Source of the DNA: Rathayibacter sp. SD072
Lineage (GTDB): Bacteria > Actinomycetota > Actinomycetes > Actinomycetales > Microbacteriaceae
DNA length: 40,516 nucleotides
NCBI RefSeq assembly: GCF_017355185.1
Contig: NZ_JADILJ010000036.1
Coordinates: 1 to 40,516, forward strand
Reading direction: 5' to 3'
Shown: piece after piece, positions 1 to 40,516 of the stretch
Layout: the number at the start of each line of letters is the position of its first letter
How positions within the stretch are numbered: position 1 is the stretch's first letter
Made by a program: the position numbers and the translations under genes
Notes under the pieces: model-generated
Told to the model about the DNA's origin: nothing
The model's input: the letters and a program-made list of their open reading frames with translations, nothing else
Database searches by the model: none

Positions 1-83
1 ATCGCCAGCAACGCTTGCAGCGTCGGGTCAAGCGTCGAGGTGTTCGGGTCTTCGGGGAGCGAGGCGAGAAGCAGCAAGACCAC
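1..83 (-). CDS. Possible 5' end of a minus-strand gene, cut by the window edge
   Basis: On the minus strand a GTG at 83-81 opens a frame that runs off the left edge (MVLLLLASLPEDPNTSTLD...). An in-frame TGA lies directly before the GTG, so this would be the true N-terminus. Third codon positions are mostly G or C and the peptide looks protein-like, but only 27 residues are visible and no family is recognisable. A 7-bp inverted repeat (77-83/93-99) overlaps the start. The plus-strand frame over the same bases is low-complexity and less convincing. Confidence 0.2.
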   Translation of the reverse strand, partial: MVLLLLASLPEDPNTSTLDPTLQALLA

Positions 84-125
84 TCACCCAGTGTGGTCTC
101 AACCTGATCGAAGTGTCGTCGCCAC

Positions 126-293
126 GTGTCCGATAGCCGGTCGCTATCCGGACACTCGCGCAGCGCCGGCCGACGTCGAGACTCCAACCGTTGTGCAGAG
201 GACCTTGACGACTTGTGCAGAGGACCTTGGGACCTGACACTTCCGCGCAATCGCGCGGCGCAGCGCGCTCGTGCAGAGGAGTGCGGACACTGA
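126..293. repeat. Repeat cluster upstream of the resolvase (res-like)
   Basis: The 385 bases before the resolvase hold no convincing complete gene. They contain an imperfect inverted repeat (GTGTCCGATAGC at 126-137 against GCTATCCGGACAC ending near 155), two exact copies of TTGTGCAGAGGACCTTG (191-207 and 213-229) and a third partial copy, GTGCAGAGGA, at 271-280. CGGACACT recurs near 150 and 285. A short palindrome, CGGAAT-TG-ATTCCG, lies at 341-354. Small resolvases usually act on a res site of several repeated subsites just upstream of their own gene, so this cluster is the natural candidate. That role is inferred from position. Confidence 0.45.
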
Positions 294-385
294 AAATCAG
301 CCGAGAGGGTTGTCGCGGTCAACGTCTCGATAGACCCGTCCGGAATTGATTCCGGTGACGGGGTAGCTACTGAGACACTTTCGTC

Positions 386-1015
386 ATGGCGAAGCTGGTT
401 GGGTACGCGAGGGTGTCGACGGACAAGCAGGACGCGACGGCGCAGCGCGACGCGCTGCACGCCGCCGGGGTCCCGCTGGACCGCATCTACGTCGACGCCG
501 GCCGCTCCGGCTCGAACCGGGATCGCCCGGCGCTGCGCGAGGCGATGGCGGCGTGCGATGAGGGTTCGACCCTGTTGGTCACCAAGCTCGACCGGCTCGC
601 GCGGTCGCTGCCGGATGCGCGCGACCTGGTGGCGGAGCTCACGAAGCGAGGCGTGAGTCTGAGCATCGGGGGAGCGGTGCACGACCCGACCGATCCGGTG
701 GGCCGGCTGTTGTTCAACATGCTCGCGATGGTCGCTGAGTTCGAGGCCGAGATGATCCGGTCGCGCACGCGCGAGGGTATGGCGGTCGCGAAGGCCAAGG
801 GTCGGTTGAAGGGTCGCAAGCCGAAGCTGTCGGCGAAGTTCGAGCAGCTCATGGTGGCGGAGTACCGGACCGGTGAGCACACGGTTGCGGAGCTGGCCGA
901 GCAGTACGGCGTGGGCCGCGCGACGGTCTACCGGGCGCTCGATCGAGCGAAGGCGAAGGGCGACGGATCGCTCGCCCTGTCGCTCACTGAGACGCGCGAC
1001 GAGGCGGCGGCGTAA
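386..1015 (+). CDS. Serine recombinase, small resolvase/invertase type
   Basis: A 209-residue site-specific recombinase. The N-terminal catalytic domain has YARVS with the nucleophilic serine at residue 11, then the DAGRSGSNRDRP and LLVTKLDRLARS arginine motifs near residues 42-54 and 83-94. The long E helix (LLFNMLAMVAEFEAEMIRSR) follows at about 108-128. A C-terminal helix-turn-helix (HTVAELAEQYGVGRATVYRAL) lies at about 165-185. Length and order match Tn3-family resolvases and plasmid multimer-resolution enzymes. No transposase is nearby, so a stand-alone multimer resolvase or a transposon remnant are both possible. The gene ends in a strong terminator. Confidence 0.93.
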   Translation: MAKLVGYARVSTDKQDATAQRDALHAAGVPLDRIYVDAGRSGSNRDRPALREAMAACDEGSTLLVTKLDRLARSLPDARDLVAELTKRGVSLSIGGAVHDPTDPVGRLLFNMLAMVAEFEAEMIRSRTREGMAVAKAKGRLKGRKPKLSAKFEQLMVAEYRTGEHTVAELAEQYGVGRATVYRALDRAKAKGDGSLALSLTETRDEAAA

Positions 1016-1020
1016 GTGAA

Positions 1021-1057
1021 GAGGCCCCCGCGAGCGTGAACGCTCAGCGGGGGCCTC
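1021..1057 (+). terminator. Terminator after the resolvase
   Basis: An 11-bp perfect stem, GAGGCCCCCGC / GCGGGGGCCTC, with a 15-nt loop starts 5 nt after the resolvase stop codon. No T tract follows, as is common in high-GC actinobacteria. It may also serve the minus-strand gene that ends at 1143. Confidence 0.75.
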
Positions 1058-1142
1058 CGTCGCGACGAGGGGGACGTCACGCACCGTCACGGTACTCGCG
1101 AGGTCGGGGGCGGTACAGATCCCCCAGTTCGACGTCTGCGGG

Positions 1143-1565
1143 TCAGTCCGGTTCGTCGTCCCAGGCGATCAGCGGCGGACGTTGGGCGATGCGGGGCATG
1201 GGTCCCGTGTTGTCGATCGTGCGGGTGGGCTGGTGGTAGCCGGCGGCGTGCGCGATCGCGGTGAGAGCGTGTCGCGCGTGCTCGTAGTCGAGCTGTTGGG
1301 TGACGTGGCGGATGGAGATGTGGGTGCCTTCTGCGAGGGCGGCGGCGAGGGTGAGGATCGCGAGGTCGGCGCTGGTGAGGCCGGTGCGTCCGTGGAGGGC
1401 GCGGTCGTAGTCGACGGCGTAGACACCCCACCCGGAGTCGTGCAGAATCCACGGCTCGTCAGCGTTCGCGAGGCCGGTGCGGATGAGTAGTTCGGTTGCT
1501 GCCTCGCGTCCCTTGTCGCCGGCCGCCCAGGCGCGCAGCTCGTCGTCCGGGTGTGCGCTCGTCAT
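1143..1565 (-). CDS. Hypothetical protein, 140 aa
   Basis: I do not recognise this family. The 1565 start (MTSAHPDDELRAWAAG) is chosen because GGAAG lies about 5 nt upstream; the longer upstream frame is arginine/serine-rich and not protein-like. The product is soluble with no membrane segment. It contains HDSGWGVYAVDYDRALHGRTGLTSAD followed by a helical half with repeated histidines (HISIRHVTQQLDYEHARHALTAIAHAAGYH). It sits downstream of two other small genes on the same strand, next to the transfer region, and may be an accessory protein. This is a guess from position only. Confidence 0.65.
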   Translation of the reverse strand: MTSAHPDDELRAWAAGDKGREAATELLIRTGLANADEPWILHDSGWGVYAVDYDRALHGRTGLTSADLAILTLAAALAEGTHISIRHVTQQLDYEHARHALTAIAHAAGYHQPTRTIDNTGPMPRIAQRPPLIAWDDEPD

Positions 1566-1648
1566 GCTGCTTCCGATCGTTTCGGGTGCACTGCTGCTGG
1601 TGTCTATTCTCTGAGGCCATCCATCCGATAAGCAGAGCGCCGGCCGGA

Positions 1649-1723
1649 GGTTCGAGGCCGTCAAGTGTGGCCCGGAGGGTCATCCCCGGAGGGGACGCGG
1701 AGCGCTCTTGACGGTCTCGAACC
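1649..1723. repeat. 17-bp inverted repeat in an intergenic gap
   Basis: GGTTCGAGGCCGTCAAG at 1649-1665 and CTTGACGGTCTCGAACC at 1707-1723 pair at 16 of 17 positions across a 41-nt loop. The loop holds two copies of a CCCGGAGGG-like string. The element lies between two minus-strand genes and is too long-looped for an ordinary terminator. It may be a recombination, replication or relaxosome site. Confidence 0.6.
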
Positions 1724-1773
1724 GGAGGCCAGAGTGCCGCGTCGGATGGACGGCCGGAACGCGAGCTGCCCTC

Positions 1774-2091
1774 TCAGTGCGCGTCAGGCGTCGGGAGTTG
1801 GGCGATGAACTCGCGGAGGTCGGTGTAGACCTCTGTGCGCGTCTGTCCGGTCGCTTCCCCGAGCGCGATGGCCAGGTAATCGAGTGCGCTGGCGGATGCG
1901 AGGAGTACGACTTCGTAGTCTGCCGCGGGGTTGGAATGGCCCGGCTTGTTGCGGTCGTCGTTTTCGCGAAGGACGGCGGTCGCGGCGTCGAATGCCTGCT
2001 TCGATTCGACGGCTCCGCGTCCGATGCCGTGTCGGTCCTGCGCATAGCTGACGAGAGCTTGGGCGACGGCGCGGGTCTCGTCGTGCATCAT
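1774..2091 (-). CDS. Hypothetical protein, 105 aa
   Basis: Start codon at 2091 overlaps the stop codon of the upstream gene (ATGA), which fixes the start and shows translational coupling. The product (MMHDETRAVAQALVSYAQD...) is predicted helical and soluble. It contains a central ENDDRNKPGHSNPAADYEVV stretch and a C-terminal LGEATGQTRTEVYTDLREFIAQL helix. No family is recognised. Together with its 108-aa partner it forms a two-gene unit transcribed away from the oriT-like region, where conjugative elements often keep small accessory genes. Confidence 0.65.
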   Translation of the reverse strand: MMHDETRAVAQALVSYAQDRHGIGRGAVESKQAFDAATAVLRENDDRNKPGHSNPAADYEVVLLASASALDYLAIALGEATGQTRTEVYTDLREFIAQLPTPDAH

Positions 2092-2414
2092 TCGCTGTGC
2101 TCCGGGGCAGGGGCCGGCGTTTCCTCTGCCGGGCGTCGGGTGGAGCGTCGGGCGCGGGGAGCGGCGCCGATCGTGCCAGGGGCGCGGGCTCCGGTGGCGC
2201 GCAGTTCCTTGTCGCTCCATCCGGAGGCGAGGGCAGCGTCCCACGCCTTGCTGTGCGCGTCGCGGGCGTCCTTCGCTGCCTGGTCCGCGGTGTCGACGTC
2301 GTTGGTCGCCGCGACGAGGACGCGCACTGCTGCGACCCGTTCTTCGACGGATCGCTCGAGCAGTTCGCGTGCGGAGGCGGCTGCGGTGTCGGGGTCGATT
2401 CTCTTGTCTGCCAT
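2088..2414 (-). CDS. Hypothetical protein, 108 aa, alanine-rich and helical
   Basis: The product begins MADKRIDPDTAAASARELLERSVEERVAAVRVL and is strongly helical for its first 70 residues. A short Arg/Pro/Glu-rich tail follows (ARRSTRRPAEETPAPAPEHSE). A SWSDKELRATG-like segment resembles helix-turn-helix tails but is not diagnostic. No Shine-Dalgarno is visible. A TAACCT box (2421-2426 on the minus strand) sits 6 nt before ATG, so the mRNA is probably leaderless. It is divergent from mobC across the oriT candidate. A relaxosome or regulatory role is possible but unproven. Confidence 0.65.
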   Translation of the reverse strand: MADKRIDPDTAAASARELLERSVEERVAAVRVLVAATNDVDTADQAAKDARDAHSKAWDAALASGWSDKELRATGARAPGTIGAAPRARRSTRRPAEETPAPAPEHSE

Positions 2415-2652
2415 GCCGTCAGGTTAATCGAGTCGCGGAGCGACTGCCATCCCCGATCCGGCTCGCCGGATCGATCAGCGGAACACCTTCGGTGTCGACG
2501 CCTGTCAGGAACGATTTGGGGAGCAAGCTGGCCGGTTAGGTCCCCTAACCTGTTTTCCGGCCTGGCGCTGCGCTGGGCCGGGGTGCACACTGGACGTGTG
2601 GTCCCCGCCGGGAGGCGGGTTCGCTGCGCTGGGCCAAGGGACGGAGGACGGG
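2415..2652. other. oriT: Candidate origin of transfer (oriT), hairpin-rich
   Basis: This 238-bp gap lies between divergent small genes and mobC. It holds four perfect small hairpins in a row: AGTCGC-gga-GCGACT (2431-2445), GATCCGG-ctcg-CCGGATC (2455-2472), ACACC-ttc-GGTGT (2483-2495) and GGTTAGG-tcc-CCTAACC (2534-2550). The last is enclosed by GGCCGG/CCGGCC (2530-2535/2557-2562). oriT regions commonly lie beside the mobC/relaxase genes and contain such inverted repeats next to nic. The nick position cannot be read from sequence alone. Confidence 0.55.
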
Positions 2653-3045
2653 ATGACGAACGAGGGTCGCCTGTTCGGTCGCAAGCGCCGGGCGAACGTG
2701 CCGGCGGAGCAGCGCCGCGAGAAGACGTACAAGGTGCGGGTGTCGCCGGCCGAGGATGCAGCGTTGCGTGCTCGGGCCGAGGTGATGCAGGTCACGGTCC
2801 CGCGGTTGATGTTCGAGGCCGCGACCGATGCGGAGCGACGCACGAACACGGAGTGGCGGGCGGTCGGCTCGGAGCTGGCGCAGATCCGAACGCTGATGGG
2901 ATTCATCTCGAACAACATGAACCAGCTCGCGCGGTTCGCGAACACTGAGGGTCAGTTCCCGGTAGAGGCGGAGCGGTTGGCGGCGGAGTACAAGCTGCTG
3001 GTGCCTCGCGTGTATGCGGCGCTGGATCGGTTGGAGGGCAAGTGA
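2653..3045 (+). CDS. mobC: MobC-like relaxosome accessory protein
   Basis: A 130-residue protein that likely binds oriT and helps the relaxase. After a basic N-terminus it has a ribbon-helix-helix-like segment (KTYKVRVSPAEDAALRARAEVMQVTVPRLMFEAA, about residues 24-58). It then has the MobC signature region with ISNNMNQLARFAN (about 86-98). The start at 2653 is set by GGAGG at 2643-2647; the longer frame upstream runs through the oriT region. The stop codon overlaps the GTG start of the relaxase gene, so the two are translationally coupled. Family and length agree with mobilisation proteins of the MobC type. Confidence 0.88.
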   Translation: MTNEGRLFGRKRRANVPAEQRREKTYKVRVSPAEDAALRARAEVMQVTVPRLMFEAATDAERRTNTEWRAVGSELAQIRTLMGFISNNMNQLARFANTEGQFPVEAERLAAEYKLLVPRVYAALDRLEGK

Positions 3046-4721
3046 TCCCCAACGTCACGTACGGCGGGGACATGGGCGGCCTGGTGCAGTACCTCGCCGG
3101 CCCGGGCCGTACCAACGAGCACACCGAGCAGCACTTGATCGCGGGGGACCCGGCGATCATGGCGATGCACGGCGAATCGGTTCTGGATCGTGCGGAGGCG
3201 CGAGAGATTGCGCGGAAACTGACACACAACCGCGACTTCTTCGGCGTCGACGTCACTCGTCAGGTGAAGGTGTTCGACCGGGAGACGGGGGAGCAGACCG
3301 GCACCGAACGGGTGAAGTCTGACGTGTGGCATTGCTCGCTGTCGCTACGGGCCGAAGAGGGCCAGCTCACCGACGAGCAGTGGGGCCGGATCGCGACCGA
3401 CTTCGTGGATCGGATGGGCTTCTCCGGGCCGTCGTCAGGGAAGGCGAATTGCCAGTGGGTGGCTGTGCGTCACGGGCTCTCCGCGAACGGGAACGACCAC
3501 ATCCACATCGCCGTGTCCGTGGTGCGCGAGGACGGCACCAAGGCGCACATCCCGCGGGACAAGAAGCTGTCGCAGACGGTGTGCCGGGAGTTGGAGCGCG
3601 AGTACGGCTTGGAGCGACTGCACGAGCCGGAGCGTGAGCTGGGGGAGCGCGGTATCCAGCCCGCAGCGCGCGAGGTCGCGCAGCGCCGCGGTGCGGTCGA
3701 GGTCGACGCGCACCGTTTGGAGCGGGCCGTGCGATCCTCCGCCGCGGCGTCGGTGGATGAGGGCGAGTTCGTGCGCCGGATGCGCCAGGCGGGCGTGCTG
3801 ATCCGACCCCGCTACGCGGCCGGCCGGGACGATGTTGTCGCCGGCTATTCCGTCGCGTTGCGGCCGGAGAAGAATCAGCCGGTGGTGTGGCACGGCGGCG
3901 GGAAGCTCGCCCGTGACCTGACGCTGCCGGAGCTACGCAAGCAGTGGCCCGACAGCCCTCAGACGGCGACCGCGGCCGTGCAGGAGTGGCAGGCGACGGC
4001 CAAGAATCCGTGGCGCTACGAGCCGGTCGCACCGGGCCGCGAGACGCGCGACGTGACGCCGGAGGTGTGGACGGATTACGCGCGCGAGCTCGCGGCGTTG
4101 AACGAGCGAGTAAAGGGCATTTCGCCGTCCGATCGGGCTCAGTGGGCGCATGCAGCGCGGGAGGCGTCGGGCGCGTTCGCGGCCTGGTCGCACCGGTTGG
4201 AGGCAACACCCGGGCCGCTCGCGGACGCATCGCGAGCGTTGGCGAAGTCGGCGCATCTGCGCGCTCACGAGTCGACGCCGCGGCCGTCGTCGTCGCGGTC
4301 GTTGGCCGGGCAGGCGATGGTGCTTATGCAGGTCAGTCGCAGCGGTAAGGCGACCGCCGCGGAGGCGTTGATCTTCCGTGAGCTGGTGACGCTGAGTCGC
4401 AGCCTGTACTCCATGCACAAGGCAGTCGGGGACGCACGGCGGGCACGAGAAGTGCGGTCGATGATGGAGCACCGGCTGACGGTCGTCCGCGACCGCATGC
4501 CCGCGATCGCCGCCGCCGGCCCGTCACGGGATCAGGCCGTGCAGCCGCACCGCGAGCTGACGGCGGAGGAGTTGCGAGTGCAGCGCGTCGCCGCCGCGAA
4601 TCGCGGCTGGGCGGACGGCTCACCGCTCCCGCGACAGCGCCCGACAGAGACACCGCGGGTGGAACAGCCCGCGCCGACGTTTGGTCCGCAGCGGGGCCGG
4701 GACGACGGACGCGACCGCTGA
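3042..4721 (+). CDS. mobA: Relaxase (mobilisation nuclease, PF03432/MOBP-like)
   Basis: This 559-residue protein would nick oriT and stay covalently bound to the transferred strand. The GTG start overlaps the mobC stop. The N-terminal half is the relaxase fold: TYGGDMGGLVQYL (residues 6-18) with Tyr7 and Tyr17 as candidate nucleophiles, WHCSLS (96-101), and the metal-binding motif NDHIHIAVSVV with His153 and His155, plus His144. The C-terminal half is helical and charged and ends in a proline-rich tail. The MOBP assignment rests on the HxH motif and the MobC partner; another relaxase class is not excluded. Confidence 0.9.
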   Translation: MIPNVTYGGDMGGLVQYLAGPGRTNEHTEQHLIAGDPAIMAMHGESVLDRAEAREIARKLTHNRDFFGVDVTRQVKVFDRETGEQTGTERVKSDVWHCSLSLRAEEGQLTDEQWGRIATDFVDRMGFSGPSSGKANCQWVAVRHGLSANGNDHIHIAVSVVREDGTKAHIPRDKKLSQTVCRELEREYGLERLHEPERELGERGIQPAAREVAQRRGAVEVDAHRLERAVRSSAAASVDEGEFVRRMRQAGVLIRPRYAAGRDDVVAGYSVALRPEKNQPVVWHGGGKLARDLTLPELRKQWPDSPQTATAAVQEWQATAKNPWRYEPVAPGRETRDVTPEVWTDYARELAALNERVKGISPSDRAQWAHAAREASGAFAAWSHRLEATPGPLADASRALAKSAHLRAHESTPRPSSSRSLAGQAMVLMQVSRSGKATAAEALIFRELVTLSRSLYSMHKAVGDARRAREVRSMMEHRLTVVRDRMPAIAAAGPSRDQAVQPHRELTAEELRVQRVAAANRGWADGSPLPRQRPTETPRVEQPAPTFGPQRGRDDGRDR

Positions 4722-4766
4722 CCGGCGGGCGTCCGAACATCATCAAGACCGAGGGAGGGTAAGCGG

Positions 4767-5693
4767 ATGAGTGACCACAACGACGCCGACGGAGGCGTGC
4801 ACGAGGACATGGACACGGCCATGCGGACGGCACTGACGGTTGCCATGCAGCTGGCCGACAAGATGGCTCGGTTGCGCGACGATCTGGCGCGCGACGCGGA
4901 GCGCCGCGACACCGACGCGGCGCGGGAGCTGTCTGCGCGGTTCGAGGCGGAGCGGGCCGTGGCCATGTCTCAGGTCGACGTGGTGAACCGGCCCGAGTGG
5001 TGGCAGGACGCGAGTGTCGAGGACGTCGCGCGGGTGGCGGAGACGGCCGAGTCGTGGCGCGGATTCGATCCGCGCGCGGCGGCGGCGATGGAGACCATTG
5101 GCCGGGAGGTACAGGAGCGCTACGGCGTCGACGTGTCCTCCCTCATCGCGGACGAACGTGCCCGCGCCGGCGAGGAGCGCACGGAGGCCGTGCAGCTCGT
5201 CGCGGAAGCGGACCGGCTGGACCGCGCCGCCGACACGCGCGCGCAGGATGGCCCTGAGAGCGGCCAGGACGTCGCGAGCGGGTTGGAGGCGCAGGCGCTC
5301 GCGTACGAGGCCGCAGCGGCCCGTGGCGGCGACGAGGGCCGCACGCCGGAGGAACTGCTGGGGCTCGCGGCTGACGCTCGAGCGCAGGCGCAGCTCCACC
5401 AGGACGGCCCGGCTACTGACTCGTCGTCGGCTTCGCCGTCCGAGCCGGCCGCGGACGCTGCACGCGCAGAGTCGGGCGTGCAGTACGACAGCTCGGAGCG
5501 GCGCGAGGCGTTCGCGAAGAGCATGGAGGGGAAGGCGACACCGGAGGAGATTGCGGTGCGGATGCGCGCCGACGTCGACCAGGCCCGACCGGCCCACGAA
5601 GCCGTGCTCGCGAAGAGCACCCCGTCTCGCGGCCGCGGTCGCGGCACGCCGGGTGGTGGGCGCACGCCGGAGCGCGGCGACCGTTCCCGCTGA
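4767..5693 (+). CDS. Helical protein following the relaxase
   Basis: A 308-residue, very acidic and alanine-rich protein with a clear SD (GGGAGGG near 4752) 45 nt after the relaxase gene. The first 130 residues are helical and include RPEWWQDASVEDVARVAETAESW. A long coiled-coil-like stretch follows (ADERARAGEERTEAVQLVAEADRLDRAADTRAQ), then a low-complexity linker, a short SSERREAFAKSMEGKATPEEIAVRMRADV segment and an Arg/Gly-rich tail. The family is not recognised. Co-transcription with mobC and the relaxase suggests a relaxosome or DNA-processing partner. The transcript ends at the 5701-5747 terminator. Confidence 0.75.
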   Translation: MSDHNDADGGVHEDMDTAMRTALTVAMQLADKMARLRDDLARDAERRDTDAARELSARFEAERAVAMSQVDVVNRPEWWQDASVEDVARVAETAESWRGFDPRAAAAMETIGREVQERYGVDVSSLIADERARAGEERTEAVQLVAEADRLDRAADTRAQDGPESGQDVASGLEAQALAYEAAAARGGDEGRTPEELLGLAADARAQAQLHQDGPATDSSSASPSEPAADAARAESGVQYDSSERREAFAKSMEGKATPEEIAVRMRADVDQARPAHEAVLAKSTPSRGRGRGTPGGGRTPERGDRSR

Positions 5694-5700
5694 CACCGCA

Positions 5701-5747
5701 CACACGAAAGGGCCGGTCCGCAGTGAGCGGGCCGGCCCTTTCGTGTG
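5701..5747. terminator. Strong bidirectional terminator
   Basis: CACACGAAAGGGCCGGTCCGC (5701-5721) pairs with its mirror at 5727-5747 with one mismatch around a 5-nt loop. The AAAG/CTTT flanks give a T tract in both directions. It lies between the converging relaxase and T4SS operons and can end both. Confidence 0.88.
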
Positions 5748-5762
5748 TCCTGTCGCGTTACC

Positions 5763-6179
5763 TCAGCGCGTCACAGGCGGGAAGAAGCCTGGCGGCGGCG
5801 GCGTGTAGGGGAGCGGATCGCCGGGCTTGTTCGTGTCCTGCGATTCCGCGAACGGACCTGTGGTGGACATGAGGATGCTCATCTGCCGATCGCACTGGTT
5901 GATCCACCAGTCGTTCATCTGCACCGGGTCCTGCCGCGCGTTCTCCCACGAGCGCCACAGTGCCTCCAGGCGGCTGATCGCTTCCTCACTGCGCCACCAA
6001 TCGCCCCTCCATCGGAAGTCCGAGCGGCCCGGCCGGCCCACGGTGCGCCGGTAGGTGAAGATCAGATGGTTCCGCACGAACTCATCCGTGCTCTTGTAGA
6101 ACAACTCCGGCTCGGGCGCCTGAGCTTTCTCGGGCTCGGACGGGTCGTCCTCATCGCTGAAATCGAGGCCGTCGCTCAT
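5763..6179 (-). CDS. DUF4913 domain protein
   Basis: 138 residues. The central part matches the actinobacterial DUF4913 pattern: FVRNHLIFTYRRTV, then WRGDWWRSEEAISRLEALWRSWENAR, then MNDWWINQCDRQMSILMSTTGPF. The N-terminus is acidic and the C-terminus proline-rich (YTPPPPGFFPP). DUF4913 genes commonly sit beside coupling-protein genes on actinobacterial conjugative elements, as here, 2 nt after the VirD4-like gene. The molecular role is unknown; an accessory to the coupling protein is the simplest reading. It is the last gene of the T4SS operon. Confidence 0.85.
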   Translation of the reverse strand: MSDGLDFSDEDDPSEPEKAQAPEPELFYKSTDEFVRNHLIFTYRRTVGRPGRSDFRWRGDWWRSEEAISRLEALWRSWENARQDPVQMNDWWINQCDRQMSILMSTTGPFAESQDTNKPGDPLPYTPPPPGFFPPVTR

Positions 6180-6181
6180 CG

Positions 6182-8044
6182 CTAGTTCTTCTCCTGGCCT
6201 GGCTGGTGCGCGGCGATCGACGCCTTGATGGCCTCGACGGTCGCTTTCGGCCCCTTGAACCAGGGGACCGTTTTCAGCATCACGGCACGGTTACCGGAGG
6301 AGAACATCACCGCGCGGCCGCGGGGGAGGTCCGCGAGCTCCTGCACTTCCAGGATCTTGTCTCGCTTCAACGACGTCGTGGTGGAGCGGACGCCCTTGTT
6401 CATGCTGACCGAGGTCGTCTCCCGGTCGAAGGTGCCGATCAGGTCGGAGAGCATGCCGAGGAATTCCGGGTCGGAGACGCCGCCTGCGTACAGTTTCGTG
6501 TTCGACGCGGACCACAGCTTCTTCATGCCGTCCTGCCCGTACACGGCCACTCCCTGCGACCAGGACTGATAGACCGACATGATCGGGATTCCTCGAGAAC
6601 CGAAGTGGCTGTAGAGGTCGGGCAGGTCCGACCAGCGGCACACGTTCGCGGCCTCATCCAGCAGCCCCAGCAGCGGCGTCTTCAACCGACCACCGGGTGA
6701 GGCGGTTGCCAGCTCCTCCGCCGCCTCGATCGTCGCCGCGGTCAGCGCGGTGACGAGTGCGGTCGCGTTGCCGGCGCCTTCCTTCGAGAGGGAGTACAGG
6801 GTGCCGTGGCCCTTCACGAACTCGTGCGGGTTGAACTGTCGGCGCGGATCGACCGGCGCAGGCCGGACCGCCGTCGCCGTCCCGCCCCCGTCGACGGATG
6901 CGCCATCGACAGCATGCGCGGTCGCCTCCTGCACATGGTCGCCGGCCGCGGCCGGACCGGCGGAGTCCGTGCCGGGGGCGATGGGTCGAGGGTTCACCCA
7001 CGGCTCGATGTTCGTGTTGTTCAAGCACGCGGCCATCCGCTCCGCGGAGGAGTAGATGCCGTCGCGGGCCTTCTCGGACCCGCGCTGCACCGACCGGATC
7101 GCCTCCGCCTGACGCGGGTAGCCGGCGTCCTCCAGGTACTCCAACGCCTCCGTCCGGGCCACGTTCGTCAGCCAGTCGTACACATCCGTGATCGGCCGAT
7201 CCTGCATCGCCGCGGCGAGGAACATCGCCGCGAGAAGGTTCTGCGCCTTCCCTTCGAAGTACGCATCCGTTTTCGCGCCCGCGGCGGTCACGGAGGAGGC
7301 GAAGTGCTGCGCGAGCTTCGCGGCCTTGGTGTCGTCGGTGACGTACGTCAGCGGGTTCCACCACCAGGTGGGCTCCTCTAGCGCGACCTTCTGCGGGTCG
7401 AAGACCCACACGTCCCCGACCTGCGCGCGCAGGTCCCGCGTCGCATCGAGCACGTCGCGCTTGTTCGAGGTGGTGACCACCGCTCCGGGAGCGGCGGCCA
7501 GCGCCGGGATCACGAGAGAGGTCGACTTACCCACGCGAGGGCCGGCAATGAGGATCATCATGTCCTCGAACGAGGCGTACAGCGTCTTCTTGCTGTTGAG
7601 CACCATCGCCCCGGTCGGCACTCCCGGGTTGCCCTGCACGCCCAGGCGCGCGGACGTCGCGGTCGCTGCTTTCAGCTGCGACCCCTCCATCTCCTTCACG
7701 GACGCCATGTGCCGGGCGGCGTGATCCGCGCGCGACCCGCCCCGCGCCATCATCGACCGCATCCACAGCACCCACACCCCGACCAGGACGACAACGACCG
7801 CGACAGCGATCGCGACCGTCGTTCCCGAGGTCGGCCACGTGTACGTGCCCTTGCGCAGCCCCTCGATCATCGCGAACGGGTCGCCGGTCATCCCGGGGTT
7901 GATGCCGTCCATGTCCGAGCCCAGCTTCATCGACACCGCGAAGCCGACGATGGCACCTATCGCGGTCAACGACAGCGCGAGAATCGCGGTCTCGTTGCCC
8001 GCCTTCCCCGGCTCCCGGCGGCGGTTGCTGGTCATCCTGCTCAT
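6182..8044 (-). CDS. VirD4/TraG-type coupling protein ATPase
   Basis: 620 residues. It would join the relaxase-DNA complex to the secretion channel in the inner membrane. Two N-terminal membrane segments (about 20-38 and 75-95) precede the ATPase domain, with Walker A GPRVGKST (168-175) and Walker B LLGLLDEA (around 458-465). A Gly/Ala/Asp-rich insert lies between them. The 8044 start is supported by AAGGAG 8 nt upstream and an ATGA overlap with the preceding tiny gene. The long N-terminal extension in the same frame is arginine-rich and not protein-like. Length and motifs are typical for the family. Confidence 0.93.
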   Translation of the reverse strand: MSRMTSNRRREPGKAGNETAILALSLTAIGAIVGFAVSMKLGSDMDGINPGMTGDPFAMIEGLRKGTYTWPTSGTTVAIAVAVVVVLVGVWVLWMRSMMARGGSRADHAARHMASVKEMEGSQLKAATATSARLGVQGNPGVPTGAMVLNSKKTLYASFEDMMILIAGPRVGKSTSLVIPALAAAPGAVVTTSNKRDVLDATRDLRAQVGDVWVFDPQKVALEEPTWWWNPLTYVTDDTKAAKLAQHFASSVTAAGAKTDAYFEGKAQNLLAAMFLAAAMQDRPITDVYDWLTNVARTEALEYLEDAGYPRQAEAIRSVQRGSEKARDGIYSSAERMAACLNNTNIEPWVNPRPIAPGTDSAGPAAAGDHVQEATAHAVDGASVDGGGTATAVRPAPVDPRRQFNPHEFVKGHGTLYSLSKEGAGNATALVTALTAATIEAAEELATASPGGRLKTPLLGLLDEAANVCRWSDLPDLYSHFGSRGIPIMSVYQSWSQGVAVYGQDGMKKLWSASNTKLYAGGVSDPEFLGMLSDLIGTFDRETTSVSMNKGVRSTTTSLKRDKILEVQELADLPRGRAVMFSSGNRAVMLKTVPWFKGPKATVEAIKASIAAHQPGQEKN

Positions 8045-8235
8045 GGTGTGGCTCCTTCGGTCGGTGCTGGGCTGGTGAGAGTGGTGTGTGCGGGGATCGC
8101 TTGCTGCACCGTCGCGGTAAACGCGAGAGTGGCGGCCGTGGCCACGAGGGCAGCGGCAGCCAGTAGTGCGACGATCGCGCCGGCCTGGCCGAGCGGACCC
8201 CGTAGCAGCGCGGTCCGGGTGTGGGCGGCGATCAC
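8041..8235 (-). CDS. Tiny single-TM protein of the T4SS operon
   Basis: 64 residues from a GTG start at 8235 that overlaps the upstream stop (GTGA). Its own stop overlaps the coupling-protein start (ATGA). One membrane segment (about 18-42, GAIVALLAAAALVATAATLAF) is followed by a short outside tail rich in Thr/Pro. The tight overlaps on both sides argue that it is translated. The family is not recognised; a small membrane subunit between VirB4 and VirD4 is plausible. Confidence 0.65.
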   Translation of the reverse strand: MIAAHTRTALLRGPLGQAGAIVALLAAAALVATAATLAFTATVQQAIPAHTTLTSPAPTEGATP

Positions 8236-8492
8236 GACGTCGCCTGCTCGAGCAGCGGAGCGGATGCAGGCAGGAACCGGCGAGGCTCGCACCGCTCGTA
8301 GATCGGCCCGTCGTAGCGCGGCGTCGCATCGGCCGCCGCCGCCTCGCAGCTCGTGCCCCAGGTGAGGACGGCCTGGCCGTTGTCGACGTACTCGACGGGC
8401 AGGTCCGTCATGTGGTCCGTGTGCGGCAGCATCGTCGTCATCGCGCAGCCCCAGAGGTAGCCGTCGTAGACGACGGTCGACGCGCAGCTCAT
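8232..8492 (-). CDS. Small hypothetical protein with four cysteines
   Basis: 86 residues (MSCASTVVYDGYLWGCAMTTML...). The start at 8492 overlaps the preceding stop (ATGA) and the stop overlaps the next start (GTGA), so it is coupled on both sides. It has four cysteines (near residues 3, 16, 49 and 68), a GQAVLTWGTSCEAAAADATPRYDGPIYERCEPRRFLP core and no membrane segment. The family is unknown. A T4SS assembly factor is possible from context only. Confidence 0.6.
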   Translation of the reverse strand: MSCASTVVYDGYLWGCAMTTMLPHTDHMTDLPVEYVDNGQAVLTWGTSCEAAAADATPRYDGPIYERCEPRRFLPASAPLLEQATS

Positions 8493-8683
8493 GGCAGAGC
8501 CGGAATCATCACGACGGCGACGACCGTCGCGCCGGCTGCGGTGAGCAGCCAGCCGACGATCGAGAGCGCATGCGGCCGGGTCAACGCGCGGCGCGTCCAC
8601 ACGTCGGTGCCCTGCACCACGACGTGACACATGCTGCCGAGGCCGAAGATCACGACCCCGACGAAGCCCAGCCAGAGGTTCAC
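8489..8683 (-). CDS. Tiny two-TM membrane protein of the T4SS operon
   Basis: 64 residues from GTG at 8683, which overlaps the stop of the VirB4-like gene (GTGA). Two membrane segments are visible: LWLGFVGVVIFGLGSMCHVVV (about 3-23) and ALSIVGWLLTAAGATVVAVVMIPAL (about 39-63). The stop overlaps the next gene (ATGA). Small two-TM proteins are usual T4SS parts (VirB2- or VirB3-like), but no signature settles which this might be. Confidence 0.62.
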   Translation of the reverse strand: MNLWLGFVGVVIFGLGSMCHVVVQGTDVWTRRALTRPHALSIVGWLLTAAGATVVAVVMIPALP

Positions 8684-10644
8684 GGCAGGATCTCCACCAC
8701 GACCGGATCGGTCGCCAGCGGCTCGTTCGCCCGACCGGCGCGGGAGGTGGTGTGCCAGAGCTTGTTGGTGTCGTTGACGTCCAGCTCGGCCGCGGTGAGC
8801 TGCACCCGGATTGGGATGCCGGGCCGGCCACCCACCTTGATCAGGAACCGGCCGCGCCCGGGAGGCTCGGACTCGTGTCCGGATACCGGGTCCCAGGCGG
8901 GCGGGTCCTGCCAGCTCGTGAGCATCGACTGTTCCGCGTTCGACATGGGCACCGCCGAGGTCAGCAATGGCATCTCAGCGCCGGGGAGGCCGCCGCAGAT
9001 GACCATGCCCGAGCGCTCCACGAAGCCCTTGGCCTTCATCCGGTCCTCGTCGGTCGAGAGCGCGAGGAGGTCGCTCATCGTGTGACTGATCATCGCCAGG
9101 CCCACACCGCGGGCACGGTTGAGGCGGGTGAGCGCGTCAACGCGATCGACCATGCCCTTGCCCGCGCGCAGCGCCCGCCACAGCTCATCGAGGATCACGA
9201 AGTAGTGCCGACGGGGCTCCAGGCCTGCTTCCGCGAGGGCGGAGGCGACGTTGACGGTTCCGAATCCGGCGGACCAGCAGGCGAGGAGGATGCTGGCCTG
9301 CAGATCGCCCTCAGAGTCATCGATCGAGGACACGTCATAGACCACCGGCCGGTCCCGCCGCATCGGAGTGGTCGTCTGGCGAGAGAAGATCTCGCCCAGC
9401 CGGCCACCTGTCGTCAGACCGATGAGGGAGGCTTCGAGGTTCTCGGTGATTTCCTTGTACCGCTTCAGTTCGCCCCGGTCGAGGGCGACCTGACGAATCT
9501 CGTCCGGCGCCGCCTGAATCACCGCCAGGAGGTCTGCGAGCACGGGAATGCCCTCGTGCGTCTCGTCCAGGTACTTCAACGCCCGGTCGATGATCGTTTC
9601 CTCCCGGTCACTCGGCGGCTCGGAGCGGAGGATCGTCAGCAGCGCTGCGATCATCGTGTGCCGGCGGCCGTGAGCATCCGCGAGCACCTGAGCTGCGAGG
9701 CGCTGCGACTTCACGGCGTGCTTGCGCAGCTCCTTCGAGTCCTCCCCGCGGGCGTCGAGTTCGACGGCCCGCTCGAGCGCCTGGTCGGCGTCGGCGCGGA
9801 GTCGAGCTGCCGCGGTGGTCGCCTCGCCGGGGTCGAGGATGTTCAAGTACCCGCGGCCGCGGCCGAGGGTGATGACCTGCCCGTCCATCGCGCGAATCAG
9901 GTCCACGTAGTCGGGCTTCAAGTCACCGAGGACCAGCGGGAGGGTGCCGTAGCCGGCGAGCCCCGTGGCCATGCGGCGGGTGAGCGAGGACTTCCCCAGT
10001 CCCGGCTTGCCGAGGACGAACATCGACGGGTTGGAGATGAGCTGCGCCCGCTGGAACCACGAAATCGGATCGCACAGGACCGACGCGCCCGTGGCGAGGT
10101 TCTTCCCGAGGGGAACGCCGATCATGGGCGTTCCGGTGCCGACCGAAAATGGGTAGAGCCCGCAGACCTGCACGGTCGTCGCGCGGAACTCATCGGCGGG
10201 CTGGATCGAGATGGCCTGTCCGCCGCCGCGGCCGAGCCATCCTGTCGACGTCGGCCGCATCGGGCGCTTGGGCGTCGGCTCCTTCTCGCTCTTCTGCTTC
10301 CCGCCCTCGTGCGGAATGGCCCGCTTCTTCCGGGACCGCTTGGAGGGCTTCTCGCGGGCGAGCGGCGATGCCGCAGCGCGAGCCGCGGCGCTCTCCTCTT
10401 GCGCCTTCCGAGCCCGCCGGGACACGGCCCGGCTGTCAGTCGTCGCCGCTGCCGCAGCGCCCGTCGATGGGGCGCCGACCGCGCCCGTGGGCACGGCCGA
10501 GTCGAGGGCGTCGACGTCGACGGCTTCCTCGTTCTGGTCGACGTCGGCGGCGCCGGTGGGCAGCTCGTCCCTGTCGACGGGGGCGGGGACGTCGACGGGC
10601 TCGGTGTCGCGGTGGCGGGAGAAGAGCTTGGTGGTGATGCTCAC
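8680..10644 (-). CDS. VirB4/TraC-like secretion ATPase
   Basis: 654 residues; the energy-providing ATPase of the conjugation channel. About 150 residues of low-complexity Ala/Asp/Lys-rich sequence come first, then the ATPase core with Walker A GKPGLGKSS (212-220) and Walker B FVILDELW (482-489). A QTTTPMRRDRPVVYDVSSIDDSE region and an RNRARGVGLAMISHTMSDL sensor-like helix are typical of HerA/VirB4 ATPases. The start is GTG with GGAGG at 10652-10656. The N-terminal membrane-interaction part of classical VirB4 is missing and is probably supplied by the neighbouring SCO6880-type protein. Confidence 0.9.
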   Translation of the reverse strand: MSITTKLFSRHRDTEPVDVPAPVDRDELPTGAADVDQNEEAVDVDALDSAVPTGAVGAPSTGAAAAATTDSRAVSRRARKAQEESAAARAAASPLAREKPSKRSRKKRAIPHEGGKQKSEKEPTPKRPMRPTSTGWLGRGGGQAISIQPADEFRATTVQVCGLYPFSVGTGTPMIGVPLGKNLATGASVLCDPISWFQRAQLISNPSMFVLGKPGLGKSSLTRRMATGLAGYGTLPLVLGDLKPDYVDLIRAMDGQVITLGRGRGYLNILDPGEATTAAARLRADADQALERAVELDARGEDSKELRKHAVKSQRLAAQVLADAHGRRHTMIAALLTILRSEPPSDREETIIDRALKYLDETHEGIPVLADLLAVIQAAPDEIRQVALDRGELKRYKEITENLEASLIGLTTGGRLGEIFSRQTTTPMRRDRPVVYDVSSIDDSEGDLQASILLACWSAGFGTVNVASALAEAGLEPRRHYFVILDELWRALRAGKGMVDRVDALTRLNRARGVGLAMISHTMSDLLALSTDEDRMKAKGFVERSGMVICGGLPGAEMPLLTSAVPMSNAEQSMLTSWQDPPAWDPVSGHESEPPGRGRFLIKVGGRPGIPIRVQLTAAELDVNDTNKLWHTTSRAGRANEPLATDPVVVEILP

Positions 10645-10708
10645 TGGGGGCCTCCAAGAGGGGACGGAACGACGGCAAAGACGGGCGAGGGCTGACGGTT
10701 AAGCCGGA

Positions 10709-10736
10709 ACGGCACCGGACGTGTGTCCAGTGCCGT
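10709..10736 (-). promoter_or_regulatory. Hairpin between the SCO6880-like and VirB4 genes
   Basis: ACGGCAC-c-GGAC / GTCC-a-GTGCCGT forms an 11-bp stem with a single mismatch and a GTGT loop, in the only sizeable gap (112 nt) inside the T4SS operon. It may attenuate or process the transcript and set the lower level of the downstream ATPase genes. There is no T tract. Confidence 0.45.
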
Positions 10737-10756
10737 CCTGGTGGTGGCGGTGTCCG

Positions 10757-12274
10757 TCACAGGGCTTCCCGAATCTCGTTGGGGATGCGCAGGTGCCGCG
10801 GCAGGACCAGCCCGAGCGGCAGGGCAGCGGCGAAAGCCGAGTCCTGCGACCCGAACGCCGGCCGCATCCGCAGACGGGCCGCTGAGGTGAGGGAGTCGAT
10901 CGCGGCGCGCGCTTCCGGCTCCTGCGTGCGGTCCATCGTCGTGGCCGTCACGATCAGCCCGAAGTTCATCAGCCCCGCACCGGAGGCCTCCTCCGCCGCC
11001 GTCGCCTGCGCCGAACGGGTCGAGAGCGTCGACCGAGCGGTCGGCTTGGTGGACGCGGAGCTGTTGAACTGCGCAGCGTTCAGGTCCGCCTCCACCAGCG
11101 CCGCAGCGCGGGCGGGGTCGATGGGGCGGTAGAGCAGCGTCACGCGCTTGCGGGCGATGTCCCGGTGCGGGGCGAGCAGGCGGGCGAGGATGCCGGCCTG
11201 CACGACGCCGCGGGGCGGAGCGGTCATCGTCCACGACGTCGACACCGCTCCGTCGTGCCGGTAGGAGTCCCAGTGCGCCTCCGCCGCGGCGGGGCCGACG
11301 TCGGTCCACGACAGGTCAGCCACCTCGCCCGCTGCGCGGGCCTGGTCGATGAGGACCGCCGCGTCGGGGTCGTAGGCGGTGCGGATGACCTCGCACAGTT
11401 CCTGAGCGTTCAGCGGTCGAGCGGCGCCGGCACCGGTCGCCGCGAGGGAGGACGTGAGCCCGGGGATGCGCGAGGAGAGGTCGGTGGCGACCTCCTTCGC
11501 GTTGCGGCGCTTCCCGTTGATCCGCGCGGTCGCCGTGAACGTGAGCGCGATATACGCCCGGATCGTCGCAGAGCCAACCGGGTAGCTCTCCACGACCTCC
11601 GCCAGCATCGCTCGAGCAAAGAGCGGAGCGTCGGGGTCCATCGATCCCTCGACCTCACCGCGCAGGCGCGTGCCCGTGTCAGGGGCCGTCTCGACGGTGA
11701 CCGAGGCGGCCTCGATGCCGGGCTCGTCTCCGAGGTTCGCGAGCCAGATGCCGTACTCCGCGACCTGATTGTTGATCTGCTCCTGGTCCACCAGCGCGGC
11801 GCCGTCCGGCTCCGTCGCGAGAACCACGGTGAAGTGCTTCGTCATCGGAGTGCTGATCAGCGCGAACCGGCGCCCGTGAGAGTCCTCGTGCTCCGTCAGC
11901 TGCGACGCCGCCGCGAGGCCGGGGAGCTGGAAGGTCCCCCACTTCGCGCGGCCGATCGGGCCGGAGCGGTAGATGTTCGCTCCCTTGCTCTTGGTACGCC
12001 ACCAGTTCACGCGGACCACCATCCTTCCCAGGGCTGATTGCCCGTGCTTGTCCTTGACCGAGACGGTCAGGAGGATGCCGCCGAAGACGGCAGCGACGAT
12101 CAGAGCCGGCCCGAGGCCGGCGAACATGGACGCGACGATCGAGGACAAGATGCCGACGAACATCACGAGGGTGGCGACCTGCCCGAGCCCGCCGAGGCCG
12201 GCGGTCTGCGGCTTTCGCCAGTTGCCGTAGGTGCGGGCCTTGACCGGATCGGTCGCGGTTGCGGTGCTGCTCAT
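10757..12274 (-). CDS. SCO6880-family conjugation protein
   Basis: 505 residues. An N-terminal pair of membrane segments (about 28-50 and 53-72, VATLVMFVGILSSIVASMFAGLGPALIVAAVFGG) is followed by a large cytoplasmic domain with no Walker motifs. The order matches SCO6880-type proteins of actinobacterial T4SS, which look like VirB3 plus the N-terminal part of VirB4. The true ATPase follows as a separate gene, as here. It is expected at the inner-membrane face of the channel. The start at 12274 lies 4 nt from the stop of the VirB6-like gene. Confidence 0.85.
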   Translation of the reverse strand: MSSTATATDPVKARTYGNWRKPQTAGLGGLGQVATLVMFVGILSSIVASMFAGLGPALIVAAVFGGILLTVSVKDKHGQSALGRMVVRVNWWRTKSKGANIYRSGPIGRAKWGTFQLPGLAAASQLTEHEDSHGRRFALISTPMTKHFTVVLATEPDGAALVDQEQINNQVAEYGIWLANLGDEPGIEAASVTVETAPDTGTRLRGEVEGSMDPDAPLFARAMLAEVVESYPVGSATIRAYIALTFTATARINGKRRNAKEVATDLSSRIPGLTSSLAATGAGAARPLNAQELCEVIRTAYDPDAAVLIDQARAAGEVADLSWTDVGPAAAEAHWDSYRHDGAVSTSWTMTAPPRGVVQAGILARLLAPHRDIARKRVTLLYRPIDPARAAALVEADLNAAQFNSSASTKPTARSTLSTRSAQATAAEEASGAGLMNFGLIVTATTMDRTQEPEARAAIDSLTSAARLRMRPAFGSQDSAFAAALPLGLVLPRHLRIPNEIREAL

Positions 12275-12277
12275 GGG

Positions 12278-13882
12278 TTAGCTCCCGTTCTCGTTGCTGC
12301 CGGTTGCGTCATTAGTGGCCGACTTCACGGCTTCCGCGGCGTGCTTGGCGCCTTCGGCGGCCTTCGTCGCGACGGCGATACCGGCGCCGATCGGGCCGGC
12401 CGCTGCTGCTGCGCCGCCTGCTGCCGCGCCGCCGCCTGCTGCCGCGCCGCCGCCCGCTGCGGCACCCGCGCCGCTCGTCGTGGCGCTTCCCGCGCCGGCT
12501 CCGCTGGTCGCGGCTGACCCGGACGGGTCCGCTGCCGGCGATGACGCAGGAGAGCCAGGAGAGGCCTTGCTGCCGGTCGGGCCGTCCGTGGAAGAGCTGC
12601 CGCCTCCGCCGCCTCCGCCGCCTCCGTTGTTGCTGGCGCGGATCGCACCCGTTGCGATGTCACCCGCGCCGCCGATCGCTGCCGCGCCGAGGAGCAGGCC
12701 CGCGCTTCCGCCGCCGCCGACCGAGGAAACGGCCGGGACGAGGAATCGCATCAGCGCGGGCAGGGCCACGAGCGCGATGAGCATCAGCGCGAGCCCGGTC
12801 ATGATCTGGAACAGACCCGTGCCGTCCGACTTGAACAGGTCGGTGCCGACCATCCGGAACGCGATCGCGTAGACGATCGCCGCGGCAGGCTTGTAGAGGA
12901 TGAACGCGATGGTCCAGGCCATCGCCTTCTTGAACCACTGCCGACCGATTTCGGTGTTCGTGAACGACGCAGCGACCGGGAAGATGCCGGCGAGAACGAC
13001 GAGCATCGCGCCGCGGAACACCATCAGCGCGATCTGGACGTAGGTCATGACCACGGCGAGCATGCCGAGGAAGAACAGCCCGATCAGGCCGATCGGTGAA
13101 GTGAGGGTCAGGCCGATCATCGCGGTGATGTTCGTGCCGAAGCAGTTGCTCTCACCGTTGGTGACGTCACAGTCGGTGGAGTTGTTGAGGATCCACACCG
13201 AGAACGCATCGCCCGCCTGTGTGGCGAGGCGGATCACGACGAGTCCCGCGCCGGCGACGGCGATCAGCGTCAGGACGGAGCCCATCAGCTCCTTCAACGG
13301 AGCCGCGCGCTGCGTCCACGCCATCCGGCCCGCCGCGACGAGGACGGAGAGGACTGCGAGACCGCCGGTGTACCACTGCAACTGTCCCTGCACCCAGCCG
13401 ACGACCGAGGAGGACTCGTTCAGGTGCATCGCCAACGGCAGGAACCCGGTCACGAGCGCCGAGGCGGAGGAGAGCAGCAGGACGGCGAAGATGATGACGC
13501 CGACGCGGCCGAAGTGGGCCTCGCCGTCGCCGTGGCGGCGACGGGAGGCCATCATCACTCCGGCGAAGATCAGGGACATGATCGCGATGCCCGCGGACAC
13601 CCACGTCACGTAGCCGAGGATCGTCTCGAACGCCTCCGGGAGGGGCGGCGTGCCGCCGCCGTTCACTCCGCCGCCGCGGTCTACGACCGTCACCGGCGAC
13701 GGGACGTTGACCCAGAGGGTCCCGAGCGTGGCGATCGCCTTGCCGTAGCCCTCGAAGATGTTGTTGACGAACTCCTGCAAAGCATCGTTCGTCGCCTGAG
13801 AGACGACCTCACCGGCGACCACACCCGCCTGGCATCCGAAGTCCCAGAACGGGCAGGGCGCATCCGGCGCCACTGTCGTCAT
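12278..13882 (-). CDS. VirB6/TrbL-like multi-spanning channel protein
   Basis: 534 residues. The start at 13882 is set by an ATGA overlap with the upstream gene. A 90-residue region outside the membrane with CPFWDFGCQAG comes first, then about eight hydrophobic segments between residues 90 and 400 (for example GYVTWVSAGIAIMSLIFAGVMMA and LIGLFFLGMLAVVMTYVQIALMVF). A long Gly/Ala/Ser low-complexity tail ends the protein. The arrangement matches VirB6/TrbL-like pore subunits of Gram-positive T4SS. Cys in the first loop and in NNSTDCDVTNGESNCFG may form disulfides. Confidence 0.85.
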   Translation of the reverse strand: MTTVAPDAPCPFWDFGCQAGVVAGEVVSQATNDALQEFVNNIFEGYGKAIATLGTLWVNVPSPVTVVDRGGGVNGGGTPPLPEAFETILGYVTWVSAGIAIMSLIFAGVMMASRRRHGDGEAHFGRVGVIIFAVLLLSSASALVTGFLPLAMHLNESSSVVGWVQGQLQWYTGGLAVLSVLVAAGRMAWTQRAAPLKELMGSVLTLIAVAGAGLVVIRLATQAGDAFSVWILNNSTDCDVTNGESNCFGTNITAMIGLTLTSPIGLIGLFFLGMLAVVMTYVQIALMVFRGAMLVVLAGIFPVAASFTNTEIGRQWFKKAMAWTIAFILYKPAAAIVYAIAFRMVGTDLFKSDGTGLFQIMTGLALMLIALVALPALMRFLVPAVSSVGGGGSAGLLLGAAAIGGAGDIATGAIRASNNGGGGGGGGGSSSTDGPTGSKASPGSPASSPAADPSGSAATSGAGAGSATTSGAGAAAGGGAAAGGGAAAGGAAAAAGPIGAGIAVATKAAEGAKHAAEAVKSATNDATGSNENGS

Positions 13883-14607
13883 CGGATTCCTGCCCACGGG
13901 ACGTAGCCACCGAGGCTCTGCAAGGTGACCGGTCGATAGGCGCCCTGGCCATCATCGGAGAGCTGGACCTTCCAGTCGCCCTCCGACCAGCGCAGCTCTG
14001 TGGCGATACTCATTAGTGCCCCCGTGTTCAGCGTGAATGCGATGTCGATCGTCGCGGCGTCGCCGCTGTATGCCAGCGTCTTGAACCCAGTGATCTGACC
14101 GCTGAGTCCGTTGCCGGTGGTGGTGGCCGCCTGGGCCATAGCCGCGTCACGGCCAGGCCCGGGGACGGCGAGCTTGTCCGTGATGGAGTCGCCCAGACTT
14201 CCGTTGGTGCCCATCGCCCAGATGTTCGCCGTAGCGAAGAGGGCGCCTTCCACGGTGTGCGCGTAGCACCGGCGGAGACCGTTCTCGTCGGTGGTTCCAG
14301 GCCCGATATCGGCGGAGCCCGGGGCGGCCATCGTGCCGACGATGGTCCACTCCGTGTCAGGAGCGGACGTGAGGTCGCCCGTCGTCTCGTAGCCGTCCAG
14401 CCCGCAGACGCTTGCAGCCTCCGCGTTGATGTCCGGTGTGGAGCTGGTGTTCGGCGTTGCGGTGGCGGCGGGTGTGTTCTGCCCGCCGCCACCGCCCAGG
14501 GACGTGATCGCGAGGAGGATCGCCGCCAGGACGAGGACTCCGAAGATGATGGCTCCGAAGATGAATCCTCGACTGGTGAACGGGTTGCGAGACTCCGTGT
14601 CGCTCAT
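13879..14607 (-). CDS. Membrane-anchored T4SS protein, possibly VirB8-like
   Basis: 242 residues. A short cytoplasmic N-terminus is followed by one membrane segment (about 14-38, FIFGAIIFGVLVLAAILLAITSL) and a Gly/Thr-rich linker. An outside domain has two cysteines and ends with FTLNTGALMSIATELRWSEGDWKVQL. A single-TM anchor with a strand-rich domain ending in a W-K-V type edge is how VirB8/TcpC proteins look; that assignment is structural inference, not a sequence match. It is coupled to the VirB6-like gene by a 4-bp overlap. Confidence 0.7.
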   Translation of the reverse strand: MSDTESRNPFTSRGFIFGAIIFGVLVLAAILLAITSLGGGGGQNTPAATATPNTSSTPDINAEAASVCGLDGYETTGDLTSAPDTEWTIVGTMAAPGSADIGPGTTDENGLRRCYAHTVEGALFATANIWAMGTNGSLGDSITDKLAVPGPGRDAAMAQAATTTGNGLSGQITGFKTLAYSGDAATIDIAFTLNTGALMSIATELRWSEGDWKVQLSDDGQGAYRPVTLQSLGGYVPWAGIR

Positions 14608-14653
14608 GACGTCATGCCTTTCGTTGGTGGTGCCGGTCGGTATTCCCCGGACG

Positions 14654-14959
14654 CTACGCGCCCATTAGGAACCCGACGATCGTGAACGCGGCGGACACGA
14701 TGATCACGCCGACGAGGAGTCGGCCGAGCCAGCCGCCGATCTCTCCGCCTTCGCCGCGGCGGGCGGAGACGGTCATGGTGACGCCGAGGATGATCAGGCC
14801 GACGACGGCGACGCCGAGGCCGACCCACTTGGCCCAGCCCATGACGACGGTGAAGGACTCGAATCCGGGGGGCATGCCACCGGGGCCCGGGTCGGGGACG
14901 ACGGCGCCGAGGCTGCCGGCGGCCGTGATGAACTCGGTTGCTGCGACGAGTGCAGACAT
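14654..14959 (-). CDS. Small two-TM protein, pilin-like (VirB2/TrbC position)
   Basis: 101 residues. An N-terminal hydrophobic region (VAATEFITAAGSLGAVVP) is followed by a proline/glycine loop. Two strong membrane segments come next (about 45-64, WAKWVGLGVAVVGLIILGVTM, and 80-100, LGRLLVGVIIVSAAFTIVGFLM) joined by a basic loop (SARRGEGGEIGG). Size and topology fit VirB2/TrbC-like subunits, and the gene lies between the lytic enzyme and the VirB8-like gene, a usual place. Actinobacteria are not known to make long conjugative pili, so a channel role is as likely. Confidence 0.72.
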   Translation of the reverse strand: MSALVAATEFITAAGSLGAVVPDPGPGGMPPGFESFTVVMGWAKWVGLGVAVVGLIILGVTMTVSARRGEGGEIGGWLGRLLVGVIIVSAAFTIVGFLMGA

Positions 14960-15029
14960 GGTGTGCTCCGTTTCGTGTTGGTGGTGCGGGGTGTTCGGTG
15001 CCGCCGGTTGGGGCGCCGAAGAGGACCGG

Positions 15030-16199
15030 TTATCCGGTGATGAGGGGGCCGTCCGCGTAGGCGACGTCGAAGTGCAGGTGGTTCGGGGTGTCCCCGAACT
15101 GCGTGATGTGCTGATACGTGGTCGAGCGGCACTGAATCTGGCCGGCGCGCGAGCCCATCGGCACCTGCGGGTCCAGGACCGTCAGGAGTTGCAGAGCGTT
15201 GGGGTCGCAGCCCGTCGTGGCGGTGCCGGCGAAGGAGTAGAAGTCGACCGCGTGGCCGCCGCCGTCCATCCAGTGCGAGGACCCGGTGCCGGCGCCCAGG
15301 AGCGAGCCGGTGCATTGGCGGTTGAGGTCGGAGACGCCGACCTTCCCGAACGTGTTCAGCGCGATCGTGATGATCTGGAGAATGCGGACATCGATCGCGC
15401 AGTTCTCCTTGGCGGTCCCCGCGGCCATGTCGCGGATCTGCTGCGCGTACCGATCCTCGAGAAGCGTCAGGTTGCCGGCGTCCATCGCGGCAACGAGGTT
15501 CGCGGCGAGGGCCTGCGCGTCACCCGAGACGGCGACGCACCCGCCGACCGGCGCGGCCGTGGCGGGCGCCGTGCCCACCGGCGTCGACGGGAGGCCGACC
15601 GGTGCCGTCGACGTCGGGGCGCTCGTGCTGCTGCCGAGGCTGGTGAGGTAGGTCATGATCGCCACGGCGTCGGAGCGGTACTTCGTGTAGTGGTTCGGGT
15701 CGGCGTTGCGCTGCACCTTGTTGATCGCGATGGAGGGCTCCATCGCCTGCCACCCCTCGACCTGCACGAGGCGGTCGAAGAACAGGCCGGCCGAGGTCGT
15801 AGGGTCCATTCGTTGCTCGACGGTGCCCCAGCTCGACTGCTGCTGGAACAGGCCGATCGAGTCAGCGACCGACCCGTCCGGGTTGATCGCGCCGTCGCCG
15901 TAGCTGATGTTCACCAGCGAGGACTCCCCGATCGCCGTCTGCACGCCGAGCGTCTGGCCGTCAGCGCCCAGGCCCTTCGCCGCTCCGGCGTTGGCGATCA
16001 GTGCGGCGTTGACGAGCTGGTCGTGCCCGTAGGCGCCGACCTTCGCGTCCGCGGGGATCGCGGAGACGTTGATCGGTCCGCCGCCCGGCAGACACGCGGC
16101 GGCAGCCGTGCCGCCGAAGAACAGGACCCACAGCAGCAGCGCGATCGCGACGACGGGCACCATGACCGCCGCCAGCACCCCCAGTCCCCCCTTCTGCAT
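15030..16199 (-). CDS. VirB1-like cell-wall hydrolase with a second peptidase-like domain
   Basis: 389 residues that would open the peptidoglycan for the channel. The start at 16199 lies 4 nt after the upstream stop with GGAG before it. A TM anchor (about 7-35) precedes a transglycosylase-like domain with GESSLVNISYGDGAINPDGSVADSIGLFQQQ (catalytic Glu near residue 87) and the RNADPNHYTKYRSDAVAIM region. After a Pro/Thr linker a second domain has HWMDGGGHAVDFYSF and a C-terminal HLHFDVAY, the His/Asp pattern of M15-type D,D-peptidases. Two wall-cutting activities in one T4SS protein is common in Gram-positives. Confidence 0.82.
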   Translation of the reverse strand: MQKGGLGVLAAVMVPVVAIALLLWVLFFGGTAAAACLPGGGPINVSAIPADAKVGAYGHDQLVNAALIANAGAAKGLGADGQTLGVQTAIGESSLVNISYGDGAINPDGSVADSIGLFQQQSSWGTVEQRMDPTTSAGLFFDRLVQVEGWQAMEPSIAINKVQRNADPNHYTKYRSDAVAIMTYLTSLGSSTSAPTSTAPVGLPSTPVGTAPATAAPVGGCVAVSGDAQALAANLVAAMDAGNLTLLEDRYAQQIRDMAAGTAKENCAIDVRILQIITIALNTFGKVGVSDLNRQCTGSLLGAGTGSSHWMDGGGHAVDFYSFAGTATTGCDPNALQLLTVLDPQVPMGSRAGQIQCRSTTYQHITQFGDTPNHLHFDVAYADGPLITG

Positions 16200-16203
16200 C
16201 CGG

Positions 16204-16740
16204 TTACTCCGATGCCAGGGGGGTGATCTGCTCGACAGCCCACGGACCTGTCTCGACGGTGCGGTGGACGTACACGGAGTACTCCCCCGCATCCGTGGGA
16301 ACCAGGATGCGCATCGTGAATGCGCCGTCCCCGTCCCGCACCGACGCGGCGCCGGTGAGGGTCGTGCAGGGCACGTTGGCGGGGTCGACGGTCTCGTAGG
16401 CGACTGCTGCCTGCTGGCTCAGGTATGGGTAGAGCTCAGCGATCCAGGTGTCGTAGTCCAAGGCGGGTCGGCAGAAGGCGGTAGTCGCTGCAACCGCGAT
16501 CGCCACGGTGTCGCCCTCGACCGTCGGCTCCGGCTGCGGCTCCACGTCGGAGAGTTCGGCGGAGGCCGGCGGTGTGCTCTCGGTCGGCCCTGCCTCAGGT
16601 GAAGTCGATGCCTCAGCGGAACGTGTCTCGGGAGCCGTCGACTCCGTAGAGGGTGACGCGGCGTCGGTGCTCGAGCTGGTGCAGCCGGTGGTAATGAGCG
16701 CGAACGCTACGACCAGCGCTGCCTTACTCGGCGTCCCCAT
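16204..16740 (-). CDS. T4SS-associated lipoprotein
   Basis: 178 residues with a lipoprotein signal: basic start, hydrophobic core and lipobox ITTGC (Cys20). A Ser/Thr/Glu/Pro-rich spacer (20-75) leads to a folded domain (75-178) with two cysteines and a strand-rich end, GAFTMRILVPTDAGEYSVYVHRTVETGPWAVEQITPL. That edge resembles NTF2/VirB8-type folds, so it may be a second VirB8-like subunit held outside the membrane. It is the first gene of the T4SS operon. Confidence 0.75.
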   Translation of the reverse strand: MGTPSKAALVVAFALITTGCTSSSTDAASPSTESTAPETRSAEASTSPEAGPTESTPPASAELSDVEPQPEPTVEGDTVAIAVAATTAFCRPALDYDTWIAELYPYLSQQAAVAYETVDPANVPCTTLTGAASVRDGDGAFTMRILVPTDAGEYSVYVHRTVETGPWAVEQITPLASE

Positions 16741-16959
16741 GTGTGTCCCCTACAGCTCGTGCCGCAACCGGTCGTCCCGGTTGCGCGCTACGACCACTAT
16801 AAGGTTTTTTTGAGTTCCTGTAACGTGAACTTAGGTAGCTTTACGAGTTGGCTTGGTTCAAGCCGACCGGGCTCCCGTGCGTGAAGGGGAAACGGCCAGT
16901 GCGCCACAATGGAACTCATGTCGTCCCCGATCCCTCCGCCGTCCAGGGAGGTGATGCAC
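16741..16959. promoter_or_regulatory. Divergent promoter/operator region of the T4SS operon
   Basis: This gap lies between the T4SS operon and a divergent winged-helix gene. A TATAGT box on the minus strand (16800-16795) could be the T4SS -10; no good -35 is visible. An 8-bp perfect hairpin, GCAACCGG-tcgtc-CCGGTTGC (16763-16783), would lie in the T4SS 5' leader. An AT-rich patch (16796-16850) with GTAAC...TTTAC half-sites is the best place for an operator. Confidence 0.45.
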
Positions 16960-17274
16960 ATGCGTGCCACGACCAGTGAAATCGGCAATCGCGTGCTGCA
17001 CTTCCTGTCGCAGGAGACGGCGCGCATTCACGGGGCCACGGTGTCGGAGATCCTCGAGGCGGTTCCCGAGGCTCGGAACAAGGTGACCCTCTTCGGCCAC
17101 CTCAACCTCCTCGAGGAGGCTGGTGCGATCGTCGGAAGGCCCGCGCCCGGTGTTCGACACCGCAAGACCGTGACGTACAAGGTCGACTGGGATGCGATCG
17201 ACCGCCTGCACGAGGTCAGCCGGGCGTATCAGAAGGGCCAGATCGACCTCGCGGAGCCACCGCGGGCTATCTGA
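16960..17274 (+). CDS. Small winged-helix DNA-binding protein
   Basis: 104 residues. The start at 16960 has GGAGG 8 nt upstream (16947-16951); ATGs at 16918 and 16954 are possible but less well placed. The sequence TTSEIGNRVLHFLSQETARIHGATVSEILEAVPEARNKVTLFGHLNLLEEAGAIV reads as a winged helix, and a hairpin with basic residues (RPAPGVRHRKTVTYKVDWDAI) follows as the wing. It is transcribed divergently from the T4SS operon, so a transfer repressor is the likely role. This is inferred from fold and position. Confidence 0.7.
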   Translation: MRATTSEIGNRVLHFLSQETARIHGATVSEILEAVPEARNKVTLFGHLNLLEEAGAIVGRPAPGVRHRKTVTYKVDWDAIDRLHEVSRAYQKGQIDLAEPPRAI

Positions 17275-17794
17275 CGCACGCGGCGTTCCCTGTTCCTGCT
17301 GGGATGCGTTCAAGAAGCGCCACGCATCGGTGGGCCAGGAGTTTGCTCTCGTCTGCAATCGCCCGTAGCCCTGTCGCGAACTGGAGCTCAAAGGCATCCC
17401 CCGCGAGCCATCCTTCGACGGCGAACTGATCCCCGTCAGGAGAGGTCACCGCGACGTCCTCGAACCGCTCCGCGGCGCGAAGCCCGTAGCCGGCGGCGAT
17501 GACGTCCCGGCCGAACCAGTACGTCTCCAGGGCCACCGCCCGCAGGATCGCGTCATCGGCGGCTTGCTCGATTTCCACTACCGGGTAGTGCCGCACCAAC
17601 CCTGTTCGCGCGTCCAGCTCCTCATCGGCCATGGATGGCTCGCGAGTTGCCACGCACCGCTGGCACGCGCAGTCGACGGGGTGGCTGTTGCCCAGGTGGA
17701 AGAAGTGGACAACGGCCGACCACCGTCGATCCGCGGCGCGGCCATCGTCGGTGAGTGCACGGTCCGCTCGCGAGACGCCAGGAAGGGCTTCCAT
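17267..17794 (-). CDS. Hypothetical protein, 175 aa
   Basis: No family recognised. A CACQRC motif near residues 42-47 could bind a metal or form a disulfide. The remainder is soluble, with a YWFGRDVIAAGYGLRAAERFEDVAVTSPDGDQFAVEGW segment. It starts 33 nt after the alpha/beta hydrolase stop on the same strand and may be the last gene of the XRE-ImmA operon or have its own promoter. It ends tail to tail with the winged-helix gene, overlapping by 8 bp. Confidence 0.65.
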   Translation of the reverse strand: MEALPGVSRADRALTDDGRAADRRWSAVVHFFHLGNSHPVDCACQRCVATREPSMADEELDARTGLVRHYPVVEIEQAADDAILRAVALETYWFGRDVIAAGYGLRAAERFEDVAVTSPDGDQFAVEGWLAGDAFELQFATGLRAIADESKLLAHRCVALLERIPAGTGNAACVR

Positions 17795-17827
17795 GGCGTT
17801 AACACTATGTCAGTGCTAGCGGTTTCG

Positions 17828-18967
17828 TTACTGGTGCTCGGAAATCCACCGAGCGATGGTCGAGTCGAAGACCTCCGGGTCGACGTTGTACTCCGTGTTG
17901 TGCGCGGTCGCTGCGGTCTCGACCACTTCCACGGCCGGCGAGTTCAGCTTCGCGAATCGCTGGGAGACGTCCATCGGCAAGGTCGTGTCGCCAGCCGAGT
18001 GGAACAGGAGGATCGGGCATCCGAGGGCGGCGGCTCGCGGCTCGCGCACCCAGTCCAGCGCGTCGAAGTCCACCGGCTCCGGAAGGCCTACGAGACGGCT
18101 CGCGAGCTTGCTGCGCAGGCCCACGAGGCCGAGGATCGCGACCTGACGAGGCAATCCCATCTCGACGGCGCCTTGCTCGATCGCCGTCTTCCAGTTCAGC
18201 GCCGGCCCGACGAGCACGAGGCCGGAGAGCAGGTCGCGGCGACTCGTGCGCTCCGCTGCGAGCAGCGCCACACCGCCACCGAGGGACCAGCCAATGAGGA
18301 CGATCTTCCGTGCGCCGTGGGCGGCTGCGTAGTCGATCGCCGCGGCGACGTCGGCCCACTCGCGCTGACCCAGCATGGATGCGCTGTGAGGCACCGCGGG
18401 GCCGTCTCCGTCGCCGCGGAAGGAAACGACCAGAGACGTGTAGCCGAGCGCGGTCATCGCCGGCACGCTGCGCAGTGCATGGATCCGCTTGGTGCGGATG
18501 CCGTGCACGTGGATCGCCCACGTGCCCTCCGGGTTCTCGTCCGGCCCGAACTGCCAGGCAGGGCAGTCCCCCAGAGGACCAGGGACCAAGACCTCCACGA
18601 AGTCGGGGTCGACCGCCTCCGGTCCGGCGAAGACGTCGCCCTCGCAGATGACGGCCTTCTCGCCAGCGAAGCTCGCGCCCCAGGTCGACTCGATGCGCCG
18701 GGTGGTCGCACCGGTCACCGGGTCGGTGTGAATCGGGCGGCTGAGTGTCGCGTGACCCGTGCGATCGGTGCGGAAGATCCCGAGGATGCCGGGAGCGATC
18801 GTCTTGCCGTCGACGGCGAGCGTCATCGTCTTGCCGTCCTGGCGCAGGATCGGGATCTGAGGCGGATCGACGGGAAGCACGACCTGGCGAGCGGCGAAGA
18901 TCGAGCCGATAGCGCCGGCCACGGCGACGCCGCCTGCTGCTGCTGCTCCAACGATCAACTTGTTCAT
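17828..18967 (-). CDS. Membrane-anchored alpha/beta hydrolase
   Basis: 379 residues. An N-terminal signal/anchor (about 4-28) is followed by about 120 residues without a known domain. The hydrolase fold has oxyanion-hole HVHG (153-156), nucleophile elbow GWSLGG (Ser228), acid HSAGDTTLP (Asp327) and His356 in TAHNTEY, so the triad looks complete. The start at 18967 overlaps the upstream stop (ATGA); an ATG at 18976 is an alternative. The substrate is unknown. Linkage to a seven-TM protein, an ImmA/IrrE protease and a repressor suggests a role in making or destroying a signal (inference). Confidence 0.82.
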   Translation of the reverse strand: MNKLIVGAAAAGGVAVAGAIGSIFAARQVVLPVDPPQIPILRQDGKTMTLAVDGKTIAPGILGIFRTDRTGHATLSRPIHTDPVTGATTRRIESTWGASFAGEKAVICEGDVFAGPEAVDPDFVEVLVPGPLGDCPAWQFGPDENPEGTWAIHVHGIRTKRIHALRSVPAMTALGYTSLVVSFRGDGDGPAVPHSASMLGQREWADVAAAIDYAAAHGARKIVLIGWSLGGGVALLAAERTSRRDLLSGLVLVGPALNWKTAIEQGAVEMGLPRQVAILGLVGLRSKLASRLVGLPEPVDFDALDWVREPRAAALGCPILLFHSAGDTTLPMDVSQRFAKLNSPAVEVVETAATAHNTEYNVDPEVFDSTIARWISEHQ

Positions 18968-19929
18968 TCGTTCCATCCCATACCTGCTGCTAGCAATTCA
19001 CCGTCGATCAGTCGCTCTGCGCGACGAACGACACCGTTCTCGTTGTTACTCAATTTCATCGCACCGACCATCACCGCATCGGTGACGCGCACCTGTAACG
19101 TCATCAGACGCACAAGCTTCTTCTCGCTCACGGTTCCTTCTCTCGCGTAAGAGATGGGCGGGGCGGCGATTTCGCGCTCTGCCAGCATCGTGACGAGCTT
19201 TCGGGAACTTAGGTCGACGGCGACGTCTCTAATCGTACGCCGAGCGGGGAAGCTGCACAGGCCCGCGGTGAAGAGCAGGATCCCGCCGAAGAAGCCCGGG
19301 GTGAAGGCGAGATAGAGGACATTCGTCGTCGCCGCCGAATCGGGCACGTATCGCGCTACCAGCATTCCAGCCAGCTCGCCCGAGGCGCCCGCGATGATGA
19401 GCGCGCCGCCGACAGTAAACGGCCAGTACGCGCGACGAGGGAACCTCGCGACTCTCACAATCAGCCGCACGAACAGCACCATCAGTCCGAGGAAGTAGAT
19501 TCCGCTGCACAGAATCATCGGGAGCTGATCGACCTCTTCATGCGAGAACTTGGGCGAGGTGGCCGGGCGGTCGATCGCGAAGAACGCGGCCACGTACGCG
19601 GCGATCCACGCCACGAGCAGCACGACCGACCGGAAGCGCACTCGGCCGACGTCGATCACGGCCTCCACAAGAAGCCACATCGCCGTGCCGGCGGCGACGA
19701 GCATCACGCAGTAGTAGACGTTCGTTCCTCCCAGCAGGCCGTCCGCCTCATCGAGGGGCAGCCAGGGGAAGCCCCCCAGCGCGAGCAGCCCGACCGATCC
19801 AAAGCCCGCTGCCACCCACGGGCGGGTCAACGGTCGTCGGCCGGCGAGGATGGCGATGAACCAGCCCACAAAGTAGGCGGCGACGGCGAGGAAGGAGGCG
19901 GTGAAGAAGAAGCTCTCAATCGGACTCAC
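18964..19929 (-). CDS. Seven-TM protein, resembling MAB_1171c-type membrane proteins
   Basis: 321 residues from a GTG that directly follows the TAA of the ImmA/IrrE gene. About seven hydrophobic segments span residues 5-245, followed by an 80-residue cytoplasmic tail beginning after FPARRTIRDV. Membrane proteins of this size next to XRE and ImmA/IrrE genes occur in many actinobacteria and are annotated as MAB_1171c-type putative transporters. No transport motif is visible, and a sensor for an outside signal is equally plausible. It is coupled to both neighbours by overlapping or abutting codons. Confidence 0.75.
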   Translation of the reverse strand: MSPIESFFFTASFLAVAAYFVGWFIAILAGRRPLTRPWVAAGFGSVGLLALGGFPWLPLDEADGLLGGTNVYYCVMLVAAGTAMWLLVEAVIDVGRVRFRSVVLLVAWIAAYVAAFFAIDRPATSPKFSHEEVDQLPMILCSGIYFLGLMVLFVRLIVRVARFPRRAYWPFTVGGALIIAGASGELAGMLVARYVPDSAATTNVLYLAFTPGFFGGILLFTAGLCSFPARRTIRDVAVDLSSRKLVTMLAEREIAAPPISYAREGTVSEKKLVRLMTLQVRVTDAVMVGAMKLSNNENGVVRRAERLIDGELLAAGMGWNE

Positions 19930-20475
19930 TTAGCCGAACTTCCTCTCACCCGACCGGTATCGCGGGTACATGACAAGCCCCACCATGAGGCGCGCGAATT
20001 CTTCAGCTTCGCCCTCGCGGATCCGATGCGTCCGAGAGGAATCGTCGCCATCGAAAACAAACTGCTTGGCATGACGCACAGCGTTCGTTGCGCTCGTCAG
20101 CCCCATGCTGTCGAGGCTGAGACCGTGGGGGAGCTGGACTTCACTCGGAGGATGCCCCAAGAGGATGTGAGCCAGTTCGTGGAACACGTTGAACAGCCGA
20201 TAGTAGGCCTTCTTATCGCTGCGGATGAGAATCATGTACTTGGCAGGAAGCATCAGCGCGCTGATTGTCTCGGTAAGAGTCAGGGCGAGATAGTTCTCCC
20301 ACGACTCGTCTCCGCCCTGATACACCTCTATATCGGCACCAAGCACTTCTTGAGCGCGACGGATGATGGCTTCTTCGGTCGACAGTTCACCGGGATAATT
20401 CTCAGTGAAGATTTCCTTGAAGGCGCGTTCGGCGGTCTGGCGAATTTGCTCAGTTACGAGCCACGGATCGTCCAC
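19930..20475 (-). CDS. ImmA/IrrE-type metalloprotease
   Basis: 181 residues with the zinc motif HELAH at 99-103 in LFNVFHELAHILLGHP, and a helical end with EGEAEEFARLMV that would supply the third ligand (Glu). This is the ImmA/IrrE pattern: intracellular proteases that cleave or inactivate a partner XRE repressor. The partner is probably the XRE gene 24 nt upstream. The GTG start at 20475 has a strong GGGAGGGGG SD. In ICEBs1 the same pair controls excision and transfer of the element. Confidence 0.87.
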   Translation of the reverse strand: MDDPWLVTEQIRQTAERAFKEIFTENYPGELSTEEAIIRRAQEVLGADIEVYQGGDESWENYLALTLTETISALMLPAKYMILIRSDKKAYYRLFNVFHELAHILLGHPPSEVQLPHGLSLDSMGLTSATNAVRHAKQFVFDGDDSSRTHRIREGEAEEFARLMVGLVMYPRYRSGERKFG

Positions 20476-20499
20476 AGTTCCCCCTCCCAGATACAGCCA

Positions 20500-21141
20500 C
20501 TATTCGCGTAGCTCGCGGATCGATGCGGCGATGCCTCGGATGGCAGCAGGGGACAGGTTTCCCCCGAGGGACCGGGCCGCCAGCGACTCGACACCCTTAG
20601 ATGCGAGCGCTCGGCGCAGCTCGAGGTCGGCTTCGATCATCGCGGTGTCCTCCGAGGTCGTCAGCTCCGTCAAGAACGCCTCCGGGACCTGGAAGTGGGT
20701 GGTGAGGCGAGTGAGCTCGCCCTGAGTCACGCCGAATCGTCCGGTGGCGCGCAGCATCTCGGACAGGCGCGACGCCGGGATCCCCGCGATGTCATCACTC
20801 GCACTCGTGCCGGCCGGGAGGAGGACGCTCAGGCGTCGGGCGAACTCGACACCGTTCGTGAGCACGACCACCTCGTCAACGTCCGCGGTGGGCTCGCCGA
20901 ACTCCTCCGCCATCGTGAAGATGGTGGCGACCTTGACTCCCAGAACCCGCGCGAAGCGCTCCAGATCGTTCGTGTCGAACATCGCGTCGCCGCGCATCCG
21001 CGCGTAGAAGTAGGTCAGCGTCATTTCCGTGCGCGTCGCGAAGTCGACGTTGGAAAGACCGGCTCGGGCCATCAACGTCTTGATCGCCGCGTGAACGCGC
21101 ATCGAGTACTCGGACGCGCCGTTACCTGTTCTCGCAGCCAT
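20500..21141 (-). CDS. XRE-family transcriptional regulator
   Basis: 213 residues. The N-terminal helix-turn-helix (AIKTLMARAGLSNVDFATRTEMTLTYFYARMRGDAMFDTNDLERFARVLGVKV, about 18-72) is XRE-type. The longer C-terminal part includes a second helical region, SRLSEMLRATGRFGVTQGELTRLTTHFQVPEAFL, like the second HTH-like half of ImmR/phage-type regulators. The ATG at 21141 is chosen; a GTG at 21150 also fits and no SD is clear. It is the first gene of the five-gene minus operon, divergent from an esterase, and probably represses both. Confidence 0.82.
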   Translation of the reverse strand: MAARTGNGASEYSMRVHAAIKTLMARAGLSNVDFATRTEMTLTYFYARMRGDAMFDTNDLERFARVLGVKVATIFTMAEEFGEPTADVDEVVVLTNGVEFARRLSVLLPAGTSASDDIAGIPASRLSEMLRATGRFGVTQGELTRLTTHFQVPEAFLTELTTSEDTAMIEADLELRRALASKGVESLAARSLGGNLSPAAIRGIAASIRELRE

Positions 21142-21225
21142 GCTGACCACGGTAGCCGCTCGTACAGAGCACTGCTATTTTCAACAGGCCTCGACCAGTT
21201 CCGGGCACGAGAACCGGGGGTATGG
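21142..21225. promoter_or_regulatory. Divergent promoter region of the XRE operon and the esterase
   Basis: 84 bases separate the two divergent starts. They include an AT-rich patch (GCTATTTTCAACAGG near 21174-21188), the likely operator/promoter. On the minus strand TTGAAA could be a -35, but no matching -10 is clear. Confidence 0.4.
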
Positions 21226-22272
21226 GTGGATCAGTCACTGTCCCCCGTCGTCAACCTCGTTCGTCAACGAGGAGGGGCCGCGCAGCTCGTCGTCCTCAGG
21301 GGCGGTGACGTTCTTCTCGACCACTCCCAGGGACACGGACCCGATGGGCTCTTCTGGTCCTGGTCAGTCAGCAAGCCCTACCTGAGCATCCTCGTGCACC
21401 AGTTGGCCGCAGACGGGCTCCTCGACATCGACGCCGCAGTGTCTTACTACTGGCCGGAGTTCGCTCGTCACGGGAAAGGATCGATCACCCTCCGACAGGT
21501 TCTCCACCACCGTGCGGGGTTCTCGACCTCGCGCGGGCTCATCGGGGATGCTCTGGCGATGACCGACTGGCGCAGCTCGATCCGAAACCTCGAGAGCGCT
21601 CGGCTCAGGACGGTGCCGGGCGCCGTTCCCTCGTACCAGGTGTTCACCTACGGCTTCATCCTGGGCGAGGTGATCCAACGAGTGACCGGGCGTCCTCTCC
21701 GCGACGTCATGGACGACGTGCTGCTCACTCCGCTCGGCGCCACCAACACCATGCTGGGCGTCGCTGAACACGACCTCTCCCGATGCGTCCCCATCCGCAG
21801 CTCCGTACCTCTCGCCACGGGAGCGTTGAACAGCCGCGCCGTCCGCATGGCCGTGATCCCGAGCGCCGGAATCTCCACGACCGCTCGCGACGTCGCCAGG
21901 TTCTACGAGATGCTGCTCAACGATGGCCGCGGCCGCGATGGCACGCAGGTTGTCTCGCCGAAGATCCTGTCGCAGGCGACGATCGCCAGCTCCACCGAGG
22001 CCGACGTCGACGGCTTCGCCCACACGCCGATCCTCTGGGCGCACGGATTCCAGCTCGGCGGTCGCACCCCCAACCTCTACCCGCCGCTCGGATCGGTAGC
22101 CAGCCCACGAACGTTCGGACACAACGGGTCCAACGTGTGCGTCGCCTGGGCCGACCCCGACACGCAGCTCGTCGTGGCCTACCTCACCAACACGGTCGCT
22201 TCGGACGGCGCCCGCCACATGACGGCCGTCTCCAACGCAATCGCCAGCATCGCCCGCCCTACGGTCGGATGA
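21226..22272 (+). CDS. Serine hydrolase of the beta-lactamase/EstB type
   Basis: 348 residues. The SxxK motif is SVSK (Ser47, Lys50) in FWSWSVSKPYLS. The Tyr motif is SYQVFTYGFILGEVIQRVTG (Tyr137), with no Asn two residues later. The third motif is FGHNG near residue 305. This pattern is typical of EstB-like esterases and related penicillin-binding-like hydrolases, not of antibiotic-hydrolysing enzymes. There is no signal peptide, so it acts in the cytoplasm. The GTG at 21226 follows a GGGGG SD; the frame is open further upstream but antisense to the XRE gene. It may share control with that gene. Confidence 0.83.
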   Translation: MDQSLSPVVNLVRQRGGAAQLVVLRGGDVLLDHSQGHGPDGLFWSWSVSKPYLSILVHQLAADGLLDIDAAVSYYWPEFARHGKGSITLRQVLHHRAGFSTSRGLIGDALAMTDWRSSIRNLESARLRTVPGAVPSYQVFTYGFILGEVIQRVTGRPLRDVMDDVLLTPLGATNTMLGVAEHDLSRCVPIRSSVPLATGALNSRAVRMAVIPSAGISTTARDVARFYEMLLNDGRGRDGTQVVSPKILSQATIASSTEADVDGFAHTPILWAHGFQLGGRTPNLYPPLGSVASPRTFGHNGSNVCVAWADPDTQLVVAYLTNTVASDGARHMTAVSNAIASIARPTVG

Positions 22273-22441
22273 CGGGTGTTAACGGCTACGGTGAAGTATC
22301 GATTACGTTAGTCAGAGGTCGAGAGTGCCGCAGATCAGCGCGCAGCCTCACCCACGTTGGATGCAGGCAGAGGGGACAGCGACCACGACCATGACACTCG
22401 ACACGCCGCACCACTCCCCGAATACTGCTAGCACTCACACC

Positions 22442-22669
22442 ATGATGAGCCGCATGGGAAGAAGACGACGGAACGATGGAGCGGCGGCGGTGCAACTCAA
22501 CGCCCGCGTGCTGCCCACCAATCGTGATGCCGTCTCCGAGGCTGCCGCCGCCAGCGGCGTGACCGTCTCGCTCTACGTCGACATGCTCTACAGCGAGCTG
22601 CTCGCGAAGTACGGCGCGCTCCCGCGGGTCACCGCGTCCCGATCGGAGCCGCCGATCACCACCACTTAA
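22442..22669 (+). CDS. Small ribbon-helix-helix-like protein
   Basis: 75 residues from ATG 22442 (22445 or 22454 also possible). A basic start (MMSRMGRRRRNDG) leads to VQLNARVLPTNRDAVSEAAAASGVTVSLYVDMLYSELLAKYG, which reads as one strand and two helices of the RHH/CopG class. It lies just upstream of the replication gene and may control copy number. A TAGCAC box 7 nt before the ATG (GCTAGCACT at 22427-22435) hints at a leaderless mRNA. The frame continues upstream to a GTG at 22325, but that part is low-complexity. Confidence 0.6.
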   Translation: MMSRMGRRRRNDGAAAVQLNARVLPTNRDAVSEAAAASGVTVSLYVDMLYSELLAKYGALPRVTASRSEPPITTT

Positions 22670-22674
22670 CGCAT

Positions 22675-22702
22675 TAGGCCCGCCGCTCACGCGACGGGCC
22701 TA
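22675..22702 (+). terminator. Terminator after the RHH gene
   Basis: TAGGCCCG / CGGGCCTA forms an 8-bp perfect stem, extendable by CGC/GCG with bulges, 5 nt after the stop codon. No T tract. Confidence 0.6.
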
Positions 22703-22711
22703 GAAGCTCTC

Positions 22712-22751
22712 GCTTCACACCAATCGCTTACCAGGGCACCAGGTGTGAAGC
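22712..22751 (+). promoter_or_regulatory. 10-bp inverted repeat upstream of rep
   Basis: GCTTCACACC (22712-22721) and GGTGTGAAGC (22742-22751) are perfect complements across a 20-nt loop that contains CACCAGG/ACCAGGG repeats. It lies 85 nt before the rep start and may be an operator, a copy-control RNA stem or part of the replication origin. Confidence 0.6.
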
Positions 22752-22810
22752 AGTTGATCAGGACCGGTTTCTCAGGCCGGGCCTCATCCATCCCCCCCGA
22801 GGGAGGAGAA

Positions 22811-22825
22811 GTGACCTCATCGTAA
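22811..22825 (+). CDS. Possible four-codon leader ORF before rep
   Basis: GTG-ACC-TCA-TCG-TAA follows a near-perfect ribosome site (GGGAGGAGAA, 22801-22810), whereas the rep GTG 12 nt later has no SD of its own. Ribosomes ending at the TAA could restart at rep, which would couple Rep synthesis to this leader. Small size makes this tentative. Confidence 0.35.
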   Translation: MTSS

Positions 22826-22836
22826 GCCACATTGCT

Positions 22837-24780
22837 GTGTCTGCGCACGCCCAAAATGCCGAAGTTGACTCCTTCTCGGCGCCCTGGGCACTGACGCGCC
22901 GACTGAGCCCTCGCGCCGCGGTGCGCACGATGCGCCCCGACGCCTACGGGCGCCTGGACGAGAACGCCTATCCGGCCGCGTTCCCCGTCTCCCCCGTCGC
23001 TCCGACCGCCCCGTGGGCGATCTACCTCACCGATGACGCCGGAGCGTTCCGGCTGCTGTGCTTCGACTTCGACGGCAAGGACTCCCGCGGCGTCGACGTC
23101 GACCTCATGGAACAGGCCGCAGACGACTGCGACGCCCTCTCCGCCGTCCTCGACGCGCACCAGGTCGCCCACATCGTCTGCCAGTCCTCCGGCACCGGAG
23201 GCCGCCACCTGTGGGTCGCTCTCGCGGAAGGCGCTCCGGCCGAGCTCGTGGCCCGATTGGCGATCGCCGCTCGCGCGAACTTCCGCACCCTGGATCACGG
23301 GATGCTCCGCAACCCGCGCACCGGCGCCGCCCGGCCGCCGCTGTCCCCGCATCGCGACGGCAGTTTCTCGAGCGTCCTCCGCGGCCGCGTAGAGGAGCTG
23401 CTGGACACGACCGTCACGGCCGCTGCGATCGAGGCTGTGACGAACGCGCTGGAATCGTCGCGGCCGCCGCTGCGCGTCGACGCCACTCCCCCAGTACCCA
23501 CGCCCACCGCGCACCAAACGCACCGGTCGCTGAGCGCTGCCGGCGCTGCTCACATGGCCACGGCGGGCGGCGGCGCGAATCCCTCGTGGACGGCGTTCAT
23601 GTGCCTGCTCTCCGCTGCGCACGCGGGTTGGTCCCTAACCGACGTCGAGCACGCCGCTCGTACCGCGCCCGGGATGGAGCACTACCGGACGAAGAACACT
23701 GGCCGCGGCCACCGCCGGCCTCGTGCCCGCGACGAGGCCGGGGAGCGCCTGGCGCGGCAGTGGGAGAAGGCGCTTCAGTACGCGGCGCTGCACGCCGTCC
23801 TTCCGCCCGAGCGTGAGCCGGGCGACCTGGTGGAGCTGGAGGGCCTCGTCGGCGCCGTCCGCGCTCTCCTGGACCGGTTCCGGGTGAGTCCGGGCCGGTG
23901 GGGTCGGAGCGAGCGGGCGACGTCGGAGAAGACGATCCTCACCGCCCTGGCCTACCTCACCCTGCACACCGGCAAGCGCACCGTCGCCGCGTCCATTCGC
24001 GACCTGGCCCTCCTGGCGGGCCTGGGCCGCACCACGGCGGCCAGTGCGCTCCGGACGCTGCGAGAGGACGGCTACGTGCAGCTCGTTGTCCGTGCGGACG
24101 GCTCGAACGCGAGCGAATGGCGACTGTCTGAGCACTTTTCCACAGCCCCTCTGCAATGTCCGGTCACAACCTCTAATAACCCCCGCCCCCCCGGGCCGCT
24201 CTTCACCGAACGAACCATGCTCCTCGCGATGCTCGAAGCCGACCTCACCGACACCCGGCACGACTTGTTCACCCGTGCCGGCCTGGGACACCTGGCAGGA
24301 AAGGCCTACGCGCTGCTGCGCCGCGAAGGGACCCTCGCCGTCGACGCCGCCGCGACGCTGCTGGGAGTGACCGCCCGCACCGCCGCCACCGCGTTTTCCC
24401 GCCTCCGCACGCACCGGCTCATCGTCAAGCACACCACCGGCTGGGCTCAGGCGAAGCGCGATCGCCGTACCGCCGCAGCTCGCGCGCTCGGCGTCGACGG
24501 AGCCTTGATTGATCGAGCCCACCGCTACGACGTCGAGCGCGAAGTGTGGGCTTGGTGGCAAGCCGAGTTGACCCACCGCTCCTCCTCCCCCAGGGAACGC
24601 CCTCGACGCCGACACGTCACGAGCCGGCCTCTGTTCGAGGACACCACCGCGGGCGAGCGCGTCTGGCCGCTCTACCCCCGCGACGCCGCCGGCCGCGGCG
24701 ACCACCGCGAGGCGCTGCACTGGGGACGAACCGGCATGCTCGCCCCCGGATCGCTCTGGTGGTCCTCGACCGCCGCATGA
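22837..24780 (+). CDS. rep: Plasmid replication protein with AEP-type primase domain
   Basis: 647 residues. The N-terminal domain has the archaeo-eukaryotic primase pattern: FDFDGK with metal-binding Asp (76-81), SSGTGGRHLW (117-126) and DHGMLRNPRTGAARPPLSPHRDGS (about 163-186). A helical middle part follows. Then come two winged-helix-like regions, about 355-415 (LLAGLGRTTAASALRTLREDGYV) and 515-545 (LLGVTARTAATAFSRLRTHRLIV), which would bind the origin. No helicase motif is present. The GTG at 22837 is the only in-frame start near the N-terminus. Primase-type Rep proteins are common on actinobacterial plasmids. Confidence 0.85.
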   Translation: MSAHAQNAEVDSFSAPWALTRRLSPRAAVRTMRPDAYGRLDENAYPAAFPVSPVAPTAPWAIYLTDDAGAFRLLCFDFDGKDSRGVDVDLMEQAADDCDALSAVLDAHQVAHIVCQSSGTGGRHLWVALAEGAPAELVARLAIAARANFRTLDHGMLRNPRTGAARPPLSPHRDGSFSSVLRGRVEELLDTTVTAAAIEAVTNALESSRPPLRVDATPPVPTPTAHQTHRSLSAAGAAHMATAGGGANPSWTAFMCLLSAAHAGWSLTDVEHAARTAPGMEHYRTKNTGRGHRRPRARDEAGERLARQWEKALQYAALHAVLPPEREPGDLVELEGLVGAVRALLDRFRVSPGRWGRSERATSEKTILTALAYLTLHTGKRTVAASIRDLALLAGLGRTTAASALRTLREDGYVQLVVRADGSNASEWRLSEHFSTAPLQCPVTTSNNPRPPGPLFTERTMLLAMLEADLTDTRHDLFTRAGLGHLAGKAYALLRREGTLAVDAAATLLGVTARTAATAFSRLRTHRLIVKHTTGWAQAKRDRRTAAARALGVDGALIDRAHRYDVEREVWAWWQAELTHRSSSPRERPRRRHVTSRPLFEDTTAGERVWPLYPRDAAGRGDHREALHWGRTGMLAPGSLWWSSTAA

Positions 24781-24796
24781 CGTCGACCGCAAGCGT

Positions 24797-24812
24797 TCGA
24801 ACATATGTTCTA
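24797..24812. promoter_or_regulatory. LexA (SOS) box
   Basis: TCGAACATATGTTCTA matches the actinobacterial LexA consensus (TCGAAC-N4-GTTCGA) at all but one base. It ends 8 nt before the GTG of the next gene and overlaps a TATGTT -10-like box, so LexA would block this promoter. Confidence 0.82.
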
Positions 24813-24820
24813 CTGGCGGC

Positions 24821-25129
24821 GTGGGAACGAATCGACGCTACGAGCGCCACGTCGGCGCGCAGATCGATCGACGCATTGAGGAGACGGCCGGCCGCGGCCA
24901 CCCCATCGGCTTGACCGACGACGAGCTAGACAAGACCCGGCAGCGGCCCACCTGGGCCGCCACTCCCCTGCCCGTCTGGGCCTGGGTCCGCTACCCCGGC
25001 ACTCCCGTCCGCGTCGAGGGCTTCGCCATCGCCTGGACGGCCCGAGCCGTCATGGTCGAGTGGCAGGACCGCGACGCCAGCCGCCGGCTGTGGGTCTGGG
25101 CCTCCGCCGTCGAGCGACGGCCCCAGTAG
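24821..25129 (+). CDS. SOS-controlled small protein, function unknown
   Basis: 102 residues from GTG 24821, just downstream of a LexA box, so it is probably DNA-damage inducible. It reads as an N-terminal helical half (RYERHVGAQIDRRIEETAGRGHPIGLTDDELD) and a strand-rich half, PVWAWVRYPGTPVRVEGFAIAWTARAVMVEWQDRDASRRLWVWASAVERR, rich in Trp and Arg like a small DNA-binding barrel. It does not look like UmuD, DinI or a YolD-type protein by eye. It lies between rep and parA, so it may adjust plasmid behaviour during host DNA damage. Confidence 0.72.
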   Translation: MGTNRRYERHVGAQIDRRIEETAGRGHPIGLTDDELDKTRQRPTWAATPLPVWAWVRYPGTPVRVEGFAIAWTARAVMVEWQDRDASRRLWVWASAVERRPQ

Positions 25130-25144
25130 CAACGCATCCGCGAA

Positions 25145-25201
25145 GTCAGCACGTCAGCATGTTTACATGTCAGCATGCAGACGGGTAGACTTGTCAACAT
25201 G
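25145..25201 (+). promoter_or_regulatory. parA promoter with repeated operator boxes
   Basis: A -35 TTTACA (25162-25167), an 18-nt spacer and a -10 TAGACT (25186-25191) place the transcription start at or beside the parA ATG (25199), so parA mRNA is probably leaderless. GTCAGCATG occurs at 25153-25161 and 25169-25177 (16 bp apart), with GTCAGCA at 25145 and GTCAACATG at 25193. The boxes overlap the promoter, as expected for self-control by the RHH partner and for a centromere. Confidence 0.7.
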
Positions 25202-25783
25202 ATTACAGCGGTAGTGAACCTGAAAGGCGGGTCGGGCAAGACCTCGACCGTCATCCATCTCGCAGCAGCGCTTCGCGAGACCGGGGAGAGCGTGCTCATT
25301 GTCGACGGCGACCCGCAGGGCAGCGCGCTCGACTGGGCCAACACCCTCGGCTGGGACGCGACCGGGCTGCCTCGCAACACAATCCACAAGCAGCCCTGGT
25401 TGAGCAGCAGTCACCAGAACGTCCTCATCGACACTCCCCCGGGCGACCTGGGCATCACCACGTCCGCAGCTCGAGCCGCTGACCTGATCCTGATCCCGAT
25501 CCAGCCCACCAGCGGAGATTTCTCCCAGTACGCGGAGACGGTCAACCTCATCGAGCAGGTGCAGGCCCTCACGGATGCGCCGGCCTTCACTCTCCTCACC
25601 CGAGTGGTCAAGCGCACGGTCGCCGCAGGACAGATCCGCGACGCTCTCGAACCGTTCGGTGTCCCCGTCCTGACGAGCGAGATTCCGCAGGCGCAGGCTC
25701 TCGCGATGGCGTACGGCCTGCCGATCACCGATCCTGGCCAGTACCGAAACGTGCTCGCGGAGTTGAAGGGGATCATCAAGTGA
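25199..25783 (+). CDS. parA: ParA-type partition ATPase (short form)
   Basis: 194 residues; drives plasmid copies apart on the nucleoid. The deviant Walker A KGGSGKT lies at 9-15, the Walker A' region is VDGDPQGS (about 39-46), and Walker B is VLIDTPPG near residue 80. There is no N-terminal helix-turn-helix, so it is of the short type Ib class that pairs with a small RHH protein. The ATG at 25199 is chosen because the promoter -10 sits 7 nt upstream. The stop overlaps the GTG of the partner gene (GTGA). Confidence 0.92.
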   Translation: MITAVVNLKGGSGKTSTVIHLAAALRETGESVLIVDGDPQGSALDWANTLGWDATGLPRNTIHKQPWLSSSHQNVLIDTPPGDLGITTSAARAADLILIPIQPTSGDFSQYAETVNLIEQVQALTDAPAFTLLTRVVKRTVAAGQIRDALEPFGVPVLTSEIPQAQALAMAYGLPITDPGQYRNVLAELKGIIK

Positions 25784-26022
25784 GCGAGAACCGCTTTGCG
25801 GCCGCGGGCCGCGCAGCTCGACCGAAGAGGGCTCAGGTGGGCGAAGGCACTTTCGTGCCGCCGACCCAGCTCGCCGTATTCTCCGTCCGACTCCCCCAGG
25901 AATCGATCCGAGCGGTCAAGATCCTGGCGGCCGAGCAGGGGGTCCCCGTGCAGGTGCTCGCCGCGGAAGCGTTTCAACTCCTCCTCGCGCAGTACGAGGG
26001 ACGCAAAGCCGATGACAAGTAA
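25780..26022 (+). CDS. RHH partition partner (ParG/ParB-like)
   Basis: 80 residues from a GTG overlapping the parA stop. A flexible basic N-terminus (about 30 residues, RFAAAGRAARPKRAQ) precedes a ribbon-helix-helix domain, AVFSVRLPQESIRAVKILAAEQGVPVQVLAAEAFQLLLAQYEG. This build is that of ParG-like centromere-binding proteins, whose loose arm stimulates ParA. It probably binds the CAAGT/GTCAGCATG boxes at the parA promoter and elsewhere. The gene itself ends inside such a box cluster (26013-26037). Confidence 0.83.
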   Translation: MSENRFAAAGRAARPKRAQVGEGTFVPPTQLAVFSVRLPQESIRAVKILAAEQGVPVQVLAAEAFQLLLAQYEGRKADDK

Positions 26023-26037
26023 GCATGTAATCAAGTC
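26013..26037. repeat. CAAGT boxes at the end of the partition operon
   Basis: GACAAGTA, GCATGTA and TCAAGTC follow each other at 26013-26037, overlapping the stop codon of the RHH gene. They are related to the boxes at 25145-25201 and the palindromes at 26169, 29571 and 36277. Confidence 0.55.
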
Positions 26038-26059
26038 AACTTTCCTACACGCCAACCGA

Positions 26060-26084
26060 GCGGCCGTCCGGCCCTCCCGGCCGC
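26060..26084 (+). terminator. Terminator of the par operon
   Basis: GCGGCCG (26060-26066) and CGGCCGC (26078-26084) form a stem 37 nt after the RHH gene. The rest of 26085-26168 shows nothing recognisable. Confidence 0.5.
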
Positions 26085-26168
26085 CACTCGCAATCCGGCG
26101 GTGGCCCCGTGATCGGGAGTCGCCCCGGTTCGGCAACTCTGGTCCGGAAGGTCGAGCCATCCACAGCA

Positions 26169-26204
26169 CATGCTGACTTGTAGGCATGTTTACAAGTCAG
26201 CATG
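26169..26204. repeat. 36-bp palindrome, copy A (putative centromere/operator)
   Basis: CATGCTGACTTGTA (26169-26182) and TACAAGTCAGCATG (26191-26204) are perfect 14-bp arms around GGCATGTT. The sequence shares GTCAGCATG and CAAGT/ACTTG with the parA operator. It abuts structured element copy 1 and is repeated at 29571. Confidence 0.75.
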
Positions 26205-26514
26205 TCGCGGTCGGTCGTGGGGGAGGGCCGTCGTCGCCGGCCCGTGAGGGGCCGGCCCCTCACCCTCCCCGGTTCTCCGCCCGGGGCGGGGTGCGCTTCG
26301 CGCACATCGCCTGCGGCGACCGGGAGCCGCTTCGCGGCACTGCTTTGAGGTTTTTTGTTCCTCTCCGCGGTACAAACCTATTTCGCTTCACCGGCTACGT
26401 GCCACCGATATCGGACGCGCCCTGCGGGCTTATTTCGCCCGATATCGGCGTCACTCCGCCGCCTCCACTCAAACGGTTCTTCCCGCCGGAGAGGCACAAA
26501 AAAACGATCAGACA
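26205..26514 (+). repeat. Structured ~300-bp element, copy 1
   Basis: First of five related intergenic elements. The 5' half is a row of hairpins (GAGGGGCCGGCCCCTC, GTGCGC-ttcg-CGCAC, GCCGC-ttc-GCGGC). The 3' half folds into one nested hairpin: outer stem TTTTTTGTtCCTCTCC (26351-26366) with GGAGAGGcACAAAAAA (26488-26503), then CGGC/GCCG, GTG/CAC and the 10-bp inner stem CCGATATCGG (26405-26414/26439-26448) around a loop with CTTATTTCGCC. It ends 63 nt before an ORF. Copies 1 and 2 are almost identical, including the palindrome in front. Confidence 0.85.
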
Positions 26515-26577
26515 AGGGATAAGCCAGGCGTCACCATCAGGTGAGAGGCCCGGTCTCGTTCCGGAGAAGCGGGAATC

Positions 26578-27063
26578 ATGTCGAACACGTCCACAGGCCA
26601 GGCCACCCCCGAGCAGCTCGCGCTCATCTGCACCACGCAGCGCGAGGCCAGCGCGGACTACGACACCGCCACCGACGCCGAAATCCTCGAGGACGCCCGC
26701 AACACCCTCTGCCTGCCCGGGACTGGCGCACCCGGAGCGCTGGCGATCGAGCAGGACGGGTCCCCGTTCGCGGAGGCGCTGATCGCCCTTCTTACGCCCG
26801 CTGTCGACGCCGGGGGAGCGGAGCCCGCCGTACCGGCGCCGAGCGTGGAGGAGGCCCTCGCGGCGTTCCTGGACACGTTCGCGAGTTGGGACCTTGCCGG
26901 GGACGTCGCAGCGCGGCTGAACTGTGGTGAGGTCGACGCCCTCGCCGGACTCCTGCGAGCCGCAGGCAGGGGAGAGGCCGCGGACCTGTGGATCGCGGAG
27001 CACGCCACCGACGACGACGAGGGCGACGCTCACCACACCACCACCGAGGGGAACGAGCGATGA
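26578..27063 (+). CDS. Hypothetical leading-region protein, 161 aa
   Basis: First gene after structured element copy 1. The acidic protein starts MSNTSTGQATPEQLALICTTQREASADYDTATD and carries a helical domain, EEALAAFLDTFASWDLAGDVAARLNCGEVDALAGLLRAAGRGEAADLWIAEHA. It closes with a His/Thr-rich acidic tail. The DALAGLLRAAGRGEAADLWI part resembles a segment of the next gene (VAVIAEMIEKAGHPEEADWWLFVHS), so the two may be distant paralogues. No family is recognised. The stop overlaps the next start (ATGA). Confidence 0.7.
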   Translation: MSNTSTGQATPEQLALICTTQREASADYDTATDAEILEDARNTLCLPGTGAPGALAIEQDGSPFAEALIALLTPAVDAGGAEPAVPAPSVEEALAAFLDTFASWDLAGDVAARLNCGEVDALAGLLRAAGRGEAADLWIAEHATDDDEGDAHHTTTEGNER

Positions 27064-27329
27064 GCGAGCAGAAGGAAATCGAGGCGGTCGCCACATACCT
27101 GGCCGCCGCCCGCGCCTACACGGCAGCCCTCGCGAGCTTCGACGTCGCCAAGGCTGTTGCCCCCGGCCTGCCGTGCCGTGAGGTCGCGGTGATCGCGGAG
27201 ATGATCGAGAAGGCTGGTCATCCCGAGGAGGCTGACTGGTGGCTCTTTGTGCACTCCACAGAGGGCGACATCGACGAATTCGACGAGCACGCCGACTACT
27301 GGCGGGAGGTGAGTCCGGCATGGCGCTGA
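27060..27329 (+). CDS. Hypothetical leading-region protein, 89 aa
   Basis: Starts at an ATGA overlap with the previous gene. An N-terminal helical region (EIEAVATYLAAARAYTAALASFDVAKAVAPG) is followed by CREVAVIAEMIEKAGHPEEADWWLFVHSTEGDIDEFDEHADYW, very acidic at the end. Acidic, small and early in a transfer-entry-like operon is how DNA-mimic anti-restriction proteins look, but no known one is matched. The 3' end overlaps the redoxin gene by 10 bp. Confidence 0.7.
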   Translation: MSEQKEIEAVATYLAAARAYTAALASFDVAKAVAPGLPCREVAVIAEMIEKAGHPEEADWWLFVHSTEGDIDEFDEHADYWREVSPAWR

Positions 27330-27550
27330 CGGTCTATTCCAAGCCCGCGTGCGTGCAGTGCACCATGACTTATCGGGTGCTCGATAAGAAGGGCATTGAG
27401 TACACCACCGTTGATATCACGACTAATCCGGCCGCGCTCGTGTACATCACCGAGGAGCTGGGCTATTCGGCCGCCCCCGTGGTCGTCGCGAGCGACGAGG
27501 ACCACTGGTCGGGGTTCCGTCCCGACCTCATCGAGAAGCACGCAGCGTGA
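27320..27550 (+). CDS. NrdH-like glutaredoxin/redoxin
   Basis: 76 residues with a thioredoxin fold in brief: LTVYSKPACVQCTMTYRVLDKKGIEY with the CVQC active site at residues 11-14, the cis-Pro region SAAPVVV and GFRPDLI at the end. NrdH redoxins reduce ribonucleotide reductase, so it could raise dNTP supply for second-strand synthesis after entry. No nrdE/nrdF gene is in the window. The start lies within the previous gene (10-bp overlap) and its stop overlaps the next GTG. Confidence 0.88.
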   Translation: MALTVYSKPACVQCTMTYRVLDKKGIEYTTVDITTNPAALVYITEELGYSAAPVVVASDEDHWSGFRPDLIEKHAA

Positions 27551-28275
27551 CCGGCCCGGACGCCGCAGGCGACGACTACCGGGCCGGGTACCTCGCCGGG
27601 CGCGCTGACCGTCAGGGCGAGGTCGACTGGCTGGAAAACGAGGCGGACCGGTACTACCGCATCGCCTACGGCGACGAGCGGCGTCTTCCGGCCTACGCCG
27701 TGACGCGCGCCGAGCTCGAACAGCGCAGGGCGCTGTCCGAGCCGCCCGTCGAGGTCACCCGACGCGACGCTCTCGCGTCCTGGGGCATCGAGACGCCCCC
27801 CACCGACACCCCCGCGGCCGACGCCGCGAACGAGATCCCGCCGACGTCGACGGGACGACCCACGAACCGAACGAGCAGGAGACGGCAAATGAGCACCAGG
27901 ACGATCACCGGGAACCTCGCCACCGACCCCGAGGCGGTGCAGGCGGGCCGCGTGCAGATCGTGAAGTTGCGCGTGATCGAGAACACCGGAGAGTTCCGCG
28001 GAGGGGAGTGGATCGCGCACGAGGCCCCGACGACGCACTTCGTGGAAGCGAAGTTCGAGCTGGGCGAGCACGTGCTCGCCTCCCTCCACAAGGGCGACGG
28101 CGTGATTGTCGTGGGTTACGAGCACACTGTCGCCTGGGGTGAGGGAGAGAACCGCCGCACGGGACGCGTGATCGAGGCCGACGCGATCGGCCCCAACCTC
28201 ACCCGCGCGACCGCCGTCGTCACGACGGCCGCGCAGCGCACCCCGCGCCGCAGCGCCGCCCCCGCGGCCGAGTAG
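27547..28275 (+). CDS. ssb: Single-stranded DNA-binding protein with an N-terminal extension
   Basis: 242 residues. From residue 115 (MSTRTITGNLATDPEA...) it is an SSB-like OB fold, with VKLRVIENTGEF, HFVEAKFELGEHVLASLHKGDGVIVVGYEH and RVIEADAIGPNL. It lacks the usual acidic C-terminal tip (ends RRSAAPAAE). The first 114 residues are unrelated and acidic, ending in a Pro/Thr linker. An internal ATG at 27889 has a good SD (AGGAG), so either a fusion or two in-frame genes, with separate SSB synthesis, is possible. It would coat incoming single-stranded plasmid DNA. Confidence 0.82.
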   Translation: MTGPDAAGDDYRAGYLAGRADRQGEVDWLENEADRYYRIAYGDERRLPAYAVTRAELEQRRALSEPPVEVTRRDALASWGIETPPTDTPAADAANEIPPTSTGRPTNRTSRRRQMSTRTITGNLATDPEAVQAGRVQIVKLRVIENTGEFRGGEWIAHEAPTTHFVEAKFELGEHVLASLHKGDGVIVVGYEHTVAWGEGENRRTGRVIEADAIGPNLTRATAVVTTAAQRTPRRSAAPAAE

Positions 28276-28288
28276 ATCGAGAGAAGCG

Positions 28289-28624
28289 ATGTTGTACGAC
28301 TCCCTCCTCCCCAACGTCCTCGCCGTGATCGCCGTCGCCCTCTTCGTCACCGGCGCCGTGCTGCTGGCGCGCATCCCGAACCGGCACCTGCCGATCCGAA
28401 CCCAGAAGCACGCGCGCGACTTCGTGCGCGTCTACGTCACCATCGAGGTCGGCGTCGGCTTCCTGATCGCCTCCATGTGGGTCGACGGCACCAACTGGCT
28501 TCCCGGACGCATCTTCGCGACCGTCGCCTACGTCGCTCTGCTGGTAGGCCTGCTGCCCGTGCTGCGCGGGATCGTCCGCGTCGCGACCGACCGCGAGAGC
28601 GCCGCGCGCACCGCAACGGAGTAG
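28289..28624 (+). CDS. Small membrane protein, 111 aa
   Basis: Three hydrophobic segments are visible: SLLPNVLAVIAVALFVTGAVLLA (about 5-27), VYVTIEVGVGFLIASMWV (48-65) and IFATVAYVALLVGLLPVLRGI (75-95). The loops between are basic and the tail is charged. The family is not recognised. It follows the SSB gene by 13 nt as the last gene of this operon; entry exclusion or membrane-linked protection is possible from position only. Confidence 0.68.
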   Translation: MLYDSLLPNVLAVIAVALFVTGAVLLARIPNRHLPIRTQKHARDFVRVYVTIEVGVGFLIASMWVDGTNWLPGRIFATVAYVALLVGLLPVLRGIVRVATDRESAARTATE

Positions 28625-28627
28625 TCC

Positions 28628-28786
28628 CTACTCCGAGCCGCCGTCGATCCGGAGCACGTACAAGATGACGTGATCCTCCGGGATCGCCGCGCGCACTTCC
28701 GCGATCGCGTCGGCGCTCGTCGCCGCGCTGCTGCGCACCACCGTTGATGCCAATTCCGCGCGCGTCCGGTGTGCCAGCTCCCACAT
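28628..28786 (-). pseudogene. Probable truncated minus-strand ORF
   Basis: The minus strand encodes MWELAHRTRAELAST...VLRIDGGSE (52 aa), ending at a TAG at 28628. The frame stays open and protein-like upstream (LRAAVGAEWDDGG before the Met), but no start codon with usable spacing is there; GGAGG lies only 1 nt before the ATG. The frame is lost where structured element copy 3 begins. A gene whose 5' end was replaced by that element is the simplest reading. Confidence 0.4.
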
Positions 28787-28835
28787 GCCTCCATCGTCCC
28801 ATTCGGCGCCGACAGCGGCTCTCAGCTCTCTGCGG

Positions 28836-29134
28836 GGAGGGCCGGCGGTGCCGTCCCGTGAGGGGCCGGCCCCTCACTCTCCCCGGTGTTCCGCTCGAGG
28901 AGCGGGGGTGCGCTTCGCGCACATCGCCTGCGGCGACCGGGAGCCGCTGCGCGGCGCTGCTTCGGGGTTTTTTGTTCCTCTCCGCGGTGCAAACCTATTT
29001 CGCTCCGTCGTCTCCGTGCCACCTATTCCGGGCGCGGTCGCAAGCTCCCTTATTTCGCCCGTAATAGGCGTCACTGCGACGCCTCCACTCAAACGGTTCT
29101 TCCCGCCGGAGAGGCACAAAAAAACGATCAGACA
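28836..29134 (+). repeat. Structured ~300-bp element, copy 3
   Basis: Same order as copy 1 but with a different inner stem: CCTATTCCGGGCG (29022-29034) pairs with CGCCCGTAATAGG (29056-29068). The CGGC/GCCG step is CGTC/GACG here, a compensating change. Outer arms lie at 28966-28987 and 29103-29124. The loop keeps CTTATTTCGCC. The element ends 16-19 nt before the next ATG, so the SD directly follows it. Confidence 0.85.
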
Positions 29135-29149
29135 AGGGAGCGCCACATC

Positions 29150-29554
29150 ATGCAGTCCACGCCGATGACCGCCGATACCGAACTCGTCGCCGCCACCACG
29201 CAGGAGACGCCGGGGAGCCGCGCGGAAGCGCTGCTCGCCACGATCGAGGAGCTGCACCAGCAGGTGTGGGCAGCGGCCCCCGAGCTTCTGGTCGAGACGG
29301 TGACCGACGACGGCGAGACGTACGAAGCGCTCCGGTGCCCTGTCTGCCAGACGCTCGTGACCGACTCCGGGGAACTCCGCGCGGTGGACGTCTCGACCCG
29401 GTGGAACAGCGCGGAGCCAGACGTGGAGAACCGCCAGATGGACGTGACCGCCGGGGATCACGACTACGGCAGCACCCTGTACTACCTCCACTGGACCGGC
29501 GAGGCACACGCGGTCATCCCGCCCTCCGGTTGGTCCGAGGACTGGTGCCTGTGA
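29150..29554 (+). CDS. Hypothetical leading-region protein with a Cys pair, 134 aa
   Basis: Start at 29150 has GGGAG 9 nt upstream. The protein has a helical start (RAEALLATIEELHQQVWAAAPELL), then EALRCPVCQTLVTDSGELRAVDVSTRWNSAEPD with one CPVC knuckle. A strand-rich end follows (DHDYGSTLYYLHWTGEAHAVIPPSGWSEDW). A single CxxC cannot form a full zinc site alone, so a dimer or other ligands would be needed. No family is recognised. It is a single-gene unit between structured elements 3 and 2. Confidence 0.68.
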   Translation: MQSTPMTADTELVAATTQETPGSRAEALLATIEELHQQVWAAAPELLVETVTDDGETYEALRCPVCQTLVTDSGELRAVDVSTRWNSAEPDVENRQMDVTAGDHDYGSTLYYLHWTGEAHAVIPPSGWSEDWCL

Positions 29555-29570
29555 GCCACATCGGCCGCGA

Positions 29571-29604
29571 ATGCTGACTTGTAGGCATGTTTACAAGTCA
29601 GCAT
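29571..29604. repeat. 34-bp palindrome, copy B (putative centromere/operator)
   Basis: ATGCTGACTTGTA (29571-29583) and TACAAGTCAGCAT (29592-29604) flank the same GGCATGTT centre as copy A. It lies 16 nt after the previous gene and directly before structured element copy 2. Confidence 0.75.
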
Positions 29605-29914
29605 GTTCCGGTCGGCGTGGGGGAGGGCCGGCGTCGCCGGCCCGTGAGGGGCCGGCCCCTCACCCTCCCCGGTTCTCCGCCCGGGGCGGGGTGCGCTTCG
29701 CGCACATCGCCTGCGGCGACCGGGAGCCGCTTCGCGGCACTGCTTTGAGGTTTTTTGTTCCTCTCCGCGGTACAAACCTATTTCGCTCCACCGGCTACGT
29801 GCCACCGATATCGGACGCGCCCTGCGGGCTTATTTCGCCCGATATCGGCGTCACTCCGCCGCCTCCACTCAAACGGTTCTTCCCGCCGGAGAGGCACAAA
29901 AAAACGATCAGACA
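29605..29914 (+). repeat. Structured ~300-bp element, copy 2
   Basis: Almost identical to copy 1; the clear differences are a few bases at the 5' end and CGCTC against CGCTT before CACCGG. Outer arms lie at 29749-29770 and 29883-29904, the inner stem CCGATATCGG at 29805-29814 and 29839-29848. The near identity with copy 1, extending through the palindrome, points to recent duplication or gene conversion. Confidence 0.85.
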
Positions 29915-29918
29915 AGAC

Positions 29919-29959
29919 GAAAGCCCCGTAGTTTCACTAGAACCACGGGACCCGTCGCG
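29919..29959 (+). repeat. 39-bp shared leader element, copy 1
   Basis: AAAGCCCCGTAGTTTCACTA and the 19 bases after it are identical here and at 32960-32999. The element can form CCCGTaGTT / AACcACGGG with a 7-nt loop. It occurs only after structured elements 2 and 5, before the ArdC and ParB-like genes, and is absent from the other three leaders. Confidence 0.7.
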
Positions 29960-29985
29960 TCGATCCTGACACAGGGAGAACCGAC

Positions 29986-30924
29986 ATGACCAGCACGACC
30001 TCCACCCGCAAGGCCGCCACCAAGAAGCGCGCACCCCGGACCACGCCGGAGGAGCGCCGCGAGCAGGCCGCCGCGCTGCACGAGAGCATCACCGAGCAGG
30101 TCGAGGCGCTGCGCGACTCCGACCAGTGGCGCCGGTTCCTCTCGTTCGCGTCCTCGTTCCACCGCTACAGCCTGGGCAACCTCCTGCTGATCCTCGCTCA
30201 GCGCCCCGACGCCTCCGCCGTCGCCGGGTTCCGGGCATGGCAGGCGAAGGGCCGCCAGGTGCGCAAGGGCGAGAAGGCGATCAAGATTTTCGGCTTCGCT
30301 CAGCGGAAGATCGCCGCCGACGAGGAAGCCGAGGAAGGCACCACGACCAGCACCGACGAGAAGGGGCAAAAGGTCCAGACCTACTACCCGCTCGTGTCCG
30401 TGTTCGCGATCGAGCAGACCGACCTCATGGAGGGCGCCGAGGATCCCCGCGACCTCGCGCAGCAACTCACCGGGACCGAGGACCACGGCGTCATCGAGGC
30501 CCTGACGGCCGCTCTCGAGGCCGAAGGGTGGACGGTCGAGCGCCGCACGCTCCCGCAGGGAACGAACGGCTACGCCCGCCCCGAGGACTGCACCGTCGTC
30601 GTCTGCGACACCCTCGCCCCCGAGCAGGCCGCGAAGACCCTGATCCACGAGACGGCACACGTGCTGATGGGTCACGTTGACGACCTGGAGGAGTACGCGC
30701 AGCACCGCGGAGTGATGGAGACCGAAGCCGAGTCGGTCGCGTTCGTCGTCGCCGGACTCGCCGGGTTCGACACGAGCGCCTACAGCGTCGGCTACGTCGC
30801 GAGCTGGAGCAACTGCGACGCCGACGTGATCCGCGGGACCGCGGCGCGGGTGCTCACGACCGCGCACCGTATCGCCGCGATCCTCGACGCCGACGAGGAC
30901 GAGAGCGAGGACGGCGAGAGCTGA
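29986..30924 (+). CDS. ardC: ArdC-like antirestriction protein
   Basis: 312 residues. The N-terminal domain (about 20-150) is the ssDNA-binding ArdC part: ITEQVEALRDSDQWRRFLSFASSFHRYSLGNLLLILAQRPDA and VRKGEKAIKIFGF. The C-terminal half is a zinc metalloprotease with HETAH (221-225) in KTLIHETAHVLMGH and a third-ligand helix ETEAESVAF (about 245-253). ArdC proteins protect incoming plasmid DNA from restriction. A good SD (GGGAG) precedes the ATG. It is the clearest sign that this region acts early after transfer. Confidence 0.9.
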   Translation: MTSTTSTRKAATKKRAPRTTPEERREQAAALHESITEQVEALRDSDQWRRFLSFASSFHRYSLGNLLLILAQRPDASAVAGFRAWQAKGRQVRKGEKAIKIFGFAQRKIAADEEAEEGTTTSTDEKGQKVQTYYPLVSVFAIEQTDLMEGAEDPRDLAQQLTGTEDHGVIEALTAALEAEGWTVERRTLPQGTNGYARPEDCTVVVCDTLAPEQAAKTLIHETAHVLMGHVDDLEEYAQHRGVMETEAESVAFVVAGLAGFDTSAYSVGYVASWSNCDADVIRGTAARVLTTAHRIAAILDADEDESEDGES

Positions 30925-30930
30925 GCGGCG

Positions 30931-31231
30931 GCGGGCCGGCCTTCGGGCCGGCCCGTGAGGGGCGACCCCCTCACACTCCCCGATCTTCCCCGTTCCGGGG
31001 GCGCGAGCTGCACTCGCGCAGCGGTGACGGAGCACCGCCGAAGGGAGGCCGCTACGCGGCCCGTTTCGCCATTTTCTTCACCTCTCCGCGGTCTCAACCT
31101 ATTTCGCTCCACCGGCTGCGTGCCACCGATATCGGACGCGCCCTGCGGGCTTATTTCGCCCGATATCGGCGTCACTCCGCCGGCTCCACTCAAACGGTTC
31201 TTCCCGCCGGAGAGGCAAAGAAAAACGATCA
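30931..31231 (+). repeat. Structured ~300-bp element, copy 4
   Basis: It begins with the GGCCGGCC-ttcg hairpin (30932-30955), which also ends the ArdC transcript. The 5' half differs from copies 1-3 but keeps hairpins (GCGCGAG/CTCGCGC, CGGTG/CACCG, GCCGC/GCGGC). The outer stem is TTTTCTTcaCCTCTCC (31072-31087) with GGAGAGGcaAAGAAAA, in place of TTTTTTGT/ACAAAAAA, so both sides changed together. The inner stem CCGATATCGG lies at 31126-31135 and 31160-31169. It ends 19 nt before the next ATG. Confidence 0.85.
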
Positions 31232-31249
31232 GCCAGAGGGAGACACACC

Positions 31250-31615
31250 ATGAGCCAGCAGCGCGGCACCCGTACCGAGGTCATCAAGAGCGAATACCAC
31301 GGACCCGGGGCGGAGGGGATCAGCCGGACCGCGCGCCAGGTGGTCATCGTCGGCGCCGGTGGTAGCGACCCGGTGACCGACCAGACCCCGGCTGTGCACC
31401 TGGTCACCCGCGAGGGCCGCGCGTCGCTGACCGGTGTGACGTTGCAGCACTTCGAGCCCGTCGAGCCGGCGGGGGAGGGGCGGATCGGCTACATGGCCTC
31501 CGGTGCCTACGTCGTCGTGCCGGTCGCGGTCGCCCGGGCGCTCGACCTGTTCCCCGCCGCGTACGCGCTGCACGACCGCAGCGAGACGCCCGCCGACTAC
31601 GCCACCAACGACTGA
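31250..31615 (+). CDS. Hypothetical leading-region protein, 121 aa
   Basis: Strong SD (GAGGGAG) directly after structured element copy 4. The sequence is strand-rich (TARQVVIVGAGGSD, PAVHLVTREGRASLTGVTLQHFEPVEPAGEGRIGYMASGAYVVVP) with a short helix at the end. There is no membrane segment, cysteine or catalytic motif. It looks like a small beta-barrel or sandwich. The family is not recognised. The DUF3560 gene follows 30 nt downstream and is probably co-transcribed. Confidence 0.68.
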   Translation: MSQQRGTRTEVIKSEYHGPGAEGISRTARQVVIVGAGGSDPVTDQTPAVHLVTREGRASLTGVTLQHFEPVEPAGEGRIGYMASGAYVVVPVAVARALDLFPAAYALHDRSETPADYATND

Positions 31616-31645
31616 CCCCCCCCCGACGCGAGAAGGAGAACCGAC

Positions 31646-32638
31646 ATGCTCACCATCACCCACACCCCCGAGGCCGGAACGCTCATCGAGGACACCAGCC
31701 GCGGAGACGGCACCGCCGAGATTCTGAAGGCGGCCGGGTGGCGGTGGGGTCGCTCCATCGGTGCTTGGTACGTCCCGCAGTCCCGCGACCGCCTGCCGAA
31801 GTGGTGGACCATCAATCGCGCCGCGACCGCGCTGCGCGAGGCCGGGCACGAGGTCACCGTCAACGCCGAAGACACGTTCCGGCCCACCGCCGAGGCGGAG
31901 GCGGGGACCATCGAGCGCCAGGCGGCCCGCGTCGACGCGCTCGACGCGAAGGCCGACCGTCGCGCCGAACAGGCGGACGACGCGGACGAGGCCGCCCGCC
32001 GCGCCCTCCGCCGCCTGCCCGAGGGAGGGGAGCCGATCAAGATCGGCCACCACTCGGAGACGCGGCACCGTAACGCGATCGCCAAGGCCGACGCCGCGAT
32101 GGGTCGCAGCGTCGAGGCCGACCGCGAGGCCACCCGCGCCCGAGCCCGCGCCGACGTCGCGGCCGGGACCACCGAAGCCCGCTACGCGCCCCGCGCGGTC
32201 GCGCGCCGCATCGACCGGCTCGACACCGACATCCGCGCCTGCACGCGGAAGATCGAGGGCAGCTCGCACAACTTCGGCGGCGGCTACATCGAGACGACCG
32301 CCCCGGCCACCGGCGCCCGACTCGACCGGCTGCACGCCGAGCGCGCGCAGCTCGAAGACCAGCGCGACTACTGGTCGGAGGTCCGCGACGCGCAGGCCGC
32401 CGCCGGACAGGTGACGATCCACAGCCGCGAGACGATCAAGAAGGGCGACGCGATCAAGCACCGGTTCGGGTGGAGCGTCGTGACCCGGGTGAACCCCAAG
32501 ACCGTGACCGTCGCGCTGGACTGGAACGCCGGGACGCGCCCCTACTCCGTGGCCTACGCCGACGTGCAGGGACACCGCACCGCCGCGGAACTCGACGCGG
32601 CCCGCGAGGCAGTCGCGGAGACGGCCGCGGCGAGCTGA
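31646..32638 (+). CDS. DUF3560 domain protein
   Basis: 330 residues. The N-terminus LTITHTPEAGTLIEDTSRGDGTAEILKAAGWRWGRSIGAWYVPQSRDRLPKWWTINRAATALREAGHEV is the usual start of DUF3560 proteins. A long coiled-coil stretch follows (about 90-180, TIERQAARVDALDAKADRRAEQADDADEAARRAL), with GGEPIKIGHHSETRHRNAIAKADAAMGRS, the domain's signature. DUF3560 genes are frequent on actinobacterial plasmids, usually among ArdC and ParB-like genes. The molecular role is unknown. The terminator hairpin at 32647-32668 follows. Confidence 0.85.
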   Translation: MLTITHTPEAGTLIEDTSRGDGTAEILKAAGWRWGRSIGAWYVPQSRDRLPKWWTINRAATALREAGHEVTVNAEDTFRPTAEAEAGTIERQAARVDALDAKADRRAEQADDADEAARRALRRLPEGGEPIKIGHHSETRHRNAIAKADAAMGRSVEADREATRARARADVAAGTTEARYAPRAVARRIDRLDTDIRACTRKIEGSSHNFGGGYIETTAPATGARLDRLHAERAQLEDQRDYWSEVRDAQAAAGQVTIHSRETIKKGDAIKHRFGWSVVTRVNPKTVTVALDWNAGTRPYSVAYADVQGHRTAAELDAAREAVAETAAAS

Positions 32639-32641
32639 GGG

Positions 32642-32950
32642 GGCGAGGGCCGGCCTTCGGGCCGGCCCGTGAGGGGCTGCCCCCTCACACTCCCCGGCAT
32701 CCCCGTTCCGGGGGCGCGAGCTCCGCCCGCGCAGCGGTGACGGAGCACCGCCGAGGGGAAGCCGCTACGCGGCCTGTTTCTCCGTTTTCTTCACCTCTCC
32801 GCGGTTTCAATCTATCTCGCTCCGTCGGCTACGTGCCGAGCATTTCGGACGCGGTCGCAAGCTCCCTTATTTCGCCCGAAATGCTCGTCACTCCGCCGAC
32901 TCCACTCAATTGATTTCATCCCGCCGGAGAGGCAAAGAAAAACGATCAGG
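32642..32950 (+). repeat. Structured ~300-bp element, copy 5
   Basis: The most diverged copy. It begins with a GGGCCGGCC-ttcg terminator-type hairpin (32647-32668). Outer arms TTTTCTTcaCCTCTCC (32785-32800) pair with GGAGAGGcaAAGAAAA. The inner stem is rewritten as GAGCATTTCGG (32838-32848) with CCGAAATGCTC (32876-32886) yet stays perfectly paired, and GTCGGC/GCCGAC is longer than in other copies. The loop keeps CTTATTTCGCC. This is the best evidence that the fold, not the sequence, is conserved. Confidence 0.85.
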
Positions 32951-32959
32951 AAGACGACA

Positions 32960-32999
32960 AAAGCCCCGTAGTTTCACTAGAACCACGGGACCCGTCGCC
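32960..32999 (+). repeat. 39-bp shared leader element, copy 2
   Basis: Identical to the element at 29919-29959 (AAAGCCCCGTAG... through CGGGACCCGTCGC). It lies between structured element 5 and the ParB-like gene. Confidence 0.7.
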
Positions 33000-33023
33000 T
33001 CAATGATCGCACATTGATTGAGG
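32998..33023 (+). promoter_or_regulatory. Hairpin covering the parB-like ribosome site
   Basis: CCTCAAT (32998-33004) pairs with ATTGAGG (33017-33023), which contains part of the GAGGAG ribosome site of the gene starting at 33034. AATG/CATT (33002-33014) gives an alternative smaller pairing that would free the site. This may be a translational switch. Confidence 0.5.
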
Positions 33024-33033
33024 AGAAACCATC

Positions 33034-34410
33034 GTGAACACCACCGCAAACGGGACCATCGAGCACATCGACCCGACCGCCCTCGTGATCGAGCAGAACG
33101 TCCGCACCAGCGCCCCGCTGACGAAGGAGTTCATCGACTCCATCCGTCAGAGCGGCATCCTCTCGCCCGTCCTCGGACGCCGCGACGAGCACGGCAACGT
33201 CATCGTCCGCGCAGGACAGCGCCGCACCCTCGCGAGCCGGGAAATCGGCCTCGCGACGATCCCCGTCTACGTCGTGGAGGGCGACGACAAGACCGCCGAG
33301 CGGATCGTGCAGCAGATCATCGAGAACGACCAGCGCGCCGAACTCTCCACCTCTGACCGCACCGCGGCATGGGCGCAACTGTCGTTCGAGGGACTGTCGG
33401 CCGCGACCATCGCCAAGCGCACCGGCACCAAGGCCGCGACCGTGAAGGCAGGACTCGCGATCGAGGAGTCCGCGGTAGCGCGGACCGCGCTGCACGAGCA
33501 CGAGCTGACCCTGGACCAGGCCGCGGTCATCCTCGACTTCGAGAACGACGAGGAGGTACGCGCCGACCTCATCGCCGTTGCCACCACCAACCCGAGCCAG
33601 TTCACCCACACTGTGGAGCGCCACCGCAAGGCTCGCGCCCGCCGCGTCGCCGTCCTGACGGAGGAGGCCAACCAGGAGGCCGCGGGATTCGTCGTCCTCA
33701 CCCGCGATCAGGTCGACGGGGAGGGCAGCCTGTGGGTCGGCATCGAGCCGCTGCGCACGGAGGACGGCAAGCGCGTGACCGTCGAGCACCTGGCGACCAT
33801 CGAGCCGCGCGGCGTGCTGGTCAGCACCATCTACGACGGCAGCACCCACGTCTCCTACGCGATCCAGGACCCCGCGGCCCACGGATTCAGCTACGCCTAC
33901 AACGCGCCCGCCGAGCCCGAGACGGAGAAGGAGAAGGCCGCGAAGTCCGCTGAACGCCGCATCCTCCTCGCCAACAACCGTGCGTGGATCGCCGCGGAGA
34001 CGGTGCGCCGCGACTGGATCGCGACGCTCCTGTCCCGCAAGACGCTCCCGAAGGATGCCGAGCGCGTCATCGCCCTGGGACTCACCGCGCACCGCTCCTC
34101 CGTGTCGGGCGGGATGAGCAACGGCAACGCTCTCGCCCACACCCTTCTCGGTGTCACCCAGCCCTCCGGCTACCACGCCGACGCGCTGGCCCCGCTGGTC
34201 GAGGCGAACCCCGCGAAGGCGCGACTGGTCGCGCTGGCCATCGTCCTCGCAGGGCAGGAGGCGAACACGAGCAAGGAGTCCTGGCGCCGCGGCGACGCCC
34301 GCGCCGCCGCCCACTTCCGCCAGCTCGCCGCCTGGGGCTACGCGCTCTCCCCGGTCGAGCAGGTCGTCACCGGCGACACCGCCGCCGCCGACGCCGCGGC
34401 TCTGAGCTAG
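33034..34410 (+). CDS. ParB/Srx-fold (ParB-N) DNA-binding protein
   Basis: 458 residues from GTG with GAGGAG upstream. The N-terminal ParB domain (about 8-100) has HIDPTALVIEQNVRTSAPLTKEFIDSIRQSGILSPVLGRRDEHGNVIVRAGQRRTLASREIGLATIPVYVV, including the GQRR CTP/DNA motif. An HTH (GLSAATIAKRTGTKAATVKAGLAI) follows at about 128-152. The C-terminal 250 residues are helical and unrelated to chromosomal ParB. There is no parA next to it, and a separate ParA-RHH pair exists, so it is probably not the partition ParB. Plasmid leading regions often carry such proteins. Confidence 0.87.
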   Translation: MNTTANGTIEHIDPTALVIEQNVRTSAPLTKEFIDSIRQSGILSPVLGRRDEHGNVIVRAGQRRTLASREIGLATIPVYVVEGDDKTAERIVQQIIENDQRAELSTSDRTAAWAQLSFEGLSAATIAKRTGTKAATVKAGLAIEESAVARTALHEHELTLDQAAVILDFENDEEVRADLIAVATTNPSQFTHTVERHRKARARRVAVLTEEANQEAAGFVVLTRDQVDGEGSLWVGIEPLRTEDGKRVTVEHLATIEPRGVLVSTIYDGSTHVSYAIQDPAAHGFSYAYNAPAEPETEKEKAAKSAERRILLANNRAWIAAETVRRDWIATLLSRKTLPKDAERVIALGLTAHRSSVSGGMSNGNALAHTLLGVTQPSGYHADALAPLVEANPAKARLVALAIVLAGQEANTSKESWRRGDARAAAHFRQLAAWGYALSPVEQVVTGDTAAADAAALS

Positions 34411-34418
34411 CCCGCTCC

Positions 34419-34446
34419 GCGGGGACCGGCCTCCGCCGGTCCCCGC
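34419..34446 (+). terminator. Terminator after the ParB-like gene
   Basis: A perfect 12-bp stem, GCGGGGACCGGC / GCCGGTCCCCGC, with a 4-nt loop lies 9 nt after the stop codon. Confidence 0.75.
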
Positions 34447-34479
34447 CCCTCCTCCCTCGACTCTGCAGAAAGGCCCACC

Positions 34480-34908
34480 ATGACCACCACCACGACTCCC
34501 GCCGCCGTCGACGTCGACGTGTGGGGACACACTCCCGAGCTGCGCGCCGCGCAGGACGCCGTGAACGCTGCCGCCGAGTCCGGCGACGCCCGCGCGCTGC
34601 GCGCCGCCGTCCGCGTCCTCTTCACCGCCGCCGCCCGTCACGCCTGGCCCACCGCCACGGCCCTCGTGTTCAAGCGCGAGAGCGTGGGCACGTTCTCCGG
34701 TTTCTGGGCGCTCTACCGCGTCACCGACGCCGGACACCGGGTGCTGCGCGAGTGGGAGAACGAGCCCGACGAGATGAGCGACGAGAGCGACGAGGAGCGC
34801 GTCGCCCTCGACCTCATCACCAACAGCCACGAGACGCAGGACTACGCCGACACCTTCGGCCCGCTCCGCGAGGGCGTGGCGGTCGGCTACCACCTCTACA
34901 TGCTCTGA
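34480..34908 (+). CDS. Hypothetical acidic protein, 142 aa
   Basis: Starts MTTTTTPAAVDVDVWGHTPELRAAQDAVNAAAESGDARALRAAVRVLFTAAARHAWPTATALVFKRESVG. It then has a strand-rich FSGFWALYRVTDAGHRVLREWENEPDE and a very acidic stretch (DEMSDESDEERVALDLI). There is no membrane segment and no family is recognised. The acidic surface would fit a DNA mimic, but this is speculation. It has no structured element in front and lies between two terminators, so it needs its own promoter or read-through. Confidence 0.68.
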   Translation: MTTTTTPAAVDVDVWGHTPELRAAQDAVNAAAESGDARALRAAVRVLFTAAARHAWPTATALVFKRESVGTFSGFWALYRVTDAGHRVLREWENEPDEMSDESDEERVALDLITNSHETQDYADTFGPLREGVAVGYHLYML

Positions 34909-34916
34909 GCGCGCGA

Positions 34917-34968
34917 GTGCGGGCCGACCCGAAACGGGCCGGCCCGCACGAGGGGGAGAGCCCCCTCG
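34917..34968 (+). terminator. Double terminator hairpin
   Basis: GTGCGGGCC...GGCCCGCAC (34917-34949, with inner CCCG-aaa-CGGG) is followed at once by CGAGGGGG-agag-CCCCCTCG (34949-34968). The rest of the gap up to 35067 shows nothing beyond an SD-like ACAGGAC. Confidence 0.7.
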
Positions 34969-35067
34969 ACCCCCCACCACCGCCAGTGTCGTAGCCGGAT
35001 GCAACGATGGAGGCGCCCGCCCCTCGCGACCGCCGGCCGCCGCGCCTGATCAGACAGGACAACCACG

Positions 35068-35940
35068 ATGACGCTCTCTCCCGACGTGATCGACACCCTC
35101 CGGGCTCAGGGCATTGACCCGGACGAATGGGCGCGCGAGCACGGCTCACCTTCCGCCGCTGAGTGGGGCGGCGACGCGTGCGGCTGCTCCGATGATCGCT
35201 GCATCGGCCACCACCACGACGAGAACGAAGACTGCGGCTGCCTCCCGGCGCTGCTCGAGCAGCACTTCGCGCAGGAGATGGCTCGCGGCTTCAAGACCCT
35301 GGAATGGCGAACGGCACCCGTCCGCGTCGTCGTTTCAGCCGAATCCGACCTCGAGGACTTCGGGCTCCTCGACCTCGCGGATCAAGACCAGATCGACCTC
35401 TCCGTCAGCACCGACGTCGAGACGGCGGCGATGTTCCAGGAGCACACCACCGCCGAGGAGTTGGCCCGAACCGCAGCGATCGCCGCTGAGATGTCCGACC
35501 CCGAGCAACTGCGCGCCGAGCACTACGCGCAGCTCGGTGAGATTCACGAAGCAGTCCTCACCCGCGCCCAGGAGGCAGGCGACCCCCGGTACGACAGCTA
35601 CCGATCGACGGAACAGCTCTCCCACGCCATCAACGTCGTCTGGGACCGCGACGTCGCCGCATACCAGGACGCCTACCTCGCCGTCGTCCGCGACACCCTC
35701 ACCGCCCGTGGGCTCACCACCGGCGTCGAGGTCGTCGCCTTCGCTGACCGCGACACCGGCGTCTACGACGAAGCCCTCGCGGAGGAGCTTCGCGACATCG
35801 CCCTGCTCACGACGCCCCTGCCCGTCATCGGAGTACCCCATGACGAACACAGGATCCCGATCGACGCGCTCCGCGCCGCCGGCCTCAGCTACATCGAGCG
35901 CGCCCGCGCCGAACTCTCCGGAGAACCCGCGGCCGAGTAA
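35068..35940 (+). CDS. Hypothetical protein with Cys/His-rich N-terminus, 290 aa
   Basis: Residues 38-58 (CGCSDDRCIGHHHDENEDCGC) pack five cysteines and three histidines, a likely metal site. The remainder is acidic and helical (TAEELARTAAIAAEMSDPEQLRAEHYAQLGEIHEAVLTRAQEAG) and carries a strand-rich end (GVEVVAFADRDTGVYDEALAEELRDIALLTTPLPVIGVP). No family is recognised. It is the last plus-strand gene of the leading-region-like block. Confidence 0.7.
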   Translation: MTLSPDVIDTLRAQGIDPDEWAREHGSPSAAEWGGDACGCSDDRCIGHHHDENEDCGCLPALLEQHFAQEMARGFKTLEWRTAPVRVVVSAESDLEDFGLLDLADQDQIDLSVSTDVETAAMFQEHTTAEELARTAAIAAEMSDPEQLRAEHYAQLGEIHEAVLTRAQEAGDPRYDSYRSTEQLSHAINVVWDRDVAAYQDAYLAVVRDTLTARGLTTGVEVVAFADRDTGVYDEALAEELRDIALLTTPLPVIGVPHDEHRIPIDALRAAGLSYIERARAELSGEPAAE

Positions 35941-35943
35941 CGA

Positions 35944-36192
35944 TCAGCGGCGCGCGCGCGGCTTGTGCGTCTTCCCCGCCCGAATGTTCCGATTCTCGAT
36001 CACGCCCACGACGGCCAGGCCAATCGCGACCGCGACGAGGAGCACCCAACCGAGGACGTTGAACCACTGCCCGGTGAACGCCGCGTACGTCTGTTCCCCG
36101 GCGATGCTTGCGAACATCAACGACAGGCCGAACCAGACCATGCCGTTGCTGACCAGAGCGGCACGAGCCAGAGGAGTGCGGGGAGTCGCCAT
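35944..36192 (-). CDS. Small two-TM membrane protein, 82 aa
   Basis: Two hydrophobic segments (about 16-36, NGMVWFGLSLMFASIAGEQTY, and 43-64, WFNVLGWVLLVAVAIGLAVVGVI) and a basic tail (RNIRAGKTHKPRARR). It ends 3 nt from the converging plus-strand gene. The family is not recognised. Confidence 0.6.
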   Translation of the reverse strand: MATPRTPLARAALVSNGMVWFGLSLMFASIAGEQTYAAFTGQWFNVLGWVLLVAVAIGLAVVGVIENRNIRAGKTHKPRARR

Positions 36193-36276
36193 GCCCTCAC
36201 CTTCGCAGTTGAGGCTGGGACTGACCCCGACACGCCCGCATCTCGATTGAGTTGCGCCAGGCGGCGGATTCCGCGC

Positions 36277-36308
36277 GACTTGCTTACTTGATTACAAGTA
36301 GACAAGTC
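36277..36308. repeat. Palindromic CAAGT box cluster near lsr2
   Basis: GACTTGcTTACTTG (36277-36290) pairs with CAAGTAgACAAGTC (36295-36308) around ATTA, with 12 of 14 positions complementary. Half-sites ACTTG/CAAGT match those at the par locus and in palindromes A and B. Confidence 0.65.
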
Positions 36309-36323
36309 AGGCGGCGGGCTGAT

Positions 36324-36378
36324 CGTCGCCGTCTCGGCGCCGCCGAGCTCGACGCTCATCCGAGCGTCGACGGCGACG
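36324..36378 (-). terminator. Terminator of lsr2
   Basis: Outer arms CGTCGCCGTC/GACGGCGACG (36324-36333/36369-36378) and inner arms TCGACGCTC/GAGCGTCGA (36349-36357/36362-36370) give two overlapping perfect stems. They lie just downstream of the minus-strand lsr2 stop. Confidence 0.7.
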
Positions 36379-36383
36379 CCGCC

Positions 36384-36719
36384 CTAGTGGGCGTCGTCGT
36401 ACGCCTTCTGGACATCAGCAGAGATGCGGCCGCGATCGGACACGTTGTGTCCGTTCTTCGCCGCCCACTCCCGGATCGCCTTCAACCGCTCCGGGTCGCT
36501 CTTCGCCCGGGAAGGAGTCGAGGCGCCGGCGTTGCCGTCCCGGCGCACACGGCGGCCGGCGTCGACGTACTTCTCGAACACGCGGCGCAGCTCGGCAGTG
36601 TTCTCCGCCGACAGATCGATTTCGTAGTTCGCGCCGTCGATCGAGAATGTGACGGTTCCACCGTCACTCTCGATCGGAGAGCCGTCCAGGTCATCGATAA
36701 GGGTGAGCTTCTGTGCCAT
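36384..36719 (-). CDS. lsr2: Lsr2-family nucleoid-associated protein
   Basis: 111 residues. The N-terminal oligomerisation part reads QKLTLIDDLDGSPIESDGGTVTFSIDGANYEIDLSAENTAELRRVFEKYVDAGRRV. The C-terminal DNA-binding part (KAIREWAAKNGHNVSDRGRISADVQKAYDDA) carries an R-G-R AT-hook-like core. Both halves are classical Lsr2. It silences AT-rich foreign DNA and, on a plasmid, probably reduces the cost of carriage by working with or replacing host Lsr2. GGAG precedes the ATG. Confidence 0.93.
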   Translation of the reverse strand: MAQKLTLIDDLDGSPIESDGGTVTFSIDGANYEIDLSAENTAELRRVFEKYVDAGRRVRRDGNAGASTPSRAKSDPERLKAIREWAAKNGHNVSDRGRISADVQKAYDDAH

Positions 36720-36766
36720 TCGGTGTCTCCAAGCAGGTAACGGTGATCGCTTGTTTCTAGCAGCCC

Positions 36767-36907
36767 CTACCTGTTCTCCCGCCGCGCCTCACGGCGAACG
36801 ATGATCACAAACCCCACGATCACGAACACGATGACAAAGCCAACCGCGATGAACGGCAGATAATTCAGGAAGAGAATCAGCAGCAACGCCGAGAGGTCGA
36901 GAGTCAT
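36767..36907 (-). CDS. Tiny single-TM protein, 46 aa
   Basis: MTLDLSALLLILFLNYLPFIAVGFVIVFVIVGFVIIVRREARRENR is almost entirely one or two hydrophobic helices with a basic tail. It starts 5 nt after the SRAP stop with GAGCGGG before it, so it is probably co-translated. Function unknown. Confidence 0.5.
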   Translation of the reverse strand: MTLDLSALLLILFLNYLPFIAVGFVIVFVIVGFVIIVRREARRENR

Positions 36908-36912
36908 CCCGC

Positions 36913-37620
36913 TCAGCTCGCGGCGATAGCCGGAGGGAGCGGATCGAGCAGGTGGGGTCCGTTGTTGCGGACGCTGTTCACGTCTCGAGAAACCTCGTAG
37001 TGCTCCAGGTCGTGCGCGACCGCGTAGGACTCCCGGTCGAGGAGCTGCATCAGAGCGTCGACGTCGAGGTGTCCGCCAAGCCAGTCGTCGTACCCGTCCG
37101 GTGTGATGCACGCCGGCATCCGGTCGTGGACCTCACCCGGCGCCACATGCGAGTCGCGGGTGATGATCGCCGTCGACAGCCGCCACTTCTCCGGATCGTC
37201 CTCCGCCTTCGACGGGTCCGGCCACGCCGAGACAATGCCCGCCATTGCGAGGGCCGCGTCGGGCTCGTAGATGAAGTGCGGCTGCTTCCCCGTCTCCGTC
37301 ACCGTCCACTCGTAGTAGCCGGCCGCCGGGATCAGCACCCGCGACGTCGCGAACGCCTTCCGGAACATGGGCGAGCTCGCGACCGTCTCGATCCGCGCGT
37401 TGATCGGCTGCGGCCGCTGCTTCTTGAAGTCCTTCGCCCACACCGGCACGAACCCCCAGTGCACGACCGGCGCCGACCGCTCCCCGTCGCGCTCACGCAC
37501 GACCGTCACCGGCGACGTCGGCGCCACGTTGTAGTTCGGCCGCAGCCCTCCGAAGTCGGCCGAAACGAGATCCGGCAGCAGAGCCGCCGTGGAGTCCTTG
37601 ACGACGAAACGACCACACAT
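36913..37620 (-). CDS. SRAP/HMCES (YedK) family protein
   Basis: 235 residues. Met is followed by the catalytic Cys2 (MCGRFV), which after Met removal forms a thiazolidine cross-link with abasic sites in ssDNA. Family motifs are visible: RPNYNVAPTSPVTVV, WGFVPVWAKD, INARIET, FRKAF, LIPAAGYYEW, and HDRMPACI with the active-site His. Its job is to shield abasic sites in single-stranded DNA, apt for DNA that enters single-stranded. A TAGGCT box 6 nt before the ATG suggests a leaderless, constitutive mRNA. Confidence 0.93.
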   Translation of the reverse strand: MCGRFVVKDSTAALLPDLVSADFGGLRPNYNVAPTSPVTVVRERDGERSAPVVHWGFVPVWAKDFKKQRPQPINARIETVASSPMFRKAFATSRVLIPAAGYYEWTVTETGKQPHFIYEPDAALAMAGIVSAWPDPSKAEDDPEKWRLSTAIITRDSHVAPGEVHDRMPACITPDGYDDWLGGHLDVDALMQLLDRESYAVAHDLEHYEVSRDVNSVRNNGPHLLDPLPPAIAAS

Positions 37621-37718
37621 GCGCTCAGCCTACGAACGGAGGGTGCCTCCCGGTGGTCTCGCCGAGCAACACGTCAAGCGCCGCCCCTGCGGATCGAGCG
37701 CCGCCCTAGGGTGTGCGC
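37621..37718. promoter_or_regulatory. Divergent leaderless promoters
   Basis: TAGGCT (37632-37627, minus strand) lies 6 nt before the SRAP ATG. TAGGGT (37707-37712, plus strand) lies 6 nt before the next ATG at 37719. Both fit the actinobacterial TAnnnT box with transcription starting at the ATG. Confidence 0.6.
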
Positions 37719-38111
37719 ATGAGCACACCGACACCCCGCGAGCTGATCGCCGTGCACGTCGCCGTCGACGCCGCCGGGATCACCGCGACCTTCACCCTGG
37801 GCGATCCGCTCGAGCTGCCGCAGCCGGCCGAATGGTTCACCTACGGCATCGAGCTCACCGGCGCCGACAGCGCCACGGTCAAGCACTTCGGCGTCCGCAT
37901 CTCAGAGCAGGAGACGAAGGCGTTCGTTTTCGAGTTCCAGAGCGCCACCCAGGCCAACTACGACGCCACCCACGTCACCGACCGTGGCGCCTCCCTCGTC
38001 GCCCGGTTCCCGGACTCCTCGCTCGGCGTCGACCTGATCGGCTCCGTCGGATTCGCCACCATTGAGGGCGAGGACATCGCCGCCGGCGTCCCCGTCCAGC
38101 TGCTCACCTAG
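37719..38111 (+). CDS. Hypothetical protein, 130 aa
   Basis: Strand-rich, acidic and soluble. It reads HVAVDAAGITATFTLGDPLELPQPAEWFTYGIELTGADSATVKHFGVRISEQETKAFVFEFQSATQANYDATHV, then SLVARFPDSSLGVDLIGSVGFATIEGEDI. No catalytic motif or family is recognised. The start at 37719 is chosen for the leaderless promoter. Confidence 0.62.
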   Translation: MSTPTPRELIAVHVAVDAAGITATFTLGDPLELPQPAEWFTYGIELTGADSATVKHFGVRISEQETKAFVFEFQSATQANYDATHVTDRGASLVARFPDSSLGVDLIGSVGFATIEGEDIAAGVPVQLLT

Positions 38112-38120
38112 GCGCCCGTC

Positions 38121-38459
38121 ATGCCGCTGCACTTCGCGCTCTGCTCCGGATGCCAGGAGGACCACGCCCTCCGCCCTGACGGTCGAATGTCGATTCACGA
38201 CAACGCCGCAGGTCAACGTTGCCCGGGGCCGGCGGCTGAGCCGCGACCGCGCGCCGCGCAGCGGTCCCGACCGGAGCGCGCGCAGACGCGGCCAGAGAAG
38301 GACATGGACCCCGAGCTCGCGGCCGCGTTCGAGTACGCGAACACACACCGCAAGAAGGACCCAGATCCCGACCGCGCTGCGCGCGGCCTCGACCGACGCA
38401 TCTACGCGACCGGGCGACCCCAGATCACTTCCGGCGGGCTCCCCGGCTTAGGGAAGTAG
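38121..38459 (+). CDS. Hypothetical protein, 112 aa
   Basis: Begins 9 nt after the previous stop. It has CSGCQEDHALRPDGRMSIHDNAAGQRCPG (one CxxC plus a third Cys), reminiscent of a degenerate zinc ribbon, then a long Arg/Pro/Glu-rich linker and DPELAAAFEYANTHRKKDPDPDRAARGL. The family is unknown; low-complexity composition lowers confidence. Confidence 0.5.
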   Translation: MPLHFALCSGCQEDHALRPDGRMSIHDNAAGQRCPGPAAEPRPRAAQRSRPERAQTRPEKDMDPELAAAFEYANTHRKKDPDPDRAARGLDRRIYATGRPQITSGGLPGLGK

Positions 38460-38500
38460 CTCAGCCTCCGCCCTGTGCACCCGTCGACTGTCTAGATGCA

Positions 38501-38905
38501 TCAAGGCACAGACTGGTCGGATATGACAGGCAGGTCCTTCCATGAGCGTGCGAGCAAAATCAACACTCCGGCCGCAACAGCAGCCTTTGCCATCTGCTCC
38601 CAAAAATCTGAGACACCGGGAATGAGGGGAACCGCCAGGGGCGCGATCACGAGCACGAGGCCCAAGTAGTCAACAAAGAACCTCTTCCAAGCGGACCAGC
38701 GGCGTCCAGCCATTAGTGCGAGGGTGCCGCTGGCAACGGCGAGGGCATCCCAGTTCTCGAACTCACCCAGTTCGTAGCCGAAGCAGTTGAGCGACCATTG
38801 CTGCACCCGTGCCCAAAACAGGCCGAGTAAGCCGATGAAGCCCGTCAGCCCCCAAGCAAACTGCTCAACCTTCGTTCGAACTCTGCGCTCACGCTGACCC
38901 ATCAT
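38501..38905 (-). CDS. Membrane protein, 134 aa
   Basis: Hydrophobic segments are visible at about 18-33 (WGLTGFIGLLGLFWA), 52-66, 78-98 (YLGLVLVIAPLAVPLIPGV) and 106-120 (AAVAAGVLILLARSW), with an acidic FGYELGEFENWDA loop. The base composition is lower in GC than its neighbours and rare codons are more frequent, which hints at separate acquisition. The family is not recognised. It faces the 112-aa gene tail to tail. Confidence 0.65.
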   Translation of the reverse strand: MMGQRERRVRTKVEQFAWGLTGFIGLLGLFWARVQQWSLNCFGYELGEFENWDALAVASGTLALMAGRRWSAWKRFFVDYLGLVLVIAPLAVPLIPGVSDFWEQMAKAAVAAGVLILLARSWKDLPVISDQSVP

Positions 38906-39032
38906 GGCGTCACGCTAGCGGCGCGGAGTGGTGTTCCGTTCGGGGATGGTCTGCCGCAACAGCGTCGCGTTCTCATCGGTCCGACACCGCCCGGGACAGG
39001 CGTGATCTTCGATTGCCGAACTGGGTGGGCGG

Positions 39033-40274
39033 TCAGGACTTGGTGCCGCCGTAGTCGGTGTTGTGGTCGCGCCAGACGGTGTGCGGGTGGTAACCGGAGA
39101 GGACGATGCCGTTCTGCAGGGACAGCTCGATCCAGACGGAGGGGCCGTCGATGCGGAAGTAGTCGTTGAGCTGGGTGAAGGTGGTCGACCCGGAGTAGGC
39201 GAGGTAGGTGTCATCGAGCTCGGCCTTGTAGGTGGCCAGGATCGTGGCCGCTTCCGCGTCGGAGATGTCGTTGACGTAGCTGGCGATCGCGGCGAGAACG
39301 AGTGCCTTCTGGTCGGCGCTGAGCCCGGAGACCTGGAGGCCTTCCTTCGTTGCCGGGAACGCCCAGTCGCTGCCCGGACCGAGCACGAGGTCGGAGTAGA
39401 CGTCGCTGAGCTTCGCACTCGCCTGCTGGTCGCTCGTGAGCGAGGAGAACGCGGCGGTGAACGCGGCTTCCTTTGCGGCCATCGGGTGGTTCGTGGAACC
39501 GTCCCACTCGAAGTCCCCGTTCGGCTCGATGCCGCGGAAGGAGGGGGTCGCGCCGGCGAGTGAGCCGTTGATGTAGGTGTTCGCGACGGCGAGGTGGTGA
39601 CCGCCGAATTGGAACTCCCACGTTCCGGTGTCCTGGGGGACGCCGAGGAAGGCGACGAAGAACTGGGAGCGGCCGTAGTCGTCGCCGCCGCCGTTGTCCG
39701 CGAGGTAGTCGTCCGCGTTCAAGTGCTGCTGGATTTCGTCGTAGCCGACGCCGGATCCCGTGCCGGTAGTCGCCTTCAGCAGCGACTGGAACAGGGCGAG
39801 CTGCGCGTCGGAAAGGTCCCCGATGCTCAGCCCCAGCCGTGCGCCGCCGCCGAGACCGGCGGGGGCGCCGCCTCCACCTGCACCGCCGGCAGCGCCGCTG
39901 GGTCGAGCGGCGTCAGTGGGGAACCCGGACGCGCCGGACGGCCGTGCACCGCCGGCGCCGCCAGCCGCTCCGCCGCCCATTCCGCTGAGGAGCGCCTGGG
40001 GGAAGTTCGACCACAGCTCGGCGTTGGTGAGGGTGTAGCTCTGCACGAGCGTCGCCTGCTGCTCAGCGCTGAGGGACGCCTGGAACGCCTGCGCGAGCGC
40101 AGCGACGGATCCGGCGGCCGCCGGAGTGCCCGTAGGTGCGGTCGTCGCGGTGCCGGTCGCGGTGGAGGTGGATCCGTTGGTCGTGCAGCCCGCGAGGACC
40201 AGGGCGGCGAGGGGGATCCCGGCGAGGATCCCGCGGCGGGAGATGGACTGGGTGAGGGAGGAGGTGCTGACCAT
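39033..40274 (-). CDS. DUF3500 lipoprotein
   Basis: 413 residues. The signal peptide has a twin-arginine-like SRRGIL and a lipobox LVLAGC (Cys29). A Thr/Ala spacer and a Gly/Ala-rich insert (about 95-145) interrupt the folded part. DUF3500 hallmarks follow: YGRSQFFVAFLGVPQDTGTWEFQFGGHHLAVANTYINGSLAGATPSFRGIEP, NHPMAAKEAAF and YFRIDGPSVWIELSLQNG ending with HPHTVWRDHNTDYGG. Conserved His residues suggest a metal or redox site, but the function is unknown. The gene looks chromosomal in type, as cargo or flanking DNA. Confidence 0.88.
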   Translation of the reverse strand: MVSTSSLTQSISRRGILAGIPLAALVLAGCTTNGSTSTATGTATTAPTGTPAAAGSVAALAQAFQASLSAEQQATLVQSYTLTNAELWSNFPQALLSGMGGGAAGGAGGARPSGASGFPTDAARPSGAAGGAGGGGAPAGLGGGARLGLSIGDLSDAQLALFQSLLKATTGTGSGVGYDEIQQHLNADDYLADNGGGDDYGRSQFFVAFLGVPQDTGTWEFQFGGHHLAVANTYINGSLAGATPSFRGIEPNGDFEWDGSTNHPMAAKEAAFTAAFSSLTSDQQASAKLSDVYSDLVLGPGSDWAFPATKEGLQVSGLSADQKALVLAAIASYVNDISDAEAATILATYKAELDDTYLAYSGSTTFTQLNDYFRIDGPSVWIELSLQNGIVLSGYHPHTVWRDHNTDYGGTKS

Positions 40275-40320
40275 GACGACGACACAACAGCGCTCGCCTA
40301 GGGCAATCCGATGATCTTCC

Positions 40321-40382
40321 TATGAGGCGTCTATGCGAGGACAAAGGCCCTGCTTTCATCAGTGACTCATAGAGTGCGCATA
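40321..40382. promoter_or_regulatory. Paired TATG-N7-TATG sites in a divergent promoter
   Basis: TATG at 40321 and 40332 (11 bp apart) and, on the other strand, TATG at 40382 and 40371 (11 bp apart) make two direct-repeat sites facing each other. Eleven-base direct repeats are the usual target of OmpR/PhoB-type response regulators. They lie between the DUF3500 gene and the next plus-strand gene. Confidence 0.4.
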
Positions 40383-40417
40383 GCCGACGTCGCGACGGCG
40401 GACCTACCGTCTTGCTC

Positions 40418-40456
40418 ATGCCCTCCCTCACCCGTGCCCTGCTGGACGCTCGATGA
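40418..40456 (+). CDS. Possible 12-aa leader peptide
   Basis: MPSLTRALLDAR starts 7 nt after TACCGT (40405-40410), so a leaderless start is likely. Its TGA overlaps the ATG of the next frame (ATGA), which would couple translation. Too short to be sure. Confidence 0.3.
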   Translation: MPSLTRALLDAR

Positions 40457-40516
40457 CGGCCACGATCGCCCGCCGTCCGGGGCGGTCTCGAAGCGTCGCG
40501 GTCCGTCTTCTGGTGG
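40453..40516 (+). CDS. 5' end of a further gene (partial)
   Basis: The frame from ATG 40453 reads MTATIARRPGRSRSVAVRLLV to the window edge: a basic stretch followed by the start of a hydrophobic segment, as in a signal peptide. It is divergent from the DUF3500 gene. Identity cannot be told from 21 residues. Confidence 0.4.
   Translation, partial: MTATIARRPGRSRSVAVRLLV

Follow-up and report, generated by a model that had tools for sequence, protein, structure and literature searches.

A repeated, folded DNA element on this actinobacterial plasmid is selected to fold on the strand complementary to the genes that it precedes, and each copy is probably a single-stranded DNA (ssDNA) promoter that acts, like Frpo of plasmid F, in the incoming strand. 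Strand, motif and position supply the evidence for this reading, and from them we infer transcription. Folded ssDNA promoters are known from enterobacterial plasmids. In the window, by which we mean the whole stretch of 40,516 nt that was analysed, the element is present in five copies of about 300 nt with a core fold of about 160 nt, all in the same orientation (plus strand) and each preceding a plasmid gene of the kind required earliest in a recipient. Copy 1 (26205-26514) lies ahead of a gene for a 161-aa protein (26578), behind which come glutaredoxin and SSB-like genes; copy 2 (28834-29135) is ahead of a 134-aa gene without an assigned function (29150); copy 3 (29605-29915) precedes an ArdC-type antirestriction gene (29986-30924, PF08401); copy 4 (30927-31235) precedes a 121-aa gene (31250) and a DUF3560 gene (31646-32638); and copy 5 (32641-32949) precedes a ParB gene (33034-34410). 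Contig C51 of the same genome carries two more copies.

The core folds, which we place on the minus strand as the presumed folding strand, span 26350-26507, 28967-29127, 29750-29907, 31071-31228 and 32784-32945, and are matched by our covariance model R1, read on the plus strand, at 171.1, 166.1, 172.9, 169.2 and 159.1 bits, respectively. The five copies, their single orientation, the outer stems, the unchanged CTTATTTCGCC string and the compensatory changes are all as the first-pass annotation had described them. Its assignment of variants to copies was swapped: copy 2 (28.8 kb), not copy 3, has CCTATTCCGGGCG as its inner stem and CGTC/GACG as its middle step, and the CCGATATCGG inner stem is found in copies 1, 3 and 4, not 1, 2 and 4. 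The close spacing to a start codon holds, although the distance given as 19-85 nt is about 15-83 nt when counted from that annotation's own element ends, and the codon is not an ATG after every copy, as the gene behind copy 5 begins with GTG (33034).

The fold is not due to chance. The first-pass annotation had staked its reading on covariation among more homologues, and this is strong. In a 22-sequence alignment built from sequence alone, with 31 pairs (three of which, in helix 4, are probably spurious), 95.9% of cells pair and 18 of the 31 pairs vary on both sides. The covariation score is 0.429, compared with 0.172 in shuffles, none of 500 of which reached 0.429, and with at most 0.120 when partners were slid. 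Helix 4 is the small local right-arm helix returned by RNAalifold; we judged it spurious and excluded it from the parsimony count described below, yet it stands in the covariation test. For 26205-26520, the minus-strand fold has z = -4.76 (100 shuffles). A wider search with the covariance model located the core in 70 of the 398 genomes examined from the host family, with up to seven copies per genome.

Several comparisons place the fold on the complement of the genes, that is, the template strand, and favour this over a fold in an mRNA leader. The complement of the coding strand is the more stable strand in 86 of 87 representative copies and, with looser clustering, in 22 of 22 clusters. The same holds for all 17 distinct copies of Frpo, our positive control, and for only 4 of 28 sequences of RNase P, the negative control. 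When 1x1 mismatches within helices were counted in the plus-strand reading, A.C outnumbered G.T in the element by 56:17 with RNA parameters and, a slight excess that is one caveat on the strand signal, by 17:13 with DNA parameters. The corresponding ratios are 31:0 and 15:0 for Frpo, and 3:20 and 4:7 for RNase P. Parsimony over consensus pairs gave 48 changes to A.C, 204 from one Watson-Crick pair to another and, a second caveat, 28 to G.T; pairs 54/102 and 55/101, misaligned between subtypes, were excluded from this count, and pair (10,149) was retained despite G.T in 27 of 133 sequences. Triloops are unevenly represented too: over the 180 nt preceding the 87 copies, GNA exceeds its mirror TNC by 68:15. 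Beside the core fold in copy 1 lie two GNA mini-hairpins of the minus strand (26291-26305 and 26326-26338, within 26291-26338), both with GAA loops, the loop list itself being that of the near-identical copy 3. A caveat on the loops is that across the whole window, elements included, GNA loops also outnumber TNC loops, 44:18.

The folded strand carries promoter-like motifs in a constant arrangement. In 86 of 87 copies the arm facing the template contains a -10-like TANNNT, which the coding arm has in one of 87. On the minus strand of the plasmid it reads TAGGTT in copies 1 (26375-26380), 2 (28992-28997), 3 (29775-29780) and 4 (31096-31101), and TAGATT in copy 5 (32809-32814). Upstream of it lies a conserved hexamer, GGCACG in copy 1 (26398-26403), with counterparts at 29015-29020, 29798-29803, 31119-31124 and 32832-32837 in copies 2-5; the spacer is 17 nt in 61 of 87 copies and 16-18 nt in 83. 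The consensus of this hexamer, GG[CA]ACG, is unlike TTGACA, and TTGACA-like readings picked out by eye in single copies were dropped as not conserved. The A at -11 is paired in just 23 of 87 folds, whereas positions -10 to -7 are paired in 62-82 of the 87. In double-stranded DNA, TANNNT might act as a promoter facing away from the gene.

Placement before genes is general. A start codon follows 12-97 nt downstream of 128 of 133 copies, and at 18-24 nt in 71 of these, with the choice of start codon biased towards nearby starts that have a ribosome site; the genes that follow fall into 21 protein groups. The plasmid itself carries conjugation genes: a putative oriT on the minus strand (2520-2550; inverted repeat GGTTAGG/CCTAACC, then AGCTTGCTCC) upstream of a MobC-like gene (2653-3045, plus strand; probable start codon, and a weak match to NF041264 below its cut-off), a PF03432 relaxase (3042-4721, plus strand) and a TraG/TraD-type coupling protein of a type IV secretion system (6182-8329, minus strand). 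From this layout and by analogy with F, the minus strand would be the T-strand.

Orientation relative to the relaxase differs between relaxase families, in a split that we made by hand. Where the contig carries a PF03432 relaxase, all 60 copies, on 19 replicons, lie on the relaxase's strand, compared with just 20 of 32 for TrwC relaxases. Copies no more than 3 kb from a TrwC relaxase are all on its strand (8 of 8), and those farther away, at distances reaching 60 kb on large contigs, are divided equally, 12 with and 12 against. A narrower count of orientation, with relaxases in fewer genomes, gave 71 of 76, and the wider count contains 12 opposite copies. Both orientations occur on 17 of the 36 contigs with at least two listed copies, and on 10 of these 17 no relaxase was found on the contig. 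Mixed contigs count against reading the element as an ssDNA promoter: the T-strand that serves one copy would be of no use to another in the opposite orientation. The first-pass annotation had proposed a Frpo-like promoter from position and covariation; by inference, this proposal gains from the strand tests, from TANNNT with its spacer in 83 of 87 copies and from the co-orientation with PF03432 relaxases, and is weakened by most TrwC-type islands, which have no orientation rule.

Covariation, the strand selected to fold, the motif with its spacing, the position before genes and the PF03432 co-orientation are directly supported; which strand is the T-strand, how a polymerase would use the element, when, and how it would be shut off are parts of a model. 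In this model, the minus strand would enter the recipient as the T-strand during conjugation, and each element would fold back on itself such that the 3´ arm substitutes for the absent non-template strand and provides TANNNT, with the conserved hexamer 17 nt before it; the 5´ arm would continue into the gene as template. With the -11 A mostly unpaired, the -10 would be partly pre-opened for the host RNA polymerase. The leading-region genes (ArdC, SSB-like, ParB, glutaredoxin, DUF3560 and others) could then be transcribed before the second strand is made. Once the plasmid is double-stranded, the fold would be lost, and the promoter would be off since the coding strand has no such hexamer at that place.

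A structured 5´ leader RNA of the plus-strand mRNA, such as a riboswitch, protein-binding leader or attenuator controlling the downstream gene, was our first idea owing to the tight spacing to the ribosome site, and we dropped it after the strand tests. The element ends shortly before that site and covaries, and a leader needs no fixed direction relative to oriT, which fits the contigs of mixed orientation. It is nevertheless very unlikely, since in 86 of 87 copies the fold is less stable when read on the sense strand, A.C rather than G.U changes are favoured (the reverse of RNase P), and the most conserved unpaired hexamer is a -10 only on the opposite strand. Rfam 15 returned no family match at gathering score across the window, and the nine sub-threshold matches in 26.0-33.1 kb (E 0.22-10) were taken as chance. 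The other alternative that the first-pass annotation had left open, a lagging-strand priming (ssi or sso) site, may coexist with a promoter. Priming with no role in expression, whether RNA polymerase or the primase-like protein encoded at 22837-24777 carried it out, would suit a fold on the presumed T-strand, and that nearby protein has a weak match to the archaeo-eukaryotic primase domain (E 0.0007). We consider priming alone unlikely, as it is hard to square with up to seven copies per genome, each shortly before gene starts of many families, and TANNNT with its 17-nt spacer indicates RNA polymerase. A 1997 paper by Masai and Arai reportedly names both promoter and priming roles in its title.

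Least probable is that the minus strand carries a conventional promoter or regulator site, active in double-stranded DNA and driving a leftward or antisense transcript. The TANNNT and the conserved hexamer 17 nt upstream do face away from the gene on that strand, but such a site leaves unaccounted for both the covariation with the far arm over about 160 nt and the placement before gene starts. An antisense RNA on the minus strand was also considered, and inspection by eye found no terminator-like end for it. A further rival is a conjugation-related regulatory repeat that is not an ssDNA promoter, like EGeRS1 of Bacillus pLS20. According to PMC8708921, plasmids of the pLS20 family have the same layout, with five long folded EGeRS1 repeats before establishment genes including ardC. 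By that published description, the strand transferred by pLS20 is the non-template one and EGeRS1 yielded no promoter, whereas our element folds on the template strand and has a -10-like motif, making a repeat of the EGeRS1 kind highly unlikely.

The closest known systems to the proposed ssDNA promoter are Frpo and, grouped with it by description, ssi of the IncI plasmid ColIb-P9. Frpo (Frpo1 and Frpo2 of plasmid F and its relatives) is likewise an imperfect hairpin in the leading region, with genes directed toward oriT as those behind the element probably are, folds on the complement of the coding strand (in the 17 distinct copies tested), and occurs several times per plasmid, four places being matched in pKpQIL. 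The cargo is also alike, including SSB, ParB-like, antirestriction and DUF3560 genes. The element differs in its actinobacterial hosts, in its carriers, which are PF03432 plasmids and TrwC islands and not plasmids of the F type, and in the mixed orientations of some islands. Model R1 had no significant match in 12 loci carrying or expected to carry Frpo (best E 0.73); the Frpo copies examined came mostly from named plasmids, with PsiB as bait giving three loci. The promoters of the N4 virion RNA polymerase are hairpins with small triloops on template ssDNA. The GNA mini-hairpins adjoining the core fold resemble them, although N4 employs a phage polymerase and small hairpins, whereas the fold here is large and its -10-like motif is of the sigma type.

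On balance, we lean towards the view that actinobacterial conjugative plasmids and islands own a sigma-dependent class of ssDNA promoter, probably evolved independently, in which a -10 present only in the folded strand, with its -11 A unpaired, would be a built-in sensor, on as ssDNA and off as double-stranded DNA, firing several establishment genes in parallel on each plasmid. A literature search covering few subscription papers and no preprints found no actinobacterial ssDNA promoter among the entries listed, and such promoters have apparently not been described before; the experimental cases in the literature searched are enterobacterial. In that literature, the one Gram-positive system examined for an ssDNA promoter, pLS20, was judged not to have one (PMC8708921). 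Two surveys searched by similarity to Frpo or ssi or by a sigma-70 consensus (PMC11541004, PMC12826799), and would therefore miss an element of this class.

Promoters of this type account for self-protection by a plasmid that is not yet double-stranded. If our reading is true, expression from incoming ssDNA would be a general strategy that has arisen more than once, and, for the islands with copies in both orientations, it would follow that either of their strands is at times single-stranded in the cell. The strand test applied here, which asks on which strand selection maintains the fold of an inverted repeat, could reveal such promoters where no sequence is known in advance, and in actinobacteria the element would flag candidate establishment and anti-defence genes.

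The covariation seen in the first-pass annotation was borne out when 22 copies were aligned by sequence only: both partners vary in 18 of 31 pairs, and a covariation score of 0.429 compares with 0.172 for shuffles, none of 500 reaching the former. A covariance model of the ~160-nt core was built from 22 copies, and the best 150 of its 179 matches were reduced to 138 without identical ones, to 133 after four mirror-strand matches and one truncated match were left out, and to 87 representatives below 92% similarity to each other. In four helices, parsimony on these representatives counts 204 replacements of one Watson-Crick pair by another; the alignment was fitted to a plus-strand RNA model, and any bias would thus be toward G.U.

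Selection on a plus-strand RNA tolerates G.U and not A.C, while selection on the minus strand does the reverse, because a plus-strand A.C is a G.T on the minus strand. In helices common to both strands, the 1x1 mismatches of the element include 56 A.C and 17 G.T with RNA parameters, or 26:10 when each distinct context is counted once; with DNA parameters the figures are 17:13 and 13:6. Other mismatch types are commoner than either. Changes to A.C exceed those to G.T by 48:28 in the parsimony (two-sided binomial p 0.029). RNase P, a functional RNA, served as the negative control in 28 of 30 loci (two cut by contig ends were left out), and has 20 G.T and 3 A.C with RNA parameters, 7:4 with DNA parameters, and 248:14 among consensus pairs. 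For Frpo, the folded promoter of the plasmid F leading region, 17 distinct copies have 31 A.C and no G.T with RNA parameters (15:0 with DNA parameters). The minus strand folds more stably in 86/87 copies of the element and in all 22 looser clusters, still in 85/87 without wobble pairs, in 17/17 Frpo copies, and in only 4/28 RNase P genes. In mismatch types and strand stabilities, the element thus resembles Frpo and is the opposite of a functional RNA.

When the minus strand is folded, its arm facing the template has TANNNT in 86/87 representatives, with the three fixed letters invariant or nearly so and the inner three variable; the other arm, which in double-stranded DNA is coding, has it in 1/87. 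Promoters would carry a second hexamer at a set distance upstream, and we looked for one there on that ground. A conserved hexamer, mostly GG[CA]ACG (63/87), lies 17 nt upstream of TANNNT in 61 representatives, 16 nt in 15, 18 nt in 7, and 19 nt in 4. All five window copies conform (TAGGTT or TAGATT, GGCACG, spacer 17). TANNNT is the actinobacterial -10 consensus, and -11A has a role in promoter opening. In minimum-energy folds of the minus strand, -11A is paired in 23/87, -12T in 46/87, and each of positions -10 to -7 in 62-82 of the 87. Going by its sequence, we read TANNNT as -10-like, with the sigma factor left unspecified.

That each copy stands before a gene, as first annotated, also holds: the copies at 26205-26514, 28834-29135, 29605-29915, 30927-31235, and 32641-32949 precede five transcription units at 26.5-34.4 kb, with plus-strand genes for glutaredoxin, an SSB-like protein (a match below Pfam's cut-off), ArdC, DUF3560, and ParB. 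Across the 133 copies, a start codon lies 12-97 nt past the model end in 128, and at 18-24 nt in 71 of these, by a start-codon picker biased to near starts with a ribosome site. The downstream genes form 21 groups without detectable similarity between them, including ParB (22), glutaredoxin (17), ArdC (12), DprA (12), DUF3846 (11), SSB-like (7), and others, the names being partly from sequence.

Further hairpins flank the core. A 58-nt repeat between element and gene (29916-29973 before ArdC, 32956-33013 before ParB) folds into another hairpin, whose minus-strand form is likewise the more stable with RNA parameters; relatives have the repeat in front of similar genes too. In DNA, GNA triloops of the GCGAAGC type have exceptional stability. 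Over the 180 nt that precede the 87 copies, minus-strand GNA hairpins of at least 4 bp outnumber mirror TNC hairpins 68:15; the ratio is 44:18 in the whole window, elements included, so the excess is in part background. By eye, many copies have a right arm (26485-26495) able by itself to fold into a short GCC...GGC hairpin, which could cap the transcript 5´ end. A 13-bp inverted repeat (ATGCTGACTTGTA, 8-nt gap, TACAAGTCAGCAT) immediately before copies 1 and 3 (26170-26203 and 29571-29604), with a ribbon-helix-helix gene nearby (25780-26022), is possibly an operator or parS-like site.

The window, contig C48 of a 117-contig draft genome whose contig C51 has two further copies, contains the backbone of a conjugative plasmid. 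Its plus strand encodes a MobC-like protein and a PF03432 relaxase (2.6-4.7 kb), and its minus strand has genes for a TraG/TraD-type coupling protein and an SCO6880-family member; a ParA-type ATPase is encoded at 25.2 kb. The 647-aa product of 22837-24777 has a weak primase-like match (PF22548, E 0.0007) and similar-sized counterparts at a similar place in relatives; it is possibly a replication protein or primase. Between it and the transfer genes are a beta-lactamase-fold protein (PF00144; 20695-22269) and an alpha/beta hydrolase (17831-18976). The layout resembles that of two closed plasmids, one of 51 kb from Rathayibacter festucae and one of 32 kb from Mycetocola zhujimingii. In both, leading-type genes on the plus strand are followed farther on by a recombinase and then by mobC and the relaxase, which are on that strand as well; R. 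festucae has cargo in between. A putative oriT upstream of mobC, an inverted repeat followed by GCTTGCTCC on the minus strand, recurs in two relatives and beside another relaxase in the window's genome.

The leading genes of F are directed toward oriT, with the T-strand as template (PMC9849209), and the PF03432 plasmids have the same geometry. By analogy, the minus strand of the window plasmid would enter the recipient first, and the element would be a promoter existing only in that strand when folded. Each of the 150 listed copies was compared in strand with the nearest PF03432 or TrwC (PF08751) relaxase of its contig, up to 60 kb away where contigs are large, in 57 genomes. PF03432 relaxases share the strand in 60/60 copies on 19 replicons, and TrwC relaxases in 20/32: 8/8 within 3 kb and 12/24 farther away, where there is no association. 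In a TrwC-type chromosomal island (loci L080 and L169), the element and a 101-aa-type gene directly precede an intergenic gap and then the relaxase, the arrangement to be expected of a gene that enters first. Both orientations occur on 17 of 36 contigs with at least two copies (G155:C34, G141:C18, G078:C10, G205:C2, and G319:C1, by genome and contig, plus 12 others); PF03432 relaxases are absent from all 17, and no relaxase was found on 10. Three mixed cases are divergent pairs, 140-340 nt apart. At loci L074, L077, and L081 (genomes G028, G226, and G267), the copy before ArdC follows the relaxase direction and the one before a small gene points away; such pairs do not fit a single T-strand. 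Island copies with irregular direction likewise sit before gene starts. The direction rule is thus firm for PF03432 plasmids like the window, and many islands depart from it.

The model matches 70/398 genomes and 30/85 genera of the window's family, Microbacteriaceae to judge in part from named plasmids with the same element. An order-wide draw gave 9/396 genomes (five within the family, four weak ones outside), and a class-wide draw 5/394, two outside; an Arthrobacter plasmid has a full-length copy (149.5 bits). Up to an E of 1, a 41-nt module from the tip of copy 5 has matches in 71 plasmid records, including Dietzia, Rhodococcus, and Gordonia, with no phage record among them. Other actinobacterial families have a second subfamily, which is larger but shares the CGAAATAAG-like tip (loci L187, L188, and L111-L114); it occurs on plasmids of Dietzia and Paraoerskovia, the latter with three very similar copies in the part examined.

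ssDNA promoters, Frpo and ssi, are already known. Comparison of the covariance model with Frpo-type loci detected no relation. A contig filed under Streptomyces morookaense (locus L147) has a PsiB gene with 97% identity to the F gene and is probably contamination. The search in PMC11541004, whose main text does not contain the word "actinobacteri", used five known Frpo/ssi sequences and a sigma-70 consensus, and its Streptococcus island was without sequence significantly similar to Frpo; PMC12826799 used BLAST with those sequences and 13 putative ones. The literature searches listed no actinobacterial case. With no detectable relation to Frpo, the element is probably a ssDNA promoter of the same general kind as Frpo and ssi but of a type not described before, on evidence that is good but indirect.
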